Shown one piece after another: positions 1 through 45,204 of a stretch of 45,204 nt of DNA (its first letter is position 1; each line of letters starts with the position of its first letter). The stretch lies in contig DASTWL010000065.1 of the NCBI GenBank assembly GCA_035765895.1, forward strand, positions 1 to 45,204, given 5' to 3'. The translations under genes and the position numbers were made by a program. Source of the DNA: Verrucomicrobiia bacterium (GTDB lineage Bacteria > Verrucomicrobiota > Verrucomicrobiia > Limisphaerales > DSYF01). Under the pieces are notes generated by a model. That model saw only the letters and a list, made by a program, of their open reading frames with translations, did no database searches and had not been told where the DNA came from.

Positions 1-1320
1 CTTGCCCACGGTCCAGCAATCGAAGAACTCGTCCATCACCAGCAAGCCCAGCCGGTCGCACAGGTCGAGAAACTCGGGCGCCACCGGATTGTGGCTGGTC
101 CGAATGGCATTCACCCCCAGCTCCTGCAGCCCCTTCAGCCGCCGCTCCCAGACGCTCAACGGCACGGCGGCCCCCAGCGCGCCGCCGTCGTGATGCAGGC
201 AGACGCCCTTGAGCAGCACCTTGCGACCGTTCAGGACAAAGCCTTGCTCCGCGGTAAACTTCGCGTCGCGGATGCCGAAGGCCAGCGTTTCTTCATCGAG
301 CGTCTGACCCGCTGTGTTTACCTGCACCACGGCCGTATGCAAATCCGGATGCGTGACATCCCAAAGCTGCGGCGCCCAAGGCAGCGTCACGTCGAACGAC
401 ACATCAGCCGTTTTCCCGGCGCGAACCGTCACCAAACCAGAATCACCCGAACACGCGTAACGCCCGTCCGGCGCCGAATGCGGCGGTCCCTGAATCCGGG
501 CGCGAACCGTGATTTCCCGGTCCTGGCCCGACGTGTTGCACACGGTGGTTTGCACCCGGATGACGGCCCGGTTGGTTTCAATGACCGGCGTGGAAATGAA
601 CGTGGCGTGATCATCAAAATGCACCGGGTCCGTGGTCACCAATCGCACATGCCGGTAGATGCCCGCGCCGGAATACCAGCGGGAAGCCGGCTGCGCCGAC
701 GTGTCGGCGCGCACCGCGAGCAGGTTCGTGGCACCCGCCTCAAACTTGAGCTGCGGCGTGAGTTCGTAGCGAAAACTGACGTAACCGTTGGGACGATGGC
801 CAAGCCGGTGGCCGTTGATCCACACGTCGCTGTTCGCCATGATGCCATCAAACTCGACGAACACACACTGCTTTGCCGCACTGGCCGGCAGGGTGAACGC
901 CTTGCGATACCAACCCACTCCCGAGGGCAGAAAGGCCCCCGCCCCGCCCGTTTTGTTCGTCTTCGCAAACGGGCCTTCGATGCTCCAATCATGCGGCAGA
1001 TCCAGCGTGCGCCAGGCGGAGTCATCGAACACGGCCGCTTCCGCGCCCTTTGCGTCGCCTTTGAAGAAGCGCCAGCCGGGATCGAAACTCAGGCTGGTGC
1101 GCGGCATCGTGGCCGCCGCGACGGCCGCGGATGTTTCGGGCGCCATGTCGTAACCGGAGCCATTCCCGCCGTCGGCCATCGGATTGCGGTTCGTCTGCGC
1201 TCTGGCCGCCAGCAGTCCCAGTGAGACGAGCAGCGCCGTCAAAATCCGGCAGTGCAACCGGAATCCCAACCGATTGGGGAAGGACGAAAATCGCCATGTG
1301 CCCGGCCCGAGTGGTGTCAT
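1..1320 (-). CDS. Glycoside hydrolase family 2 (beta-galactosidase-like), 3' end outside window
   Basis: The frame is open from ATG at 1320 to the left edge (440 codons), so only the N-terminal part is present. An N-terminal hydrophobic stretch ending near 'ARAQT' (about residues 22-42) looks like a signal peptide, implying export. A GH2 sugar-binding domain follows (W-R-F-F-K-G, then 'LPHDWSIEG' near residue 115), then the beta-sandwich ('GAGIYRHVRL' near residue 220). The start of the TIM barrel is reached at the edge with the 'VNAIRTSHNP' and 'LCDRLGLLVMDE' motifs. The catalytic acid/base and nucleophile lie beyond the window, so activity cannot be judged. The neighbouring upstream gene is a second GH2 enzyme with the same architecture, 99 bp away, and the two are probably cotranscribed. 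Likely role is exo-removal of beta-galactosyl or related residues from pectin side chains. GH2 also contains beta-glucuronidases and beta-mannosidases, so the substrate is inference. Confidence 0.88.
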   Translation of the reverse strand, partial: MTPLGPGTWRFSSFPNRLGFRLHCRILTALLVSLGLLAARAQTNRNPMADGGNGSGYDMAPETSAAVAAATMPRTSLSFDPGWRFFKGDAKGAEAAVFDDSAWRTLDLPHDWSIEGPFAKTNKTGGAGAFLPSGVGWYRKAFTLPASAAKQCVFVEFDGIMANSDVWINGHRLGHRPNGYVSFRYELTPQLKFEAGATNLLAVRADTSAQPASRWYSGAGIYRHVRLVTTDPVHFDDHATFISTPVIETNRAVIRVQTTVCNTSGQDREITVRARIQGPPHSAPDGRYACSGDSGLVTVRAGKTADVSFDVTLPWAPQLWDVTHPDLHTAVVQVNTAGQTLDEETLAFGIRDAKFTAEQGFVLNGRKVLLKGVCLHHDGGALGAAVPLSVWERRLKGLQELGVNAIRTSHNPVAPEFLDLCDRLGLLVMDEFFDCWTVGK

Positions 1321-1419
1321 TTGCTTCAGAGCCTCGCCACAAAACGCGGGGCTGTCTTGTCACCACTTCTGGCGACAGCGACAAAAGATTTTGCCCGAGC
1401 CGGGTCGCAAGCGCTCGCC

Positions 1420-4071
1420 TCACGGCTTCACGCCACGCAGCGTCACTGTAGCCGGCTTGAGCCCCGCTGATTCCGCAATCAACGTGATCTTGCCGGGCTG
1501 GCCAGCCTTGGCGCGCACGATGACGAGCGCGAGCCCGTTGAAAGCCTTGCGCTGCGGTGCCTGGAAGGATTCAAAGCTCGTCGCGTCGCCGTTGTCGGTG
1601 GCGACAATCTCACCCGGTCCCTCGACGCGGAAATGGATTTCATTGTTCGCGCGCGGCACCATGAGTCCGGCCTTGTCGGCCACCTTCACCGTGACGAACG
1701 ACAAATCCCGGCCGTCCGCCGTCAGCTTCGCGCGGTCGGGCGACAGGAGGAGCTTCGTCGCCGGCCCGGTTGTTTTCATCACGTCGGTCGCCCACTTTTT
1801 GCCGTTCTTGTAGGCGACAACCTTGAGTTCGCCGGGTTGATAGACGACGTCGTCCCACCGCAGGCGGTATTCGAGCGGCCCCTTCTTTTTCCGGCCGAGC
1901 GATTTGCCGTTGAGGAACAGCTCCGCCTCGTCGCCGCTGGTGTAAACGTGGACGGGCGTCACCTGCCCCACGCGTTCGGGCCAGTTCCAATGCGGCAGAA
2001 TGTGCGCCATCGGGAAGTCCGGCCGCCAGTGCGCCTGATACAGGTAATAGCGATCCTTGGGGAAGCCCGCGAGATCGACGATGCCGAAATAGCTGCTGCG
2101 CGACGGCGTGCGAATCCGGCCCAGCTCCTGCAGTTCTTTTTCGGCGCGCGCCTTGTCGGCGGGATTCGAGTAGTTGTTCAGGTTGCTCAGGTCCGCGTTG
2201 TAGGGCGTGGGCTCCCCGAGATAATCGAACCCGGTCCAGACGAACTCACCCGCCACGAACGCATTCTTATCCTGCCCGCGAAACTCCGTGTCCGGCGGCA
2301 TCGCCCAGGGCGGGGCATACAAGTCGTAGGAGCTGACTTGAAAATCCGCCAGGCCCTTGGACTTGTCGTTGCTGACGGGGAAAAAATATTCGCCGCGCGA
2401 GCTGACGCACGACGAGGTTTCGCTGGCAAACAGCGGAATGCCCGGATTCGCCGCGCGGAATTTTGCGTATTCGCCGGGTTTGTAGTTGTAGCCGAACACG
2501 TCCACAATCTTTTGAAAGCCGTTGTAACCGGCCTCGGTGTGGTTGCAACCCGCCGTCACGGGCCGCGTGGTGTCCTCGCTGTGGACGATTTCCGCCAGGT
2601 CGCGGGCCACGTTGAAATGGCCGGGGTTCGCCTGCTCGGGAATCTCGTTGCCGATGCTCCACAAAATCACGCACGGATGGTTGCGGTCGCGCCGGAGCCA
2701 GGCCCGCACGTCGGCTTCGTGCCAGTCGTTGTAGAGCAGGTTGTAGTCGTTGCGCTTCTTCCGCATCTGCCACGCATCGAAGGCCTCGTCCATGACGACG
2801 AAGCCCATGCGATCGCAGAGGTCCAGCAGCTCGGGCGCCGGCGGATTGTGGCTGGTGCGAATGGCGTTGCAGCCCATCGCCCGCAAAATCTCCAACTGCC
2901 GTTGCAACGCGCGGGTGTTGATGGCGGCGCCGAGCGCCCCCAGATCGTGGTGGTCGCAAACGCCGTTGAGGCGCAGCCGCTCGCCGTTGAGCAGAAACCC
3001 GTTGTCGGTCGTGAATTGAATCGTGCGAATGCCAAAGGGCGTTTCCACCTGGTCAACGACCTGGCCGCCCTGTTTGACCGTCGTCACGGCGACGTAGCGG
3101 TTCGGCTGGGCCACGCTCCACAGCCTGGGCTTGGGAATCACCATGGTTTCCTCCGCCAGCGAAGCTTCGCCCGGTGCGATTTTCAATCCGCCCATAAGCA
3201 TCGTGGCCACGGCCTTGCCCGTGCGTTTGCCATCGGCGTTCAACGGGTAAAGCGCTGTTTCGACGTCAGCGTCCACGTCCTTGGCGAGGTTGTTCTGCAC
3301 GTCGACCTTTACCAGCACACTGGCCGAGGCGGCGTTGACCTGCGGCGTGGTCACAAACACGCCCCAATGCCCCACATGCAGGGGCGCCGTCTTGACGAGC
3401 CAGACATTGCGATAGAGGCCGGCGCCAGGATACCAGCGGGAGGATTCCGGCGGCGTGTCGAGCCGGATGGCGATGACGTTCTCCGCGCCCGCCTTCACGA
3501 ACGGCGTCAAATCCACCTGCCACGACGCATAACCGTAAGGCCAGCCGCCCACGAACTGGCCGTTCAACCACACGCTCGCGTAAGACATCGCGCCGTCCAC
3601 ATCGAGGTAGATTTGCTTGCCCGCGTCGGCGGCGGGCAGCGTAAAGTGCTTGCGATACCAGACCGGCCCCCACCACTTCAGCTTGCCGGTTTCACCCGGG
3701 TATTCCTGCTGGAACGGGCCTTCAATCGCCCAGTCGTGCGGCAACGTCACGGCGCGCCAGTTGGCGTCCGCAAAGTCCGGCTGCGTGTAGGCCACGTCGG
3801 CACCGACATTGCCCTCGGGACGGGTCGCGCGCTGGGCTTCATCCGCCTTGAACGGCGCCGCCGTCGGCAGCAGCCACGGCTTGAGCGTGGCGTAGCTCAG
3901 TTGGTTGGTCACGCCCGCCGGATCGTCCTTGGTGAACCGCCAGCCGTCGTCGAAGGAAAGGCGTTCCCGCCCGGCCCAGGCCGTGCACAACCCGGCCATC
4001 ACACAGGCGAGACTTGGGAAGACAACCAAACGGACGAAAAGCGGGCGAAGGGGATTTGTTGGGCGTCGCAT
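1420..4071 (-). CDS. Glycoside hydrolase family 2 beta-galactosidase-like, secreted
   Basis: An 883-residue protein. ATG at 4071 was chosen over a start 63 bp upstream because it places a signal peptide (about residues 12-34, ending 'CTAWA') at the N-terminus. GH2 domains follow in order: sugar-binding ('LPHDWAIEGP'), immunoglobulin-like sandwich ('GAGLYRNVWL'), TIM barrel ('NAIRTSHNPP'), and C-terminal beta domains including a DUF4982-like 'AELFLNGKSLG' segment. The acid/base is Glu476 in 'WSIGNEIPE' and the likely nucleophile is Glu551 in 'FASETSS', both present, so the enzyme should be active. It lies 81 bp downstream of the six-hairpin glycosidase gene and 99 bp upstream of another GH2 gene on the same strand. 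Context suggests galactan or arabinogalactan side-chain trimming during pectin use. Exact specificity is not readable from sequence. Confidence 0.93.
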   Translation of the reverse strand: MRRPTNPLRPLFVRLVVFPSLACVMAGLCTAWAGRERLSFDDGWRFTKDDPAGVTNQLSYATLKPWLLPTAAPFKADEAQRATRPEGNVGADVAYTQPDFADANWRAVTLPHDWAIEGPFQQEYPGETGKLKWWGPVWYRKHFTLPAADAGKQIYLDVDGAMSYASVWLNGQFVGGWPYGYASWQVDLTPFVKAGAENVIAIRLDTPPESSRWYPGAGLYRNVWLVKTAPLHVGHWGVFVTTPQVNAASASVLVKVDVQNNLAKDVDADVETALYPLNADGKRTGKAVATMLMGGLKIAPGEASLAEETMVIPKPRLWSVAQPNRYVAVTTVKQGGQVVDQVETPFGIRTIQFTTDNGFLLNGERLRLNGVCDHHDLGALGAAINTRALQRQLEILRAMGCNAIRTSHNPPAPELLDLCDRMGFVVMDEAFDAWQMRKKRNDYNLLYNDWHEADVRAWLRRDRNHPCVILWSIGNEIPEQANPGHFNVARDLAEIVHSEDTTRPVTAGCNHTEAGYNGFQKIVDVFGYNYKPGEYAKFRAANPGIPLFASETSSCVSSRGEYFFPVSNDKSKGLADFQVSSYDLYAPPWAMPPDTEFRGQDKNAFVAGEFVWTGFDYLGEPTPYNADLSNLNNYSNPADKARAEKELQELGRIRTPSRSSYFGIVDLAGFPKDRYYLYQAHWRPDFPMAHILPHWNWPERVGQVTPVHVYTSGDEAELFLNGKSLGRKKKGPLEYRLRWDDVVYQPGELKVVAYKNGKKWATDVMKTTGPATKLLLSPDRAKLTADGRDLSFVTVKVADKAGLMVPRANNEIHFRVEGPGEIVATDNGDATSFESFQAPQRKAFNGLALVIVRAKAGQPGKITLIAESAGLKPATVTLRGVKP

Positions 4072-4152
4072 AGTTCGGCCTTTGATGCAGGAATATCGCG
4101 CCGAATTCAATGTCCAAGTGTGCTGGACGCGCATGTTCGGTTGGGATGTAGT

Positions 4153-6339
4153 TCAAGGCGCCCGCCGCAAGCCTTCGGCGCGCACCACCCACTGGCCATT
4201 GTCAGGAAAGCCCGGTGCGTTTCGTTGCGGCGCACCGTCCCAACCGGCGGCCATCATGGCGGTGGCGTAAAGCAGGCCACCATTGCCGGGCAGATACAGC
4301 GGCAGATTGGGACGCTGATAATTATGGCCGTTGGCCAGGAAATGGTTTTTTGGCGTGTCGAGAAACAACGCATCCAAGGCCCGCTCGGGTTCACCGACGC
4401 GCGCGGCGGTCATGGCCAGCACCGGATAATCCCAGCCCCACGTGCTGGGCCAGTCCCACGTCTGCCAAACGCGGTCGAGCGTCGCCCGCATCGTGGCCGG
4501 CTGGATCAAATCCGTCGGTGGCAGCACCCCGAGTGCGCATAACATGGACGGATGATCGTGCGTCACCGTGTAAGGCGGCGTTTCAATCGCCGCGTAAACG
4601 CCGTCGCGAATTGTAGGTTGCGCCAGGTGCGCCGCCACATCGTCCCATTTGACCTGCGGCGGCAGCCCCAGTTCCCGCCGCCACGCCCGCGCCACGTTCA
4701 GGGCCCACTGCCAGTAGGCGAGTTCGTAGGTGGGATTGAAAATCTTCGCCCGGTCCTTCCCGTAACTTTCCTGGGCCGGAATCACCGGCGGCCCGAGCAC
4801 GTAACGATTCCCTGCCCGGTCCCAGACCGCGTAATCCGCCATGAAATCAGCGGTTTCAAACACGAGGTCGCGATACTTTTCCAGCGTCCGGCGGCCCGGA
4901 TGCGCGCGTCGCAACAGTTCGGCGTAGAAGATGGGATGCGGCTGTTCCCAGATGAGAAACGCCGCGATGCTGCTGGGCGACTGGTCGCCGGCCGGATCAG
5001 TCATCTTCGGCCAGCGCGCGCCGACGTAGCCCTGCGAATGGGCCAGTTCGCGCGCGGCCGGGAGAATCTTCTGATACCACGGCAGGCTGCGTTCGAGCAG
5101 GGCCTCGCGTCCCCACAACGCAAAATGCGCGGCGTGCCACCAGTGCATTTCGAGATGCGGTTTGCCGAACCAACTGTTCTCCACCAACCCCGTTTCCTGC
5201 GGCGGCATCGAACCGGCGCAGTTGATGGCCGTGAGGTATTGCGACAGCACAATGCGCCGTTCCAGTTCAAACCAGCGCGCGTCCTTGCTGCCCGACAGGT
5301 CGATGGCGCCGCCGTCCTTCCAAAACTGCACCCAATGTTTTGCCGCCGCCCGTTTGACCGCGGCGAAATCCGGCAGCCCGCCAATCTTCGGCTGCGGCGA
5401 AAACGCGGCCACGAATTCCAGCGCCGTCACTCCGCCCCTGCCGGTCGCGGCTTCCGCTGAGGCGGCCAGGATGAACTCGTGCGAGCCGGCGGTTTCCAGA
5501 GTCGCGCCCCGGCTGAACGCCAGCGCGACCGAATACGTCGTCGCGTCCAACTGCCGGGCAAAATCCACGCGCCGGCCATGACGCGTCAGGCGCGTTTCAT
5601 GCCGCTCCGGATGATTCCAATCGTCCGCATTCAACCAGTCGCCCGCCGCGTAGGGAAAGGCGAGACGCACGCGGAGTTGCGGCGTGGCCAGCAACGGCGA
5701 CTCGATGCGGACGGCCATCAAGTCGCGCTCCGGATGGCAGACAGTCAGCACGCGCACCGGCTGGCCGTCCAACGTGAAGCGGCTTTCCAGCAAGCCGGAC
5801 CACAAATCCAGCGTCTGCACCGGGGCGGCCAGGTTCGTGATGGCCACGGGCGAACCATCCGCATGCTGCAACCGCAGACCGATGCGCGCCAGATCCAGCC
5901 GGTGCGGGTTGGCCCGCAACCACTGGCTCGCCGCGTGCGCGCGCGAGGATTTCCCGGGATCACTTTCGCCGTCCACCGCGCCGTCGGCATACGGCACCGG
6001 CCGGCCGTGGGTGTCGTAATTCACCAGCACATCCTTCAGCGTAAAGTTTTCCGGGTTCGGAAAACTATGCCAGCCCCACTGCGACATCGTGGCCAGGCGC
6101 ATGCCTTGTGCATGGAACTCCGGGAACGTTTGCAGGCCCGTGATGTCCGCCGTGAAGGCAAACTCGCCGTTGCCGACCGACAACGGCGTGAGCGGATCGG
6201 CGCGGGTCAGGACGATGTTGTGCCGCGTAACCAGCGCGTGCCGGTCGATGGGTTCAGCGGAGGCATTGCGGGCCGCGGCCCCGGTGTTGAGGGCGGCCAG
6301 GAGAAGAACGAAGGCACGCGTTGCACGAAACGGAAACAT
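4153..6339 (-). CDS. Secreted six-hairpin (alpha/alpha)6-type glycosidase, family unassigned
   Basis: A 728-residue protein with an N-terminal signal peptide (FVLLLAALNTGAAA). Its architecture is that of GH65/GH95-like enzymes: an N-terminal beta-rich region, then an (alpha/alpha)6 domain with 'GLVENSWFGKPHLEMHWWHA' near the middle and 'WPSTWGWDYP' late. Candidate general acids are the Glu residues in the 'KPHLEMHWWH' stretch. I do not recognise a specific CAZy family, so the substrate is unknown; context suggests pectin side chains. Start choice is uncertain. GTG at 6399 has a better upstream purine run (GAGGG, about 7 bp away), whereas ATG at 6339 gives a compact signal peptide and was used here. 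The downstream GH2 gene follows after 81 bp and is probably cotranscribed. Confidence 0.8.
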   Translation of the reverse strand: MFPFRATRAFVLLLAALNTGAAARNASAEPIDRHALVTRHNIVLTRADPLTPLSVGNGEFAFTADITGLQTFPEFHAQGMRLATMSQWGWHSFPNPENFTLKDVLVNYDTHGRPVPYADGAVDGESDPGKSSRAHAASQWLRANPHRLDLARIGLRLQHADGSPVAITNLAAPVQTLDLWSGLLESRFTLDGQPVRVLTVCHPERDLMAVRIESPLLATPQLRVRLAFPYAAGDWLNADDWNHPERHETRLTRHGRRVDFARQLDATTYSVALAFSRGATLETAGSHEFILAASAEAATGRGGVTALEFVAAFSPQPKIGGLPDFAAVKRAAAKHWVQFWKDGGAIDLSGSKDARWFELERRIVLSQYLTAINCAGSMPPQETGLVENSWFGKPHLEMHWWHAAHFALWGREALLERSLPWYQKILPAARELAHSQGYVGARWPKMTDPAGDQSPSSIAAFLIWEQPHPIFYAELLRRAHPGRRTLEKYRDLVFETADFMADYAVWDRAGNRYVLGPPVIPAQESYGKDRAKIFNPTYELAYWQWALNVARAWRRELGLPPQVKWDDVAAHLAQPTIRDGVYAAIETPPYTVTHDHPSMLCALGVLPPTDLIQPATMRATLDRVWQTWDWPSTWGWDYPVLAMTAARVGEPERALDALFLDTPKNHFLANGHNYQRPNLPLYLPGNGGLLYATAMMAAGWDGAPQRNAPGFPDNGQWVVRAEGLRRAP

Positions 6340-6518
6340 GCCGTCATGAGGCCGGGTGAGGCCTACTTGAAGTTTGCCGCGCATGGTTTTCAGACGCACT
6401 TAAATCCCTCGTGTTCAATTCACGTGAGACATTTTCAACAGCCTGCCTAGCAGCTCTGGCGGGAGTCTGGGCGAAGGAGCGGCCAGCGCGAGAAGGGGCG
6501 AGGGCAGGAAAATCTCAG

Positions 6519-6992
6519 TCACCGAAGGGGATTAACGCCCATGCTTTTAACACCTTCATCACACACTTCAATCTGAACATCGTAACTATCTATTGCGTTT
6601 ACGTCCGTTGCTACAAAATGATATTCGTTGCTGACCATGTAACTGAATTTCATGTGGTCAAATACCGCAATGCGTCCGGTATTTGAGTAGGCTAAACCTG
6701 ACGTAATACCAAATTCTCCGCCTGATAGCATTGTAAGACTTCTGGAGCCTGATGGCTTGCTCACTATAAAAGCGAGGCGGCGCCTGTCTGTGGAAAGAAG
6801 CAATCCAATCTTACCGTCGGGCGCCCAACACGATAAATCGAACTCACGCTTCACTTCCTTAGGAACCGACTTTGACTGGTTTGCCTCATTACGATTATTA
6901 TCAATTGAATTTACTGATGTGCATCCAGAAATGATAAAGATTGCCGATAACAATGCCAACCAGACTTTATCCACCTTCACGATTGCTTTCAT
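6519..6992 (-). CDS. Small low-GC lipoprotein of unknown function
   Basis: A 157-residue protein with a signal sequence and lipobox 'IISGC' (Cys24), so it is probably a membrane-anchored lipoprotein. The mature part contains 'CWAPDGKIGLLLSTD', which looks like a single beta-propeller-style blade. I recognise no family. Base composition is clearly lower in GC than the flanking glycosidase genes, and AT-ending codons are frequent, suggesting recent acquisition. An alternative in-frame ATG at 7019 would start only 8 bp after the stop of the upstream RHS remnant. ATG at 6992 was preferred because it gives a normal-length signal peptide. No clear ribosome binding site is seen at either start. Position and composition suggest it entered together with, or as the tail-associated cargo of, the RHS fragment. 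Confidence 0.7.
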   Translation of the reverse strand: MKAIVKVDKVWLALLSAIFIISGCTSVNSIDNNRNEANQSKSVPKEVKREFDLSCWAPDGKIGLLLSTDRRRLAFIVSKPSGSRSLTMLSGGEFGITSGLAYSNTGRIAVFDHMKFSYMVSNEYHFVATDVNAIDSYDVQIEVCDEGVKSMGVNPLR

Positions 6993-7027
6993 GTTAAAAG
7001 TATAAAAGAAAATATTCATCTTTGTAG

Positions 7028-7279
7028 TTATGAAACTAGCCCATTAAGAATTGCTATTGGATACCACTCACCCTGGCGATAAGACGTCTGGCCGTTCACC
7101 GCCACTGAATTGGTCACCAGCGCCATCCCCATTACATCCACGACCCCGGCCACGGTCCGATTGGTGTATTGATTGAGCAGGGTCACGGTGTAGTTATTCG
7201 TTTGCAGATTCTGACCGTTCTGGTCGCCACCCGCCCGAGTCTGCTGCCGGTTCCCGAGGTCGTCAAAAGCATATTCAAT
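7028..7279 (-). pseudogene. RHS/YD-repeat protein remnant
   Basis: An open frame of 83 codons ending in TAA at 7028 has no start of its own. It reads 'IEYAFDDLGNRQQTRAGG', then 'LLNQYTNRTV', then 'VNGQTSYRQGE', a pattern typical of the body of RHS-repeat proteins in Verrucomicrobia. Full RHS proteins are over a thousand residues, so this is an internal scrap. After 'YRQGE' the sequence abruptly becomes AT-rich ('WYPIAILNGLVS' then stop), marking a recombination joint. Its 5' end abuts and overlaps the stop codon of the PL4 gene in another frame. The downstream lipoprotein shares the AT-rich composition. Confidence 0.72.
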
Positions 7280-10200
7280 ACGGCGCGCGCAGCCGGAAGA
7301 ACAGGCTGCCGTGGGCGGGGTCGAATGGCAACGTGAACCGGTTCGTTTGCGTGGAGTCGGAGAGGATGAACCAGTTCGTGCCCAAGCCGGCGCCGGGCGC
7401 GTTGGTCTGCGCCTGCAAGACCCAGCCGGTATGGTCCGACGGCCAGAGCAACTGCAACTGACCGGCGTTCGCCGTCACGCCCAGTTGCGGCGGACTCGCG
7501 GACACCGGGCGGGCGGCGACGGGCGCGGAATCAGCGCTTTCGCCCGCTACGTTGAGCGCCGACACCGTGAAGTAATACAGCGTGCCGTTGGTCAGCGGCG
7601 CGCTGACCACGCTGGTTCCGGCCACGTTCGTCAGCGTGGTGTAAGGACCGGCCGGCGCCGGGGCGCGTTTCACGTGGTAACTGGCCGCGTTGGGGGCGGT
7701 GGTCCATTGCAGCTCCACCTGTGCATCGCCAGCGAGCGCCATCAGATTCGCAGGCGCGGCGGGCGGAACAGTCAGCTGGGAAATTTCCGCCGCACTCAAC
7801 GCGCGGTTGTAAATGCGCAACTCATCCACCGCGCCGGCCATGCCGGGATCGCTCCACTGCGACCGGCCCAGGTAGTTCGACACGGTGTTGCCCAAGGTGG
7901 AAGGCCGCAGCGTCATCGCGCTGTTCGTTCCCACCGGCGCGCCGTCCACATAAAGGATGCCGACCGGGCCCGTAAGCGTCACCGCCACGTGATGCCAGAC
8001 GCCGGTCGTCAGCACCGTCGGGCAGTTGATCTGTTCCTCGCTCCCGTTCGAGCGCCGCGTGATTGCATAGCGGACGGTGTTGCCGCCGTAGCTCGCCGGG
8101 GTCAGGAACATGTAGGTGCCCGTGCCCGAACCGAAATCGAAGACGCGCGACCACGGGACCAGCGTGTCCAGCTTGACCCACGCGGCGATGGTGAAGTCGT
8201 TCAGGTTGCTGACCACGCCCGTCGGCAGGCGCACGAAGCCATTCGCGGTGCCGTCGAGATGAACGGCGTTGCCCGACTTTCCGGCCACCCAATTCGCCCC
8301 GGAGCCGAGCGCGGCCGCGTTGGTGCCGGCATCATCCGCAGCCGTCGAGCCGTCGGTCTCATCGAACGTCCAGTGCGCGTAGAGGTCGAACGGGTGCGTG
8401 GTCACGACGGATGAATTGCCGCTTTCGCCCGCGACGTTGACCGCCGACACGACGTAGTAATACGGCACGCCGTTCGTGACGGTGGCATCGGTGTAAACGG
8501 GCGCCGGCACGCCGCTGGCAATCGTGATAAACGGTCCGCCGGCGGCACCGGAGCGTTTGACGTTGTAACTGGCCGCGGCGGGCGAACCGCTCCACGTCAG
8601 GACGACGCGCGCGTTGTCCGGCCGGGCTGCCAGTCCAATGGGCGGGGACGGCGCGTTCGCGACCGGACCGTCCAGTTCGAGGCAGTCGTAAGCCCAGCTC
8701 GCGCTCAGCCACGGGCCGAGGTCGCCCGAGCCGCTCACGGGATTGATTTGCAGTGTGTTCTGCCCCACGACGAGCGCGCTGGCCGGAATGTTGAACGTAT
8801 AGAGGTAATTATTCTCCCGATACGTGCCGACGGTGATGCTGCGCGTCTTAGGCTGCGACGGCGCGCCGGAGTAGGACGAGTTCCAACTGTTGACGGTAAT
8901 CTGCGGGCGGCCGCCGTTGTAGGCGCAGGTCGTGCCGAGGCGCAAGGTCAGCGGCGTGATTTGATTCGCGGCCAGGTTGAATTGGATGACGGCGGGTGAG
9001 TTCGTGCCGCGGAATTGCACGCACGGAAACTGGCTGGCGCTGTTGCTCTCGATGACGAAGGGCCACGGCGCCCAGTTGCTCATCCGCACGTCCGACGGAT
9101 GCATGGTCGTGAGCCGGTCGGCGTTCAACAGGCCGGCGGGCGTGCCGTCCCATTCGCCAAGCTTCCAGATGAACGTTGGCGCGGGCGCGGTCGAAACGAG
9201 ATTCAACGTGTTCGTCATCCCCGCGCTCACGCTCACCGGCGCGGTGGCCACGGCGAGTTCCTGTTTGTAAAGCGTCGCCGTATAGGTGCCCGGCAGCATC
9301 AACAGCGAAGTGAAACCGCCGTTTGTCCCGGCCACGGTCCAGTATTGCGCCTGCTCGTTCGCGAAGCCCACGACCGGCTGAAAGCCTGCGGGCACGCCAG
9401 CGACCGTGCCTTTGACGATGCCGCGGCCGGCGGCGGGAACCCATCCGACCAGGTTCAAGCCGCCGGTTTCGATCCAAGAATAATCCAGATTGGTTTCCGG
9501 TAGTCCGCCGCCGGTGAACACCAGCGCATACGGGCCGTTCAGGATGTTGGTGCGAAACGGCTCGGTCTGCCCTTCGCCGTAGTTGATGATGTAGGTGATT
9601 TCCTGGTCGGTGCCGCACTGGTTCAACAGGCTGCGATAGAAGGGCCCGCCGGAATCACCTTCGTGACTGCTCCGGTCCATGAAGACGCCGACGTTGTTGC
9701 CCGTCGCGCCGATGAAGGCCCAGTCCAGCAGGCGCATGTTGGAATAATGCTTCGAGCGCGTGGTGCCGTCGGCCATGCCGAAGATGTCGCCGGATTCGAT
9801 GGCGCCGGTGTTGTTGCGGATGTCCGACGGCGGCGGACCGTTGGGCAGCAGGCTGGACGGGATGCGGACGATGAACCGGCACAATGCCTGCGCCTCCGGC
9901 TCCTGCGTGAAATGCGTGGCCATGTAGATGACCGGATCGCCGTTCCGCGCCAGGTAGTAATGGGTCAACACGCCCTGCCCGCTGGCGGGGTCGCCGCTCA
10001 CGACGGTGATTTTGAGGTGGTTCGTGCCGTAAACCGTGGCGCTGACGGTCACGAGGTTGGTGTAGTTGTAAATCCAGTCGAAGCCGGAGTTGATCTGCGA
10101 GCCGCGCGACTGGTCCTGATACTCGACGCCGTTGTAAACCAGGCTCATCAGGTCGCCGGCCGACTGCGTGCTCGAACCATTGTCCGTGCGGCGGACCTTG

Positions 10201-10370
10201 AAGACCAAACCGGCGCCGGTATCCACCTGGTAATAATCAGCCGCCGTGGTCAGCCCAAACGCGGCTCTCACCTCCCCCGAAATCAAAAGACCGGCGGCCA
10301 GCGCGAGGACAAACAAAGCCAGCCGGCATCGCCGGATGCTTTCCTGCGCGGTTCGCCACCGTGAACTCAT
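7275..10370 (-). CDS. Rhamnogalacturonan lyase (PL4-type) with fn3 and LamG modules
   Basis: A 1031-residue secreted protein. ATG at 10370 was chosen because it gives a signal peptide ending 'SGEVRAA'; a GTG 15 bp upstream is possible. The N-terminal part resembles PL4 rhamnogalacturonan endolyase: 'DTGAGLVFKVRRTDNG', 'SKHYSNMR' with Lys207, and 'EGDSGGPFYRSL'. A PL4-type fn3-like linker ('GIVKGTVAGVP') and carbohydrate-binding jelly-roll ('WKLGEWDGTPAGL', later 'WAYDCLELDGP') follow. Two fibronectin type III repeats ('SYNVKRSGA' and 'SYHVKRAPA') flank a LamG/concanavalin-like domain ('HWTFDETDGS' to 'DELRIYNRALS'). PL4 enzymes cleave the rhamnose-galacturonate backbone of rhamnogalacturonan I by beta-elimination. 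At the position expected for the catalytic His of the fungal enzyme this protein appears to carry Glu266. It follows the GH28 gene by 27 bp and is likely cotranscribed. Confidence 0.88.
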   Translation of the reverse strand: MSSRWRTAQESIRRCRLALFVLALAAGLLISGEVRAAFGLTTAADYYQVDTGAGLVFKVRRTDNGSSTQSAGDLMSLVYNGVEYQDQSRGSQINSGFDWIYNYTNLVTVSATVYGTNHLKITVVSGDPASGQGVLTHYYLARNGDPVIYMATHFTQEPEAQALCRFIVRIPSSLLPNGPPPSDIRNNTGAIESGDIFGMADGTTRSKHYSNMRLLDWAFIGATGNNVGVFMDRSSHEGDSGGPFYRSLLNQCGTDQEITYIINYGEGQTEPFRTNILNGPYALVFTGGGLPETNLDYSWIETGGLNLVGWVPAAGRGIVKGTVAGVPAGFQPVVGFANEQAQYWTVAGTNGGFTSLLMLPGTYTATLYKQELAVATAPVSVSAGMTNTLNLVSTAPAPTFIWKLGEWDGTPAGLLNADRLTTMHPSDVRMSNWAPWPFVIESNSASQFPCVQFRGTNSPAVIQFNLAANQITPLTLRLGTTCAYNGGRPQITVNSWNSSYSGAPSQPKTRSITVGTYRENNYLYTFNIPASALVVGQNTLQINPVSGSGDLGPWLSASWAYDCLELDGPVANAPSPPIGLAARPDNARVVLTWSGSPAAASYNVKRSGAAGGPFITIASGVPAPVYTDATVTNGVPYYYVVSAVNVAGESGNSSVVTTHPFDLYAHWTFDETDGSTAADDAGTNAAALGSGANWVAGKSGNAVHLDGTANGFVRLPTGVVSNLNDFTIAAWVKLDTLVPWSRVFDFGSGTGTYMFLTPASYGGNTVRYAITRRSNGSEEQINCPTVLTTGVWHHVAVTLTGPVGILYVDGAPVGTNSAMTLRPSTLGNTVSNYLGRSQWSDPGMAGAVDELRIYNRALSAAEISQLTVPPAAPANLMALAGDAQVELQWTTAPNAASYHVKRAPAPAGPYTTLTNVAGTSVVSAPLTNGTLYYFTVSALNVAGESADSAPVAARPVSASPPQLGVTANAGQLQLLWPSDHTGWVLQAQTNAPGAGLGTNWFILSDSTQTNRFTLPFDPAHGSLFFRLRAPY

Positions 10371-10397
10371 GAAAGCCAATGACACGACGAATGAAGG

Positions 10398-11777
10398 TTA
10401 GTTCACGCCGCGGGCGCTTTGCCGGGGCGATGGGTTGCTCGGGCCGGCGGCGGTGCGCACGGCGGTGTCCTCGGGCGCGCTCACCACTTCGCCATTCACC
10501 CGCACGTTGACGAACTTCAGCCCTGTCGCGTGTTCCACGGTGAAGCCGCTGGCCGCGTCGATGCTCACGTTCTCCAGCGTCACGTTGCGGAGCGGGCTTT
10601 CGGGAAGGCCCACCAGCCGGCCGGCAGACTGGCAGTGCGTCGCCCTGAGGTTGCGCACGGTGATGTCGCGAAACACCGGCGTGCCGATCTCCGGCGGCAC
10701 GGGCGTGCGAAATGCCTCGGGCAGCCACGTCTTGGCCAGCGCGTTCATGTTGAAGTTGAACACGGACGCAATCCCGTCCGCCTCGATGTTCTCGTAAACG
10801 ATGTCCTCCACCACGCCTCCGCGGTCCATCTTCGTCTTGAACCGCACGACTTCCTGACAGCCGTCTTCGGCCCGGCAATCCGACACGCGCACGTGGCGAA
10901 TCCCGCCCGACGTCTCGCTGCCAATGACGACCAGCCCGGCGGCGTGGCCCACGCGGCAGTTTTGCACCACCACGTTCTCGGTGGGCCGGTTCACCCGCAA
11001 CCCGTCGGCGTCACGGCCGGCCTTCAAACAAATCGCATCGTCGTCGCAGACAATGTCGCAGTTCGTGATGACCACGTTGCAGGTGGAATCGATGTCAATG
11101 CCGTCCGAACTGGCCGCCTTCACGCCGTCGTGGTGGGCCCGCACCTTGAGGCCATCCACCAACACGCCGTCGCAATAGGTCAGTTGCAGGTGCCAGAAGG
11201 CGGAATCCTTCATCAACACGTCGCGCACGGTGACGTTTCGCGAGCGGATGATGTGCACGAGCCGCGGCCGGCCAACCTTGAAATGCGGGTCGAGGCCGTC
11301 CGGTTCGGCGCGGCGCACGCCCCAGTATTCCTGCCACCAGCGCAGACCCGAGCCGTCGATGGTGCCCGGGCCGGACAACACCAGATTGGTGACCGAATCC
11401 GCGTTGATGAGCGCCGCGGGCCATTTCATTTCCAGCCCGGCAATGCGCGTGTTGATCCACGGATAATCGTTCGTATTTTCGGAACCCTTCAGCACGGCGT
11501 CCTGTTCCACACACAGGTTCACGCCCGGCTTCAAGAAAATCGAGCCGGTGACAAACGTTCCCTTGGGCACCACCAAGGTGGCCCCACCCGCCGCGGCGCA
11601 ACGGTCAATGGCCCGTTGAATCGCGGCCGTGTTGAGCGTCCGGCCGTCGCCGACGGCGCCAAATTCGGTGATGCTGCGCCGCGCGGGCGCAGCCGGTGTG
11701 GCTCGGGTGCAGCCAGCCAGCAGTCCGCCGAGCACCAGCCCGGCCAACAATCCCTTCACGCTCACTCTGCCAATCAT
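10398..11777 (-). CDS. GH28 polygalacturonase-family lipoprotein
   Basis: A 459-residue protein starting at ATG 11777, with lipobox 'LLAGC' (Cys23), so probably anchored in a membrane. The pectate-lyase_3-type N-terminus 'ITEFGAVGDGRTLNTAAIQ' is followed by a right-handed beta-helix. GH28 active-site signatures are present: 'SSDGIDID', the Asp cluster 'CDDDAICLKAG' (Asp245-247), 'GHAAGLVVIGSE', and 'RFKTK' in place of the usual RIK. GH28 enzymes hydrolyse alpha-1,4-galacturonan or rhamnogalacturonan; the 'GSE' form is common in bacterial exo-acting members. The gene starts 11 bp after the oligogalacturonate lyase gene and precedes the PL4 gene, so it belongs to the pectin operon. Which of the galacturonan activities it has cannot be told from sequence. 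Confidence 0.93.
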   Translation of the reverse strand: MIGRVSVKGLLAGLVLGGLLAGCTRATPAAPARRSITEFGAVGDGRTLNTAAIQRAIDRCAAAGGATLVVPKGTFVTGSIFLKPGVNLCVEQDAVLKGSENTNDYPWINTRIAGLEMKWPAALINADSVTNLVLSGPGTIDGSGLRWWQEYWGVRRAEPDGLDPHFKVGRPRLVHIIRSRNVTVRDVLMKDSAFWHLQLTYCDGVLVDGLKVRAHHDGVKAASSDGIDIDSTCNVVITNCDIVCDDDAICLKAGRDADGLRVNRPTENVVVQNCRVGHAAGLVVIGSETSGGIRHVRVSDCRAEDGCQEVVRFKTKMDRGGVVEDIVYENIEADGIASVFNFNMNALAKTWLPEAFRTPVPPEIGTPVFRDITVRNLRATHCQSAGRLVGLPESPLRNVTLENVSIDAASGFTVEHATGLKFVNVRVNGEVVSAPEDTAVRTAAGPSNPSPRQSARGVN

Positions 11778-11788
11778 TGCTGCCACTT

Positions 11789-13003
11789 TCACTTGCTCCC
11801 GTTGCCTGCGGTTTGGGCCGGCGCCACTTCGACCGCATAGACCTGCGGCGAACCGTCGAAATTCCCGCGGAACACGATCCACTGGCCATCGGGAGTGAAA
11901 TGCACATTCGGCTCCAGTTGGTAATTGTGCCCGGCCATGTTGACGAGGTGCTCGCCGCGCAACGTGCCATCGGCCTGCGGCGTGAACAGCCAGATCCATT
12001 TGCCGTCGGTCGCATGCGCCACGTTGCCGGGACCGCCGCCATCCCCGGCAAACCGGCGTTGGTCGCGGGAGATGTTGTAGTGCACCGACCATTCATCCCG
12101 CGCCAGGGGGTAACGCGTCTCGCGACCGGTGGCGAGATTCACCCCGGCGAGGAAGAACGTCTGGCCGCGCGGCATTTGCAGGTCGAACCACGCCGTCCTG
12201 CCATCCGGGCTCCAGAATTCGTGGCCGGCGATTTCCATTGGCATGGTGCGGGAGTGCATGAGGCGGAGTCCGGAACCATCCGTGCGAATCTGCCAGATGC
12301 GGTCCACCAGATGCCACGGACCTTCATGACAAAACATCAACAAGGTCGGATCGGTGGGCGAAAACTGCACGTGCCCAAGCCAGCCTTCATACCGGTAAAA
12401 TGAATGCGTCCGGCCGGAACTCACATCCACCGTGAACAGTTGCTGGGGACGCTTCGCCGCGAAGATCGTGTTGAACCATTCCGATTTGGGCCGGCCGCGC
12501 GTCTCGATGCGCGGGCCGGACTCCACATAAGTCCCGGCGAGCAGGGTTTCGTCGGCGTTCAACGTCGAGATGTGCCAGCCCGGCGGCAGCGTGGCGACGA
12601 CGCGGGTGGCCTTGGTGTCAATGTCGGTGGCGCAAACCTCCCGACCGCGTTGGTAATACACGCGGCGGCTATGCCGGGCTACCACGCCCTGCCCGGCACC
12701 CGCCTCAGTCAGCGATTCGAGGCGCAGCGTCTCGAGATCCACGCTGTAAAGGCGGTTGCTGGCGCCCGCCTGGGTGTTCTCAAACACCATCTTGTCCCCC
12801 GACGGCGTGAACGCCTCCTGATGAAAGTAGAAACTCTGGCTTTCACCGGGCAGGCGGGAGAGTCGGATGACCCGATGGCCTGTCGCGGGGTCAATCCAGT
12901 CATCGCGCAGTCCGGCGGTTTTGTCCGCTGCACCGGTGCGACAGCCCGTCACCGTGATGAGCGCGCTCAGTCCGGCGGCGCCGAGAACAGCGATCGTTTT
13001 CAC
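11789..13003 (-). CDS. ogl: Oligogalacturonate lyase (PL22)
   Basis: A 404-residue beta-propeller enzyme. GTG at 13003 is preferred over an in-frame GTG at 13024 for two reasons. AAAGG lies about 6 bp upstream, and the start overlaps the TGA stop of the upstream esterase gene as GTGA, so translation is probably coupled. A lipobox 'TVTGC' (Cys21) suggests a lipoprotein, which is unusual because the classical enzyme is cytoplasmic. Family signatures include 'LTEAGAGQGVVA', 'GWLGHVQFSPTDPTLLMFCHEGPW', and the metal-site motif 'QLEPNVHFTPDGQW' with the conserved Gln and His. PL22 enzymes convert unsaturated di- and oligogalacturonides to 5-keto-4-deoxyuronate, feeding the KDG pathway. Its place between the esterase and GH28 genes matches that role. 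Confidence 0.92.
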   Translation of the reverse strand: MKTIAVLGAAGLSALITVTGCRTGAADKTAGLRDDWIDPATGHRVIRLSRLPGESQSFYFHQEAFTPSGDKMVFENTQAGASNRLYSVDLETLRLESLTEAGAGQGVVARHSRRVYYQRGREVCATDIDTKATRVVATLPPGWHISTLNADETLLAGTYVESGPRIETRGRPKSEWFNTIFAAKRPQQLFTVDVSSGRTHSFYRYEGWLGHVQFSPTDPTLLMFCHEGPWHLVDRIWQIRTDGSGLRLMHSRTMPMEIAGHEFWSPDGRTAWFDLQMPRGQTFFLAGVNLATGRETRYPLARDEWSVHYNISRDQRRFAGDGGGPGNVAHATDGKWIWLFTPQADGTLRGEHLVNMAGHNYQLEPNVHFTPDGQWIVFRGNFDGSPQVYAVEVAPAQTAGNGSK

Positions 13004-14487
13004 CAGCCGCCTTTCTTCGCCCACGGATTGTCCGTGCGGAACGACGAGGCCGGCAGTCCGGCGCCATTGGCCAGGTTCGGCTGCGCCAGTTCATGCCATC
13101 CGAACCGCACCGCTTTGGGCGAGGCGACCGCCGGGCTCGACACCACAACGGAATCGCCGTCAATGCGCGCGTTGGCCGGGACAAACCGGCCGTCTGCTCC
13201 CGCGATGGTGAACGAATTCAACGGCTGTCCGTCCCGGGCAACCAGGCCGGCATCGGTCCCGCGAAACCTGACAACGATCCGGTCGGACTGGATCCGCGCG
13301 CCATCAAACAGCGGCCCGGTGCAGACGACGTTTCTTTGCCCATAAGTGCGGTTCAATGCGAGCAGTGCCAGGCGCAGGCCCACGTCCTGTTTGTCCGTGG
13401 GATGAATGTCCTTCAAATTGTTGACGGTGTCGGTGATGACCGCCATGCCGGTGTGCGGCAGTCGGAGGCAATGCGTCTGCGCTTCCCAAATTTCAGGCAA
13501 CTCCTCGGGAGAGACAACGCGCGGCGTGGGGCGGTTGCTGTAATACGAGTAAGGCGCGAGTTGCACGTAGTAGAACGGAAAATCCCCCTGCCTCCAGAGT
13601 TTGCGCCAGCCGCGGATGAGCGCCTCGAACTTGGCTGCGTAGGCGTCGCCGTCATTGACATCCATGCAGTTGGATTCGCCCTGATACCAGAGCACGCCGC
13701 GCAGGGCGAATGGTTTGAGCGGCGCAATCATCCCGTTGTAGAGCACGCCGGGCATCGTGTTGACGAGCTTGTTGGTGCCGGGAGAAAACCCGGCCAGCGA
13801 CGCCACCGCCGCAACGGAGCGGAAACCCTCCGGCGGCGTCCAGGGCTCCACGCGGGTGCCGCCCCAGGCAGATTCAACCAGGCCGATGGGCACTCCGAGT
13901 TCCTGGTGCAGCTTGCGCGCAAAAAAATAGGCCGCCGCCGAAAACTTCAGTGCATCGAGCGAGTTGGAACTGCACACCGTCCAGGTTCCCGCCACATCCG
14001 ACGCGGGCGTCGCCGCCATGACGCGTTGCGCCTTGAAAAGACGGATGTCCGGGTAAGCATCGCCGGTTGCGAGTTCCGCCTCAAAATTTCCCACCGGCTT
14101 CTGACCGCGCTGGAGGCCGATGGGTTTTTCCATGTTGGACTGCCCCGAACAGAGCCAGACTTCGCCGACCAGCAGATTGGTCAGGGTAATGACCGAGCCG
14201 TCGCCCGAGATGGTCATTGTTGCCGGCACATTCGCGGTTGTGAGCCGCCGCAATCGCACCTGCCAGCGGCCGTTGGCATCCGCCGTGGCTCGCCGCGTCT
14301 GGCCGGCAAAGACCACTGTGACCGGCGCCCGCGGCGTGGCCCATCCCCAAATGGGCACCGGCTGGTCGCGTTGCAGGACCATGTTGCTGTTAATTACATG
14401 CGGCAGGGAGAGCGCTGCCCACGCGGAAGCCGCGAGGCCCAGAAAACACAACCACCCCACCGACCGGATCGTAAAACTTCTGCTCAT
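13000..14487 (-). CDS. SASA-family (sialate O-acetylesterase-like) carbohydrate acetylesterase
   Basis: A 495-residue secreted protein with a signal peptide (FLGLAASAWA) when started at ATG 14487. SGNH/SASA motifs are intact: block I 'CSGQSNME' with catalytic Ser117, 'ESAWGGTRVEPW', 'LWYQGESN', and the catalytic-His motif 'DIHPTDKQDVG'. Such enzymes remove O-acetyl groups from sugars. In a pectin operon the natural substrate would be acetylated rhamnogalacturonan or galacturonan rather than sialic acid, which is inference from context. It is the first gene of the minus-strand pectin operon and overlaps the next gene by 4 bp. I could not assign a convincing promoter in the upstream gap. Confidence 0.92.
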   Translation of the reverse strand: MSRSFTIRSVGWLCFLGLAASAWAALSLPHVINSNMVLQRDQPVPIWGWATPRAPVTVVFAGQTRRATADANGRWQVRLRRLTTANVPATMTISGDGSVITLTNLLVGEVWLCSGQSNMEKPIGLQRGQKPVGNFEAELATGDAYPDIRLFKAQRVMAATPASDVAGTWTVCSSNSLDALKFSAAAYFFARKLHQELGVPIGLVESAWGGTRVEPWTPPEGFRSVAAVASLAGFSPGTNKLVNTMPGVLYNGMIAPLKPFALRGVLWYQGESNCMDVNDGDAYAAKFEALIRGWRKLWRQGDFPFYYVQLAPYSYYSNRPTPRVVSPEELPEIWEAQTHCLRLPHTGMAVITDTVNNLKDIHPTDKQDVGLRLALLALNRTYGQRNVVCTGPLFDGARIQSDRIVVRFRGTDAGLVARDGQPLNSFTIAGADGRFVPANARIDGDSVVVSSPAVASPKAVRFGWHELAQPNLANGAGLPASSFRTDNPWAKKGGW

Positions 14488-14816
14488 GCGTTTTGATGAA
14501 CCACACCCGTCGTCCGACAAAATCGCGCTTGGACCAGTGATAAGGCATATCGTGTGCGCGGCTTGGCTCGGCTGTGAAACTAACCGGAAGCGGGGGATTT
14601 CGTAGTCGCCAAAATTGGTGAGTGGGTGGGGTATCCGTTCGAGCCGCCTCACGCCCGCGACCTGGCAGCAAAAAAACGGAGCCGGTTCCATAAGAACCGG
14701 CTCCAGCATTACCCCAACCCCTGGGGCGACGCGGAGTCACCTTTGGACGCCCGCGTCCCGCCCCTGACACTATTCCTTTCGGCGGCCAAAGGGAGTCGCC
14801 AATTCTGGCGACCCGC
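14488..14816. other. Intergenic region with hairpins between two minus-strand genes
   Basis: This 329-bp gap separates the oxidoreductase gene from the acetylesterase gene, both on the minus strand. It holds the strong terminator at 14670-14704 and a weaker 7-bp inverted repeat (GTCGCCA/TGGCGAC, about 14796-14813) directly after the oxidoreductase stop. The part nearest the esterase (14488-14660) must contain the pectin-operon promoter, but no hexamer pair is clear enough to name. No coding sequence is seen. Confidence 0.5.
14670..14704 (-). terminator. Rho-independent terminator
   Basis: A perfect 11-bp inverted repeat (GGAGCCGGTTC / GAACCGGCTCC, 14678-14704) with a 5-nt loop is followed on the minus strand by a G and then six T residues (14671-14676 on the plus strand are A). 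This is a textbook intrinsic terminator for the oxidoreductase gene ending at 14817. It isolates that gene from the pectin operon downstream. Confidence 0.88.
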
Positions 14817-16226
14817 TCAACCGAGATGCCACGGGGAACGAAATCCGCGGGACAGCAGTTTGGACGCTTCTGGATCGCCGAGAATGACTTCCTTGGCCAC
14901 GCTCCAACGAATCTTCCGCCCCACCAGCATGGAGATGAGCCCCAGGTGGCCGGGGATGGTCGAGTGATGCGCCACTTCGGCCGGGGTGATCGTGGGCTTC
15001 CGGGATTTCACACTCTCGATGAAATTGCGCTGGTGGTTGGATGATTTGATGAGCTTCACCTTGCGCAGTTCGTCCGGCACGTATTTCCAATCCTTCCATT
15101 CGGGATTGGAGGCGTCGAAACCGCCGCGATCCACCCAGACCCAGCCGTCGGTGCCGATCCACTTCGTGCCGCTCCGGATGTCCGCGTGTCCGCCGGCCAT
15201 CGTCATGGTGATGTTCTGCGGGTATTGCAGCTCGATGCGATACTTGGTGCAGGTGTTCCAAACCGCCTTGGGATCGGGAAATTCACCGTGGCCTTCGATC
15301 TCGGAGGGCCCGTTGTAATCGAAGCCCATGCCCCAGTGCGCAATGTCGCAATGATGGCCGACCCAGTCCATCAACTGGCCGCCACCCGTGTTGTAATTCC
15401 AGCGCCAGTTCATGTGAACGCGCGCCTGGATGTAATCCTCCATCTGCGACGGGCCGATCCAGAAATCGTAGTCCAGTTCCGGCGGCGGCGTGCTGGCGGA
15501 AAGCTTCCACGCATCGGTGCCGGGCAGCACCTGCGCCGGGCTCGTGATTTTCTCCGGCAACCCGGACAGCTTTTGCAGGAACGCCGGCTCCGTGCCGGCA
15601 AAATCATGGTGCCCCGCGGGCAGACCGACCTCCACGTGCGTGACCTTGCCGATCATGCCGTTGCGGACGATTTCCGCCGCCTTGTGGAAATTGGCGACCG
15701 AACGCTGCCACGACCCCGTCTGCCAGATGACCTTGTGCTTGTGCACGGCGCGCACGATGGCCTGCTGTTCGGCAATTGTCTTGGCGAGCGGCTTCTCGCC
15801 GTAGATGTCCTTGCCGTGCTTGGCCGCCTCAACAGCCACCAGCGCGTGCCAGTGATCGGGCACGGCGAGCATCACGGCATCGATGTCGCGGCGGGCCATC
15901 AACTCGCGGAAGTCATGATACGCGGCGCAATCCTGATTGCCGTAGTGCTGGTTGATCGTGTTGACGGCGCCAGCGAGATGGTTCTTGTCGAGGTCGCAGG
16001 CCGCAACCACCTGGCAGTCCGGCAGGTCAAGGAATGCGTGCGTGTTGCTCGGGCCCATCATGCCCCAGCCCACCACGCCCAAGGTGATGCGCTCGGACGG
16101 GGCACGGCGGCGTCCGCCCGCGCTGGCGCAACCGGTGAGAATGGTCGGTGCGGCGAGGGCGGCGAGACCGGTGGTGGCGATGAAATGACGACGGCTGAGC
16201 TGCTTCCGGGGAGGGAGGTGTTTCAT
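14817..16226 (-). CDS. Gfo/Idh/MocA-family oxidoreductase, Tat-exported
   Basis: A 469-residue protein. The N-terminus carries a twin-arginine signal 'LSRRHFIATTG' (Arg12-Arg13) ending in 'ILTGC' (Cys33), so it is probably a Tat-exported lipoprotein. A Rossmann NAD(P)-binding domain follows ('ITLGVVGWGMMG'), with the family 'GEKPLAKT' motif (Glu144-Lys145-Pro146). The C-terminal substrate domain contains 'WRWNYNTGGGQLMDWVGHHCDIAHWG', of which the His pair and Asp are typical of this subgroup. Members of this Tat-exported group are abundant in Verrucomicrobia and Planctomycetes and act on sugars or sugar derivatives; the substrate here is unknown. The gene stands alone: a terminator follows it and metG is divergent upstream. 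Confidence 0.93.
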   Translation of the reverse strand: MKHLPPRKQLSRRHFIATTGLAALAAPTILTGCASAGGRRRAPSERITLGVVGWGMMGPSNTHAFLDLPDCQVVAACDLDKNHLAGAVNTINQHYGNQDCAAYHDFRELMARRDIDAVMLAVPDHWHALVAVEAAKHGKDIYGEKPLAKTIAEQQAIVRAVHKHKVIWQTGSWQRSVANFHKAAEIVRNGMIGKVTHVEVGLPAGHHDFAGTEPAFLQKLSGLPEKITSPAQVLPGTDAWKLSASTPPPELDYDFWIGPSQMEDYIQARVHMNWRWNYNTGGGQLMDWVGHHCDIAHWGMGFDYNGPSEIEGHGEFPDPKAVWNTCTKYRIELQYPQNITMTMAGGHADIRSGTKWIGTDGWVWVDRGGFDASNPEWKDWKYVPDELRKVKLIKSSNHQRNFIESVKSRKPTITPAEVAHHSTIPGHLGLISMLVGRKIRWSVAKEVILGDPEASKLLSRGFRSPWHLG

Positions 16227-16311
16227 GGTTGCGACATGACGCCCCAAACCCGCCGTTAATTCGAGCAAAAAAATACACGCGCCCGGCGAAGCCACCCCGG
16301 CGATTTGCAAA

Positions 16312-16340
16312 TTGGAAATTCCCAATCCGCGCCCTACACT
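16312..16340 (+). promoter_or_regulatory. Probable promoter of metG
   Basis: TTGGAA (16312-16317), a 17-bp spacer and TACACT (16335-16340) lie 9 bp before the metG ATG. A normal start 6-7 bp after the -10 would give a 5' leader of only two or three bases. No Shine-Dalgarno sequence is present. Confidence 0.5.
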
Positions 16341-16349
16341 CCGGGCCAC

Positions 16350-17906
16350 ATGAACAAGCGGTTTTATTTGACCACGGCGATTGACTACGTGAACGGCGCG
16401 CCGCACCTCGGCCACGCCTACGAAAAAGTCATCACCGACGTGATTGCCCGGTCCCGGCGCAGCCTGGGACAGGACGTTTTTTTTCTGACCGGCATCGATG
16501 AGCACGGCCAGAAGGTGCAGCAAGCCGCGCAGGCCGAGGGCAAGTCGGCCCAGGCCTACTGCGACGAGCTGGCGGTGATCTGGCGGAGCTTCGCCGGCAA
16601 ACTCGGCCTGGCCAACGACGATTTTGTCCGCACCACGGAAGCCCGGCACAAACACGTCGTCAGCGCCATTCTCACCAAACTTCATCAACAGGGTGACCTC
16701 TACAAGGAAGCTTACCGCGGCTTTTATTCGGTGAAGGAAGAGACGTTCCTGACTGAAAAGGACCGCAATCCGGACGGCACGTGGCATCCCCAATGGGGCC
16801 AGGTGAACGAACTGGTTGAGGAAAACTGGTATTTCAAAATGGGCCAGCATCAGCAATGGCTGATTGACTACATCGAGGCCAATCCGCAGTTCGTGCAGCC
16901 CGATTACCGGCGCAACGAAGTGCTCGGCTTCTTGAAATCCGAGACGCTCGAAGACTTGTGCATCACGCGGCCGGCCTCGCGGTTGAGCTGGGGCATTCCC
17001 CTGCCCTTCGACCCGGAATACGTCACCTATGTCTGGTTCGATGCGCTCACCAATTACATCACCGTTCCCGCTTCGCTCGGCGACCCGGCAATCTGCGGTC
17101 CGCTCAACCTGACGCCCAGTCCGGGCCTCGTGCCCGCCTCGCTCTGGCCGGCCGACATTCACGTCATCGGCAAGGACATCCTCAAATTCCACGCCGTCTA
17201 TTGGCCCATCATGCTCAAGGCCGCAGGACTGGCACTGCCCGGGCAAATCCTCGCGCACGGCTGGTGGCAGAAGGAAGGCGCCAAGATCAGCAAGAGCACG
17301 GGCAACATCGTGGATCCCCTCGCCGTCATTGATGAATGGGGGCTCGATGCATTTCGCTTTTACGTGCTGCGCGAGCTGGCCATCGGTCCGGACGGCAACT
17401 GGACCGACGCCGGTTTTCGCGCCCGCTATCAGGCAGAACTGGCCAACGGCCTTGGCAATCTCGTCAACCGCTCGCTTTCCATGCTCAAGCGCTATCGCAA
17501 TGGTGTGGTGCCCGCGCCAGCCGGCGACCTGGCCGCCGACGCAACCAAGGCCGTGGCCGACGTCCGCGCACAATTGCAACAGCACGAATTGCAGGCGGCC
17601 CTGCAAAGCATCTGGGGGTTCATCACCCGCGCCAACCAATACGTGGACCAGACGGCGCCTTTCAAACTCGCGAAGGATCCCGCCCAAGCCCGGCGCCTCG
17701 ACGAAGTGCTCTACAACCTCGCCGAAGCCTGCCGCGTTATTGCCGTGTTGCTGTGGCCGTTCCTGCCCGCCACCGCGACCCGGATTTACGAGCAGCTTGG
17801 GCTGGCCGGCGAGCCCAACCAGCTCGCCGCCGCGGCCTGGGGCGTCTTGTCAGGCGGTCACGCCATCGGCGCCCCCGCCCCGCTCTTTCCGCGGAAGGAA
17901 GTTTGA
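16350..17906 (+). CDS. metG: Methionyl-tRNA synthetase
   Basis: A 518-residue cytoplasmic class I aminoacyl-tRNA synthetase that charges tRNA-Met with methionine. The N-terminus 'RFYLTTAIDYVNGAPHLGHAY' carries the HIGH-type signature, and 'EGAKISKSTGN' carries KMSKS (Lys312-Ser316). 'FLTGIDEHGQKVQ' and 'WFDALTNYI' are conserved. The segment where zinc-binding forms have Cys pairs instead reads 'FLTEKDRNPDGTWHPQWG', so this is a zinc-free type. The anticodon-binding helical domain ends at the C-terminus, with no extra EMAP/Trbp111 tRNA-binding domain. ATG at 16350 is fixed by alignment to the family N-terminus. It is divergent from the oxidoreductase gene and followed after 6 bp by the next gene. 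Confidence 0.97.
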   Translation: MNKRFYLTTAIDYVNGAPHLGHAYEKVITDVIARSRRSLGQDVFFLTGIDEHGQKVQQAAQAEGKSAQAYCDELAVIWRSFAGKLGLANDDFVRTTEARHKHVVSAILTKLHQQGDLYKEAYRGFYSVKEETFLTEKDRNPDGTWHPQWGQVNELVEENWYFKMGQHQQWLIDYIEANPQFVQPDYRRNEVLGFLKSETLEDLCITRPASRLSWGIPLPFDPEYVTYVWFDALTNYITVPASLGDPAICGPLNLTPSPGLVPASLWPADIHVIGKDILKFHAVYWPIMLKAAGLALPGQILAHGWWQKEGAKISKSTGNIVDPLAVIDEWGLDAFRFYVLRELAIGPDGNWTDAGFRARYQAELANGLGNLVNRSLSMLKRYRNGVVPAPAGDLAADATKAVADVRAQLQQHELQAALQSIWGFITRANQYVDQTAPFKLAKDPAQARRLDEVLYNLAEACRVIAVLLWPFLPATATRIYEQLGLAGEPNQLAAAAWGVLSGGHAIGAPAPLFPRKEV

Positions 17907-17912
17907 CCCGGC

Positions 17913-19622
17913 ATGAACGGGTTGCTGGCCATCGCCGTTGCTGCGCTGCTCGCGTGGCCGGCGGCGGCACAACCCGCTCCTCACCTGAACCTCCCGCCAC
18001 GGCCAGCCGGGGCATTGGGAGGAGTGGAGCTGGCCAATGAAGTCCGCGATCTGGACTTGCCGCAACGCGAAGCCCGGCTCTTTCAGGAAATCACGTCCGG
18101 CAACGTGCCCAATGTTTTGCGCACGCTGCAACCAGTGACATTGACCAATGAAACGCGCGGCATCCGGCACGTGCTCACCTGCTGGGTGACGCCGGATTAC
18201 CTCGCCGTGGGCGACGACACCAACTTTCTGCGCGTGCCATTGACGCCCATGACCGCCCAGCAAATCGCCGACGCACTGGACTGTTCGTTGCCGACGTCCG
18301 CGATCGTGGACGCCATCTGGCGCACCGCTGCGGTGAAGCTCGAACCGCAGCCGCTGGCGCCCGGCCCGGCCATGACCACGGTGGCCGCGTTCATCGAGCA
18401 TCAGGCGCAGATCCAGGCGCAGTTGGGCACCCGCCGTGGCCTCATTGCCGGTCAAAAAAAGGACGTCGTGCTCGCGCCGCATGATCCCAACCGGGTTGCG
18501 ATTTATGGCTGGCACCGCTTGAACGGTCAGCCCATCCAGCCGCTTTTCACCAAACATGCCGCCACGTGGGCGGATTACAGCCACGGCATCCGGCTCGTGG
18601 CGAAGGCAGCCCTGCTCGACGGCCTGCCGGTGCGTTTGCCTGACGTGCTGACGAATGCGCCCCGCTACGCCACCACCTGGCCGCCGGGCACGAAGCCGAA
18701 TGCCACTAGCACCAACGCACCGACCGTCACAACAACCAATCGTTTTGGTGAACGCGAAAGCGAGTTCACTCTCGATCCGGAGGTGCGTGTCCGTCTCAAT
18801 GTGCCCGCCGATGCCGCTCCGGCCACGAATGAGTTGCTGGTCCTGTTTGCGCTGCCGAACGGCAACACCATCGAGCAAACTGCGGGCCGCCGGACGCACG
18901 ACACCAACGAATGGCGTTATGACATTCAACACATCGCGGCGCAGACGCGCTTTGTCCGGGCGACGTTGCCCGGAACGCGCCTGGGCGTGGCTTACCTCGA
19001 AGCCGGGGGACTGAGCTGGCCCGCGTGGCGCAAACGACACGGCAACGCAGCGCTCCCCGGCATCGTCCAAGCCGTGCGTTCGGCGTTTTCATCCAACGAT
19101 GACGGGTTCGTGCTCAGCGCACACAGCGGCGGCGGCAGTTTCATCTTTGGCTATCTCGAATCGGTTGCCAGCCTGCCTCCCGAACTTCACCGCATCGCCT
19201 GGCTCGATGCCAACTACGCCTACGACACAACCAAACATCGGGATAAAATTGTCAACTGGTTGCAGGCCGACGCGGACCGCCGGCTGCTGGTATTTGCCTA
19301 CGAGGATTCCGCGGCGCTGCTCAACGGCAAACCGTTTGTCAGTGCGGCGGGCGGCACGTGGGGACGCAGTGCGGCAATGCGCGAGGATTTCGGCCGCCAA
19401 TTTGGCTTCATCAGCCGGACCAACGACAGCCAGCGCACGGAATCAACCGCCGATGGCCGCATCGCATTTTATCTGCGCACGAATCCCGAGCGGAAGATCT
19501 GGCACACGGTATTGGTGGAACGCAACGGCTTCATCCACGCGCTGTTGGCCGGCACGACGGAGGAGAATCAGGGCTACGCCTACCTCGGTGCACGGGCGTA
19601 TGCGCAATACATTGCCCCTTGA
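17913..19622 (+). CDS. Secreted two-part protein with alpha/beta-hydrolase-like C-terminus
   Basis: A 569-residue protein with a signal peptide (LLAIAVAALLAWPAAA), hence exported. The N-terminal half has a region around 'DYLAVGDDTNFLRVPLTPMTAQQIAD' to 'AVKLEPQPLAPG' that I associate with uncharacterised secreted bacterial proteins. The C-terminal half contains 'FVLSAHSGGGSFIFGYLE', which looks like a serine-hydrolase nucleophile elbow (S-A-H-S-G-G) and is followed by 'IAWLDANYAYD', fitting an acidic residue after the elbow. A middle linker is rich in Thr/Asn/Pro. The start lies 6 bp after metG, so it is probably cotranscribed with that gene, but no functional link is evident. I do not assign an activity. 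Confidence 0.8.
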   Translation: MNGLLAIAVAALLAWPAAAQPAPHLNLPPRPAGALGGVELANEVRDLDLPQREARLFQEITSGNVPNVLRTLQPVTLTNETRGIRHVLTCWVTPDYLAVGDDTNFLRVPLTPMTAQQIADALDCSLPTSAIVDAIWRTAAVKLEPQPLAPGPAMTTVAAFIEHQAQIQAQLGTRRGLIAGQKKDVVLAPHDPNRVAIYGWHRLNGQPIQPLFTKHAATWADYSHGIRLVAKAALLDGLPVRLPDVLTNAPRYATTWPPGTKPNATSTNAPTVTTTNRFGERESEFTLDPEVRVRLNVPADAAPATNELLVLFALPNGNTIEQTAGRRTHDTNEWRYDIQHIAAQTRFVRATLPGTRLGVAYLEAGGLSWPAWRKRHGNAALPGIVQAVRSAFSSNDDGFVLSAHSGGGSFIFGYLESVASLPPELHRIAWLDANYAYDTTKHRDKIVNWLQADADRRLLVFAYEDSAALLNGKPFVSAAGGTWGRSAAMREDFGRQFGFISRTNDSQRTESTADGRIAFYLRTNPERKIWHTVLVERNGFIHALLAGTTEENQGYAYLGARAYAQYIAP

Positions 19623-19714
19623 TTTCCGGCCGCTTCCCGGAATTCGGAGTGCCTTCAAATGAATGACGCGAGTCGCTTTGACCTGAATTCAGCCCGAACG
19701 TCGCCGCCGGTCAC

Positions 19715-20239
19715 TCAGGCCAGCTTCAGAAAGGCCACTTCGACGATCAAGTCCGACGCGATTTTTTCCAGTTCCGCCTTCAATGCGGCCACGTTGGCGG
19801 AGACCGGAACGAGCACTCTGGCCCGCGCCTTGAACAGCGTTTCGCCCGACATCGCGGCGCTGACGCATTCCGTTTCCAACTCCTCAACGTTCACACCGTG
19901 CCGGGCCAGGGCGCTGGTGATTTCCTGCACGATGCCAGGCCGGTCCTGACCGATGAGTTCCAGTTGGCGCGACTCGGCGGGAACGGGCGCCGCGGTGGTC
20001 TGGTCCGGCTGCACCACGACGGACAGGCCCCGGCTGGCCAGCCCGCTCAGCGCCCGCGTCAAGGCGGCTTCGGCTTCCGCCGGAACCTGCACGCGGAGGA
20101 TGCCGGCGAACTGGCCGCCGAGGCGTGACATCCGGCTTTCCAGCCAGTTGCCCTGATGCTGACGGACCAGGCGGGCGACGGATTCGACGAGGCCCGGCCG
20201 GTCCGGTCCGATGATGGTCATGACGAGCGTGCGTTGCAT
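19715..20239 (-). CDS. Double-ACT-domain protein, GcvR-like
   Basis: A 174-residue protein made of two ACT domains, beginning 'LVMTIIGPDRPGLVESVARLV' and 'LELIGQDRPGIVQEITSAL'. This is the layout of GcvR, which binds glycine and antagonises GcvA in enterobacteria. In other phyla such proteins are unspecified amino-acid-sensing regulators, so a glycine role is not established. No DNA-binding domain is present, so it would act through a protein partner. It converges with the preceding gene and is divergent from the peptide transporter gene. The start codon sits 6 bp after a -10-like hexamer, suggesting a leaderless message. Confidence 0.88.
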   Translation of the reverse strand: MQRTLVMTIIGPDRPGLVESVARLVRQHQGNWLESRMSRLGGQFAGILRVQVPAEAEAALTRALSGLASRGLSVVVQPDQTTAAPVPAESRQLELIGQDRPGIVQEITSALARHGVNVEELETECVSAAMSGETLFKARARVLVPVSANVAALKAELEKIASDLIVEVAFLKLA

Positions 20240-20245
20240 GCCGTG

Positions 20246-20274
20246 GTCTTACGCGCTCGCCCGCGGGGTGGCAA
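20246..20274 (-). promoter_or_regulatory. Probable promoter of the double-ACT gene
   Basis: Read on the minus strand: TTGCCA (20274-20269), a 17-bp spacer, TAAGAC (20251-20246), then 6 bp to the ATG at 20239. There is no room for a ribosome binding site, so transcription would begin at or next to the start codon. Confidence 0.5.
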
Positions 20275-20335
20275 GGTGGAAAGAATTCCTCGCGCTCGTG
20301 CCACATTTTCGCTAGGCAGACACGCAAACATTGCC

Positions 20336-21946
20336 ATGAACGACGCGAAACCCGCCGCCAACCGCTTTCCTTCCCAGGTCAAATTCATTGTGGGCAACGA
20401 AGCCTGCGAGCGGTTCAGCTACTATGGCATGCGGAGCATCCTCACCGGTTACATCACCGGCTCCCTGTTGCAGGGCGGCCTCGGCAAATCGCCGGACGCC
20501 GCCACCGAAATCGTCCACGCCTTCGTCTCCGCCAATTATTTCACGCCGCTGATCGGCGCATGGTTGTCCGACAAAATCTTCGGGCGTTACCACACGATTC
20601 TCTGGGTGTCGCTGCTGTATTGCCTCGGCCATGGCGTGCTCGCTTGCAGCGATCTCGCGGGCGGCGTGGATGGCAAAATGCTGTGCCTGTGGGTGGGCCT
20701 TACGCTGATCGCGCTGGGCTCGGGCGGCATCAAACCCTGCGTCTCGGCGTTCATGGGCGACCAGTTCAAACCGGAACAATCCCATCTGCTGCAAAAGGCC
20801 TACGGCGCGTTTTATTGGTCCATCAATCTCGGTTCGTTCTTCTCGTTTCTCGTGATTCCGTGGATCAAGGACTCGCACGGTTACAGCTGGGCCTTCGCCG
20901 TGCCCGGCTTCCTGATGGGCATCGCGACGTTCATTTTCTGGCTCGGCACCAAACGTTACATCCGCATCCCGCCGAACCGGGAATTGAAGCACGCGGGCTT
21001 TTTCGAAGTGTTCTGGGCCTCGTTCCGCGCGAGCCGGGAACACTCGCTCGCCGCCGGCATCAATTTGCTGGCGACCCTGGGACTGCCGGTGCTCGCCCTG
21101 TGCCTCATGACGTGCCTCAGCTTCTCCAGCCAGAACGCCGTGACGAAAGTCGTGGGCTGGGCGGCGCTGGTCTGCATCGCCATTTGGTATTTGCTCGTGC
21201 TCGGGCTGAGCCTCTTGCGAAAAATGGAACTGCCCGACGCCTTCTGGCGCAGCGCGTCTGCCCGGCACAGTGAGAGTGAAATCACCGGCGCCCGTTCGTT
21301 CAGCCCCATCCTGTTCATCTTCGCCTTCGTGCCGGTGTTCTGGACGCTGTTTGACCAGACCAATTCAACGTGGGTGTTGCAGGGGCAAAAGATGGTGGCC
21401 ACCACCTTGTTCGGCCTCAAAATTGGCGCCGAGCAGATGCAGTCGGCCAATCCGCTAATCGTCATGATTCTGGTGCCGTTGTTCACACTGCTGCTCTACC
21501 CGAGCATCGGCCGGTTGGCCTCACCGCTGCGGCGCATGTCCTACGGCATGTTTTTGGCCGCGGCGTCCTACCTGGTCGTGGCGGCGCTCCAACGCCAGAT
21601 CGATGCCGGCGCGCATATTAGCGTGCTGTGGCAGACCGTGCCTTACGTCATCCTGACGGCGGCCGAAGTTTTGTTCTCCACCACGGGTCTGGAATTCGCC
21701 TTCCGCGAAGCGACGCCGGAGTTGAAGAGCACCATCATGAGCTTCTGGCTGCTGACGGTCACGATGGGCGATTTGTTCGTGGTGACGGTGACCAAGCTCT
21801 TCGCCAGCGGCACCGACCACGCCACGTCCGTCAGCGCCGGGCGCTTTCTGCAATACGCGGGGCTCACGTTCATCGTAGCCATTCTGTTCAGCGTCGTGGC
21901 GTCGTTCTACCGCTATCGCGACAAGGCCGCCGCCGAGGGGCGCTGA
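20336..21946 (+). CDS. POT/PTR2-family proton-dependent oligopeptide transporter
   Basis: A 536-residue inner-membrane protein with about 12-14 hydrophobic segments. The POT signature is clear: 'VGNEACERFSYYGMRSIL' (the ExxERFxYYG motif) near residue 17 and 'GAFYWSINLGSFFS', the counterpart of the second family signature. 'ALGSGGIKPCVSAFMGDQF' also fits. These carriers import di- and tripeptides with protons. ATG at 20336 was chosen because it places the motif at the usual distance from the N-terminus; there is no obvious Shine-Dalgarno sequence. A large loop or extra helix pair around 'GADHATSVS'-like sequence near the C-terminus is typical of bacterial members. It stands as a single gene followed by tRNA-Leu. 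Confidence 0.94.
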   Translation: MNDAKPAANRFPSQVKFIVGNEACERFSYYGMRSILTGYITGSLLQGGLGKSPDAATEIVHAFVSANYFTPLIGAWLSDKIFGRYHTILWVSLLYCLGHGVLACSDLAGGVDGKMLCLWVGLTLIALGSGGIKPCVSAFMGDQFKPEQSHLLQKAYGAFYWSINLGSFFSFLVIPWIKDSHGYSWAFAVPGFLMGIATFIFWLGTKRYIRIPPNRELKHAGFFEVFWASFRASREHSLAAGINLLATLGLPVLALCLMTCLSFSSQNAVTKVVGWAALVCIAIWYLLVLGLSLLRKMELPDAFWRSASARHSESEITGARSFSPILFIFAFVPVFWTLFDQTNSTWVLQGQKMVATTLFGLKIGAEQMQSANPLIVMILVPLFTLLLYPSIGRLASPLRRMSYGMFLAAASYLVVAALQRQIDAGAHISVLWQTVPYVILTAAEVLFSTTGLEFAFREATPELKSTIMSFWLLTVTMGDLFVVTVTKLFASGTDHATSVSAGRFLQYAGLTFIVAILFSVVASFYRYRDKAAAEGR

Positions 21947-21995
21947 ACACTTTCCGCCTTTCCTTCGCCGGCACCGCTTTCTAGGTTGGCTTCAG

Positions 21996-22083
21996 GCCGG
22001 CGTGGCGAAATGGCAGACGCACGGGACTTAAAATCCCGGGACCGTAAAAAGTCGTGTGGGTTCGAGTCCCACCGCCGGCACCA
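21996..22083 (+). tRNA. tRNA-Leu (anticodon UAA)
   Basis: An 88-base gene folds as a class II tRNA. The acceptor stem GCCGGCG pairs with CGCCGGC, there is a discriminator A, and CCA is encoded. The anticodon stem is CGGGA/TCCCG with loop CTTAAAA, giving UAA. The variable arm is about 13-15 bases and the T-loop is GTTCGAGTC. The long variable arm and UAA anticodon identify leucine. Confidence 0.95.
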
Positions 22084-22126
22084 ATTCCTCCGTATTATTC
22101 ACGACAGGTCTTGACCGTGTTTGGTC

Positions 22127-22154
22127 TTGCAGCCATCGGCCTGCGGCCTAGTTT
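22127..22154 (+). promoter_or_regulatory. Possible promoter of the 80-residue protein gene
   Basis: TTGCAG (22127-22132), a 16-bp spacer and TAGTTT (22149-22154), followed by AAAATC. The start codon is 64 bp downstream, leaving a leader that contains an AGGA ribosome binding site. Evidence is sequence match only. Confidence 0.35.
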
Positions 22155-22218
22155 AAAATCACACCCGGCCTTAAGGCGCCGAAAGTCTCCCCGTCGCCGC
22201 CCTGCCAGGATTGAAAGC

Positions 22219-22461
22219 ATGCGCATTCTGCTCCAGCACATCCGCACCCAGCTTTTCTTGAAGAGCCTGGGAAACTGGACAGCCAATCCTTACGAGGCCT
22301 TTGACTTCGAGCATTCACAGCGTGCCATCAATTTCGCCGAACATCACCGGCTGCAGGGCGTGCAGATCCTGGTAAAATTCATCGACAGCCAGTTCGATGA
22401 AGCCGTGCAGATTCCCGCTGCCAACCCAGCATCACTTCCTTCCCGACAGGGATTGAAGTGA
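22219..22461 (+). CDS. Small uncharacterised protein (80 aa)
   Basis: The frame begins at ATG 22219 with AGGA about 9 bp upstream, one of the few good ribosome binding sites in the window. The protein is soluble with no signal peptide. It contains 'LGNWTANPYEAFDFEHSQRAI' and 'LQGVQILVKFIDSQFDEAVQIP', a pattern I recall from small single-domain verrucomicrobial proteins of unknown function. The aromatic and acidic residues are well spread and the frame is compositionally normal for the genome, supporting a real gene. It sits between tRNA-Leu and a strong terminator and converges on smc. No function can be proposed. Confidence 0.68.
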   Translation: MRILLQHIRTQLFLKSLGNWTANPYEAFDFEHSQRAINFAEHHRLQGVQILVKFIDSQFDEAVQIPAANPASLPSRQGLK

Positions 22462-22491
22462 CCGCCGGCCTCCCGGACCGGCGGACAAAAT

Positions 22492-22524
22492 CAAAAGGCC
22501 GGCTCACCTTGAGCCGGCCTTTTG
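22492..22524. terminator. Bidirectional intrinsic terminator between converging genes
   Basis: A perfect 15-bp inverted repeat, CAAAAGGCCGGCTCA / TGAGCCGGCCTTTTG, with a 3-nt loop, carries A and T tracts at its ends. It therefore works as a stem plus U-run on either strand. It lies between the 80-residue protein gene and the 3' end of smc. Confidence 0.9.
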
Positions 22525-22552
22525 AATTGAAACCTGCGTCGGGCGCGACGTT

Positions 22553-25500
22553 TCACTTGGCCATGACGATGTCCACCGTCTCGTCCCGACGGTGCGGGCT
22601 GTCTTCTTCGGCCTCAATCGGCGGGGCGGCGGGCGGCGGCACCAGGGGCGCCGCGGCCGAGGCTTCCCCGACGGGTTCATCCTTCTTGTGAAACTTCACG
22701 CTGACGATGCGGCTGACGCCGTGTTCCTGCATCGTCACGCCGTAGAGCACGTCGGCCATGCCGATGGTGCGCTTGTTGTGCGTAATGATGATGAACTGCG
22801 AGTGTTCGAGGAAACGTTGCAGCACGCGGACAAAGCGGTTGATGTTCGATTCGTCCAGCGGCGCGTCCAGTTCGTCCAGCACGCAGAACGGGCTGGGTTT
22901 CACCTGATAGATGGAGAACAACAGTGCCACGGCCGTCATGGTCTGTTCGCCGCCGGACAGCAGCGAGATGCTCTGCAACTGCTTGCCGGGCGGGCGGGCC
23001 ACGATGTCGATGCCGCTCTCGAGAACGTCGTTTTCATCCACGAGGATGAGGTCGGCTTTGCCGCCGCCGAAGATCTCCGTGAACATGACGCGGAAATTCT
23101 CGCGAATCTGGTTGAACGTCGTGACGAACATTTCGCGGGTCTGCACGTTGATGCGACCCAGCACCTCGACCAGTTCGGTCTTGGCCGTGACCAAGTCGGC
23201 GTGCTGCTGGCTGAGAAAAGTGAAACGCTGCTCGGTTTCCTCGTATTCCTCGATGGCCACGAGGTTGACCGGCCCCATTTCATCAATGCGCTTCTGCAAG
23301 GCTTCAACCTGGGCGCGCACCACCTCCCAATCCGTGCCGAGGCCGGCGGCGGCCACCTCGTCCGGACCGGCAATCTCGACCCGCGCAGGGCCGGAGTCGG
23401 CGTAGGTGATCTTGATGGTTTCGCTGCGGACGTCGTCGAGATTGACGTGATATTTTTGCTGGACGCGCTCACGCAGGTTTTGCACCGACATCTGCTTCTG
23501 GGCGACCTCCACATCCAGTCCACTGCGCTGTTCCGTCAGGAGGCCCAGTCTGCGGCGTTGCTCCCGCAAGCTTTCCTCGCGGGCGTTGATGTCGGTTTCC
23601 TGTGCCTGCTTTTGGGCGAGCAGCGCCGCGGCCTGCTCGTTCACCTGCTCGCGCAGGTGCTGAAGCCGGTCCATCTCGCCGCGTGATTGCTGAATCTCCG
23701 CCTCGGCATGTTCCTTGCGCGTGACAAAGGCGGACATTTCGCCCCGGCGCTGCGCCACGAGCTGGGTCAATTCGCGCAGGCGCTGGTCAATGGCGCCGCG
23801 TTGTTGACGCAGCGAGCCCAGCAACTGCTCCTCCGCGGCGAAGGCCACCTTGCTCTCGGTCAACGTGCTGTTCGCCGTGTCACGTTCGCCCCGCAGGGTC
23901 TCGAGGTTTTCAGTCAACCCCGCCACCGTGGTGGCCCGTTCCTGTTCGCGTGTTTCAAGCGCGGCAATCCGCTCGGCCAGGGCCGCACGCTTTTGCAGAC
24001 CTTCCTCTTCCTGGGCGGCGAGGCTTTGCACTTCAAAAACGACCGTCTCGATTTTCTGGCCCAGCAGCCGGTGGGAATCCGTCAGCGCCCGAACCTCGCC
24101 TTCATGGGTGGCAATGGCCACTTCCTGAGCGCGCAGATCGGATTGGGCCTCCTGCAAGCTGGCCTGCAATTCGGTCTGCTCGCTTTGCAGGGCGCCGCGC
24201 TGGCGGCTGGTGGCCTCCACTTTTTCGTGGATCGCCTCGAGCGCCGCCTTCAGTTCGGAAATCTGATTCTTGCGCCCCAGAATGGATTGGGGCGCCTTGC
24301 CGCCGTCATTCGTCGAGCCGCCCGTGTAAACGCCGTGAGCACTCAGGAACTCGCCGGTCACGGTCACAAATTGATGCACCCCGTTGCAGGCTTTCCACGC
24401 CGTGGTGGCCGCCGCGAGATCCGGCACCACGCGGGTCGCGCCCAGCAGGCGCGCGAGCAGCGGACGGATGGAGGGATCACCGCCGACCACACGCATGGCT
24501 TCCAACGGTTCGCCGTTAAGCTGAAGCTGTGGGTCAAATTCCGGAACGCCGGCGCCGCCCTCGCGCGTCAGGGCCAGCGGAGCCACGCTCGCCCGCCCTT
24601 TGCGCTCGGAACTCAAGCCCGCCAGGATTTGCTCGGCGGCCTCCGTGTGTTCGGTGAGCACCAGTTGCAGATTCTGGCCCAGCGCCGCCTCAATCGCCGT
24701 GACAAACCGGTCGGGAACGTTGAGCCGGTCCGCGAGCGAGCCAAGGACGTGCTCCGACTGCTTGAGCGCCGCCAGGGCGCCCGCGCTGAAGCCTTCGTGG
24801 CCCGCTTCCAATTGTTCCAGCACCTCCAGCCGGGAACGGCATTGCGCCTGTTCGCGCAGCAATTGTTCCTGCTGCTGCGAAACCACCTTCAGTTCCTCGT
24901 GAATTTCTTTCAGCCGCGCCTGGCGCTCCTCCACCGTGCCCCGGGCGGTCTGCACGTTGAGCTTCTCGGTCTCAACATTCGCCTGAAATTCCCCCAGCCG
25001 GAGGCTCAGACGCGTGCGTTCCTCTTCGAGTTGGATCTTTTCCGCGGACAACTTTTCCAGCCGGACAATGTTGCCCTGCTTCTGCAAATCGAGCGCGGTG
25101 ATTTCGTTGCGCACGCGGGCCAGTTCCTGGGCCGCGCTGAACGCCTCGGCCTGCGCGACGCGCAGGGCCTCCTGCTTGATGCGGAGCTCTTCTTCAATGC
25201 CCTTCAGCGCCGCCTGCTTCTTTTCGAGGCTGACGCGGTGTTCGATGAGCGCCGCCTCAGAGGCTTGCAGTCGCTGGCTCAGCGAATCGAGTTCCGTTTG
25301 GGCCAATGCCCCACGTTCCTCGGCCTGGTTGATGTCGGAAAGGGCCTTTTCATTCTGGGCGGCGAGTTCGCGCAGGCGCTCCTCGTTGAAATGAATCCGG
25401 CTTTCGTGACGGTCGCTCTCGGACTTCAATTCCAGACCGCGCTGTTGCGTGGCGGAAATCTCCTGTTCCAGCTCGGACAACCGTTCGCGCAACTGCCCGA

Positions 25501-26323
25501 TTTCATCCTCGCCGCGCAACACGTCGGCCTGCACCGTCTCGATTTGCCGGCGGAGCTGTTCCGCCGTGTGCGTGCGCTCGGTGATTTCGGATTGCAGGAC
25601 GTCGAATTCGTGCCGCGCAAGCTGGGTGTCAAGCTGTTGCAGTTCGTTCGCGATGGCTTTGTAGCGCTTCGCCTTGCCGGCCTGACGTTCGAGCGAGATT
25701 TTGTGGCGCTTGACCTCCTTGATCAGGTCCTCGACACGCAGGAGATTTTGCTCGGTATATTCGAGTTTGCGCAGCGCCTCCTTCTTCTGGGCCTTGAACT
25801 TCGTGATGCCCGCCGCCTCTTCGAAAACCAGGCGGCGGTCTTCCGGCTTGCTCGAGAGCAACTGGGTGATGTTGCCCTGCGCCATGATGCTGTAACTCGT
25901 CCGGCCCATGCCGGTGCCCATGAAAAGCTGTTGAATGTCCTTCAACCGGCAGGCCGTGCGATTGATGAAATATTCGCTGCCGCCATCGCGAAAGACTCGG
26001 CGCGTGATGGTGACTTCGTTGAAACCAACTTCCACCCCCGCCGCGCGCAGATGTTCATCATCCACGTCGCCGATGGTCAGGGAGACTTCGGCCATGCCGA
26101 GCGGCTTGCGGCCGTCGGTGCCGTTGAAGATGACGTCGGCCATTTCGCCGCCGCGCAGGGCCTTGGCAGATTGTTCACCCAAGACCCAACGGATAGCGTC
26201 GCTGACGTTGGACTTACCACAACCGTTGGGGCCCACGATGGCCGTCACGCCGGGCAGAAAGTTCAGGGAGGTCTTGTCCGCGAAGGACTTAAAACCAAGA
26301 ACCGTCAGGTTTTTGAGATACAT
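22553..26323 (-). CDS. smc: Chromosome segregation protein SMC
   Basis: A 1256-residue ATPase of the condensin complex that organises and segregates the chromosome, normally with ScpA and ScpB (not in this window). The N-terminal head begins 'MYLKNLTVLGFKSFADKT' with Walker A 'GPNGCGKSN' (residues 31-39). Two long coiled coils flank a hinge around residues 510-670 ('HEGFSAGALAAL' to 'GEFLSAHGVYTGG'). The C-terminal head holds the ABC signature 'LLSGGEQTM' (Ser1123) and Walker B 'CVLDELDAPLD' (Asp1150-Glu1151). ATG at 26323 matches the family N-terminus. A short tail after the head is rich in Ala, Pro and Glu, ending 'ETVDIVMAK'. The gene converges on a strong terminator and is divergent from the next gene. 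Confidence 0.97.
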   Translation of the reverse strand: MYLKNLTVLGFKSFADKTSLNFLPGVTAIVGPNGCGKSNVSDAIRWVLGEQSAKALRGGEMADVIFNGTDGRKPLGMAEVSLTIGDVDDEHLRAAGVEVGFNEVTITRRVFRDGGSEYFINRTACRLKDIQQLFMGTGMGRTSYSIMAQGNITQLLSSKPEDRRLVFEEAAGITKFKAQKKEALRKLEYTEQNLLRVEDLIKEVKRHKISLERQAGKAKRYKAIANELQQLDTQLARHEFDVLQSEITERTHTAEQLRRQIETVQADVLRGEDEIGQLRERLSELEQEISATQQRGLELKSESDRHESRIHFNEERLRELAAQNEKALSDINQAEERGALAQTELDSLSQRLQASEAALIEHRVSLEKKQAALKGIEEELRIKQEALRVAQAEAFSAAQELARVRNEITALDLQKQGNIVRLEKLSAEKIQLEEERTRLSLRLGEFQANVETEKLNVQTARGTVEERQARLKEIHEELKVVSQQQEQLLREQAQCRSRLEVLEQLEAGHEGFSAGALAALKQSEHVLGSLADRLNVPDRFVTAIEAALGQNLQLVLTEHTEAAEQILAGLSSERKGRASVAPLALTREGGAGVPEFDPQLQLNGEPLEAMRVVGGDPSIRPLLARLLGATRVVPDLAAATTAWKACNGVHQFVTVTGEFLSAHGVYTGGSTNDGGKAPQSILGRKNQISELKAALEAIHEKVEATSRQRGALQSEQTELQASLQEAQSDLRAQEVAIATHEGEVRALTDSHRLLGQKIETVVFEVQSLAAQEEEGLQKRAALAERIAALETREQERATTVAGLTENLETLRGERDTANSTLTESKVAFAAEEQLLGSLRQQRGAIDQRLRELTQLVAQRRGEMSAFVTRKEHAEAEIQQSRGEMDRLQHLREQVNEQAAALLAQKQAQETDINAREESLREQRRRLGLLTEQRSGLDVEVAQKQMSVQNLRERVQQKYHVNLDDVRSETIKITYADSGPARVEIAGPDEVAAAGLGTDWEVVRAQVEALQKRIDEMGPVNLVAIEEYEETEQRFTFLSQQHADLVTAKTELVEVLGRINVQTREMFVTTFNQIRENFRVMFTEIFGGGKADLILVDENDVLESGIDIVARPPGKQLQSISLLSGGEQTMTAVALLFSIYQVKPSPFCVLDELDAPLDESNINRFVRVLQRFLEHSQFIIITHNKRTIGMADVLYGVTMQEHGVSRIVSVKFHKKDEPVGEASAAAPLVPPPAAPPIEAEEDSPHRRDETVDIVMAK

Positions 26324-26525
26324 GATTGGCGGTGACTCAAACAGATGCGCTCCGCAGTGTAAAGGGAAAACCACAATATGCGGGGCCATTGGCGTGGTCG
26401 GCGCACAAGTAATAGGTGAGGAACCGGCAGGGCCGCCGGCTTAAAACACCTTTTTGGCGGCCACGAACGATTGATGCCACATCCCAGACTGGATGTCTAG
26501 CGCCACCAATGAGATAGTGCGCCAC

Positions 26526-28070
26526 ATGTTTCACTCGTTGTGCGCCCAAGCGCTCCTGTTGCTAAGGCCGCCGGCTTCGTTCCGGGGGCGGTTCAAGCGG
26601 CTGTCATTGACCGGGCTTGCCCTGTGGTTTGCCGGGTTCGCCCCGGCCGAAAGTTACCGCATCACCGGCACGCTGGCACCGGCCATTCCGCGGGAGTTCC
26701 GGGGCATGTGGGTGGCCACCGTGGGCAACTCGTGCTGGCCGTCCAAGCCCGGTCTGACGACGGCCCAGCAAAAGGCCGAATTGATCGTCCTGCTTGACCG
26801 GGCCGTCGAACTGAATCTCAACGCGGTCATTTTTCAAGTGCGGCCCGCGTGCGACGCGCTTTACAAATCCGACTTGGAACCGTGGTCGGAATACCTCACC
26901 GGCGAACAGGGCAAGGCGCCCTCCCCTTTTTATGATCCGCTGGAATTTGCGATTGCCGAAGCCCACCAACGCGGCCTGGAACTGCATGCCTGGTTCAACC
27001 CTTACCGGGCGCGCCACAAAAGCGCCAAATCGCCCATCGCGCGCGATCACATCATTCGCACCCATCCTGAGCTGGTCCGCAAGTATGGCGCGTATTACTG
27101 GCTCGATCCCGGCGACCCGGCCGTGCGCGCCTATTCGTTGCGGGTGGTGATGGACGTGGTGCGCCGCTACGACGTGGATGGCGTTCACTTCGATGATTAC
27201 TTCTATCCGTATGCCGAAAAGGACGCCGCCGGGAATGATTTGCCGTTCCCCGACGACGCCAGCTGGAAAAAGTTCGGCGCGTCATCCGGCTTGAGCCGCG
27301 ACGACTGGCGCCGCCGCAACGTCGATGAGTTCATCCAGAGTGTTGATCGCGCCATCCACGCGGCCAAACCGCAGGTGCGTTTCGGGATCAGTCCGTTCGG
27401 CATCTGGCGCCCGAAAAACCCGCCCGGCATCGAAGGCTTCGACGCCTACGGGAAACTGTATGCAGATGCGCGGAAGTGGTTGCGCGAAGGCTGGTGCGAT
27501 TACCTGGCACCGCAACTTTACTGGGCCATTGACTCGAAGGCGCAGAGCTTTCCCGTGTTGTTGAACTGGTGGAGCGAACAGAATCCCCGGCGGCGACATC
27601 TCTGGCCCGGCCTCAATTCGCTCAAGGTGGGCAGCGGCTGGCCGGCCAGCGAAATCGGACGGCAAATCGAAATCATCCGGAAGCAGCCCGGGGCCGATGG
27701 CGAGATTCACTGGAGCGCCATGGCCTTGATGAACAATGCGGCCCTGCGAACGGCTCTGAAGCAGGGTGTCTATCGCGAACCCGCGCTGATCCCGGCCAGT
27801 CCCTGGCTTGATGGCACGGCGCCGACCCGGCCGGCGGCATCGGTGCTGATTGATGGCGCCAAGGCCACCGCAACGTGGGCCGCTTCGGGCTCCGAAAAGC
27901 CGTGGCTCTGGGTGGTGCAGTCCAAGCAGTATGGTGATTGGAAAACGGACATTCTGCCGGGCCACAAAAGCGCGCTCCATTTTGCCCTGAAACCGGAGCT
28001 GGTGGCGGTGACCGCCGTGGATCGCTGTGGCAATGCGAGCCCGTCCGTCGTGTTGCGCCTCGCAAAATGA
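26526..28070 (+). CDS. GHL10/DUF187 glycosidase, DigH/YddW-like, exported
   Basis: A 514-residue protein. A hydrophobic stretch ending 'LALWFAGFAPAESY' around residues 30-44 suggests export after a long n-region; an ATG 33 bp upstream is also possible. The TIM-barrel GHL10 domain (PF02638 type) starts 'EFRGMWVATVGNSCWPSK' and contains 'VIFQVRPACDALYKSDLEPWSEYLTG', 'HAWFNPYRARH' and 'YDVDGVHFDDYFYPY' (acidic residues of the active site). 'ISPFGIWRP' and 'CDYLAPQLYWAI' follow, then a short fn3-like tail ('WVVQSKQYGDWKT'). E. coli DigH, of this family, cleaves denuded peptidoglycan glycan strands, so a cell-wall role is plausible. No operon partners are evident; rnpB converges downstream. Confidence 0.88.
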   Translation: MFHSLCAQALLLLRPPASFRGRFKRLSLTGLALWFAGFAPAESYRITGTLAPAIPREFRGMWVATVGNSCWPSKPGLTTAQQKAELIVLLDRAVELNLNAVIFQVRPACDALYKSDLEPWSEYLTGEQGKAPSPFYDPLEFAIAEAHQRGLELHAWFNPYRARHKSAKSPIARDHIIRTHPELVRKYGAYYWLDPGDPAVRAYSLRVVMDVVRRYDVDGVHFDDYFYPYAEKDAAGNDLPFPDDASWKKFGASSGLSRDDWRRRNVDEFIQSVDRAIHAAKPQVRFGISPFGIWRPKNPPGIEGFDAYGKLYADARKWLREGWCDYLAPQLYWAIDSKAQSFPVLLNWWSEQNPRRRHLWPGLNSLKVGSGWPASEIGRQIEIIRKQPGADGEIHWSAMALMNNAALRTALKQGVYREPALIPASPWLDGTAPTRPAASVLIDGAKATATWAASGSEKPWLWVVQSKQYGDWKTDILPGHKSALHFALKPELVAVTAVDRCGNASPSVVLRLAK

Positions 28071-28087
28071 GCGCCGGACCGGGAGCT

Positions 28088-28482
28088 GGTTTTGGGAGGG
28101 CTGTAAGCCGAATTTTGTCTGCGCCTTGCGGCGGAGAGAATCATTTGTCTCAGCAGCCATACCCGGGACCCGGCTGGTTGCCCAGCCGCGGAACGGGCCG
28201 CTCCAAGGTCCCCTATTTGGCCTTGCACCCGATGGGGTTTTCCGTGCCGCGTCGCTTGCGCTTCGCGCGGTGCGCTCTTACCGCACCTTTTCACCCTTGC
28301 CCGGCGGATTGCTCAGCCGGGCGGTTTGTTCTCTGTGGCACTTTCCGTCGAACCGTCTTCCGACGGTTCTCCCGCGTGTATCCCAGCCGAACGGGCCTGG
28401 GTTACGCGGCATCGCGCCCGGTGGTGTTCGGACTTTCCTCCCCCGACTTGCGCCGGAAGCGATTCTCCGCCCTCCCAAAACC
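28088..28482 (-). ncRNA. rnpB: RNase P RNA (bacterial type A)
   Basis: Read on the minus strand, the terminal P1 helix is a perfect 14-bp pairing between 28469-28482 and 28088-28101. The universal core elements follow in order: GAGGAAAGTCCGAACACC shortly after P1, ACAGAGAACAAACCGCC, and AGGGTGAAAAGGTGCGGTAAGAGCGCACC-type sequence (split here by helices). GGCCAAATAGGGG and AGACAAATGATT come next, before the 3' P1 strand. Length about 395 bases is normal for type A. This is the catalytic RNA that matures tRNA 5' ends. The gene is divergent from rpsT. Confidence 0.96.
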
Positions 28483-28487
28483 GCCTC

Positions 28488-28516
28488 ACGGTAGCCCGCC
28501 CCCGTCCCCGGCACAA
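28488..28516 (-). promoter_or_regulatory. Probable rnpB promoter
   Basis: On the minus strand TTGTGC (28516-28511), a 17-bp GC-rich spacer and TACCGT (28493-28488) precede the P1 helix of rnpB by 5 bp. That places transcription start exactly where the mature RNA begins. Confidence 0.6.
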
Positions 28517-28539
28517 CTGCGATTCACCCATTCCTGCCG

Positions 28540-28567
28540 TTGACATTGACGCTTATTCCGCTACCGT
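28540..28567 (+). promoter_or_regulatory. Probable rpsT promoter
   Basis: A consensus TTGACA (28540-28545), a 16-bp spacer and TACCGT (28562-28567) lie 34 bp upstream of the rpsT ATG. The -10 hexamer is identical to that of the divergent rnpB promoter. Confidence 0.55.
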
Positions 28568-28601
28568 CTGCGCCCTTAATTGCAGCGACCGACAGTATTT
28601 T

Positions 28602-28865
28602 ATGCCGAATACGAAATCAGCAGAGCGGCGCACCCGCGCCAATGAGCGCAAGCGCCTGAACAATCGCCGGACCATTTCCCGCGTCCGCAAGGCAGAGAAG
28701 GATTATCTGGCCGCCGTGGCGGCCGGAAAGAAGGAAGACGCCGTGAAGGCGCTCCGCGCCACCGCATCCGCCTACGACAAGGCCGTCAAGACCGGCGTGG
28801 TCAAGCGCGGCACGGCGGACCGCAAAAAGTCCCGCCTGACGCTGAGCCTCAACAAGCTGAAGTAG
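28602..28865 (+). CDS. rpsT: 30S ribosomal protein S20
   Basis: An 87-residue, highly basic helical protein beginning 'MPNTKSAERRTRANERKRLNNRR' in two overlapping motifs typical of S20. 'AYDKAVKTGVVKRGTADRKKSRL' is near the C-terminus. S20 binds 16S rRNA helix 44 and the body of the small subunit early in assembly. Length and ends match the family. It is a single-gene unit, divergent from rnpB. Confidence 0.97.
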   Translation: MPNTKSAERRTRANERKRLNNRRTISRVRKAEKDYLAAVAAGKKEDAVKALRATASAYDKAVKTGVVKRGTADRKKSRLTLSLNKLK

Positions 28866-28942
28866 GCGAATGTTCCGTTTTCACCCTGGGTGGCCGCGGC
28901 TGCTCAGGGTTGTTTGTTTGCGGGATTCCTCCGAGATGCCGC

Positions 28943-28971
28943 TTGCACGCCTGCGCAACCCCGTTTAGCCT
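28943..28971 (+). promoter_or_regulatory. Probable promoter of the feo operon
   Basis: TTGCAC (28943-28948), a 17-bp spacer and TAGCCT (28966-28971) are followed after 8 bp by the GTG at 28980. I looked for an AT-rich Fur box over it and saw none. Confidence 0.45.
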
Positions 28972-28979
28972 GCAGCCCG

Positions 28980-29285
28980 GTGAGACAGAAGGACAAGAAA
29001 AAGGAAGTTGTGCTCGTGGAAGGCCAATGCGTCCACGCTGACACTTGTCCGCTGAGTCACGTGCAGGCCGGCGTAACCGTCTGCATCAAGGAACTCGCCA
29101 CCGAACCGGACCTGACCAGCCGCCTGCGCGAAATGGGCCTGGGCGAGGAGCGTCAGGTCAGGCTTGTCAGCCACGCGACGAACATCATTTGCGAAGTGTG
29201 CAACGCGCGGCTGGGCATCTCCCGGCAACTCGCCGAAAAAATCATGGTCCAACCCATGAACGGTTCGGCCAAATCCAGATCCTGA
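28980..29285 (+). CDS. FeoA-domain protein with extra cysteines
   Basis: A 101-residue protein whose C-terminal 75 residues match the FeoA SH3-like fold ('IKELATEPDLTSRLREMGLGEERQVRLV', split by a loop). It differs from ordinary FeoA in having Cys17 and Cys23 (C-x5-C) before the domain, Cys35 within it and Cys71-x2-Cys74 on a loop, together able to bind iron, zinc or an Fe-S cluster. The start is uncertain: GTG at 28980 fits a leaderless promoter, while GTG at 29010 or 29016 has AAGGA just upstream. It is the first gene of an operon with a normal FeoA (3 bp downstream) and FeoB. It may sense iron or modulate FeoB. That is inference; FeoC, the usual Cys-containing partner, is absent. Confidence 0.78.
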   Translation: MRQKDKKKEVVLVEGQCVHADTCPLSHVQAGVTVCIKELATEPDLTSRLREMGLGEERQVRLVSHATNIICEVCNARLGISRQLAEKIMVQPMNGSAKSRS

Positions 29286-29288
29286 ACC

Positions 29289-29531
29289 ATGACTGACGCC
29301 CTCCAACCGCTGAGTGCGTTGGCGGTCGGAATGCCGGCCGTCGTCGCGGAAATCAAACTGCCCGCCGCCTCCAAAGCCCGTCTCATGGAAATGGGCCTGT
29401 TGACCGGCACCCCGGTCGAACTGGTGCGCTTTGCCCCGCTGGGCGACCCGATCGAGATCAAGGTGCGCGGTTACAACCTTTCGCTGCGCAAACATGAGGC
29501 CGAGCTGATCCTCGTCCGCGCCAAGAGCTGA
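29289..29531 (+). CDS. feoA: Ferrous iron transport protein A
   Basis: An 80-residue cytoplasmic protein with a typical FeoA sequence: 'PLSALAVGMPAVVAEI', 'SKARLMEMGLLTGTPVELVRFAPLGDPIEIKVRGYNLSL' in two conserved blocks, ending 'HEAELILVRAKS'. FeoA binds FeoB and supports ferrous iron uptake. It starts 3 bp after the Cys-rich FeoA-like gene and is followed by feoB after 23 bp. It contains no cysteine, in contrast with its upstream paralogue. Confidence 0.95.
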   Translation: MTDALQPLSALAVGMPAVVAEIKLPAASKARLMEMGLLTGTPVELVRFAPLGDPIEIKVRGYNLSLRKHEAELILVRAKS

Positions 29532-29554
29532 AACGTTTTGCCTTGGACGCTGCG

Positions 29555-31969
29555 ATGAATGCTCCGACGCCAGACGGAACCGCCCCCCGCCCTTCGCCAC
29601 TCCACAACGGCCCGCTCTACATTGCGCTCACGGGGAATCCGAACTGCGGCAAGACCACGCTGTTCAACGCGCTGACCGGCCTGCGCGCCAAGGTGGGCAA
29701 TTACGCCGGGGTCACCGTCGAACGCAAGGAAGGCAAGCTGCTCGGCGCCCCCGAAGGCGCAGACCTCCGCATCATCGATCTGCCCGGCACCTACAGCCTC
29801 GCGCCGCAATCGCTCGACGAACAGGTTTCGCGCGACGTGCTCCTGAACCGCCTGCCGGAACTGCCTCCGCCCGAACTTGTGGTCGTGGTAGTGGACGCGT
29901 CCAATCTTCAGCGCAACCTCTACTACGCCACGCAGGTCATCGAACTGGGCAAGCGCACGATTCTCGCGCTGAACATGGTGGATGTGGCCGAAGCCAACGG
30001 CCATCACATCGACGTCGTGGCCTTGTCCGAACAATTGGGCGTTCCGGTCTGGCCCATCGTGGCCAGCGTTGGCACCGGTATTCCGGAATTGCGCTCGGAC
30101 ATCGTCCGGACGTTGCGCCAGCCCGCGCCCGCCGCGGCCAAAAAATTCTGCCCGCTGCCGGCGATGCTGGAGCAGGAGGTGGAAGCCCTTGCCGGACGCC
30201 TGCGCGAATTGCAACCCACGGCGCCCGCCCAAGCCTGGGCCGAAGCCTTGCTCGTGCTGACCAACGAGCGCGTTCTGGCCGCCATCGGCGACGGTTATCC
30301 GCCCACGCTCCACGCGGCGGTGGCGGCGGCGCGCGAACGCCTCGACAAGGCTGAACTGGACTGGCGCAGCGCCGCCATCGAAGCGCGCTACGCGTGCGTT
30401 TCGGAAATCCAGGCCGGCGTCACGACGCAGGTCACGGTCAGCGGTGAAACCTTGAGCGACCGCCTCGACCGCGTCCTGACGCACAAGGTCTGGGGCACGC
30501 TCATTTTCGTGGCGATCATGGGACTGATGTTCCAGAGCATTTTCACCTTTGCCCATTATCCGATGGACGCACTGCAGGCGGTTGTGGATTGGGCGGCGGC
30601 CCAGGTGAAGAACACCATTCCGCCCGGCGAACTGAACAGCCTGCTGTCGGACGGCGTCGTGGCCGGTGTTGGCGCCGTGATCGTCTTCCTGCCGCAGATT
30701 TTGCTGCTCTTCCTGTTCATTGGCTTTTTGGAGGACACGGGCTACATGGCGCGCGCGGCGTTTCTCATGGACCGCCTGATGAGTCGCGTTGGCCTGCACG
30801 GCAAGAGCTTCATTCCCATGCTGAGTTCCTTCGCCTGCGCGATTCCCGGCATCATGGCCACGCGCACGATTGAAACGCCCAAGGACCGTCTCGTAACCAT
30901 CCTCGTCGCGCCGCTGATGAGCTGCTCGGCGCGGCTGCCGGTTTACACCTTGCTCATTGCCGCGTGCATTCCGAACATCAAGGTGTTTGGCGTGCTCCGG
31001 CTCGCGGGCCTGACGATGCTGGGCATGTATTTGCTCGGCATCATCGTAGCCTTGTTGATGGCCTGGTTCTTCAAGAAAACCCTGCTGCGCGGTGAAACGC
31101 CCATGCTCATCCTGGAACTGCCGCCCTACAAGATGCCGCTGTTCAAAGTGGTCCTGCGCCACATGTGGGACCGGTCCAAACTGTTCCTGCGACGCGCGGG
31201 AACGGTCATTCTCGGCATCAACATCCTGCTCTGGTTCCTTGCCACGTATCCCAAGAACGCCACCGTGGAGAAAACGCTGGAAGGTCAGCGCCTGGCTGTG
31301 GCGACCAGATTGTTTCCGGACGTAAAGGACGCAGCGCAACTCGCGCGCAAGGCGGATGAAGCGCTCACGTTTGAAGTCTCCGAACCCACCAACGCGCTCA
31401 ACCTCGCCATGGGCGCAAAAGCGGTGCACCCCCCGGCCAAACCAGACCAGCCGCCGGCCATCGTCTATTTTTGGTCACGTTCGCAGGTTGAAGACCTGGA
31501 ACATCTCAAGGAACTCAGTCATAAACTCGCGGGCGAGCAGTTGCGGCACAGCTTCGCCGGCCGCATCGGCCGCCTGATCGAACCCGTGATTGCGCCGCTC
31601 GGTTTTGATTGGAAAATGGGCATCGGCATTGTCAGCTCGTTTGCCGCGCGCGAGGTGTTCGTCAGCACCATGGCGACGGTTTACAATGTGGGACAGTCCG
31701 CCGACGAGGACACCACCACGAAGAACCTCGCGAAGACCTTGCAGGCGCAGCAGCACCCCGATGGCACGCCGATTTACACCACCCTGACGGGTCTCACGCT
31801 GATGGTCTTCTACGTGTTCGCGCTGCAATGCGTCAGCACCGTTGCCATTGTCCGGCGGGAGACGAACTCCTGGAAATGGCCGTTCATTCAGTGGCTTTAC
31901 ATGGGCCTGCTCGCGTGGGGGCTGGCGTTTGCCATGCGGCACATCGGCCTCTGGCTGGGCCTGCACTGA
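29555..31969 (+). CDS. feoB: Ferrous iron transport protein B
   Basis: An 804-residue inner-membrane Fe(II) transporter. The N-terminal G-protein domain has G1 'GNPNCGKTT', G3 'DLPGTYS' and G4 'NMVD', followed by the GDI helical domain. The membrane part has the paired Gate regions ('GFLEDTGYMARAAFLMDRLM', then 'SFACAIPGIMATRTIE', 'APLMSCSARLPVY'). The conserved Cys of 'FACAIPG' and 'MSCSARLPVY' are present. A soluble insert of about 120 residues ('YPKNATVEKTLEG' to 'LAGEQLRHSFAGRIG') precedes the 'APLGFDWKMGIGIVSSFAAREVF' region and is longer than in E. coli FeoB. ATG at 29555 has GGA 8 bp upstream and is preferred over a TTG at 29543. It is last in the feo operon. Confidence 0.97.
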   Translation: MNAPTPDGTAPRPSPLHNGPLYIALTGNPNCGKTTLFNALTGLRAKVGNYAGVTVERKEGKLLGAPEGADLRIIDLPGTYSLAPQSLDEQVSRDVLLNRLPELPPPELVVVVVDASNLQRNLYYATQVIELGKRTILALNMVDVAEANGHHIDVVALSEQLGVPVWPIVASVGTGIPELRSDIVRTLRQPAPAAAKKFCPLPAMLEQEVEALAGRLRELQPTAPAQAWAEALLVLTNERVLAAIGDGYPPTLHAAVAAARERLDKAELDWRSAAIEARYACVSEIQAGVTTQVTVSGETLSDRLDRVLTHKVWGTLIFVAIMGLMFQSIFTFAHYPMDALQAVVDWAAAQVKNTIPPGELNSLLSDGVVAGVGAVIVFLPQILLLFLFIGFLEDTGYMARAAFLMDRLMSRVGLHGKSFIPMLSSFACAIPGIMATRTIETPKDRLVTILVAPLMSCSARLPVYTLLIAACIPNIKVFGVLRLAGLTMLGMYLLGIIVALLMAWFFKKTLLRGETPMLILELPPYKMPLFKVVLRHMWDRSKLFLRRAGTVILGINILLWFLATYPKNATVEKTLEGQRLAVATRLFPDVKDAAQLARKADEALTFEVSEPTNALNLAMGAKAVHPPAKPDQPPAIVYFWSRSQVEDLEHLKELSHKLAGEQLRHSFAGRIGRLIEPVIAPLGFDWKMGIGIVSSFAAREVFVSTMATVYNVGQSADEDTTTKNLAKTLQAQQHPDGTPIYTTLTGLTLMVFYVFALQCVSTVAIVRRETNSWKWPFIQWLYMGLLAWGLAFAMRHIGLWLGLH

Positions 31970-32035
31970 AGTGGTGGGAACGGGAGCTGCGCTGGCACCG
32001 CCGCCGACAAACCGTGCCCGCCGCAGGATTTTTTC

Positions 32036-32063
32036 GTGACAAGTGCGGCGTCATTCCTATGAT
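32036..32063 (+). promoter_or_regulatory. Probable tRNA-Glu promoter
   Basis: GTGACA (32036-32041), a 16-bp spacer and TATGAT (32058-32063, five of six consensus bases) lie 13 bp before the mature tRNA end. They lie between the feoB stop and the tRNA. Confidence 0.5.
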
Positions 32064-32076
32064 GTCGGCCCTTTGC

Positions 32077-32151
32077 GACCCTATGGTCTAGCGGTTAGGA
32101 CACCTCCCTTTCACGGAGGTAGCCCGGGTTCGAGTCCCGGTAGGGTCGCCA
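32077..32151 (+). tRNA. tRNA-Glu (anticodon UUC)
   Basis: A 75-base gene including encoded CCA. The acceptor GACCCTA pairs with TAGGGTC and the discriminator is G. The D-arm is GTC/GAC, the anticodon stem is CCTCC/GGAGG with loop CTTTCAC, giving UUC, and the T-arm is CCGGG TTCGAGT CCCGG. Placement of base 10 on the GTC of the D-stem fixes the 5' end two bases inside a longer apparent pairing. Confidence 0.95.
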
Positions 32152-32295
32152 ACATTTCTTCCCCACCTATTCTCAAGGATGACGCATTTCGCCAGCGGCC
32201 TCTGAGATTGAGATAAAGCGGACAATCGAAAAGCCCATGCCCGCTGGCCGGATCCAAAGTTGTTTAACGCGGGTTCGCGTGTCCGTCTCCGACCC

Positions 32296-32625
32296 CTACT
32301 TTATCAAGGCACGCTTCATTACAATCTCGTCACCGGTCATGCCTGCGAATTCATATCCTTCTTTGGCAAGTCCGTTCATCACGAGATTCATGTAAAATGC
32401 ATGCTCGTCCACTCGATCCGGCCGCCTTGCCTTCCGCAGTTCAACGCCCACGTGCTCTACCTGTCCGCCGGGCCGTATTATGTGAGTGTTGTCTTTACCG
32501 TCCCAGCGAATGGTAACGTATTCAAAGCGCGGCGCTGCGGGAACGTCAGCAGCAGGCAAGCGAAACAGGCAGAACGCCACAATTGAAATCGCCGTGAGCA
32601 GGAGAAGCGTCTTATTTGGTTTCAT
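32296..32625 (-). CDS. Small secreted protein of unknown function
   Basis: A 109-residue protein with a signal peptide (LLLLTAISIVAFCLFRLPAA). The mature part, 'FEYVTIRWDGKDNTHIIRPGG' to 'NGLAKEGYEFAGMTGDEIVMKRAL', resembles DUF4177-like small domains that I associate with Verrucomicrobia. Its function is unknown. It starts 25 bp downstream of the stop of the next gene on the same strand, so the two probably form a unit. GC content is lower than that of the surrounding genes. Confidence 0.72.
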   Translation of the reverse strand: MKPNKTLLLLTAISIVAFCLFRLPAADVPAAPRFEYVTIRWDGKDNTHIIRPGGQVEHVGVELRKARRPDRVDEHAFYMNLVMNGLAKEGYEFAGMTGDEIVMKRALIK

Positions 32626-32650
32626 GGGAATGTCGCCTTATCAGGGTTGT

Positions 32651-33067
32651 TCAGTATCGTGGTTTCAGATCAATGGAAAAGCCACTGTTCTGCTGTTCCA
32701 TGTCAAAAAAGATGTGGCCGGGGATCCGATCTTCCTCGGAAAACCACCCCCCGGTGCGAAACACCTTGGTTTGCGGATACTGGTTGGTTGAGACCGGAAA
32801 CGCGCGGATGACGTAGTCATGGCTCCCAAAATTGTGGAATGTGCCATCGCGATCGCCATAGATGGTCAAAATCAGGGGCGTCTTGCCAATGTAGTCATCG
32901 TTCACTTCAATGCGGGCACCCGGAGTTGAAGACTCAACCTCCACCTTGTAGGCGATTGTTCCGTCAGGGCCTCGGTCTGCCTTGGAACCCGCACTCGTGG
33001 CACACCCGCAAAAATCTGGCGCGATTGCCAATGACGCCAATCCGACACAATAAAAGTTGATGTTCAT
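32651..33067 (-). CDS. PEGA-like small lipoprotein
   Basis: A 138-residue protein beginning ATG 33067 with a good ribosome binding site (AAGGA, 7 bp upstream). The N-terminal hydrophobic part ends in 'DFCGCATS', a lipobox-like sequence, so it may be a lipoprotein. 'YKVEVESSTPGARIEVNDDYIGKTPL' is a PEGA-type motif (P-G-A-x-I-x-V-x-x-x-x-x-G-x-T-P), a surface-associated beta-sandwich. 'GHIFFDMEQ' is near the end. Its role is unknown; PEGA domains usually occur in cell-surface proteins. It is probably cotranscribed with the downstream small secreted protein. Confidence 0.75.
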   Translation of the reverse strand: MNINFYCVGLASLAIAPDFCGCATSAGSKADRGPDGTIAYKVEVESSTPGARIEVNDDYIGKTPLILTIYGDRDGTFHNFGSHDYVIRAFPVSTNQYPQTKVFRTGGWFSEEDRIPGHIFFDMEQQNSGFSIDLKPRY

Positions 33068-33260
33068 GATGGTCCTTCTACCCCTGTCATTGAAGTCGAG
33101 AAAGCGAAATCAAACCGTTTGAACCCATTGAAAATCATACGCGATCAACCATGACTCGCGCACCCGCGGATATTTCCGCAAGGGAATCGGCCAACAGTGC
33201 GTTGGGAAAAGCTTGGTCCACTGCGGCCTTCCGCTTTAACTGCACTCGCTGCCGCCGGCC

Positions 33261-33289
33261 TTGCCTTGCCCGGCGCATTTACCTAGTTT
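33261..33289 (+). promoter_or_regulatory. Probable promoter of the five-gene pigment-like operon
   Basis: TTGCCT (33261-33266), a 17-bp spacer and TAGTTT (33284-33289) end 7 bp before the ATG at 33297. No Shine-Dalgarno sequence is present, so a leaderless transcript is predicted. Confidence 0.5.
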
Positions 33290-33296
33290 TTCGCGC

Positions 33297-34601
33297 ATGA
33301 CCAGTGACAGTTTTGACGTGATCATCATCGGCGGCGGTCCGGGCGGCAGCAGCACGGCCTCCTATCTGACCCGCGCCGGACGGCGGGTGCTCCTGCTCGA
33401 AAAGGAGGTTTTCCCGCGCTTCCACATCGGTGAATCGCTGCTGCCCTACAACCAGCCCATTTTGCGCGAGCTCGGCGTGCTGGATGAAATTGCCGCCGCC
33501 GGTTTTCCGCGCAAAACCGGCGCCCAATTTCGCCTCGGCAACGGCCGCGGCTCCACCCAGTTCGTGTTCGCGCAAGGCCGTTTCACGCGGGAACCGGAAA
33601 CCGTGCAGGTCGAGCGCGCCGTGTTTGATCACATCCTGTTGAAGAACGCGCGCAAACTGGGCGCGGACGTGCGCGAAGGCTGGAGCGTGCAGCGCTTCAC
33701 CTCCCAACCGGACGGCGTGTCCATCGAAGCGCGCGATCCCGCCGGCACTACACGGCAGTTTCAGGCGAAGTTCCTCGTCGATGCCAGCGGTCGGGCCAAC
33801 CTGACGGGCAATCAGGAGGGGCTGCGCGAAATCCATCCGAAACACCGCAAGCTGGCCATCTTCGGTCATTTCACCGGCGTCGCCCGCGATCCCGGCGAAC
33901 GCGGCGGCGACACCATCATCGTGCGCCTGGACAACAAATGGTTCTGGGTCATTCCGGTTTCGGCGGAAAAGACCAGCGTTGGCCTGGTCATCGACAGCGA
34001 CGAGTTCGCTGCGGCCAACCAGCCGCCCGCCGACCTGTTCCAGCACTGGGTCAAACTCAGTCCGCCCATGGCCCAGTGCATGGCTGAAACGAAATTGCTC
34101 GGCACCATCCAAACCACCAGCGACTTCAGCTATCACAACCGGCAGTTCACCGGACACCGGCTGCTGCGCGTGGGCGACGCCGCGGGGTTCATGGACCCGA
34201 TTTTTTCTGCGGGCGTATTTCTCGCCATGTGGTCGGGCAAGCTCGCCGCTGAAGTCATCACCGAAGCCATCGCCCGCAACAACGACGGCCGGCGCCGCGC
34301 GCGGCAATACGAGAAGCGTCTGCACAAGGCGATGCGCTTCTACTGGCGCATGGTCGAGAATTACTACACGCAGCCCTTCATGGAACTGTTCCTCCAGCCG
34401 CGCAACCATTACGATCTGCCGGCGGCAGTCAACGCGATGCTGGCCGGCGAACTCGAAGCCGGCTGGTCGGTGCGCTGGCGGCTCGAATATTTTTTTCTGC
34501 TCGTGAAATTGCAGTCCCGCTGGCCGCTGGTGCCGCGCCTGTCGTTTGCGCTCGGTGTGCCCCGCAAACCGGTCAAGGTTGCCCCCAAGGCGGCCGCCTG
34601 A
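33297..34601 (+). CDS. FAD-dependent oxidoreductase of the halogenase/geranylgeranyl-reductase group
   Basis: A 434-residue flavoprotein. The N-terminal dinucleotide fold is 'VIIIGGGPGGSSTASYL', followed by the group signature 'FPRFHIGESLLP'. Two features match flavin-dependent halogenases: 'WFWVIP' (Trp215-Pro220, the W-x-W-x-I-P motif) and a Lys (Lys73) in 'GFPRKTGAQF', the position of the catalytic lysine in variant halogenases. 'GDAAGFMDPIFSAGV' binds the flavin. Related non-halogenating reductases share these features, so halogenation is only a possibility. It is the first gene of an operon with a lipoprotein, an exporter, LolA and a dehydratase, an arrangement seen in aryl-polyene and xanthomonadin pigment loci. 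Tailoring of a polyene or lipid is therefore likely. Confidence 0.9.
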   Translation: MTSDSFDVIIIGGGPGGSSTASYLTRAGRRVLLLEKEVFPRFHIGESLLPYNQPILRELGVLDEIAAAGFPRKTGAQFRLGNGRGSTQFVFAQGRFTREPETVQVERAVFDHILLKNARKLGADVREGWSVQRFTSQPDGVSIEARDPAGTTRQFQAKFLVDASGRANLTGNQEGLREIHPKHRKLAIFGHFTGVARDPGERGGDTIIVRLDNKWFWVIPVSAEKTSVGLVIDSDEFAAANQPPADLFQHWVKLSPPMAQCMAETKLLGTIQTTSDFSYHNRQFTGHRLLRVGDAAGFMDPIFSAGVFLAMWSGKLAAEVITEAIARNNDGRRRARQYEKRLHKAMRFYWRMVENYYTQPFMELFLQPRNHYDLPAAVNAMLAGELEAGWSVRWRLEYFFLLVKLQSRWPLVPRLSFALGVPRKPVKVAPKAAA

Positions 34602-34610
34602 ACTGACCGC

Positions 34611-35078
34611 ATGCGCCGCCGCTTTCCCTGGGCCGCCGGCCCGCTGCTGCTCGTCCTGCTCGGCGCGGGCTGCCGCACCACGCACTGGCTTCCGCCAGCG
34701 GATTTGGAGGCCCCCGGCTGGACGGTGCAGCCGGGACAGGCCGTCTGGAAACCCAGCCGCTCCCGCCCGGGGCTCGCGGGCGAACTGCTCCTCGCCACCC
34801 GCACGAACGGCGACCTGTTCGTGCAGTTCGACAAGATCCCCTTCCCGCTCGCGACGGCGCAAATCACGGGTGATGAATGGCAGATCCGTTTCGGCACGGG
34901 CAAATACGCGTGGCACGGTCGCGGCGAACCGCCCGCGCGTTTTGTGTGGTTCCAATTGCCGCACGCGTTGGCCGGCGAACCGCTGGCCGCCCATTGGAAA
35001 TTCACGCGTGACGGCAACGCCTGGCGGCTGGAGAACCAGCACACCGGCGAAGCGTTGGAGGGCAGCCTCGCGCCATGA
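34611..35078 (+). CDS. Small lipoprotein of the pigment-like operon (DUF3261-like)
   Basis: A 155-residue protein with lipobox 'LLGAGC' (Cys21). The mature domain contains 'WTVQPGQAVWKPS', 'GELLLATRTNGDLFVQFDKIPFPL' and ends 'NTGEALEGSLAP'-like sequence. It resembles, in size and position, the DUF3261-type lipoprotein found in aryl-polyene gene clusters beside LolA and the MMPL exporter. I infer this from context more than from sequence. It starts 9 bp after the flavoprotein gene and its TGA overlaps the exporter ATG (ATGA at 35075). It is probably an outer-membrane acceptor or assembly factor. Confidence 0.78.
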   Translation: MRRRFPWAAGPLLLVLLGAGCRTTHWLPPADLEAPGWTVQPGQAVWKPSRSRPGLAGELLLATRTNGDLFVQFDKIPFPLATAQITGDEWQIRFGTGKYAWHGRGEPPARFVWFQLPHALAGEPLAAHWKFTRDGNAWRLENQHTGEALEGSLAP

Positions 35079-38000
35079 AAAAAGCGCGCTGGCATTGGGC
35101 GTGGCTATGCTTGCTGCTCCCGGCTCTCGCGGGCTGGCTGCACCTGCGCTTCGACGCCGAAGTTCTGGATCTGCTGCCTGCCCAAATCCCGGCCGTCGAA
35201 GGGCTCAAGCGTTACCAGGAACATTTTGCAAATGCGCAGGACCTGCTCGTCACGCTCACGGCCGCCGATGCCGCCACCGCCGCGCACGATGCCCAGACAT
35301 TGGCCGAAGCACTCGGAGCCCACAGCAATCTCGTCGCGAACGTGACCTGGCAGGCGCCCTGGCTGGAGCATCCGGAGCAGGCGCCGGAGCTGGTGGCGTA
35401 TCTCTGGTTGAACCAGCCGCCGGAGGTGTTTCGTGCGCTGACGAACCGCCTCGCCCCCGCCCACTGGCCCGCCATTCTCGACGCCACGCGCGAGCAACTG
35501 GCCACCACGCTTTCGCCCACGGACATCGCCCAGCTCAGTTACGATCCCTACGGTTTCACCCGGTTGCCGGACAACGTGGCCGGCATGGCGCCGAACTTTG
35601 CGCAAGGGCAGTCGTTGTTCGCCTCACCCGACGGCCAATTCCGGCTGCTGTTCGTCCGGCCGCACGGCGAACTCAAGGGCTACCGTGAATGCACCGCGTG
35701 GTTGAACGACGTTCGCCAGATCACCGACGACGCCCTGTCGCCGGCCGAACGAGCCGGAGTGAAAATCGCCTTCACCGGCCGGCCGGCGTTCGTCGCCGAA
35801 ATTTCGGCCAGCATGCGGCGCGACATGATTTTGTCCTGCGGCGGCACGGCCGTAATCATCGCCATCCTGTTCTGGTTCGCCCACCGGCGGTGGAAACCGA
35901 TGCTCTGGCTGCTGACGCTGCTGGGCATCATCCTCGCGCTCACGCTCGGGCTGGGCGGATTGTTCTTCGGCACCATTCATGTCATCAGCATGGGCTTCGC
36001 GGCAATCCTGCTGGGCCTCGCGGTGGATTATGCCGTGGTGCATTACCAGGAGGCGATCGCCCATCCGGACCTCAGCGTGCCGCAAATCCGCCGGGCCATT
36101 GCGCCAAGCATTTTTTGGGCGGCCATCACGACCATCGCGGCCTTTTTCGTCCTGAATTTCGGCGGTCTGCCCGGGCTGGCGCAGCTCGGCTCCCTCGTCG
36201 GCATCGGCGTGGCACTCTCGGCGGTGGTCATGATTTTCGCGTATCTGCCGCCGCTCTTTCCGGAACGCATGCACGGCGGAACAGCCACCTCGACGGCATC
36301 CGTTGCGGCTTCCGCAACGCCGGCCCGCGCGTTCCTCGTCGAACGCACTGCGGTTTGGATCACGGCGTTGTTGCTGGTGGCGTGCGGACTGATTCTGGTC
36401 ACGGGATTGCCGGCCGTTTCTGGCAGCGCCGACACGCTGCAACCGCGCGACAGCCAGGCTTACGCGGCGCTGAACGAAATGAAGCGCCAGCTCGGCCAGA
36501 CGCAGGACCCGCTCTGGGTCGTGGTCGCCGGACAGACGGAAAGCGACGTGGCCGCGAAGCTCGACCATATCCAGCCGGTGCTGGAAACGGCCGTGTCCAA
36601 TCAGTGGCTAACCAGCTTCACCTTGCCGCAATCGCTGTGGCCGCATCCGGCGAATCAGGCCGCCAACGCCGCCGCGGCCCGTCCGCTCATCGCCCAGCGG
36701 GCGGCGTTGCGCGACGCCCTGCTGGCCGGCGGATTTTCCGGCGACGCCATGGGCCTTGCGGATTCCGTGCTCGACACCTGGCAACGCGCCGCCGCCACCA
36801 ACGTGTTCTGGCCCACCAACGCGCTGTGCACCTGGGTGCTCGACAAACTCGTCGCCCGCAGACCGAACGAACTCCATGCCGTTGGCATTCTGTTTCCCGC
36901 CACCAACGCACCGCCCGACGCCTTCCGCTCCCTCGCAGCCGCTTTGCCCCACGACGGCGTGTGGTTGTCCGGCTGGGAACTGCTGGGCGGCACGGTGCTC
37001 GACGTGGTGAAGGCCAACCTGTGGAAGCTCGTGCTGCCGATGGTGGCGCTTGTGCTGTTGTCACTCTGGCTCGCGTTCCGGCGGCCGGCGGAAATTCTAT
37101 TGAGCCTTGGCTCCCTGCTGTTCAGCGGCGTGCTGCTGCTCTCGGTCATGAAACTCGCGGGCTGGTCGTGGAACGTGCTCAATCTGATGGCGCTGCCGCT
37201 CATTCTCGGCACCGGCGTGGATTACGGCATCTTCATGCAACTCGCGCTGCGCCGGCACGGCGGGGATTTGCGCGTCGCCCGGGCCTCCGTCGGCCGCGCG
37301 CTGCTGCTCTGCGGCGGCACGGCCATCGCCGGCTTCGGCATGCTCGGTCTGTCGAGCAACGCCGGCATGGCCAGCCTCGGCCAGGTCTGTGCCGTGGGCA
37401 TCGCCGGCAACATGCTGCTCGCCGTATTTCTGCTGCCGGTGTGGTGGCGCAAATTCGCCCCGATGAACGTCCCGGCGCAGGCGCTGCCGTCCCGGCCTTC
37501 GACCTTCTATCAAGCCCGGGTGTGGGCGGCGGGCGTCACGCTCTGTCGCTGGCTGCCGCCCCGCCTGACCGAAACCGTCGCCCGCGCGGCGGCGGGAACG
37601 TATTACTGGCTCGCCCCGCACCGTCGCGAAGTCGTGGCCCAAAATCTTCTGCCGCTCGTGAATCACGACGTCACGCAGGCACATCGCCTGGCGCGCCAGT
37701 CGTTCTCGGCGTTTGCGACAAAGCTGGTTGACCTCTGGCGCTACGAGGGCGGCGAGGCCGTGGGACGCCGCTTCGCCACCTGGAGCGGCTGGGAACATTT
37801 TGAAGCCGCCGCCGCGCGCGGTTGCGGCGTGCTGCTGGTGACGCCGCATCTGGGCAACTGGGAACTCGGCGGACCGTTCATGATCGAGCGCGGCCAGAAA
37901 TTGCTGGTGCTGACGCAGGCCGAACCCGACGCCCGGCTGACCCAACTACGCCAGGAATCCCGCGCCCGTTGGGGCATTGAAACCCTCGTCGTCGGTGCCG

Positions 38001-38368
38001 ATGCGTTCAGCTTCATCGAAATCATCAAGCGCCTGCAGGAGGGCGCGAGCGTGGCGTTGCTGGTGGACCGGCCCGCGCCCCAAACCGGCGTGACGGTGGA
38101 ACTGTGCGGCCAGCCGTTTCAAGCCTCGATTGCCGCGGCGGAACTGGCCCGCGCATCGGGCTGCGCCATCGTGCCCGTTTACCTCGTGCGCGAGGGCCGT
38201 GACTACACGGCGCGCATGCTGCCGGAGGTGCGTTACGACCGGGCCGCCATCGGCAATCGCGCCGCGCGCATCCAGCTCACCCAGGAAATCATGCGTGCGT
38301 TGGAGCCGGCCATTCGCCAGCATGCCGCGCAGTGGTATCATTTCGTGCCCGTATGGAAGAAGGAATGA
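35075..38368 (+). CDS. MMPL/RND-type exporter fused to LpxL-family acyltransferase
   Basis: A 1097-residue inner-membrane protein. Residues 1 to about 800 form a predicted exporter of the MMPL family. It has an N-terminal TM helix, a periplasmic loop, a TM bundle with 'FAAILLGLAVDYAVVHYQEA', a second loop, and a second bundle with 'LPLILGTGVDYGIFMQLALRR'. Both bundles carry the paired Asp-Tyr motif of proton relay. Residues about 810-1097 form a lysophospholipid-type acyltransferase ('REVVAQNLLPLV', then 'TPHLGNWELGG' with His925-x4-Glu930, and 'VALLVDRPAPQTGVTVELCGQPFQ'), as in LpxL/LpxM. In aryl-polyene clusters exporter and acyltransferase are normally separate genes. It is coupled by ATGA overlaps to the genes on both sides. 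The likely function is joining a polyene or fatty chain to a lipid and flipping it to the periplasm. Confidence 0.93.
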   Translation: MKKARWHWAWLCLLLPALAGWLHLRFDAEVLDLLPAQIPAVEGLKRYQEHFANAQDLLVTLTAADAATAAHDAQTLAEALGAHSNLVANVTWQAPWLEHPEQAPELVAYLWLNQPPEVFRALTNRLAPAHWPAILDATREQLATTLSPTDIAQLSYDPYGFTRLPDNVAGMAPNFAQGQSLFASPDGQFRLLFVRPHGELKGYRECTAWLNDVRQITDDALSPAERAGVKIAFTGRPAFVAEISASMRRDMILSCGGTAVIIAILFWFAHRRWKPMLWLLTLLGIILALTLGLGGLFFGTIHVISMGFAAILLGLAVDYAVVHYQEAIAHPDLSVPQIRRAIAPSIFWAAITTIAAFFVLNFGGLPGLAQLGSLVGIGVALSAVVMIFAYLPPLFPERMHGGTATSTASVAASATPARAFLVERTAVWITALLLVACGLILVTGLPAVSGSADTLQPRDSQAYAALNEMKRQLGQTQDPLWVVVAGQTESDVAAKLDHIQPVLETAVSNQWLTSFTLPQSLWPHPANQAANAAAARPLIAQRAALRDALLAGGFSGDAMGLADSVLDTWQRAAATNVFWPTNALCTWVLDKLVARRPNELHAVGILFPATNAPPDAFRSLAAALPHDGVWLSGWELLGGTVLDVVKANLWKLVLPMVALVLLSLWLAFRRPAEILLSLGSLLFSGVLLLSVMKLAGWSWNVLNLMALPLILGTGVDYGIFMQLALRRHGGDLRVARASVGRALLLCGGTAIAGFGMLGLSSNAGMASLGQVCAVGIAGNMLLAVFLLPVWWRKFAPMNVPAQALPSRPSTFYQARVWAAGVTLCRWLPPRLTETVARAAAGTYYWLAPHRREVVAQNLLPLVNHDVTQAHRLARQSFSAFATKLVDLWRYEGGEAVGRRFATWSGWEHFEAAAARGCGVLLVTPHLGNWELGGPFMIERGQKLLVLTQAEPDARLTQLRQESRARWGIETLVVGADAFSFIEIIKRLQEGASVALLVDRPAPQTGVTVELCGQPFQASIAAAELARASGCAIVPVYLVREGRDYTARMLPEVRYDRAAIGNRAARIQLTQEIMRALEPAIRQHAAQWYHFVPVWKKE

Positions 38369-39111
38369 GTGCGTCCCGAACATCCAAAGTTCAGCCTCCG
38401 ACCACCCGCATCCGACGCTCACGGTTGGCTTCGCGGTTGCAGGTTCGCTGCGGGCTGCTGGTTTTTTCCCTGCTGCTCTCCGTCTTCGACGCCCGCGCCG
38501 CGGACACCAACTCCGTCCTCAATGGATGGCTCGCCGCGCAGACGAATCTCCAGAGTTGGAGCGCCGACTTCACCCAGACCCGCACGCTCAAGGTGCTCAC
38601 GCGCCCGCTCCTCGCGACCGGCCACCTGTGGTTCGCGCCACCCAACCGCTTTCGCTGGGAATTGCAATCGCCCTCCCAAACCATCGCGCTGCGCGACGCG
38701 GATGAAATGTGGGTGATTTATCCGAAGCTCAAGCGCGCCGAGCGTTACCCGGTCAACGCCAAGTCCGCCGGCGAATGGCGCGACGCGCTGGCGCTGCTCG
38801 AAGCCGGTTTTCCGCGCACGCGGGCCGACCTGGAAGCGCGCTTCAAAATCCGGTCGCTCACGGAAACCAACGGCACGTGGCAGTTGGAACTGCAGCCGAA
38901 CAGCGCCTTTGCGCGCAAGCTGATGCAAGAGGTGGTCATCGGCCTGGCCACGAATGATTACACGCTGAAGTCCACGGAAATGGTCTTCGTGGACGGCTCG
39001 CGGATGCGCAACGACTTTACGAACGGCGTCATGAACTCCGGCTTCGACGCCTCGGTTTTCCAATGGAAACCGACGCCGGAATTCAAGGTGGTCGAACCTC
39101 TGGGCCAATGA
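38365..39111 (+). CDS. LolA-like outer-membrane lipoprotein carrier
   Basis: A 248-residue periplasmic protein. ATG at 38365 was chosen because it overlaps the exporter stop (ATGA) and lies just after AAGGA. A signal peptide follows a basic n-region ('CGLLVFSLLLSVFDARA'). The LolA-type half-barrel is recognisable from 'LQSWSADFTQTRTLKVLTRPLLATGHLWFAPPNRFRWEL', broken here at natural turns, and 'MWVIYPKLKRAERYP'. LolA carries lipids across the periplasm. The copies in aryl-polyene clusters are thought to carry the pigment lipid. The stop overlaps the dehydratase ATG (ATGA at 39108). Confidence 0.88.
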   Translation: MSASRTSKVQPPTTRIRRSRLASRLQVRCGLLVFSLLLSVFDARAADTNSVLNGWLAAQTNLQSWSADFTQTRTLKVLTRPLLATGHLWFAPPNRFRWELQSPSQTIALRDADEMWVIYPKLKRAERYPVNAKSAGEWRDALALLEAGFPRTRADLEARFKIRSLTETNGTWQLELQPNSAFARKLMQEVVIGLATNDYTLKSTEMVFVDGSRMRNDFTNGVMNSGFDASVFQWKPTPEFKVVEPLGQ

Positions 39112-39545
39112 ACCACGACGACTTGCAGGCGGCCCTGCGCGCGCTCCCACATGGACCGGAATTCCGGTTTGTGGACCGCATCACGCGGTTGGAACCCGGG
39201 AAGGCGGGCGCCGGCGAATACACCGTGCGCGGCGACGAGCCTTTCTTGCGCGGCCATTTTCCCGGCGATCCGCTGATGCCCGGCGTGCTGCTTGTGGAAG
39301 CGGGCGCGCAACTGGCCGGCGTGGTCGCCCAGTCTGATCCAATAGTGGGTCCCCTGCCCGGCCTGAAGTTAACGGCGTTGCGGACGGTAAAAATTCTCGG
39401 CGCCGCGCGCCCCGGTGAGGTGCTCCACATCGAAGCTGTGGTGAACGGACGGCTGGGCCATTTGATTCAGGCGCAGGCCAAAGTGACCGTCGGTGGCGTG
39501 CTCTATCTGTCGGCGGAGATCACGTTGGCGGGAACGACGGCTTGA
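39108..39545 (+). CDS. FabZ-like 3-hydroxyacyl-ACP dehydratase (hotdog fold)
   Basis: A 145-residue single hotdog domain. The active site is clear: 'LRGHFPGDPLMPGVLLVEAGAQLAG' with catalytic His50 and Glu64. FabZ-type enzymes dehydrate 3-hydroxyacyl-ACP to trans-2-enoyl-ACP; in aryl-polyene loci such an enzyme makes the conjugated double bonds. ATG at 39108 overlaps the lolA-like stop by 4 bp. It is the last gene of the five-gene operon. A second, general FabZ for fatty-acid synthesis is expected elsewhere in the genome. Confidence 0.92.
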   Translation: MNHDDLQAALRALPHGPEFRFVDRITRLEPGKAGAGEYTVRGDEPFLRGHFPGDPLMPGVLLVEAGAQLAGVVAQSDPIVGPLPGLKLTALRTVKILGAARPGEVLHIEAVVNGRLGHLIQAQAKVTVGGVLYLSAEITLAGTTA

Positions 39546-39684
39546 CCGAAAACTTTGGATTGCGGCTTAGTGGCCCGCCTCGGTTTGATTGTCGGTTCGA
39601 GCCTAAAACGTGTTCCGAGCCCACACAGTTACACTCACCCCGTCCGCCACCCCGAGACAAGGCCACTATGATTTTGGTTCCGGT

Positions 39685-40938
39685 TCAACGTGCCAGGTAG
39701 CGTCTCCGCCATTCGGCGCGCGAGATTTTGCCGCGCTGGTTGGCAGACAGTGAAGCCACGAACTGCCATTCGCGCGGCACCTGCCAGGCCGGCAATTGCG
39801 CGAGCAGGAATTGCCGCAGCTCCGTCACGGTCGTGTCCCGGCTCACCTGCACACAGGCCACAATGTGCTCGCCCCGGTCTGCCGCCTGGCTCGCAACGCC
39901 AAAGACGAGGCAGTCGCGCACGGCCGGGTGCCGGCTCAACACCTGCTCGACCGTGGCAGGCGAGAGTTTGCGGCCCGCGACGTTGATCAAATCGCTGGCC
40001 CGTCCGCGCAGGAAAACCTGGTCACCGACCAGTTCCACCAAATCGGACGTGACAAATTCGCCGCGCCCCAGGCCTGCAGCGGGTTCGGGCCAATACGTTT
40101 CGCCCACGGCCGCGCTGCGAACGGTCAGGCAGCCCGTTTCGTTCACCGACAGCGTCACGTTACGCAGCGGCGTGCCGGCCAGCGCGTCATCCGGGCGCGG
40201 CGTTTCGCTGGCGTCGTAGGCGATGCCGCCGCATTCGCTGGAGCCGTAAAAGTTGTGGAGTTTGATGCCGGTTCCGGCAAACACGGCGCGCTCCAGCGTC
40301 GTGGGCAACAGTGCGCCGGCCGAAATGGCGAGCCGGATGCCGGGGTTGAGCGCTCCGGCCTCGTGCCACGCCCGCCACAAGGCCGGCACGGCGGCGACGG
40401 TGACCGCCGGGTGCGCCGCGACCGCCTGGCGCAGGGCTTCGGGAAGTGGCGCGGGAACGAGCACCAGCGGAATGCCGTGCAGGAGCAGCGGCAGCACGAG
40501 ATTGGAGAAACCATAGGAATGCGCGAGCGAAATGAGGCCGAGGTTGGGCCATTCCCGGCGCAGTCCCATGGTGGCCACAATGTTCGCGGCGTCTGCCGCC
40601 AGTTGCGCGCCGGTGAAGCAAATGCACCGCGTGGCGCCGGTCGTGCCCGAAGTGATTTTCAAATGTTCGCAACCCGCGGGCAACGCGCCGATGGCCGGCG
40701 GGGTTTGCTCCGTTTCCAACGGACACGCGGGTTTCCCCCGGCGCCACGCAGCCAGCAGGGTGAAAATGAATTCCGGCTGGTTCCCCTGCGGATAGACGAC
40801 CGGCGCGTCCGGCACCAGCCAGGTTTCGCCCAGGCGATGCAGCTCGCCAAAAGTCCAAAGCCGTTCGCCGGCCAAATCGCGCAGGGCGATTTCGTCCCGA
40901 AACTGGACGGCGATGCGGCCCCAGCGTTCGTAAAGCAT
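39685..40938 (-). CDS. Acyl/aryl AMP-ligase (class I adenylate-forming enzyme)
   Basis: A 417-residue enzyme, shorter than the usual 500 or more because the N-terminal domain is trimmed. Adenylation core motifs are all visible: 'KITSGTTGATRCICF' (A3), 'NFYGSSECGGIAYD' (A5), 'FVTSDLVEL' (A7), 'GRASDLINVAGRKLSP' (A8) and 'NQRGKISRAEW' with the A10 Lys. It activates a carboxylic acid as acyl-AMP for transfer to CoA or ACP. The short form beside a FabZ-like gene, LolA and MMPL exporter matches the AMP-ligase that primes aryl polyenes with an aryl acid. The substrate is inference. It converges with the operon and is divergent from the next gene. Confidence 0.9.
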   Translation of the reverse strand: MLYERWGRIAVQFRDEIALRDLAGERLWTFGELHRLGETWLVPDAPVVYPQGNQPEFIFTLLAAWRRGKPACPLETEQTPPAIGALPAGCEHLKITSGTTGATRCICFTGAQLAADAANIVATMGLRREWPNLGLISLAHSYGFSNLVLPLLLHGIPLVLVPAPLPEALRQAVAAHPAVTVAAVPALWRAWHEAGALNPGIRLAISAGALLPTTLERAVFAGTGIKLHNFYGSSECGGIAYDASETPRPDDALAGTPLRNVTLSVNETGCLTVRSAAVGETYWPEPAAGLGRGEFVTSDLVELVGDQVFLRGRASDLINVAGRKLSPATVEQVLSRHPAVRDCLVFGVASQAADRGEHIVACVQVSRDTTVTELRQFLLAQLPAWQVPREWQFVASLSANQRGKISRAEWRRRYLAR

Positions 40939-40966
40939 TGTCAGCTTAGTAAGGCACTCCTAACTT
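40938..40966 (+). promoter_or_regulatory. Possible promoter of the 256-residue protein gene
   Basis: TTGTCA (40938-40943), a 17-bp spacer and TAACTT (40961-40966), 17 bp before the ATG at 40984. Its -35 touches the start codon of the divergent AMP-ligase gene. Confidence 0.4.
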
Positions 40967-40975
40967 GGCGGGCAA
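40946..40975 (-). promoter_or_regulatory. Probable AMP-ligase promoter
   Basis: On the minus strand TTGCCC (40975-40970), an 18-bp spacer and TACTAA (40951-40946) end 7 bp before the ATG at 40938. It is interleaved with the oppositely directed promoter at 40938-40966. Confidence 0.45.
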
Positions 40976-40983
40976 GTGAATTG

Positions 40984-41754
40984 ATGCAAGCCGCCGACGT
41001 CATCGCCCGCCCTGCTGCCGCCGCCCCCGTTGGGGAAGCGGCGCGCCCGCGCTTCCTGTTCGCACGCGACAGCTTCGCCTTCGCCAACGAATTGTTCTGG
41101 GCGTATCAAGTGGACGCCGCGACGGACCGGATGACGTTTTCCCGCCGCGAACCGCGACCGCAATACGCGCATCGCTGCTTCGTGCTCACCCGCGCGGCCC
41201 GGCAGTTCTTTTACCACGCCGAATTCGATGCCACGATGACGGCGGTGGATGAGCAGACGTATCGCTGCAAGATTCGCGCGGTGGTTTCGCGCAGTCCGCG
41301 GGTGCCCTGCCCGGTGGAGGACCGCGTGAAGATTCCGGGCTTTGGCGGACTGCGGGATTTCAGCCATGCGTGGGAAGCGTTGCTGAAGGCCGAATGCGGC
41401 GGCGCATGGCGCTCCTACGTGCTGCGCAGTCATTGGCGGATGATTTTTCCCATTTCACGGTCCCATCAGGCGCGCACCGCCGCACAGCTGGCCGCCGCGC
41501 TTGACCGCGGCGTTCCGCCGGTCATTCATCTGGTGCGCTTCCCGAAGCTGACCATCAATCACGGGATGATTTTAACCGGTTGCACCGCCACCGCCGCGGG
41601 CCTGTGCTTTGATGCCTATGATCCAAACGATCCCCAGGCACCCACGACCGTGTCGTTTGACGCGGCCGCGCGGACCTTTTCCCTGCCCGCGAATGCGTAT
41701 TGGGCCGGCGGCCCGCTCGACGTGATTGAAATCTACCGCAACTGGTTTTTGTGA
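40984..41754 (+). CDS. Unrecognised protein, possibly C39/papain-like fold
   Basis: A 256-residue soluble protein with no signal peptide. Recognisable stretches are 'RDSFAFANELFWAYQVD', 'KIPGFGGLRDFSHAWEALLKAECGG', 'VIHLVRFPKLTINHGMILTGC' and 'FDAYDPNDP'. The last two, a His and an Asp in a beta-rich C-terminal half, look like the His/Asp part of a cysteine-peptidase-type active site. A nucleophile could be the Cys of 'AECGGAW', but that is speculative. It lies between the divergent AMP-ligase gene and a converging small membrane protein gene, whose 3' end it overlaps by 22 bp. I have seen similar proteins called hypothetical in this phylum and assign no function. Confidence 0.75.
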   Translation: MQAADVIARPAAAAPVGEAARPRFLFARDSFAFANELFWAYQVDAATDRMTFSRREPRPQYAHRCFVLTRAARQFFYHAEFDATMTAVDEQTYRCKIRAVVSRSPRVPCPVEDRVKIPGFGGLRDFSHAWEALLKAECGGAWRSYVLRSHWRMIFPISRSHQARTAAQLAAALDRGVPPVIHLVRFPKLTINHGMILTGCTATAAGLCFDAYDPNDPQAPTTVSFDAAARTFSLPANAYWAGGPLDVIEIYRNWFL

Positions 41755-42125
41755 TCCGGCCCGGGCGGCGGTTCGGCCGGTGGCCGTTTTTTGGGCGGAC
41801 GCAGAAACGCCGAGCCGAAAAAGACGAGTCCGCAAAGGTTGATGCCCGCGATGTAGCCGATCTTGTAGGCGCGCCCGTTGTTGTTCGCCGCGTAGATGTC
41901 CACGTCCTTGCCGATGAGCAGGCTGGGCAGCGCCATCGGCATCAAGGCGCCGTGCGCCATCCCGAGACCGAGCCCGGCCTGCACATCGCGCGGGAAAACC
42001 CGGGGCGACGCCCACGCGTAAATCCAGCCGAAAAGGATGCCCACGATGACAAGCGTGACGGCTTTGCGGACAATCGTGAGGAGCGGGACGCCGAAAATGG
42101 CGGGTGAGGCTTGAGTTGCTGGCAT
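41733..42125 (-). CDS. Small membrane protein of unknown function
   Basis: A 130-residue protein with two or three hydrophobic segments: 'AVTLVIVGILFGWIYAWA', 'LGLGMAHGALMPMALPSLLI' and 'GYIAGINLCGLVFFGSAFL'. A Pro/Lys-rich cytoplasmic tail follows ('PPKKRPPAEPPPGP'). It contains 'YAANNNGRAYKIGYIAG', a motif I do not recognise. It converges with the preceding gene, overlapping it by 22 bp, and is divergent from the methyltransferase gene, whose promoter lies across its start codon. Codon use is normal for the genome, and hydrophobic segments in frame support a real gene. Confidence 0.72.
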   Translation of the reverse strand: MPATQASPAIFGVPLLTIVRKAVTLVIVGILFGWIYAWASPRVFPRDVQAGLGLGMAHGALMPMALPSLLIGKDVDIYAANNNGRAYKIGYIAGINLCGLVFFGSAFLRPPKKRPPAEPPPGPDHKNQLR

Positions 42126-42139
42126 GTTTGCTCTATTGC
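42111..42139 (+). promoter_or_regulatory. Probable methyltransferase promoter
   Basis: TTGAGT (42111-42116), a 17-bp spacer and TATTGC (42134-42139) end 6 bp before the ATG at 42146. The promoter lies across the start codon of the divergent membrane-protein gene. Confidence 0.5.
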
Positions 42140-42145
42140 GGGAGC

Positions 42146-42826
42146 ATGTTTTTGGGTCCGCGCTCCACGCAAGCAGAATATTTCGACCTGCCGGGGCGGT
42201 CCGAATCCGAAATGCTCGCCGCCCTCGCCGACCTGGACCGCGTCAACCGCTTCTTTCTGTTCGCGAAACCGTTTGAGGAAGTGCTGCCCCGCTGGCTCGG
42301 CGAGCAACGCTGCCGCCACCTGGAATTTCTGGACGTCGGCGCCGGCTCGGGACTGCTGGGCCAGACGTTGTCCCAGTGGGCCAAGACTCGCGGCTGGAAT
42401 TGGCACTTTACCAATCTGGATTTGCATCCGGTTGCGCCCCATCTGCGTCACGGCGCCCGCTGGGTCAGCGGCTCGGCGCTGGACCTGCCCTTTCCCAACG
42501 ACAGCTTCGACGTCGTGGTCGCGTCGCAAATGACCCACCACCTGACGGATGGTGAAGTCGTGCAACATCTGCGCGAGGCGTGGCGGGTTGGCCGCGAAGC
42601 GGTCATGATTTCCGACCTGCACCGCAACGCGGGGCTGTTGGCGATGTTGTGGCTGTCCACGCGCCTCTTCGGCTTGTCGCAGCCCGTGCGGGAAGACGCG
42701 CTGACCTCGGTGCGGCGCGGTTTTCAGATCGATGAATTACGTTCGCTGGCGCAGCAGGCCGGACTGGACGGGGCGCACGTGTGGCTTTACTACGGCACAC
42801 GGATCATTCTGCAGGCGCGGAAGTAA
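42146..42826 (+). CDS. SAM-dependent class I methyltransferase
   Basis: A 226-residue UbiE/type-11-like enzyme. Motif I is 'LEFLDVGAGSGLLGQTL', and the acidic motif II residue is in 'HFTNLDLHPVAP'. 'ALDLPFPNDSFDVVVASQMTHHL' is the post-I/motif region and 'VGREAVMISDLHRN' follows. The substrate is unknown. Such methyltransferases occur beside flavoproteins and acyl-activating enzymes in lipid or polyketide tailoring loci. ATG at 42146 is preferred over one 42 bp upstream because it matches both the domain start and a leaderless promoter. Its 3' end overlaps the converging glycosyltransferase gene by 23 bp. Confidence 0.9.
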   Translation: MFLGPRSTQAEYFDLPGRSESEMLAALADLDRVNRFFLFAKPFEEVLPRWLGEQRCRHLEFLDVGAGSGLLGQTLSQWAKTRGWNWHFTNLDLHPVAPHLRHGARWVSGSALDLPFPNDSFDVVVASQMTHHLTDGEVVQHLREAWRVGREAVMISDLHRNAGLLAMLWLSTRLFGLSQPVREDALTSVRRGFQIDELRSLAQQAGLDGAHVWLYYGTRIILQARK

Positions 42827-43559
42827 GCAGCGGCGCCGGAAGCGTCGCACTGACCGGACTGGCCGGGCGCGGTTGATTCCACCACCAGCGCAACCAGCGC
42901 CACGTGTCGCGGAGCGGACGGATCTTGCTGCCGGCGCCACGATAAATCACCTGCACCGGCACGAAACGCACGCGCTCGCCGGCCCGCAGAAATTGCACCA
43001 GGAATTCCGATTCGACCTCGAAACGGTCGGCTTGCAGCGGCAGCTTTGCCCAAACATCCAGCCGCACGAGCCGGAAACCGCACTGGGAATCCAGGAGCCT
43101 TTCGCCGGTCAATCGGGACAGCCGGCGCGTCAGCCAGCGGTTGACCCAGCGGCGCACCGGCGGGATGCGGTCCGGCGCATGGAAGCGGTTGCCCACAATC
43201 AACGCCGCGCCGTCGCGGTCGGCGCAGGCCAGGAATGCCGGAACATCCGCCGGCGCGTGCTGCCCGTCGCCATCCAGGCAGAGCGCCCACGCATGGCCCC
43301 GTTCCAGCGCCTTCCGCAGGCCGGTGCGCAACGCGGCGCCCTTGCCTTGATTTTCGGGGTGCCGCACAACACAGGCACCGGCGCGGGCGGCGGCGCGGCC
43401 GGTTTCGTCGGTGGAGCCGTCATCGATCACAATGACGGACGGCAGGACATTCTTCAGTTGGGAAACCAGCCCACCGATGTTGGCGCCTTCGTTGTAGCAA
43501 GGCACCACGAGCGCACATTGGCGGGCCCAACGCGCGGGGTCTGAGGACGACAATTCCAT
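42804..43559 (-). CDS. GT2-family glycosyltransferase, dolichol-phosphate-mannose-synthase-like
   Basis: A 251-residue enzyme with GT-A motifs: 'LVVPCYNEGANIGGLV', 'VIVIDDGSTDETG' and 'CLDGDGQHAPAD' (D-x-D-type metal site). 'DSQCGFRLVRLDVW' and 'FEVESEFLVQFLRAGERV' complete the DPMS-like family pattern. No C-terminal membrane helices are present. Such enzymes transfer a sugar from a nucleotide donor to a polyprenyl phosphate or other lipid. GT2 genes are regular members of aryl-polyene clusters, where the pigment is linked to a sugar-lipid anchor. ATG at 43559 is chosen over an in-frame TTG at 43586. It starts 10 bp after the stop of the upstream gene and is likely cotranscribed with it. Confidence 0.92.
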   Translation of the reverse strand: MELSSSDPARWARQCALVVPCYNEGANIGGLVSQLKNVLPSVIVIDDGSTDETGRAAARAGACVVRHPENQGKGAALRTGLRKALERGHAWALCLDGDGQHAPADVPAFLACADRDGAALIVGNRFHAPDRIPPVRRWVNRWLTRRLSRLTGERLLDSQCGFRLVRLDVWAKLPLQADRFEVESEFLVQFLRAGERVRFVPVQVIYRGAGSKIRPLRDTWRWLRWWWNQPRPASPVSATLPAPLLTSAPAE

Positions 43560-43569
43560 CCGGCGGCGG

Positions 43570-44160
43570 TCAATCCACGCGGTCAATGTGCAGGTCCGAA
43601 CGCGTCACCTTGCCGGTCTCGGCGGAAACAAAGACGTCGCCCACATCAACGCTTTTCATGGGATTGCTCAACTTGCTGGCCCACAGGCGGACCTTCCAGA
43701 CCGGGCCCTCGTCGCTGTTTTCAAGCCAGAGTTGCGTGGCGGTCAGCTTGAGCGGCTTCAGCAACGGCTCGGCAGTCGCCATGCGGATGGCCGCGTCGGA
43801 GTCGGTTTTCAGCTTGTCCTTGTCGAGCATCTTGTTGCCGCCGGTGACCGGTTCGAGCATCCGCCACGGCCGGGACACCTTCAGCTTTTCGCCCGCGCCA
43901 AACTTGACTTCCGTGGCCTTGAACGCGGCGTCGGCATCGTAATAGACGACATACCAGATGGTGGGCGTGAGGCTGCCGATGGATTTCTCCGAGCGAATTT
44001 GCACGACCTTGTCGCGACAGTCCTTGCCGACGTAGTCGTTGCCCTTTTTCACGAGCTGAAACGCCGTGGCTTCGCCGGCACGGACGTTCGTCAAGCCGCC
44101 CGCGACACCAACCAGGGCCACCAGCACGAGTGATTTCAACCAGCAACAAATGCTTTGCAT
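43570..44160 (-). CDS. Secreted protein of unknown function (196 aa)
   Basis: A 196-residue protein starting at ATG 44160 with a signal peptide ('SLVLVALVGVAGGLTNVRA'). The mature part has 'NDYVGKDCRDKVVQIRSEKSIGSL' and 'IWYVVYYDADAAFKATEVKFGAGEKL', which resembles PepSY-like beta structure. A C-terminal 'VGDVFVSAETGKVTRSDLHIDRVD' fits the same fold. I do not recognise a named family. It is the first gene of a unit with the GT2 glycosyltransferase, 10 bp apart, and divergent from the radical SAM gene. A strong leaderless-type promoter precedes it. Confidence 0.8.
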   Translation of the reverse strand: MQSICCWLKSLVLVALVGVAGGLTNVRAGEATAFQLVKKGNDYVGKDCRDKVVQIRSEKSIGSLTPTIWYVVYYDADAAFKATEVKFGAGEKLKVSRPWRMLEPVTGGNKMLDKDKLKTDSDAAIRMATAEPLLKPLKLTATQLWLENSDEGPVWKVRLWASKLSNPMKSVDVGDVFVSAETGKVTRSDLHIDRVD

Positions 44161-44166
44161 CCGCCC

Positions 44167-44195
44167 ACCATAACGAATCCCGTCGCGCGCTGCAA
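44167..44195 (-). promoter_or_regulatory. Probable promoter of the secreted-protein/GT2 unit
   Basis: On the minus strand TTGCAG (44195-44190), a 17-bp spacer and TATGGT (44172-44167) end 6 bp before the ATG at 44160. No ribosome binding site fits in between. Confidence 0.55.
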
Positions 44196-44225
44196 TCCGC
44201 CGCTGCGGGCGGGACGGAAAATGCG

Positions 44226-44254
44226 TTGATTTGGGCCTGCTGGCTTACTCTAAT
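44226..44254 (+). promoter_or_regulatory. Probable promoter of the radical SAM gene
   Basis: TTGATT (44226-44231), a 17-bp spacer and TCTAAT (44249-44254, five of six consensus bases) end 6 bp before the GTG at 44261. This supports GTG as the start. Confidence 0.55.
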
Positions 44255-44260
44255 GAGTTC

Positions 44261-45204
44261 GTGACGGAGCTTCATTACCATCCAAGCGCGGCGGATCTCG
44301 CGGCGGACGGCGCCGGACATTCCGCACTGCTGGATCGGGCGGCCGCGGTCACGCGTGCGACGTTTGGCCGCAGCGTGTTCGTGCGCGCCGTGGTCGAGAT
44401 TTCCAACTTCTGCCGCGAGCAATGCGCGTATTGCGGCATGCGCCGGGACAACCACGCGTTGGCCCGCTATCGCGCCCAGGCCGACCAACTGATCGAACTG
44501 GTTCTCTCGCACCGGCCGGAGTGCGTCACGGACATCAACATCCAGGCCGGCGAAGATCCCGTAGCCGTGCGCGACGTGGCGATCCCGCTGGTCCGGGCGA
44601 TTCGTCAACATACTTCGCTCGGCGTGAGCGTGTGTCTCGGCACGCTGAATGCCGAACTCTATCATGAGTTGCAACGGGCCGGCGCGAGCATCTACATCAT
44701 GAAGTTCGAGTGCGCGAACCCGGAGCAATACGTGCGCTTCCAGGCGCCCGGAACCTTGACGGAACGCCTCGCCCACATCCGACTCCTGGCGGAAAGCGGC
44801 TGGACAGTGAGTTCCGGCTTCATCGCGGGCCTCCCCGGCCAGATGCCGGCCGATCTGTTGCGCAATTTGGAGCTGGCCGCGTCGCTGCCATTGCACGGTT
44901 GCAGCGTAAGCCCGTTCATTCCCGGCGAAGCAACGCCGCTGGCGACCGCACCCCGCGCGAATCCGAACTGGACGTTGAATTGCATGGCCGCGTTACGCTT
45001 GAGGCACCCGCAGTGGGTGATTCCGGCCGTGAGCGCCTTGAATCTGGCGGAAAAGGACGGTTACCGCCACGGCCTGCGCGCCGGCGCGAATCTGGCCACG
45101 ATCAACCTCACCCCGGAGGAAGTGCGGGAAAACTACGTCATCTACAAACGCGAACGCTTCATCATGACCACGGAGCGGGTCTTGAACGCCATTGGCGCCG
45201 AGGG
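44261..45204 (+). CDS. Radical SAM enzyme, HydE/BioB/PylB-like, 3' end outside window
   Basis: The frame is open from GTG 44261 to the right edge (314 codons). 'EISNFCREQCAYCGMRR' supplies the CxxxCxxC cluster motif (about Cys51, 55, 58) that binds a 4Fe-4S cluster and S-adenosylmethionine. 'INIQAGEDP', 'LGTLNAELYHELQRAGA', 'YIMKFECANPEQYVRFQAPG' and 'SSGFIAGLPGQMPADLLRNL' follow the BioB/HydE/ThiH/PylB barrel pattern. The reaction cannot be assigned. HydE would need HydF and HydG partners, none seen here, and BioB would keep distinct auxiliary-cluster cysteines that I did not identify. A TTG at 44231 is a possible alternative start but would sit inside the promoter. Confidence 0.88.
   Translation, partial: MTELHYHPSAADLAADGAGHSALLDRAAAVTRATFGRSVFVRAVVEISNFCREQCAYCGMRRDNHALARYRAQADQLIELVLSHRPECVTDINIQAGEDPVAVRDVAIPLVRAIRQHTSLGVSVCLGTLNAELYHELQRAGASIYIMKFECANPEQYVRFQAPGTLTERLAHIRLLAESGWTVSSGFIAGLPGQMPADLLRNLELAASLPLHGCSVSPFIPGEATPLATAPRANPNWTLNCMAALRLRHPQWVIPAVSALNLAEKDGYRHGLRAGANLATINLTPEEVRENYVIYKRERFIMTTERVLNAIGAE

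What the first reader, a model, noticed from the sequence alone, without database searches (positions are those of the whole stretch)
9560..9760. PL4 lyase appears to have Glu in place of the catalytic His
Lys207 in 'SKHYSNMR' corresponds to Lys150 of the Aspergillus aculeatus enzyme. The segment 'NYGEGQTE' aligns with the fungal 'NSGHVQTE', so His210 corresponds to Glu266. The spacing is 59 here against 60 there, so the alignment is good. Either Glu acts as the base, another residue substitutes, or the protein has become a binding module.
Basis: partly seen in the sequence, partly recalled or inferred. Interest (0 to 1): 0.52.

Follow-up and report, generated by a model that had tools for sequence, protein, structure and literature searches.

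The report
Pectin lyase clade with swapped catalytic residue
A bacterial enzyme that should cut the pectin polymer rhamnogalacturonan I lacks the histidine its fungal relative needs, and so do dozens of relatives in two bacterial phyla, which suggests that this enzyme family rebuilt its active site once and kept the new version.

Summary
The window protein (7275-10385, minus) is a PL4 rhamnogalacturonan-lyase homologue in which Lys207 aligns with catalytic Lys150 of the Aspergillus enzyme, and Glu266 with His210. A confident AlphaFold model superposes on 1NKG without a register problem (pLDDT 93.5, Z 47, 1.3 A over 501 residues).

It is not a one-off. Among 104 distinct rows, 67 have Lys-His at 150-151; of these 58 have Glu and 9 Gln at 210, and all 67 lack Glu105 and Asp190 and have Tyr at 208. 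Of the other 37 (Lys-Tyr/Phe), 36 have His210, Glu105, Asp190 and Ser208. The 67 form one clade, derived from His ancestors, in Verrucomicrobiota and Proteobacteria.

Gln replaced Glu at least three times, so Glu is probably not the catalytic base. Lys207, Arg165 and other shared pocket residues are invariant and the catalytic domain is the best conserved part, so a dead binding module is unlikely. Best reading: an active lyase with a rewired centre, His208 and/or Tyr264 (both 67 of 67) taking over from His210. No activity or atomic geometry was tested.

The parts
7275..10385 (-). PL4 rhamnogalacturonan-lyase homologue, 1036 aa from a GTG, or 1031 aa from the ATG at 10368-10370; domains RhgB_N, fn3_3, CBM-like, fn3, Laminin_G_3, fn3
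   Evidence: Pfam RhgB_N E 8.5e-68, CBM-like 9e-36, fn3_3 1.8e-17, Laminin_G_3 1.8e-33, fn3 3.9e-08; a further fn3 at residues ~576-660 by match to PDB fn3 chains
9459..10259 (-). catalytic RhgB_N domain
   Evidence: the genome search match G000:C65:9459-10259, 233 bits
9750..9752 (-). Lys207 (212 from the GTG), equivalent to catalytic Lys150 of the fungal enzyme; invariant
   Evidence: K in 104 of 104 rows
9747..9749 (-). His208 (213), clade-specific invariant His next to the catalytic Lys; Tyr or Phe in the His-type
   Evidence: 67 of 67 in the Glu/Gln clade, 0 of 37 elsewhere
9573..9575 (-). Glu266 (271), at the position of catalytic His210
   Evidence: E 58, Q 9 of 67
9579..9581 (-). Tyr264 (269), at the position of Ser208; clade-specific
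   Evidence: 67 of 67 in the clade; Ser in 36 of 37 elsewhere
9588..9596 (-). Thr259-Tyr260-Ile261 replacing Tyr203-Trp204-Tyr205 of the fungal enzyme
   Evidence: Thr 65 of 67 at 203 against Tyr 37 of 37; at 205, Ile 50 and Met 6 of 56 against Tyr 33 of 34 (the 90-row set)
9630..9632 (-). Ser247 (252) replacing Asp190
   Evidence: Ser 63, Cys 4 of 67 against Asp 37 of 37
9882..9884 (-). Leu163 (168) replacing Glu105 of the GELR motif
   Evidence: E105 absent in 67 of 67; the distant PL4-like loci read GE[TS]R or GQSR here. Codon position computed by hand from the ORF coordinates
9876..9878 (-). Arg165 (170), equivalent to Arg107; invariant
   Evidence: 67 of 67 and 37 of 37
9663..9665 (-).
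   Evidence: His 17 of 67
10398..12092 (-). GH28 pectinase-family neighbour (ORF start probably too far upstream, overlaps the next ORF)
   Evidence: Pfam Glyco_hydro_28 E 1.8e-29
11789..13024 (-). PL22-like (oligogalacturonate lyase) neighbour
   Evidence: Pfam Pectate_lyase22 E 1.9e-27
13000..14709 (-). SASA-type acetylesterase neighbour
   Evidence: Pfam SASA E 2e-20
1420..4134 (-). GH2 glycosidase near the cluster
   Evidence: Pfam Glyco_hydro_2_C E 8.4e-31

Best explanation
The protein belongs to a PL4 (RhgB_N-type) subclade that arose once from ordinary Lys/His rhamnogalacturonan lyases and rebuilt the surroundings of the catalytic lysine. Shown: the Lys and the other shared pocket residues (Arg107, Arg111, Asp139, Glu180, Arg217 equivalents) stayed, while Glu105, Asp190, Tyr203, Tyr205, Ser208 and His210 were replaced together on one branch and a His was placed directly after the Lys. 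Inferred: it is still a secreted lyase acting on RG-I or a variant of it by beta-elimination, with Arg165 and Lys207 handling the uronate carboxylate and/or proton abstraction; the job of the lost His210 has moved to His208 and/or Tyr264 (a His/Tyr-like pair), and Glu/Gln266 only positions or hydrogen-bonds and is not the base. The single origin and the residue linkage are near certain; activity is likely; the exact residue that substitutes is a hypothesis.
For: Linkage without exception: all 67 Lys-His rows lack Glu105 and Asp190 and have Tyr208; 36 of the 37 Lys-Tyr/Phe rows have His210, Glu105, Asp190 and Ser208. One clade with SH-aLRT 100 on a tree built without the 19 diagnostic columns; one change on the larger tree. 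Polarity: five distant PL4-like loci keep GGHF or SGHY and GE[TS]R or GQSR, four of them with K-Y found by the motif search; L015, a fragment, shows only the GGP and GGHF parts. Gln at 210 in 9 of 67; three changes forced by starred branches, four on the best tree. His208 and Tyr264 67 of 67 and clade-specific. Mean pairwise identity within the clade: catalytic domain 0.632, fn3_3 0.565, CBM-like 0.571. Model superposes on 1nkg at Z 47.0. Pectin context in the window (GH28, PL22-like, SASA), in Paucibacter L060 (GDSL esterases, pectinesterase) and beside an annotated pectate lyase in Eleftheria L111. His/Tyr is a usual lyase pair, and the title of a reference in the same paper reports a lyase with Lys as both base and acid (PMC9410043, passages read).
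Against: No activity is shown for any clade member in what I could read, and no coordinates were available, so it is not known whether the His208 or Tyr264 side chain points into the cleft; His208 directly follows Lys207 and could face away. Most neighbours tested beside clade members L020, L022, L041 and L058 are not pectin genes. Of 14 clade genomes tested, 4 have neither GH88/GH105 nor PL11. A test for coupling of positions 105 and 210 within the clade gave no support. The single origin means that the linked changes are one evolutionary event, so linkage alone does not prove contact.
Confidence: 0.55

Rival explanations
1. Glu266 itself replaces His210 as general base or acid, and Gln members are inactive or weak side branches.
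For: Glu stands exactly at the His210 position in 58 of 67 members and the model shows no register shift.
Against: Gln arose at least three times and is fixed in all seven distinct rows of the Microbulbifer group, drawn from three genomes; those rows keep Lys, His208 and Tyr264. Genome G488, which holds L009 (the same protein as L026), has a single RhgB_N gene and it is a Gln form.
Confidence: 0.15
2. The clade lost catalysis and works as a carbohydrate-binding or scaffold protein.
For: The residue mutated in the fungal H210A variant is gone, with Tyr203 and Tyr205 also gone.
Against: Lys150, Arg107, Arg111, Asp139, Glu180 and Arg217 equivalents are 67 of 67; the catalytic domain is the most conserved domain in the clade; several genomes, including the window's own, have no His-type RhgB_N copy. 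New invariant residues appeared instead of drift.
Confidence: 0.12
3. The clade is an active lyase whose changes mainly serve a different substrate (for example acetylated or substituted RG-I), a division of labour with the His-type.
For: Both types occur in one genome in at least eight sampled genomes, side by side in Paucibacter (L060), the L058 MAG and G949. Substitutions extend to Trp217, Arg233 and Asn278.
Against: Gives no account of how the missing His210 is made good; it can be true together with the best explanation. No substrate data.
Confidence: 0.18

Closest known systems
Aspergillus aculeatus rhamnogalacturonan lyase (PL4; PDB 1nkg, 2xhn, 3njv, 3njx)
   Same: Same three-domain PL4 module, Z 47.0 over 501 residues at 1.3 A; Lys150, Arg107, Arg111, Glu180, Arg217 shared
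   Different: His210 to Glu, Phe151 to His, Glu105 to Leu with a one-residue insertion, Asp190 to Ser, Tyr203 to Thr, Tyr205 to Ile, Ser208 to Tyr
Bacterial His-type PL4 (Paenibacillus, Massilia, Paucibacter and others), sister to the clade
   Same: 40-58% identical to the window over the PL4 module; six Burkholderiales rows are the sister group
   Different: K-Y, GELR or GEFR, FRD and NSGH motifs in place of K-H, GLxR, YRS and NYG[EQ]
Distant PL4-like proteins found as weak RhgB_N matches (loci L013, L014, L016, L019, L096; probably the Rhamnogal_lyase/RhiE/plant type, a label from recall)
   Same: Comparable K-Y, GExR, GGP and GGH motifs
   Different: Keep His at 210; only remotely similar
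PL26 exo-rhamnogalacturonan lyase (5xqg and related entries)
   Same: Similar fold over part of the model, Z about 15 over 229 residues
   Different: rmsd about 5 A, 8-9% identity; not the same family

Membership tests
PL4, RhgB_N type (defined by sequence and fold) | Match to Pfam RhgB_N above the curated cut-off | tested here: met
   229 bits against a cut-off of 27.2
PL4, RhgB_N type (defined by sequence and fold) | Three-domain module RhgB_N, fn3_3, CBM-like | tested here: met
   All three in order over residues 43-571
PL4, RhgB_N type (defined by sequence and fold) | Fold of the family's solved member | tested here: met
   Z 47.0, rmsd 1.3, 501 aligned residues with 1nkg; model pLDDT 93.5
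Lys150/His210 mechanism of the Aspergillus enzyme | Catalytic lysine (Lys150) | tested here: met
   Lys207; K in 104 of 104 rows
Lys150/His210 mechanism of the Aspergillus enzyme | Catalytic histidine (His210) | tested here: not met
   Glu266; E 58 and Q 9 of 67 in the clade
Lys150/His210 mechanism of the Aspergillus enzyme | Tyr203 and Tyr205 (active-site role recalled, not from a call) | tested here: not met
   Thr259 and Ile261
Rhamnogalacturonan lyase (activity) | Beta-elimination of RG-I | not testable with these tools
   No assay; sequence and context only
Non-catalytic carbohydrate-binding protein | Relaxed conservation of catalytic pocket | tested here: not met
   Catalytic domain identity 0.632 against 0.565 and 0.571 for the ancillary domains

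The most novel reading that the evidence does not exclude
PL4 holds two catalytic centres in one scaffold: an ancestral Lys/His type with supporting Glu105 and Asp190, and a derived type in which proton transfer moved to a His placed directly after the catalytic Lys together with a new Tyr (His/Tyr-like), leaving the old His site as a Glu or Gln structural residue. That would be a traceable migration of a catalytic residue within one lyase family, with living sister enzymes on either side of the switch.
Probability: 0.35. Interest if true: 0.7.

Novelty: new variant of a known kind. Interest (0 to 1): 0.52.

Why it matters
If the clade is active, PL4 offers a natural experiment in moving a catalytic residue: a single switch on the tree, dozens of descendants in two phyla, and genomes that hold both versions side by side for direct comparison. 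It also warns that function calls based on the fungal Lys/His pair would mark a whole bacterial subfamily as dead. It would give pectin-processing work a second, mechanistically distinct RG-I lyase type.

Tried and rejected
Register error: rejected by the superposition and by the shared motif in relatives. Alternative His in SSHEGDSGG: rejected, His in 17 of 67. Coupling of positions 105 and 210 inside the clade looked promising (105 is Gln or His in 6 of 9 Gln rows and 2 of 58 Glu rows) but the independent-pairs test gave no support.

The single-protein scan of genome contigs found nothing; the alignment scan worked but kept only the best 80 of 170 relatives, ranked by likeness to the window, so 67 against 37 is not a census and the unseen 90 are probably mostly His-type. 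The first AlphaFold job with 11 sequences was poor at the active-site loop and was replaced by the 90-sequence job. Atomic distances could not be measured: no tool returned coordinates. NCBIfam gave no PL4 model for the four PL4 proteins tried. Ten paper searches listed no paper that I recognised as describing Glu or Gln at this site; only open-licence papers are held, and I read passages of four papers (PMC8787155, PMC6712302, PMC9410043, PMC10951650), no supplements. The original mechanism paper on the fungal enzyme was not seen; its content is recalled, apart from the PDB titles.

Rows dropped before counting: fragments L012 and L017, a remote ORF in L096, identical or near-identical duplicates, and partial frames of L101, L102, L114, L130 and L133.

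Full report
What was checked. The minus-strand ORF 7275-10385 encodes a 1036-residue protein, with a hydrophobic N-terminal stretch that looks like a signal peptide (by eye), with the PL4 module RhgB_N, fn3_3, CBM-like, followed by fn3, Laminin_G_3 and fn3. The PDB itself marks the two fungal residues: 2xhn is titled 'K150A active site mutant' and 3njx 'mutant H210A'. Codons are 9750-9752 and 9573-9575.

Is the alignment sound? A first AlphaFold model from 11 sequences was weak in the active-site loop. A second from 90 sequences has mean pLDDT 93.5, with every ten-residue block of the catalytic domain at 86 or more. It superposes on 1nkg with Z 47.0, rmsd 1.3, 501 residues, 42% identity and TM-score 0.92. 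No tool returned coordinates, so side-chain geometry is untested.

Who else has it? RhgB_N is rare: 6 of 387 genomes of the phylum matched, 1 of 4 of the family, 3 of 146 of the order, 10 of 150 of the family of G143, 10 of 399 of the family of Paucibacter, 3 of 144 of that of Microbulbifer, 1 of 274 of the class of the Pseudomonas genome, and 1 of 118 around Pectobacterium fontis. Some of these matches are weak and below the family cut-off, and the counts include the centre genome. An alignment scan of the species genomes of genome contigs found 170 relatives, of which the best 80 were fetched; a plasmid search added three distinct proteins.

The clade. In 104 distinct rows, 67 read Lys-His at 150-151. 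Of these 58 have Glu and 9 Gln at 210; all lack Glu105 and Asp190; all have Tyr at 208. Of the other 37, 36 have Tyr or Phe at 151, His210, Glu105, Asp190 and Ser208; one Lachnospiraceae protein (L097) has Ile210 and His208. No mixed case was seen. On a tree of 91 rows built without the 19 diagnostic columns, the Glu/Gln rows are one side of one branch with SH-aLRT 100, next to six Burkholderiales His-type rows. A tree of 105 rows agrees, one change. Both trees were quick searches without bootstrap. Distant PL4-like loci keep GExR (GQSR in L096), K-Y where the motif search found it, and GGH or SGH, so His is ancestral. Members come from Verrucomicrobiota and from Beta- and Gammaproteobacteria, among them Massilia, Duganella, Pelomonas, Pectobacterium fontis, Pseudomonas, Marinobacter, Microbulbifer and Acinetobacter.

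Is Glu the base? Gln occurs in nine distinct rows. Parsimony needs four changes for the Gln label on the best tree and at least three on starred branches: one Verrucomicrobiota protein (L026, the same as L009), a Microbulbifer-family group with seven distinct rows, and one protein of the Paucibacter family (L122). A catalytic carboxylate would not be expected to become an amide three times while Lys207, His208 and Tyr264 stay invariant. This is an argument from conservation, not a measurement.

Is it dead? In the clade the equivalents of Arg107, Arg111, Glu136, Asp139, Lys150, Glu180, Asn207, Arg217 and Tyr224 are 67 of 67. Mean pairwise identity is 0.632 for the catalytic domain, 0.565 for fn3_3 and 0.571 for CBM-like; in the His-type the figures are 0.567, 0.547 and 0.558. 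Loss of function should relax the catalytic domain first; the reverse is seen.

What could stand in? Residues at 97% or more in the clade and under 10% elsewhere are His208, Trp217, Arg233, Thr259, Tyr260, Tyr264 and Asn278 (renumbered; only polar and charged residue types and Trp were listed). Of those that can carry a proton, His208 and Tyr264 are 67 of 67. His as base with Tyr as acid is one of the two usual lyase schemes, and the title of a reference in the same paper reports a family with Lys as both base and acid (PMC9410043, passages read). In PL42 a single His does both jobs, supported by a second His and an Asp (PMC10951650, passages read). The loss of two acids (105, 190) with His210, and the gain of His next to Lys with Glu/Gln at 210, reads as a rewired proton network. 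A coupling test inside the clade between 105 and 210 failed.

Context. In the window the gene lies with GH28, a PL22-like gene, a SASA esterase and GH2. The window's genome has one RhgB_N gene, no PL11 RGI_lyase match and six matches to the GH88/GH105 family; PL9, PL26 and the other PL4 type were not tested. In Paucibacter (L060) the Glu-type and His-type genes are neighbours beside GDSL esterases and a pectinesterase (7 of 13 ORFs of that locus scanned). Neighbours of L020, L022, L041 and L058 that I scanned were mostly not pectin genes (a chosen part of the ORFs of each locus). Of 14 clade genomes, 8 have PL11 and 10 have GH88/GH105; four have neither. At least eight sampled genomes hold both types (EW11, Paucibacter CHU3, the L058 MAG, UBA6018, bin05, the JAIENA MAG, Pseudoduganella rivuli, G949; contigs assigned to one genome by record prefix).

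Verdict. By sequence and fold it is PL4; by residues it fails the Lys150/His210 scheme. Most likely it is an active lyase with a relocated proton-transfer residue. Assay and geometry are the missing pieces.

Noticed in passing
L097:8001-9524: A Lachnospiraceae PL4 of the His-type branch has Ile at 210 and His at 208 (MNHAIGATED), with GCLR for GELR: a second, separate way of losing His210, seen once.
   Followed up: partly
L018:709-2280 and L084:1494-3065: Limisphaerales PL4 proteins carry a seven-residue insertion directly after His210 (SGHHLDLTIAGELEAF) and lose the QTE motif.
   Followed up: no
L060:5363-9614; L058:4156-7746; G949 contig C14 (L114, L124): Glu-type and His-type PL4 genes lie side by side in the same direction, suggesting paired use.
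   Followed up: partly
L036:6021-9593: Microbulbifer rhizosphaerae has two adjacent Gln-type PL4 genes between TonB-receptor plug proteins, and a third Gln-type copy elsewhere (L107).
   Followed up: partly
window 4153-6399 (-): A 748-aa ORF beside the pectin cluster has no Pfam match at 0.01 and no NCBIfam match at 0.001.
   Followed up: no
window 10398-12092 and 11789-13024 (-): The GH28 and PL22-like ORFs overlap by about 300 bases as listed; the GH28 start is probably internal.
   Followed up: no
window 35075-38368 (+): One ORF joins an MMPL-type transporter part to a lipid A acyltransferase domain.
   Followed up: no
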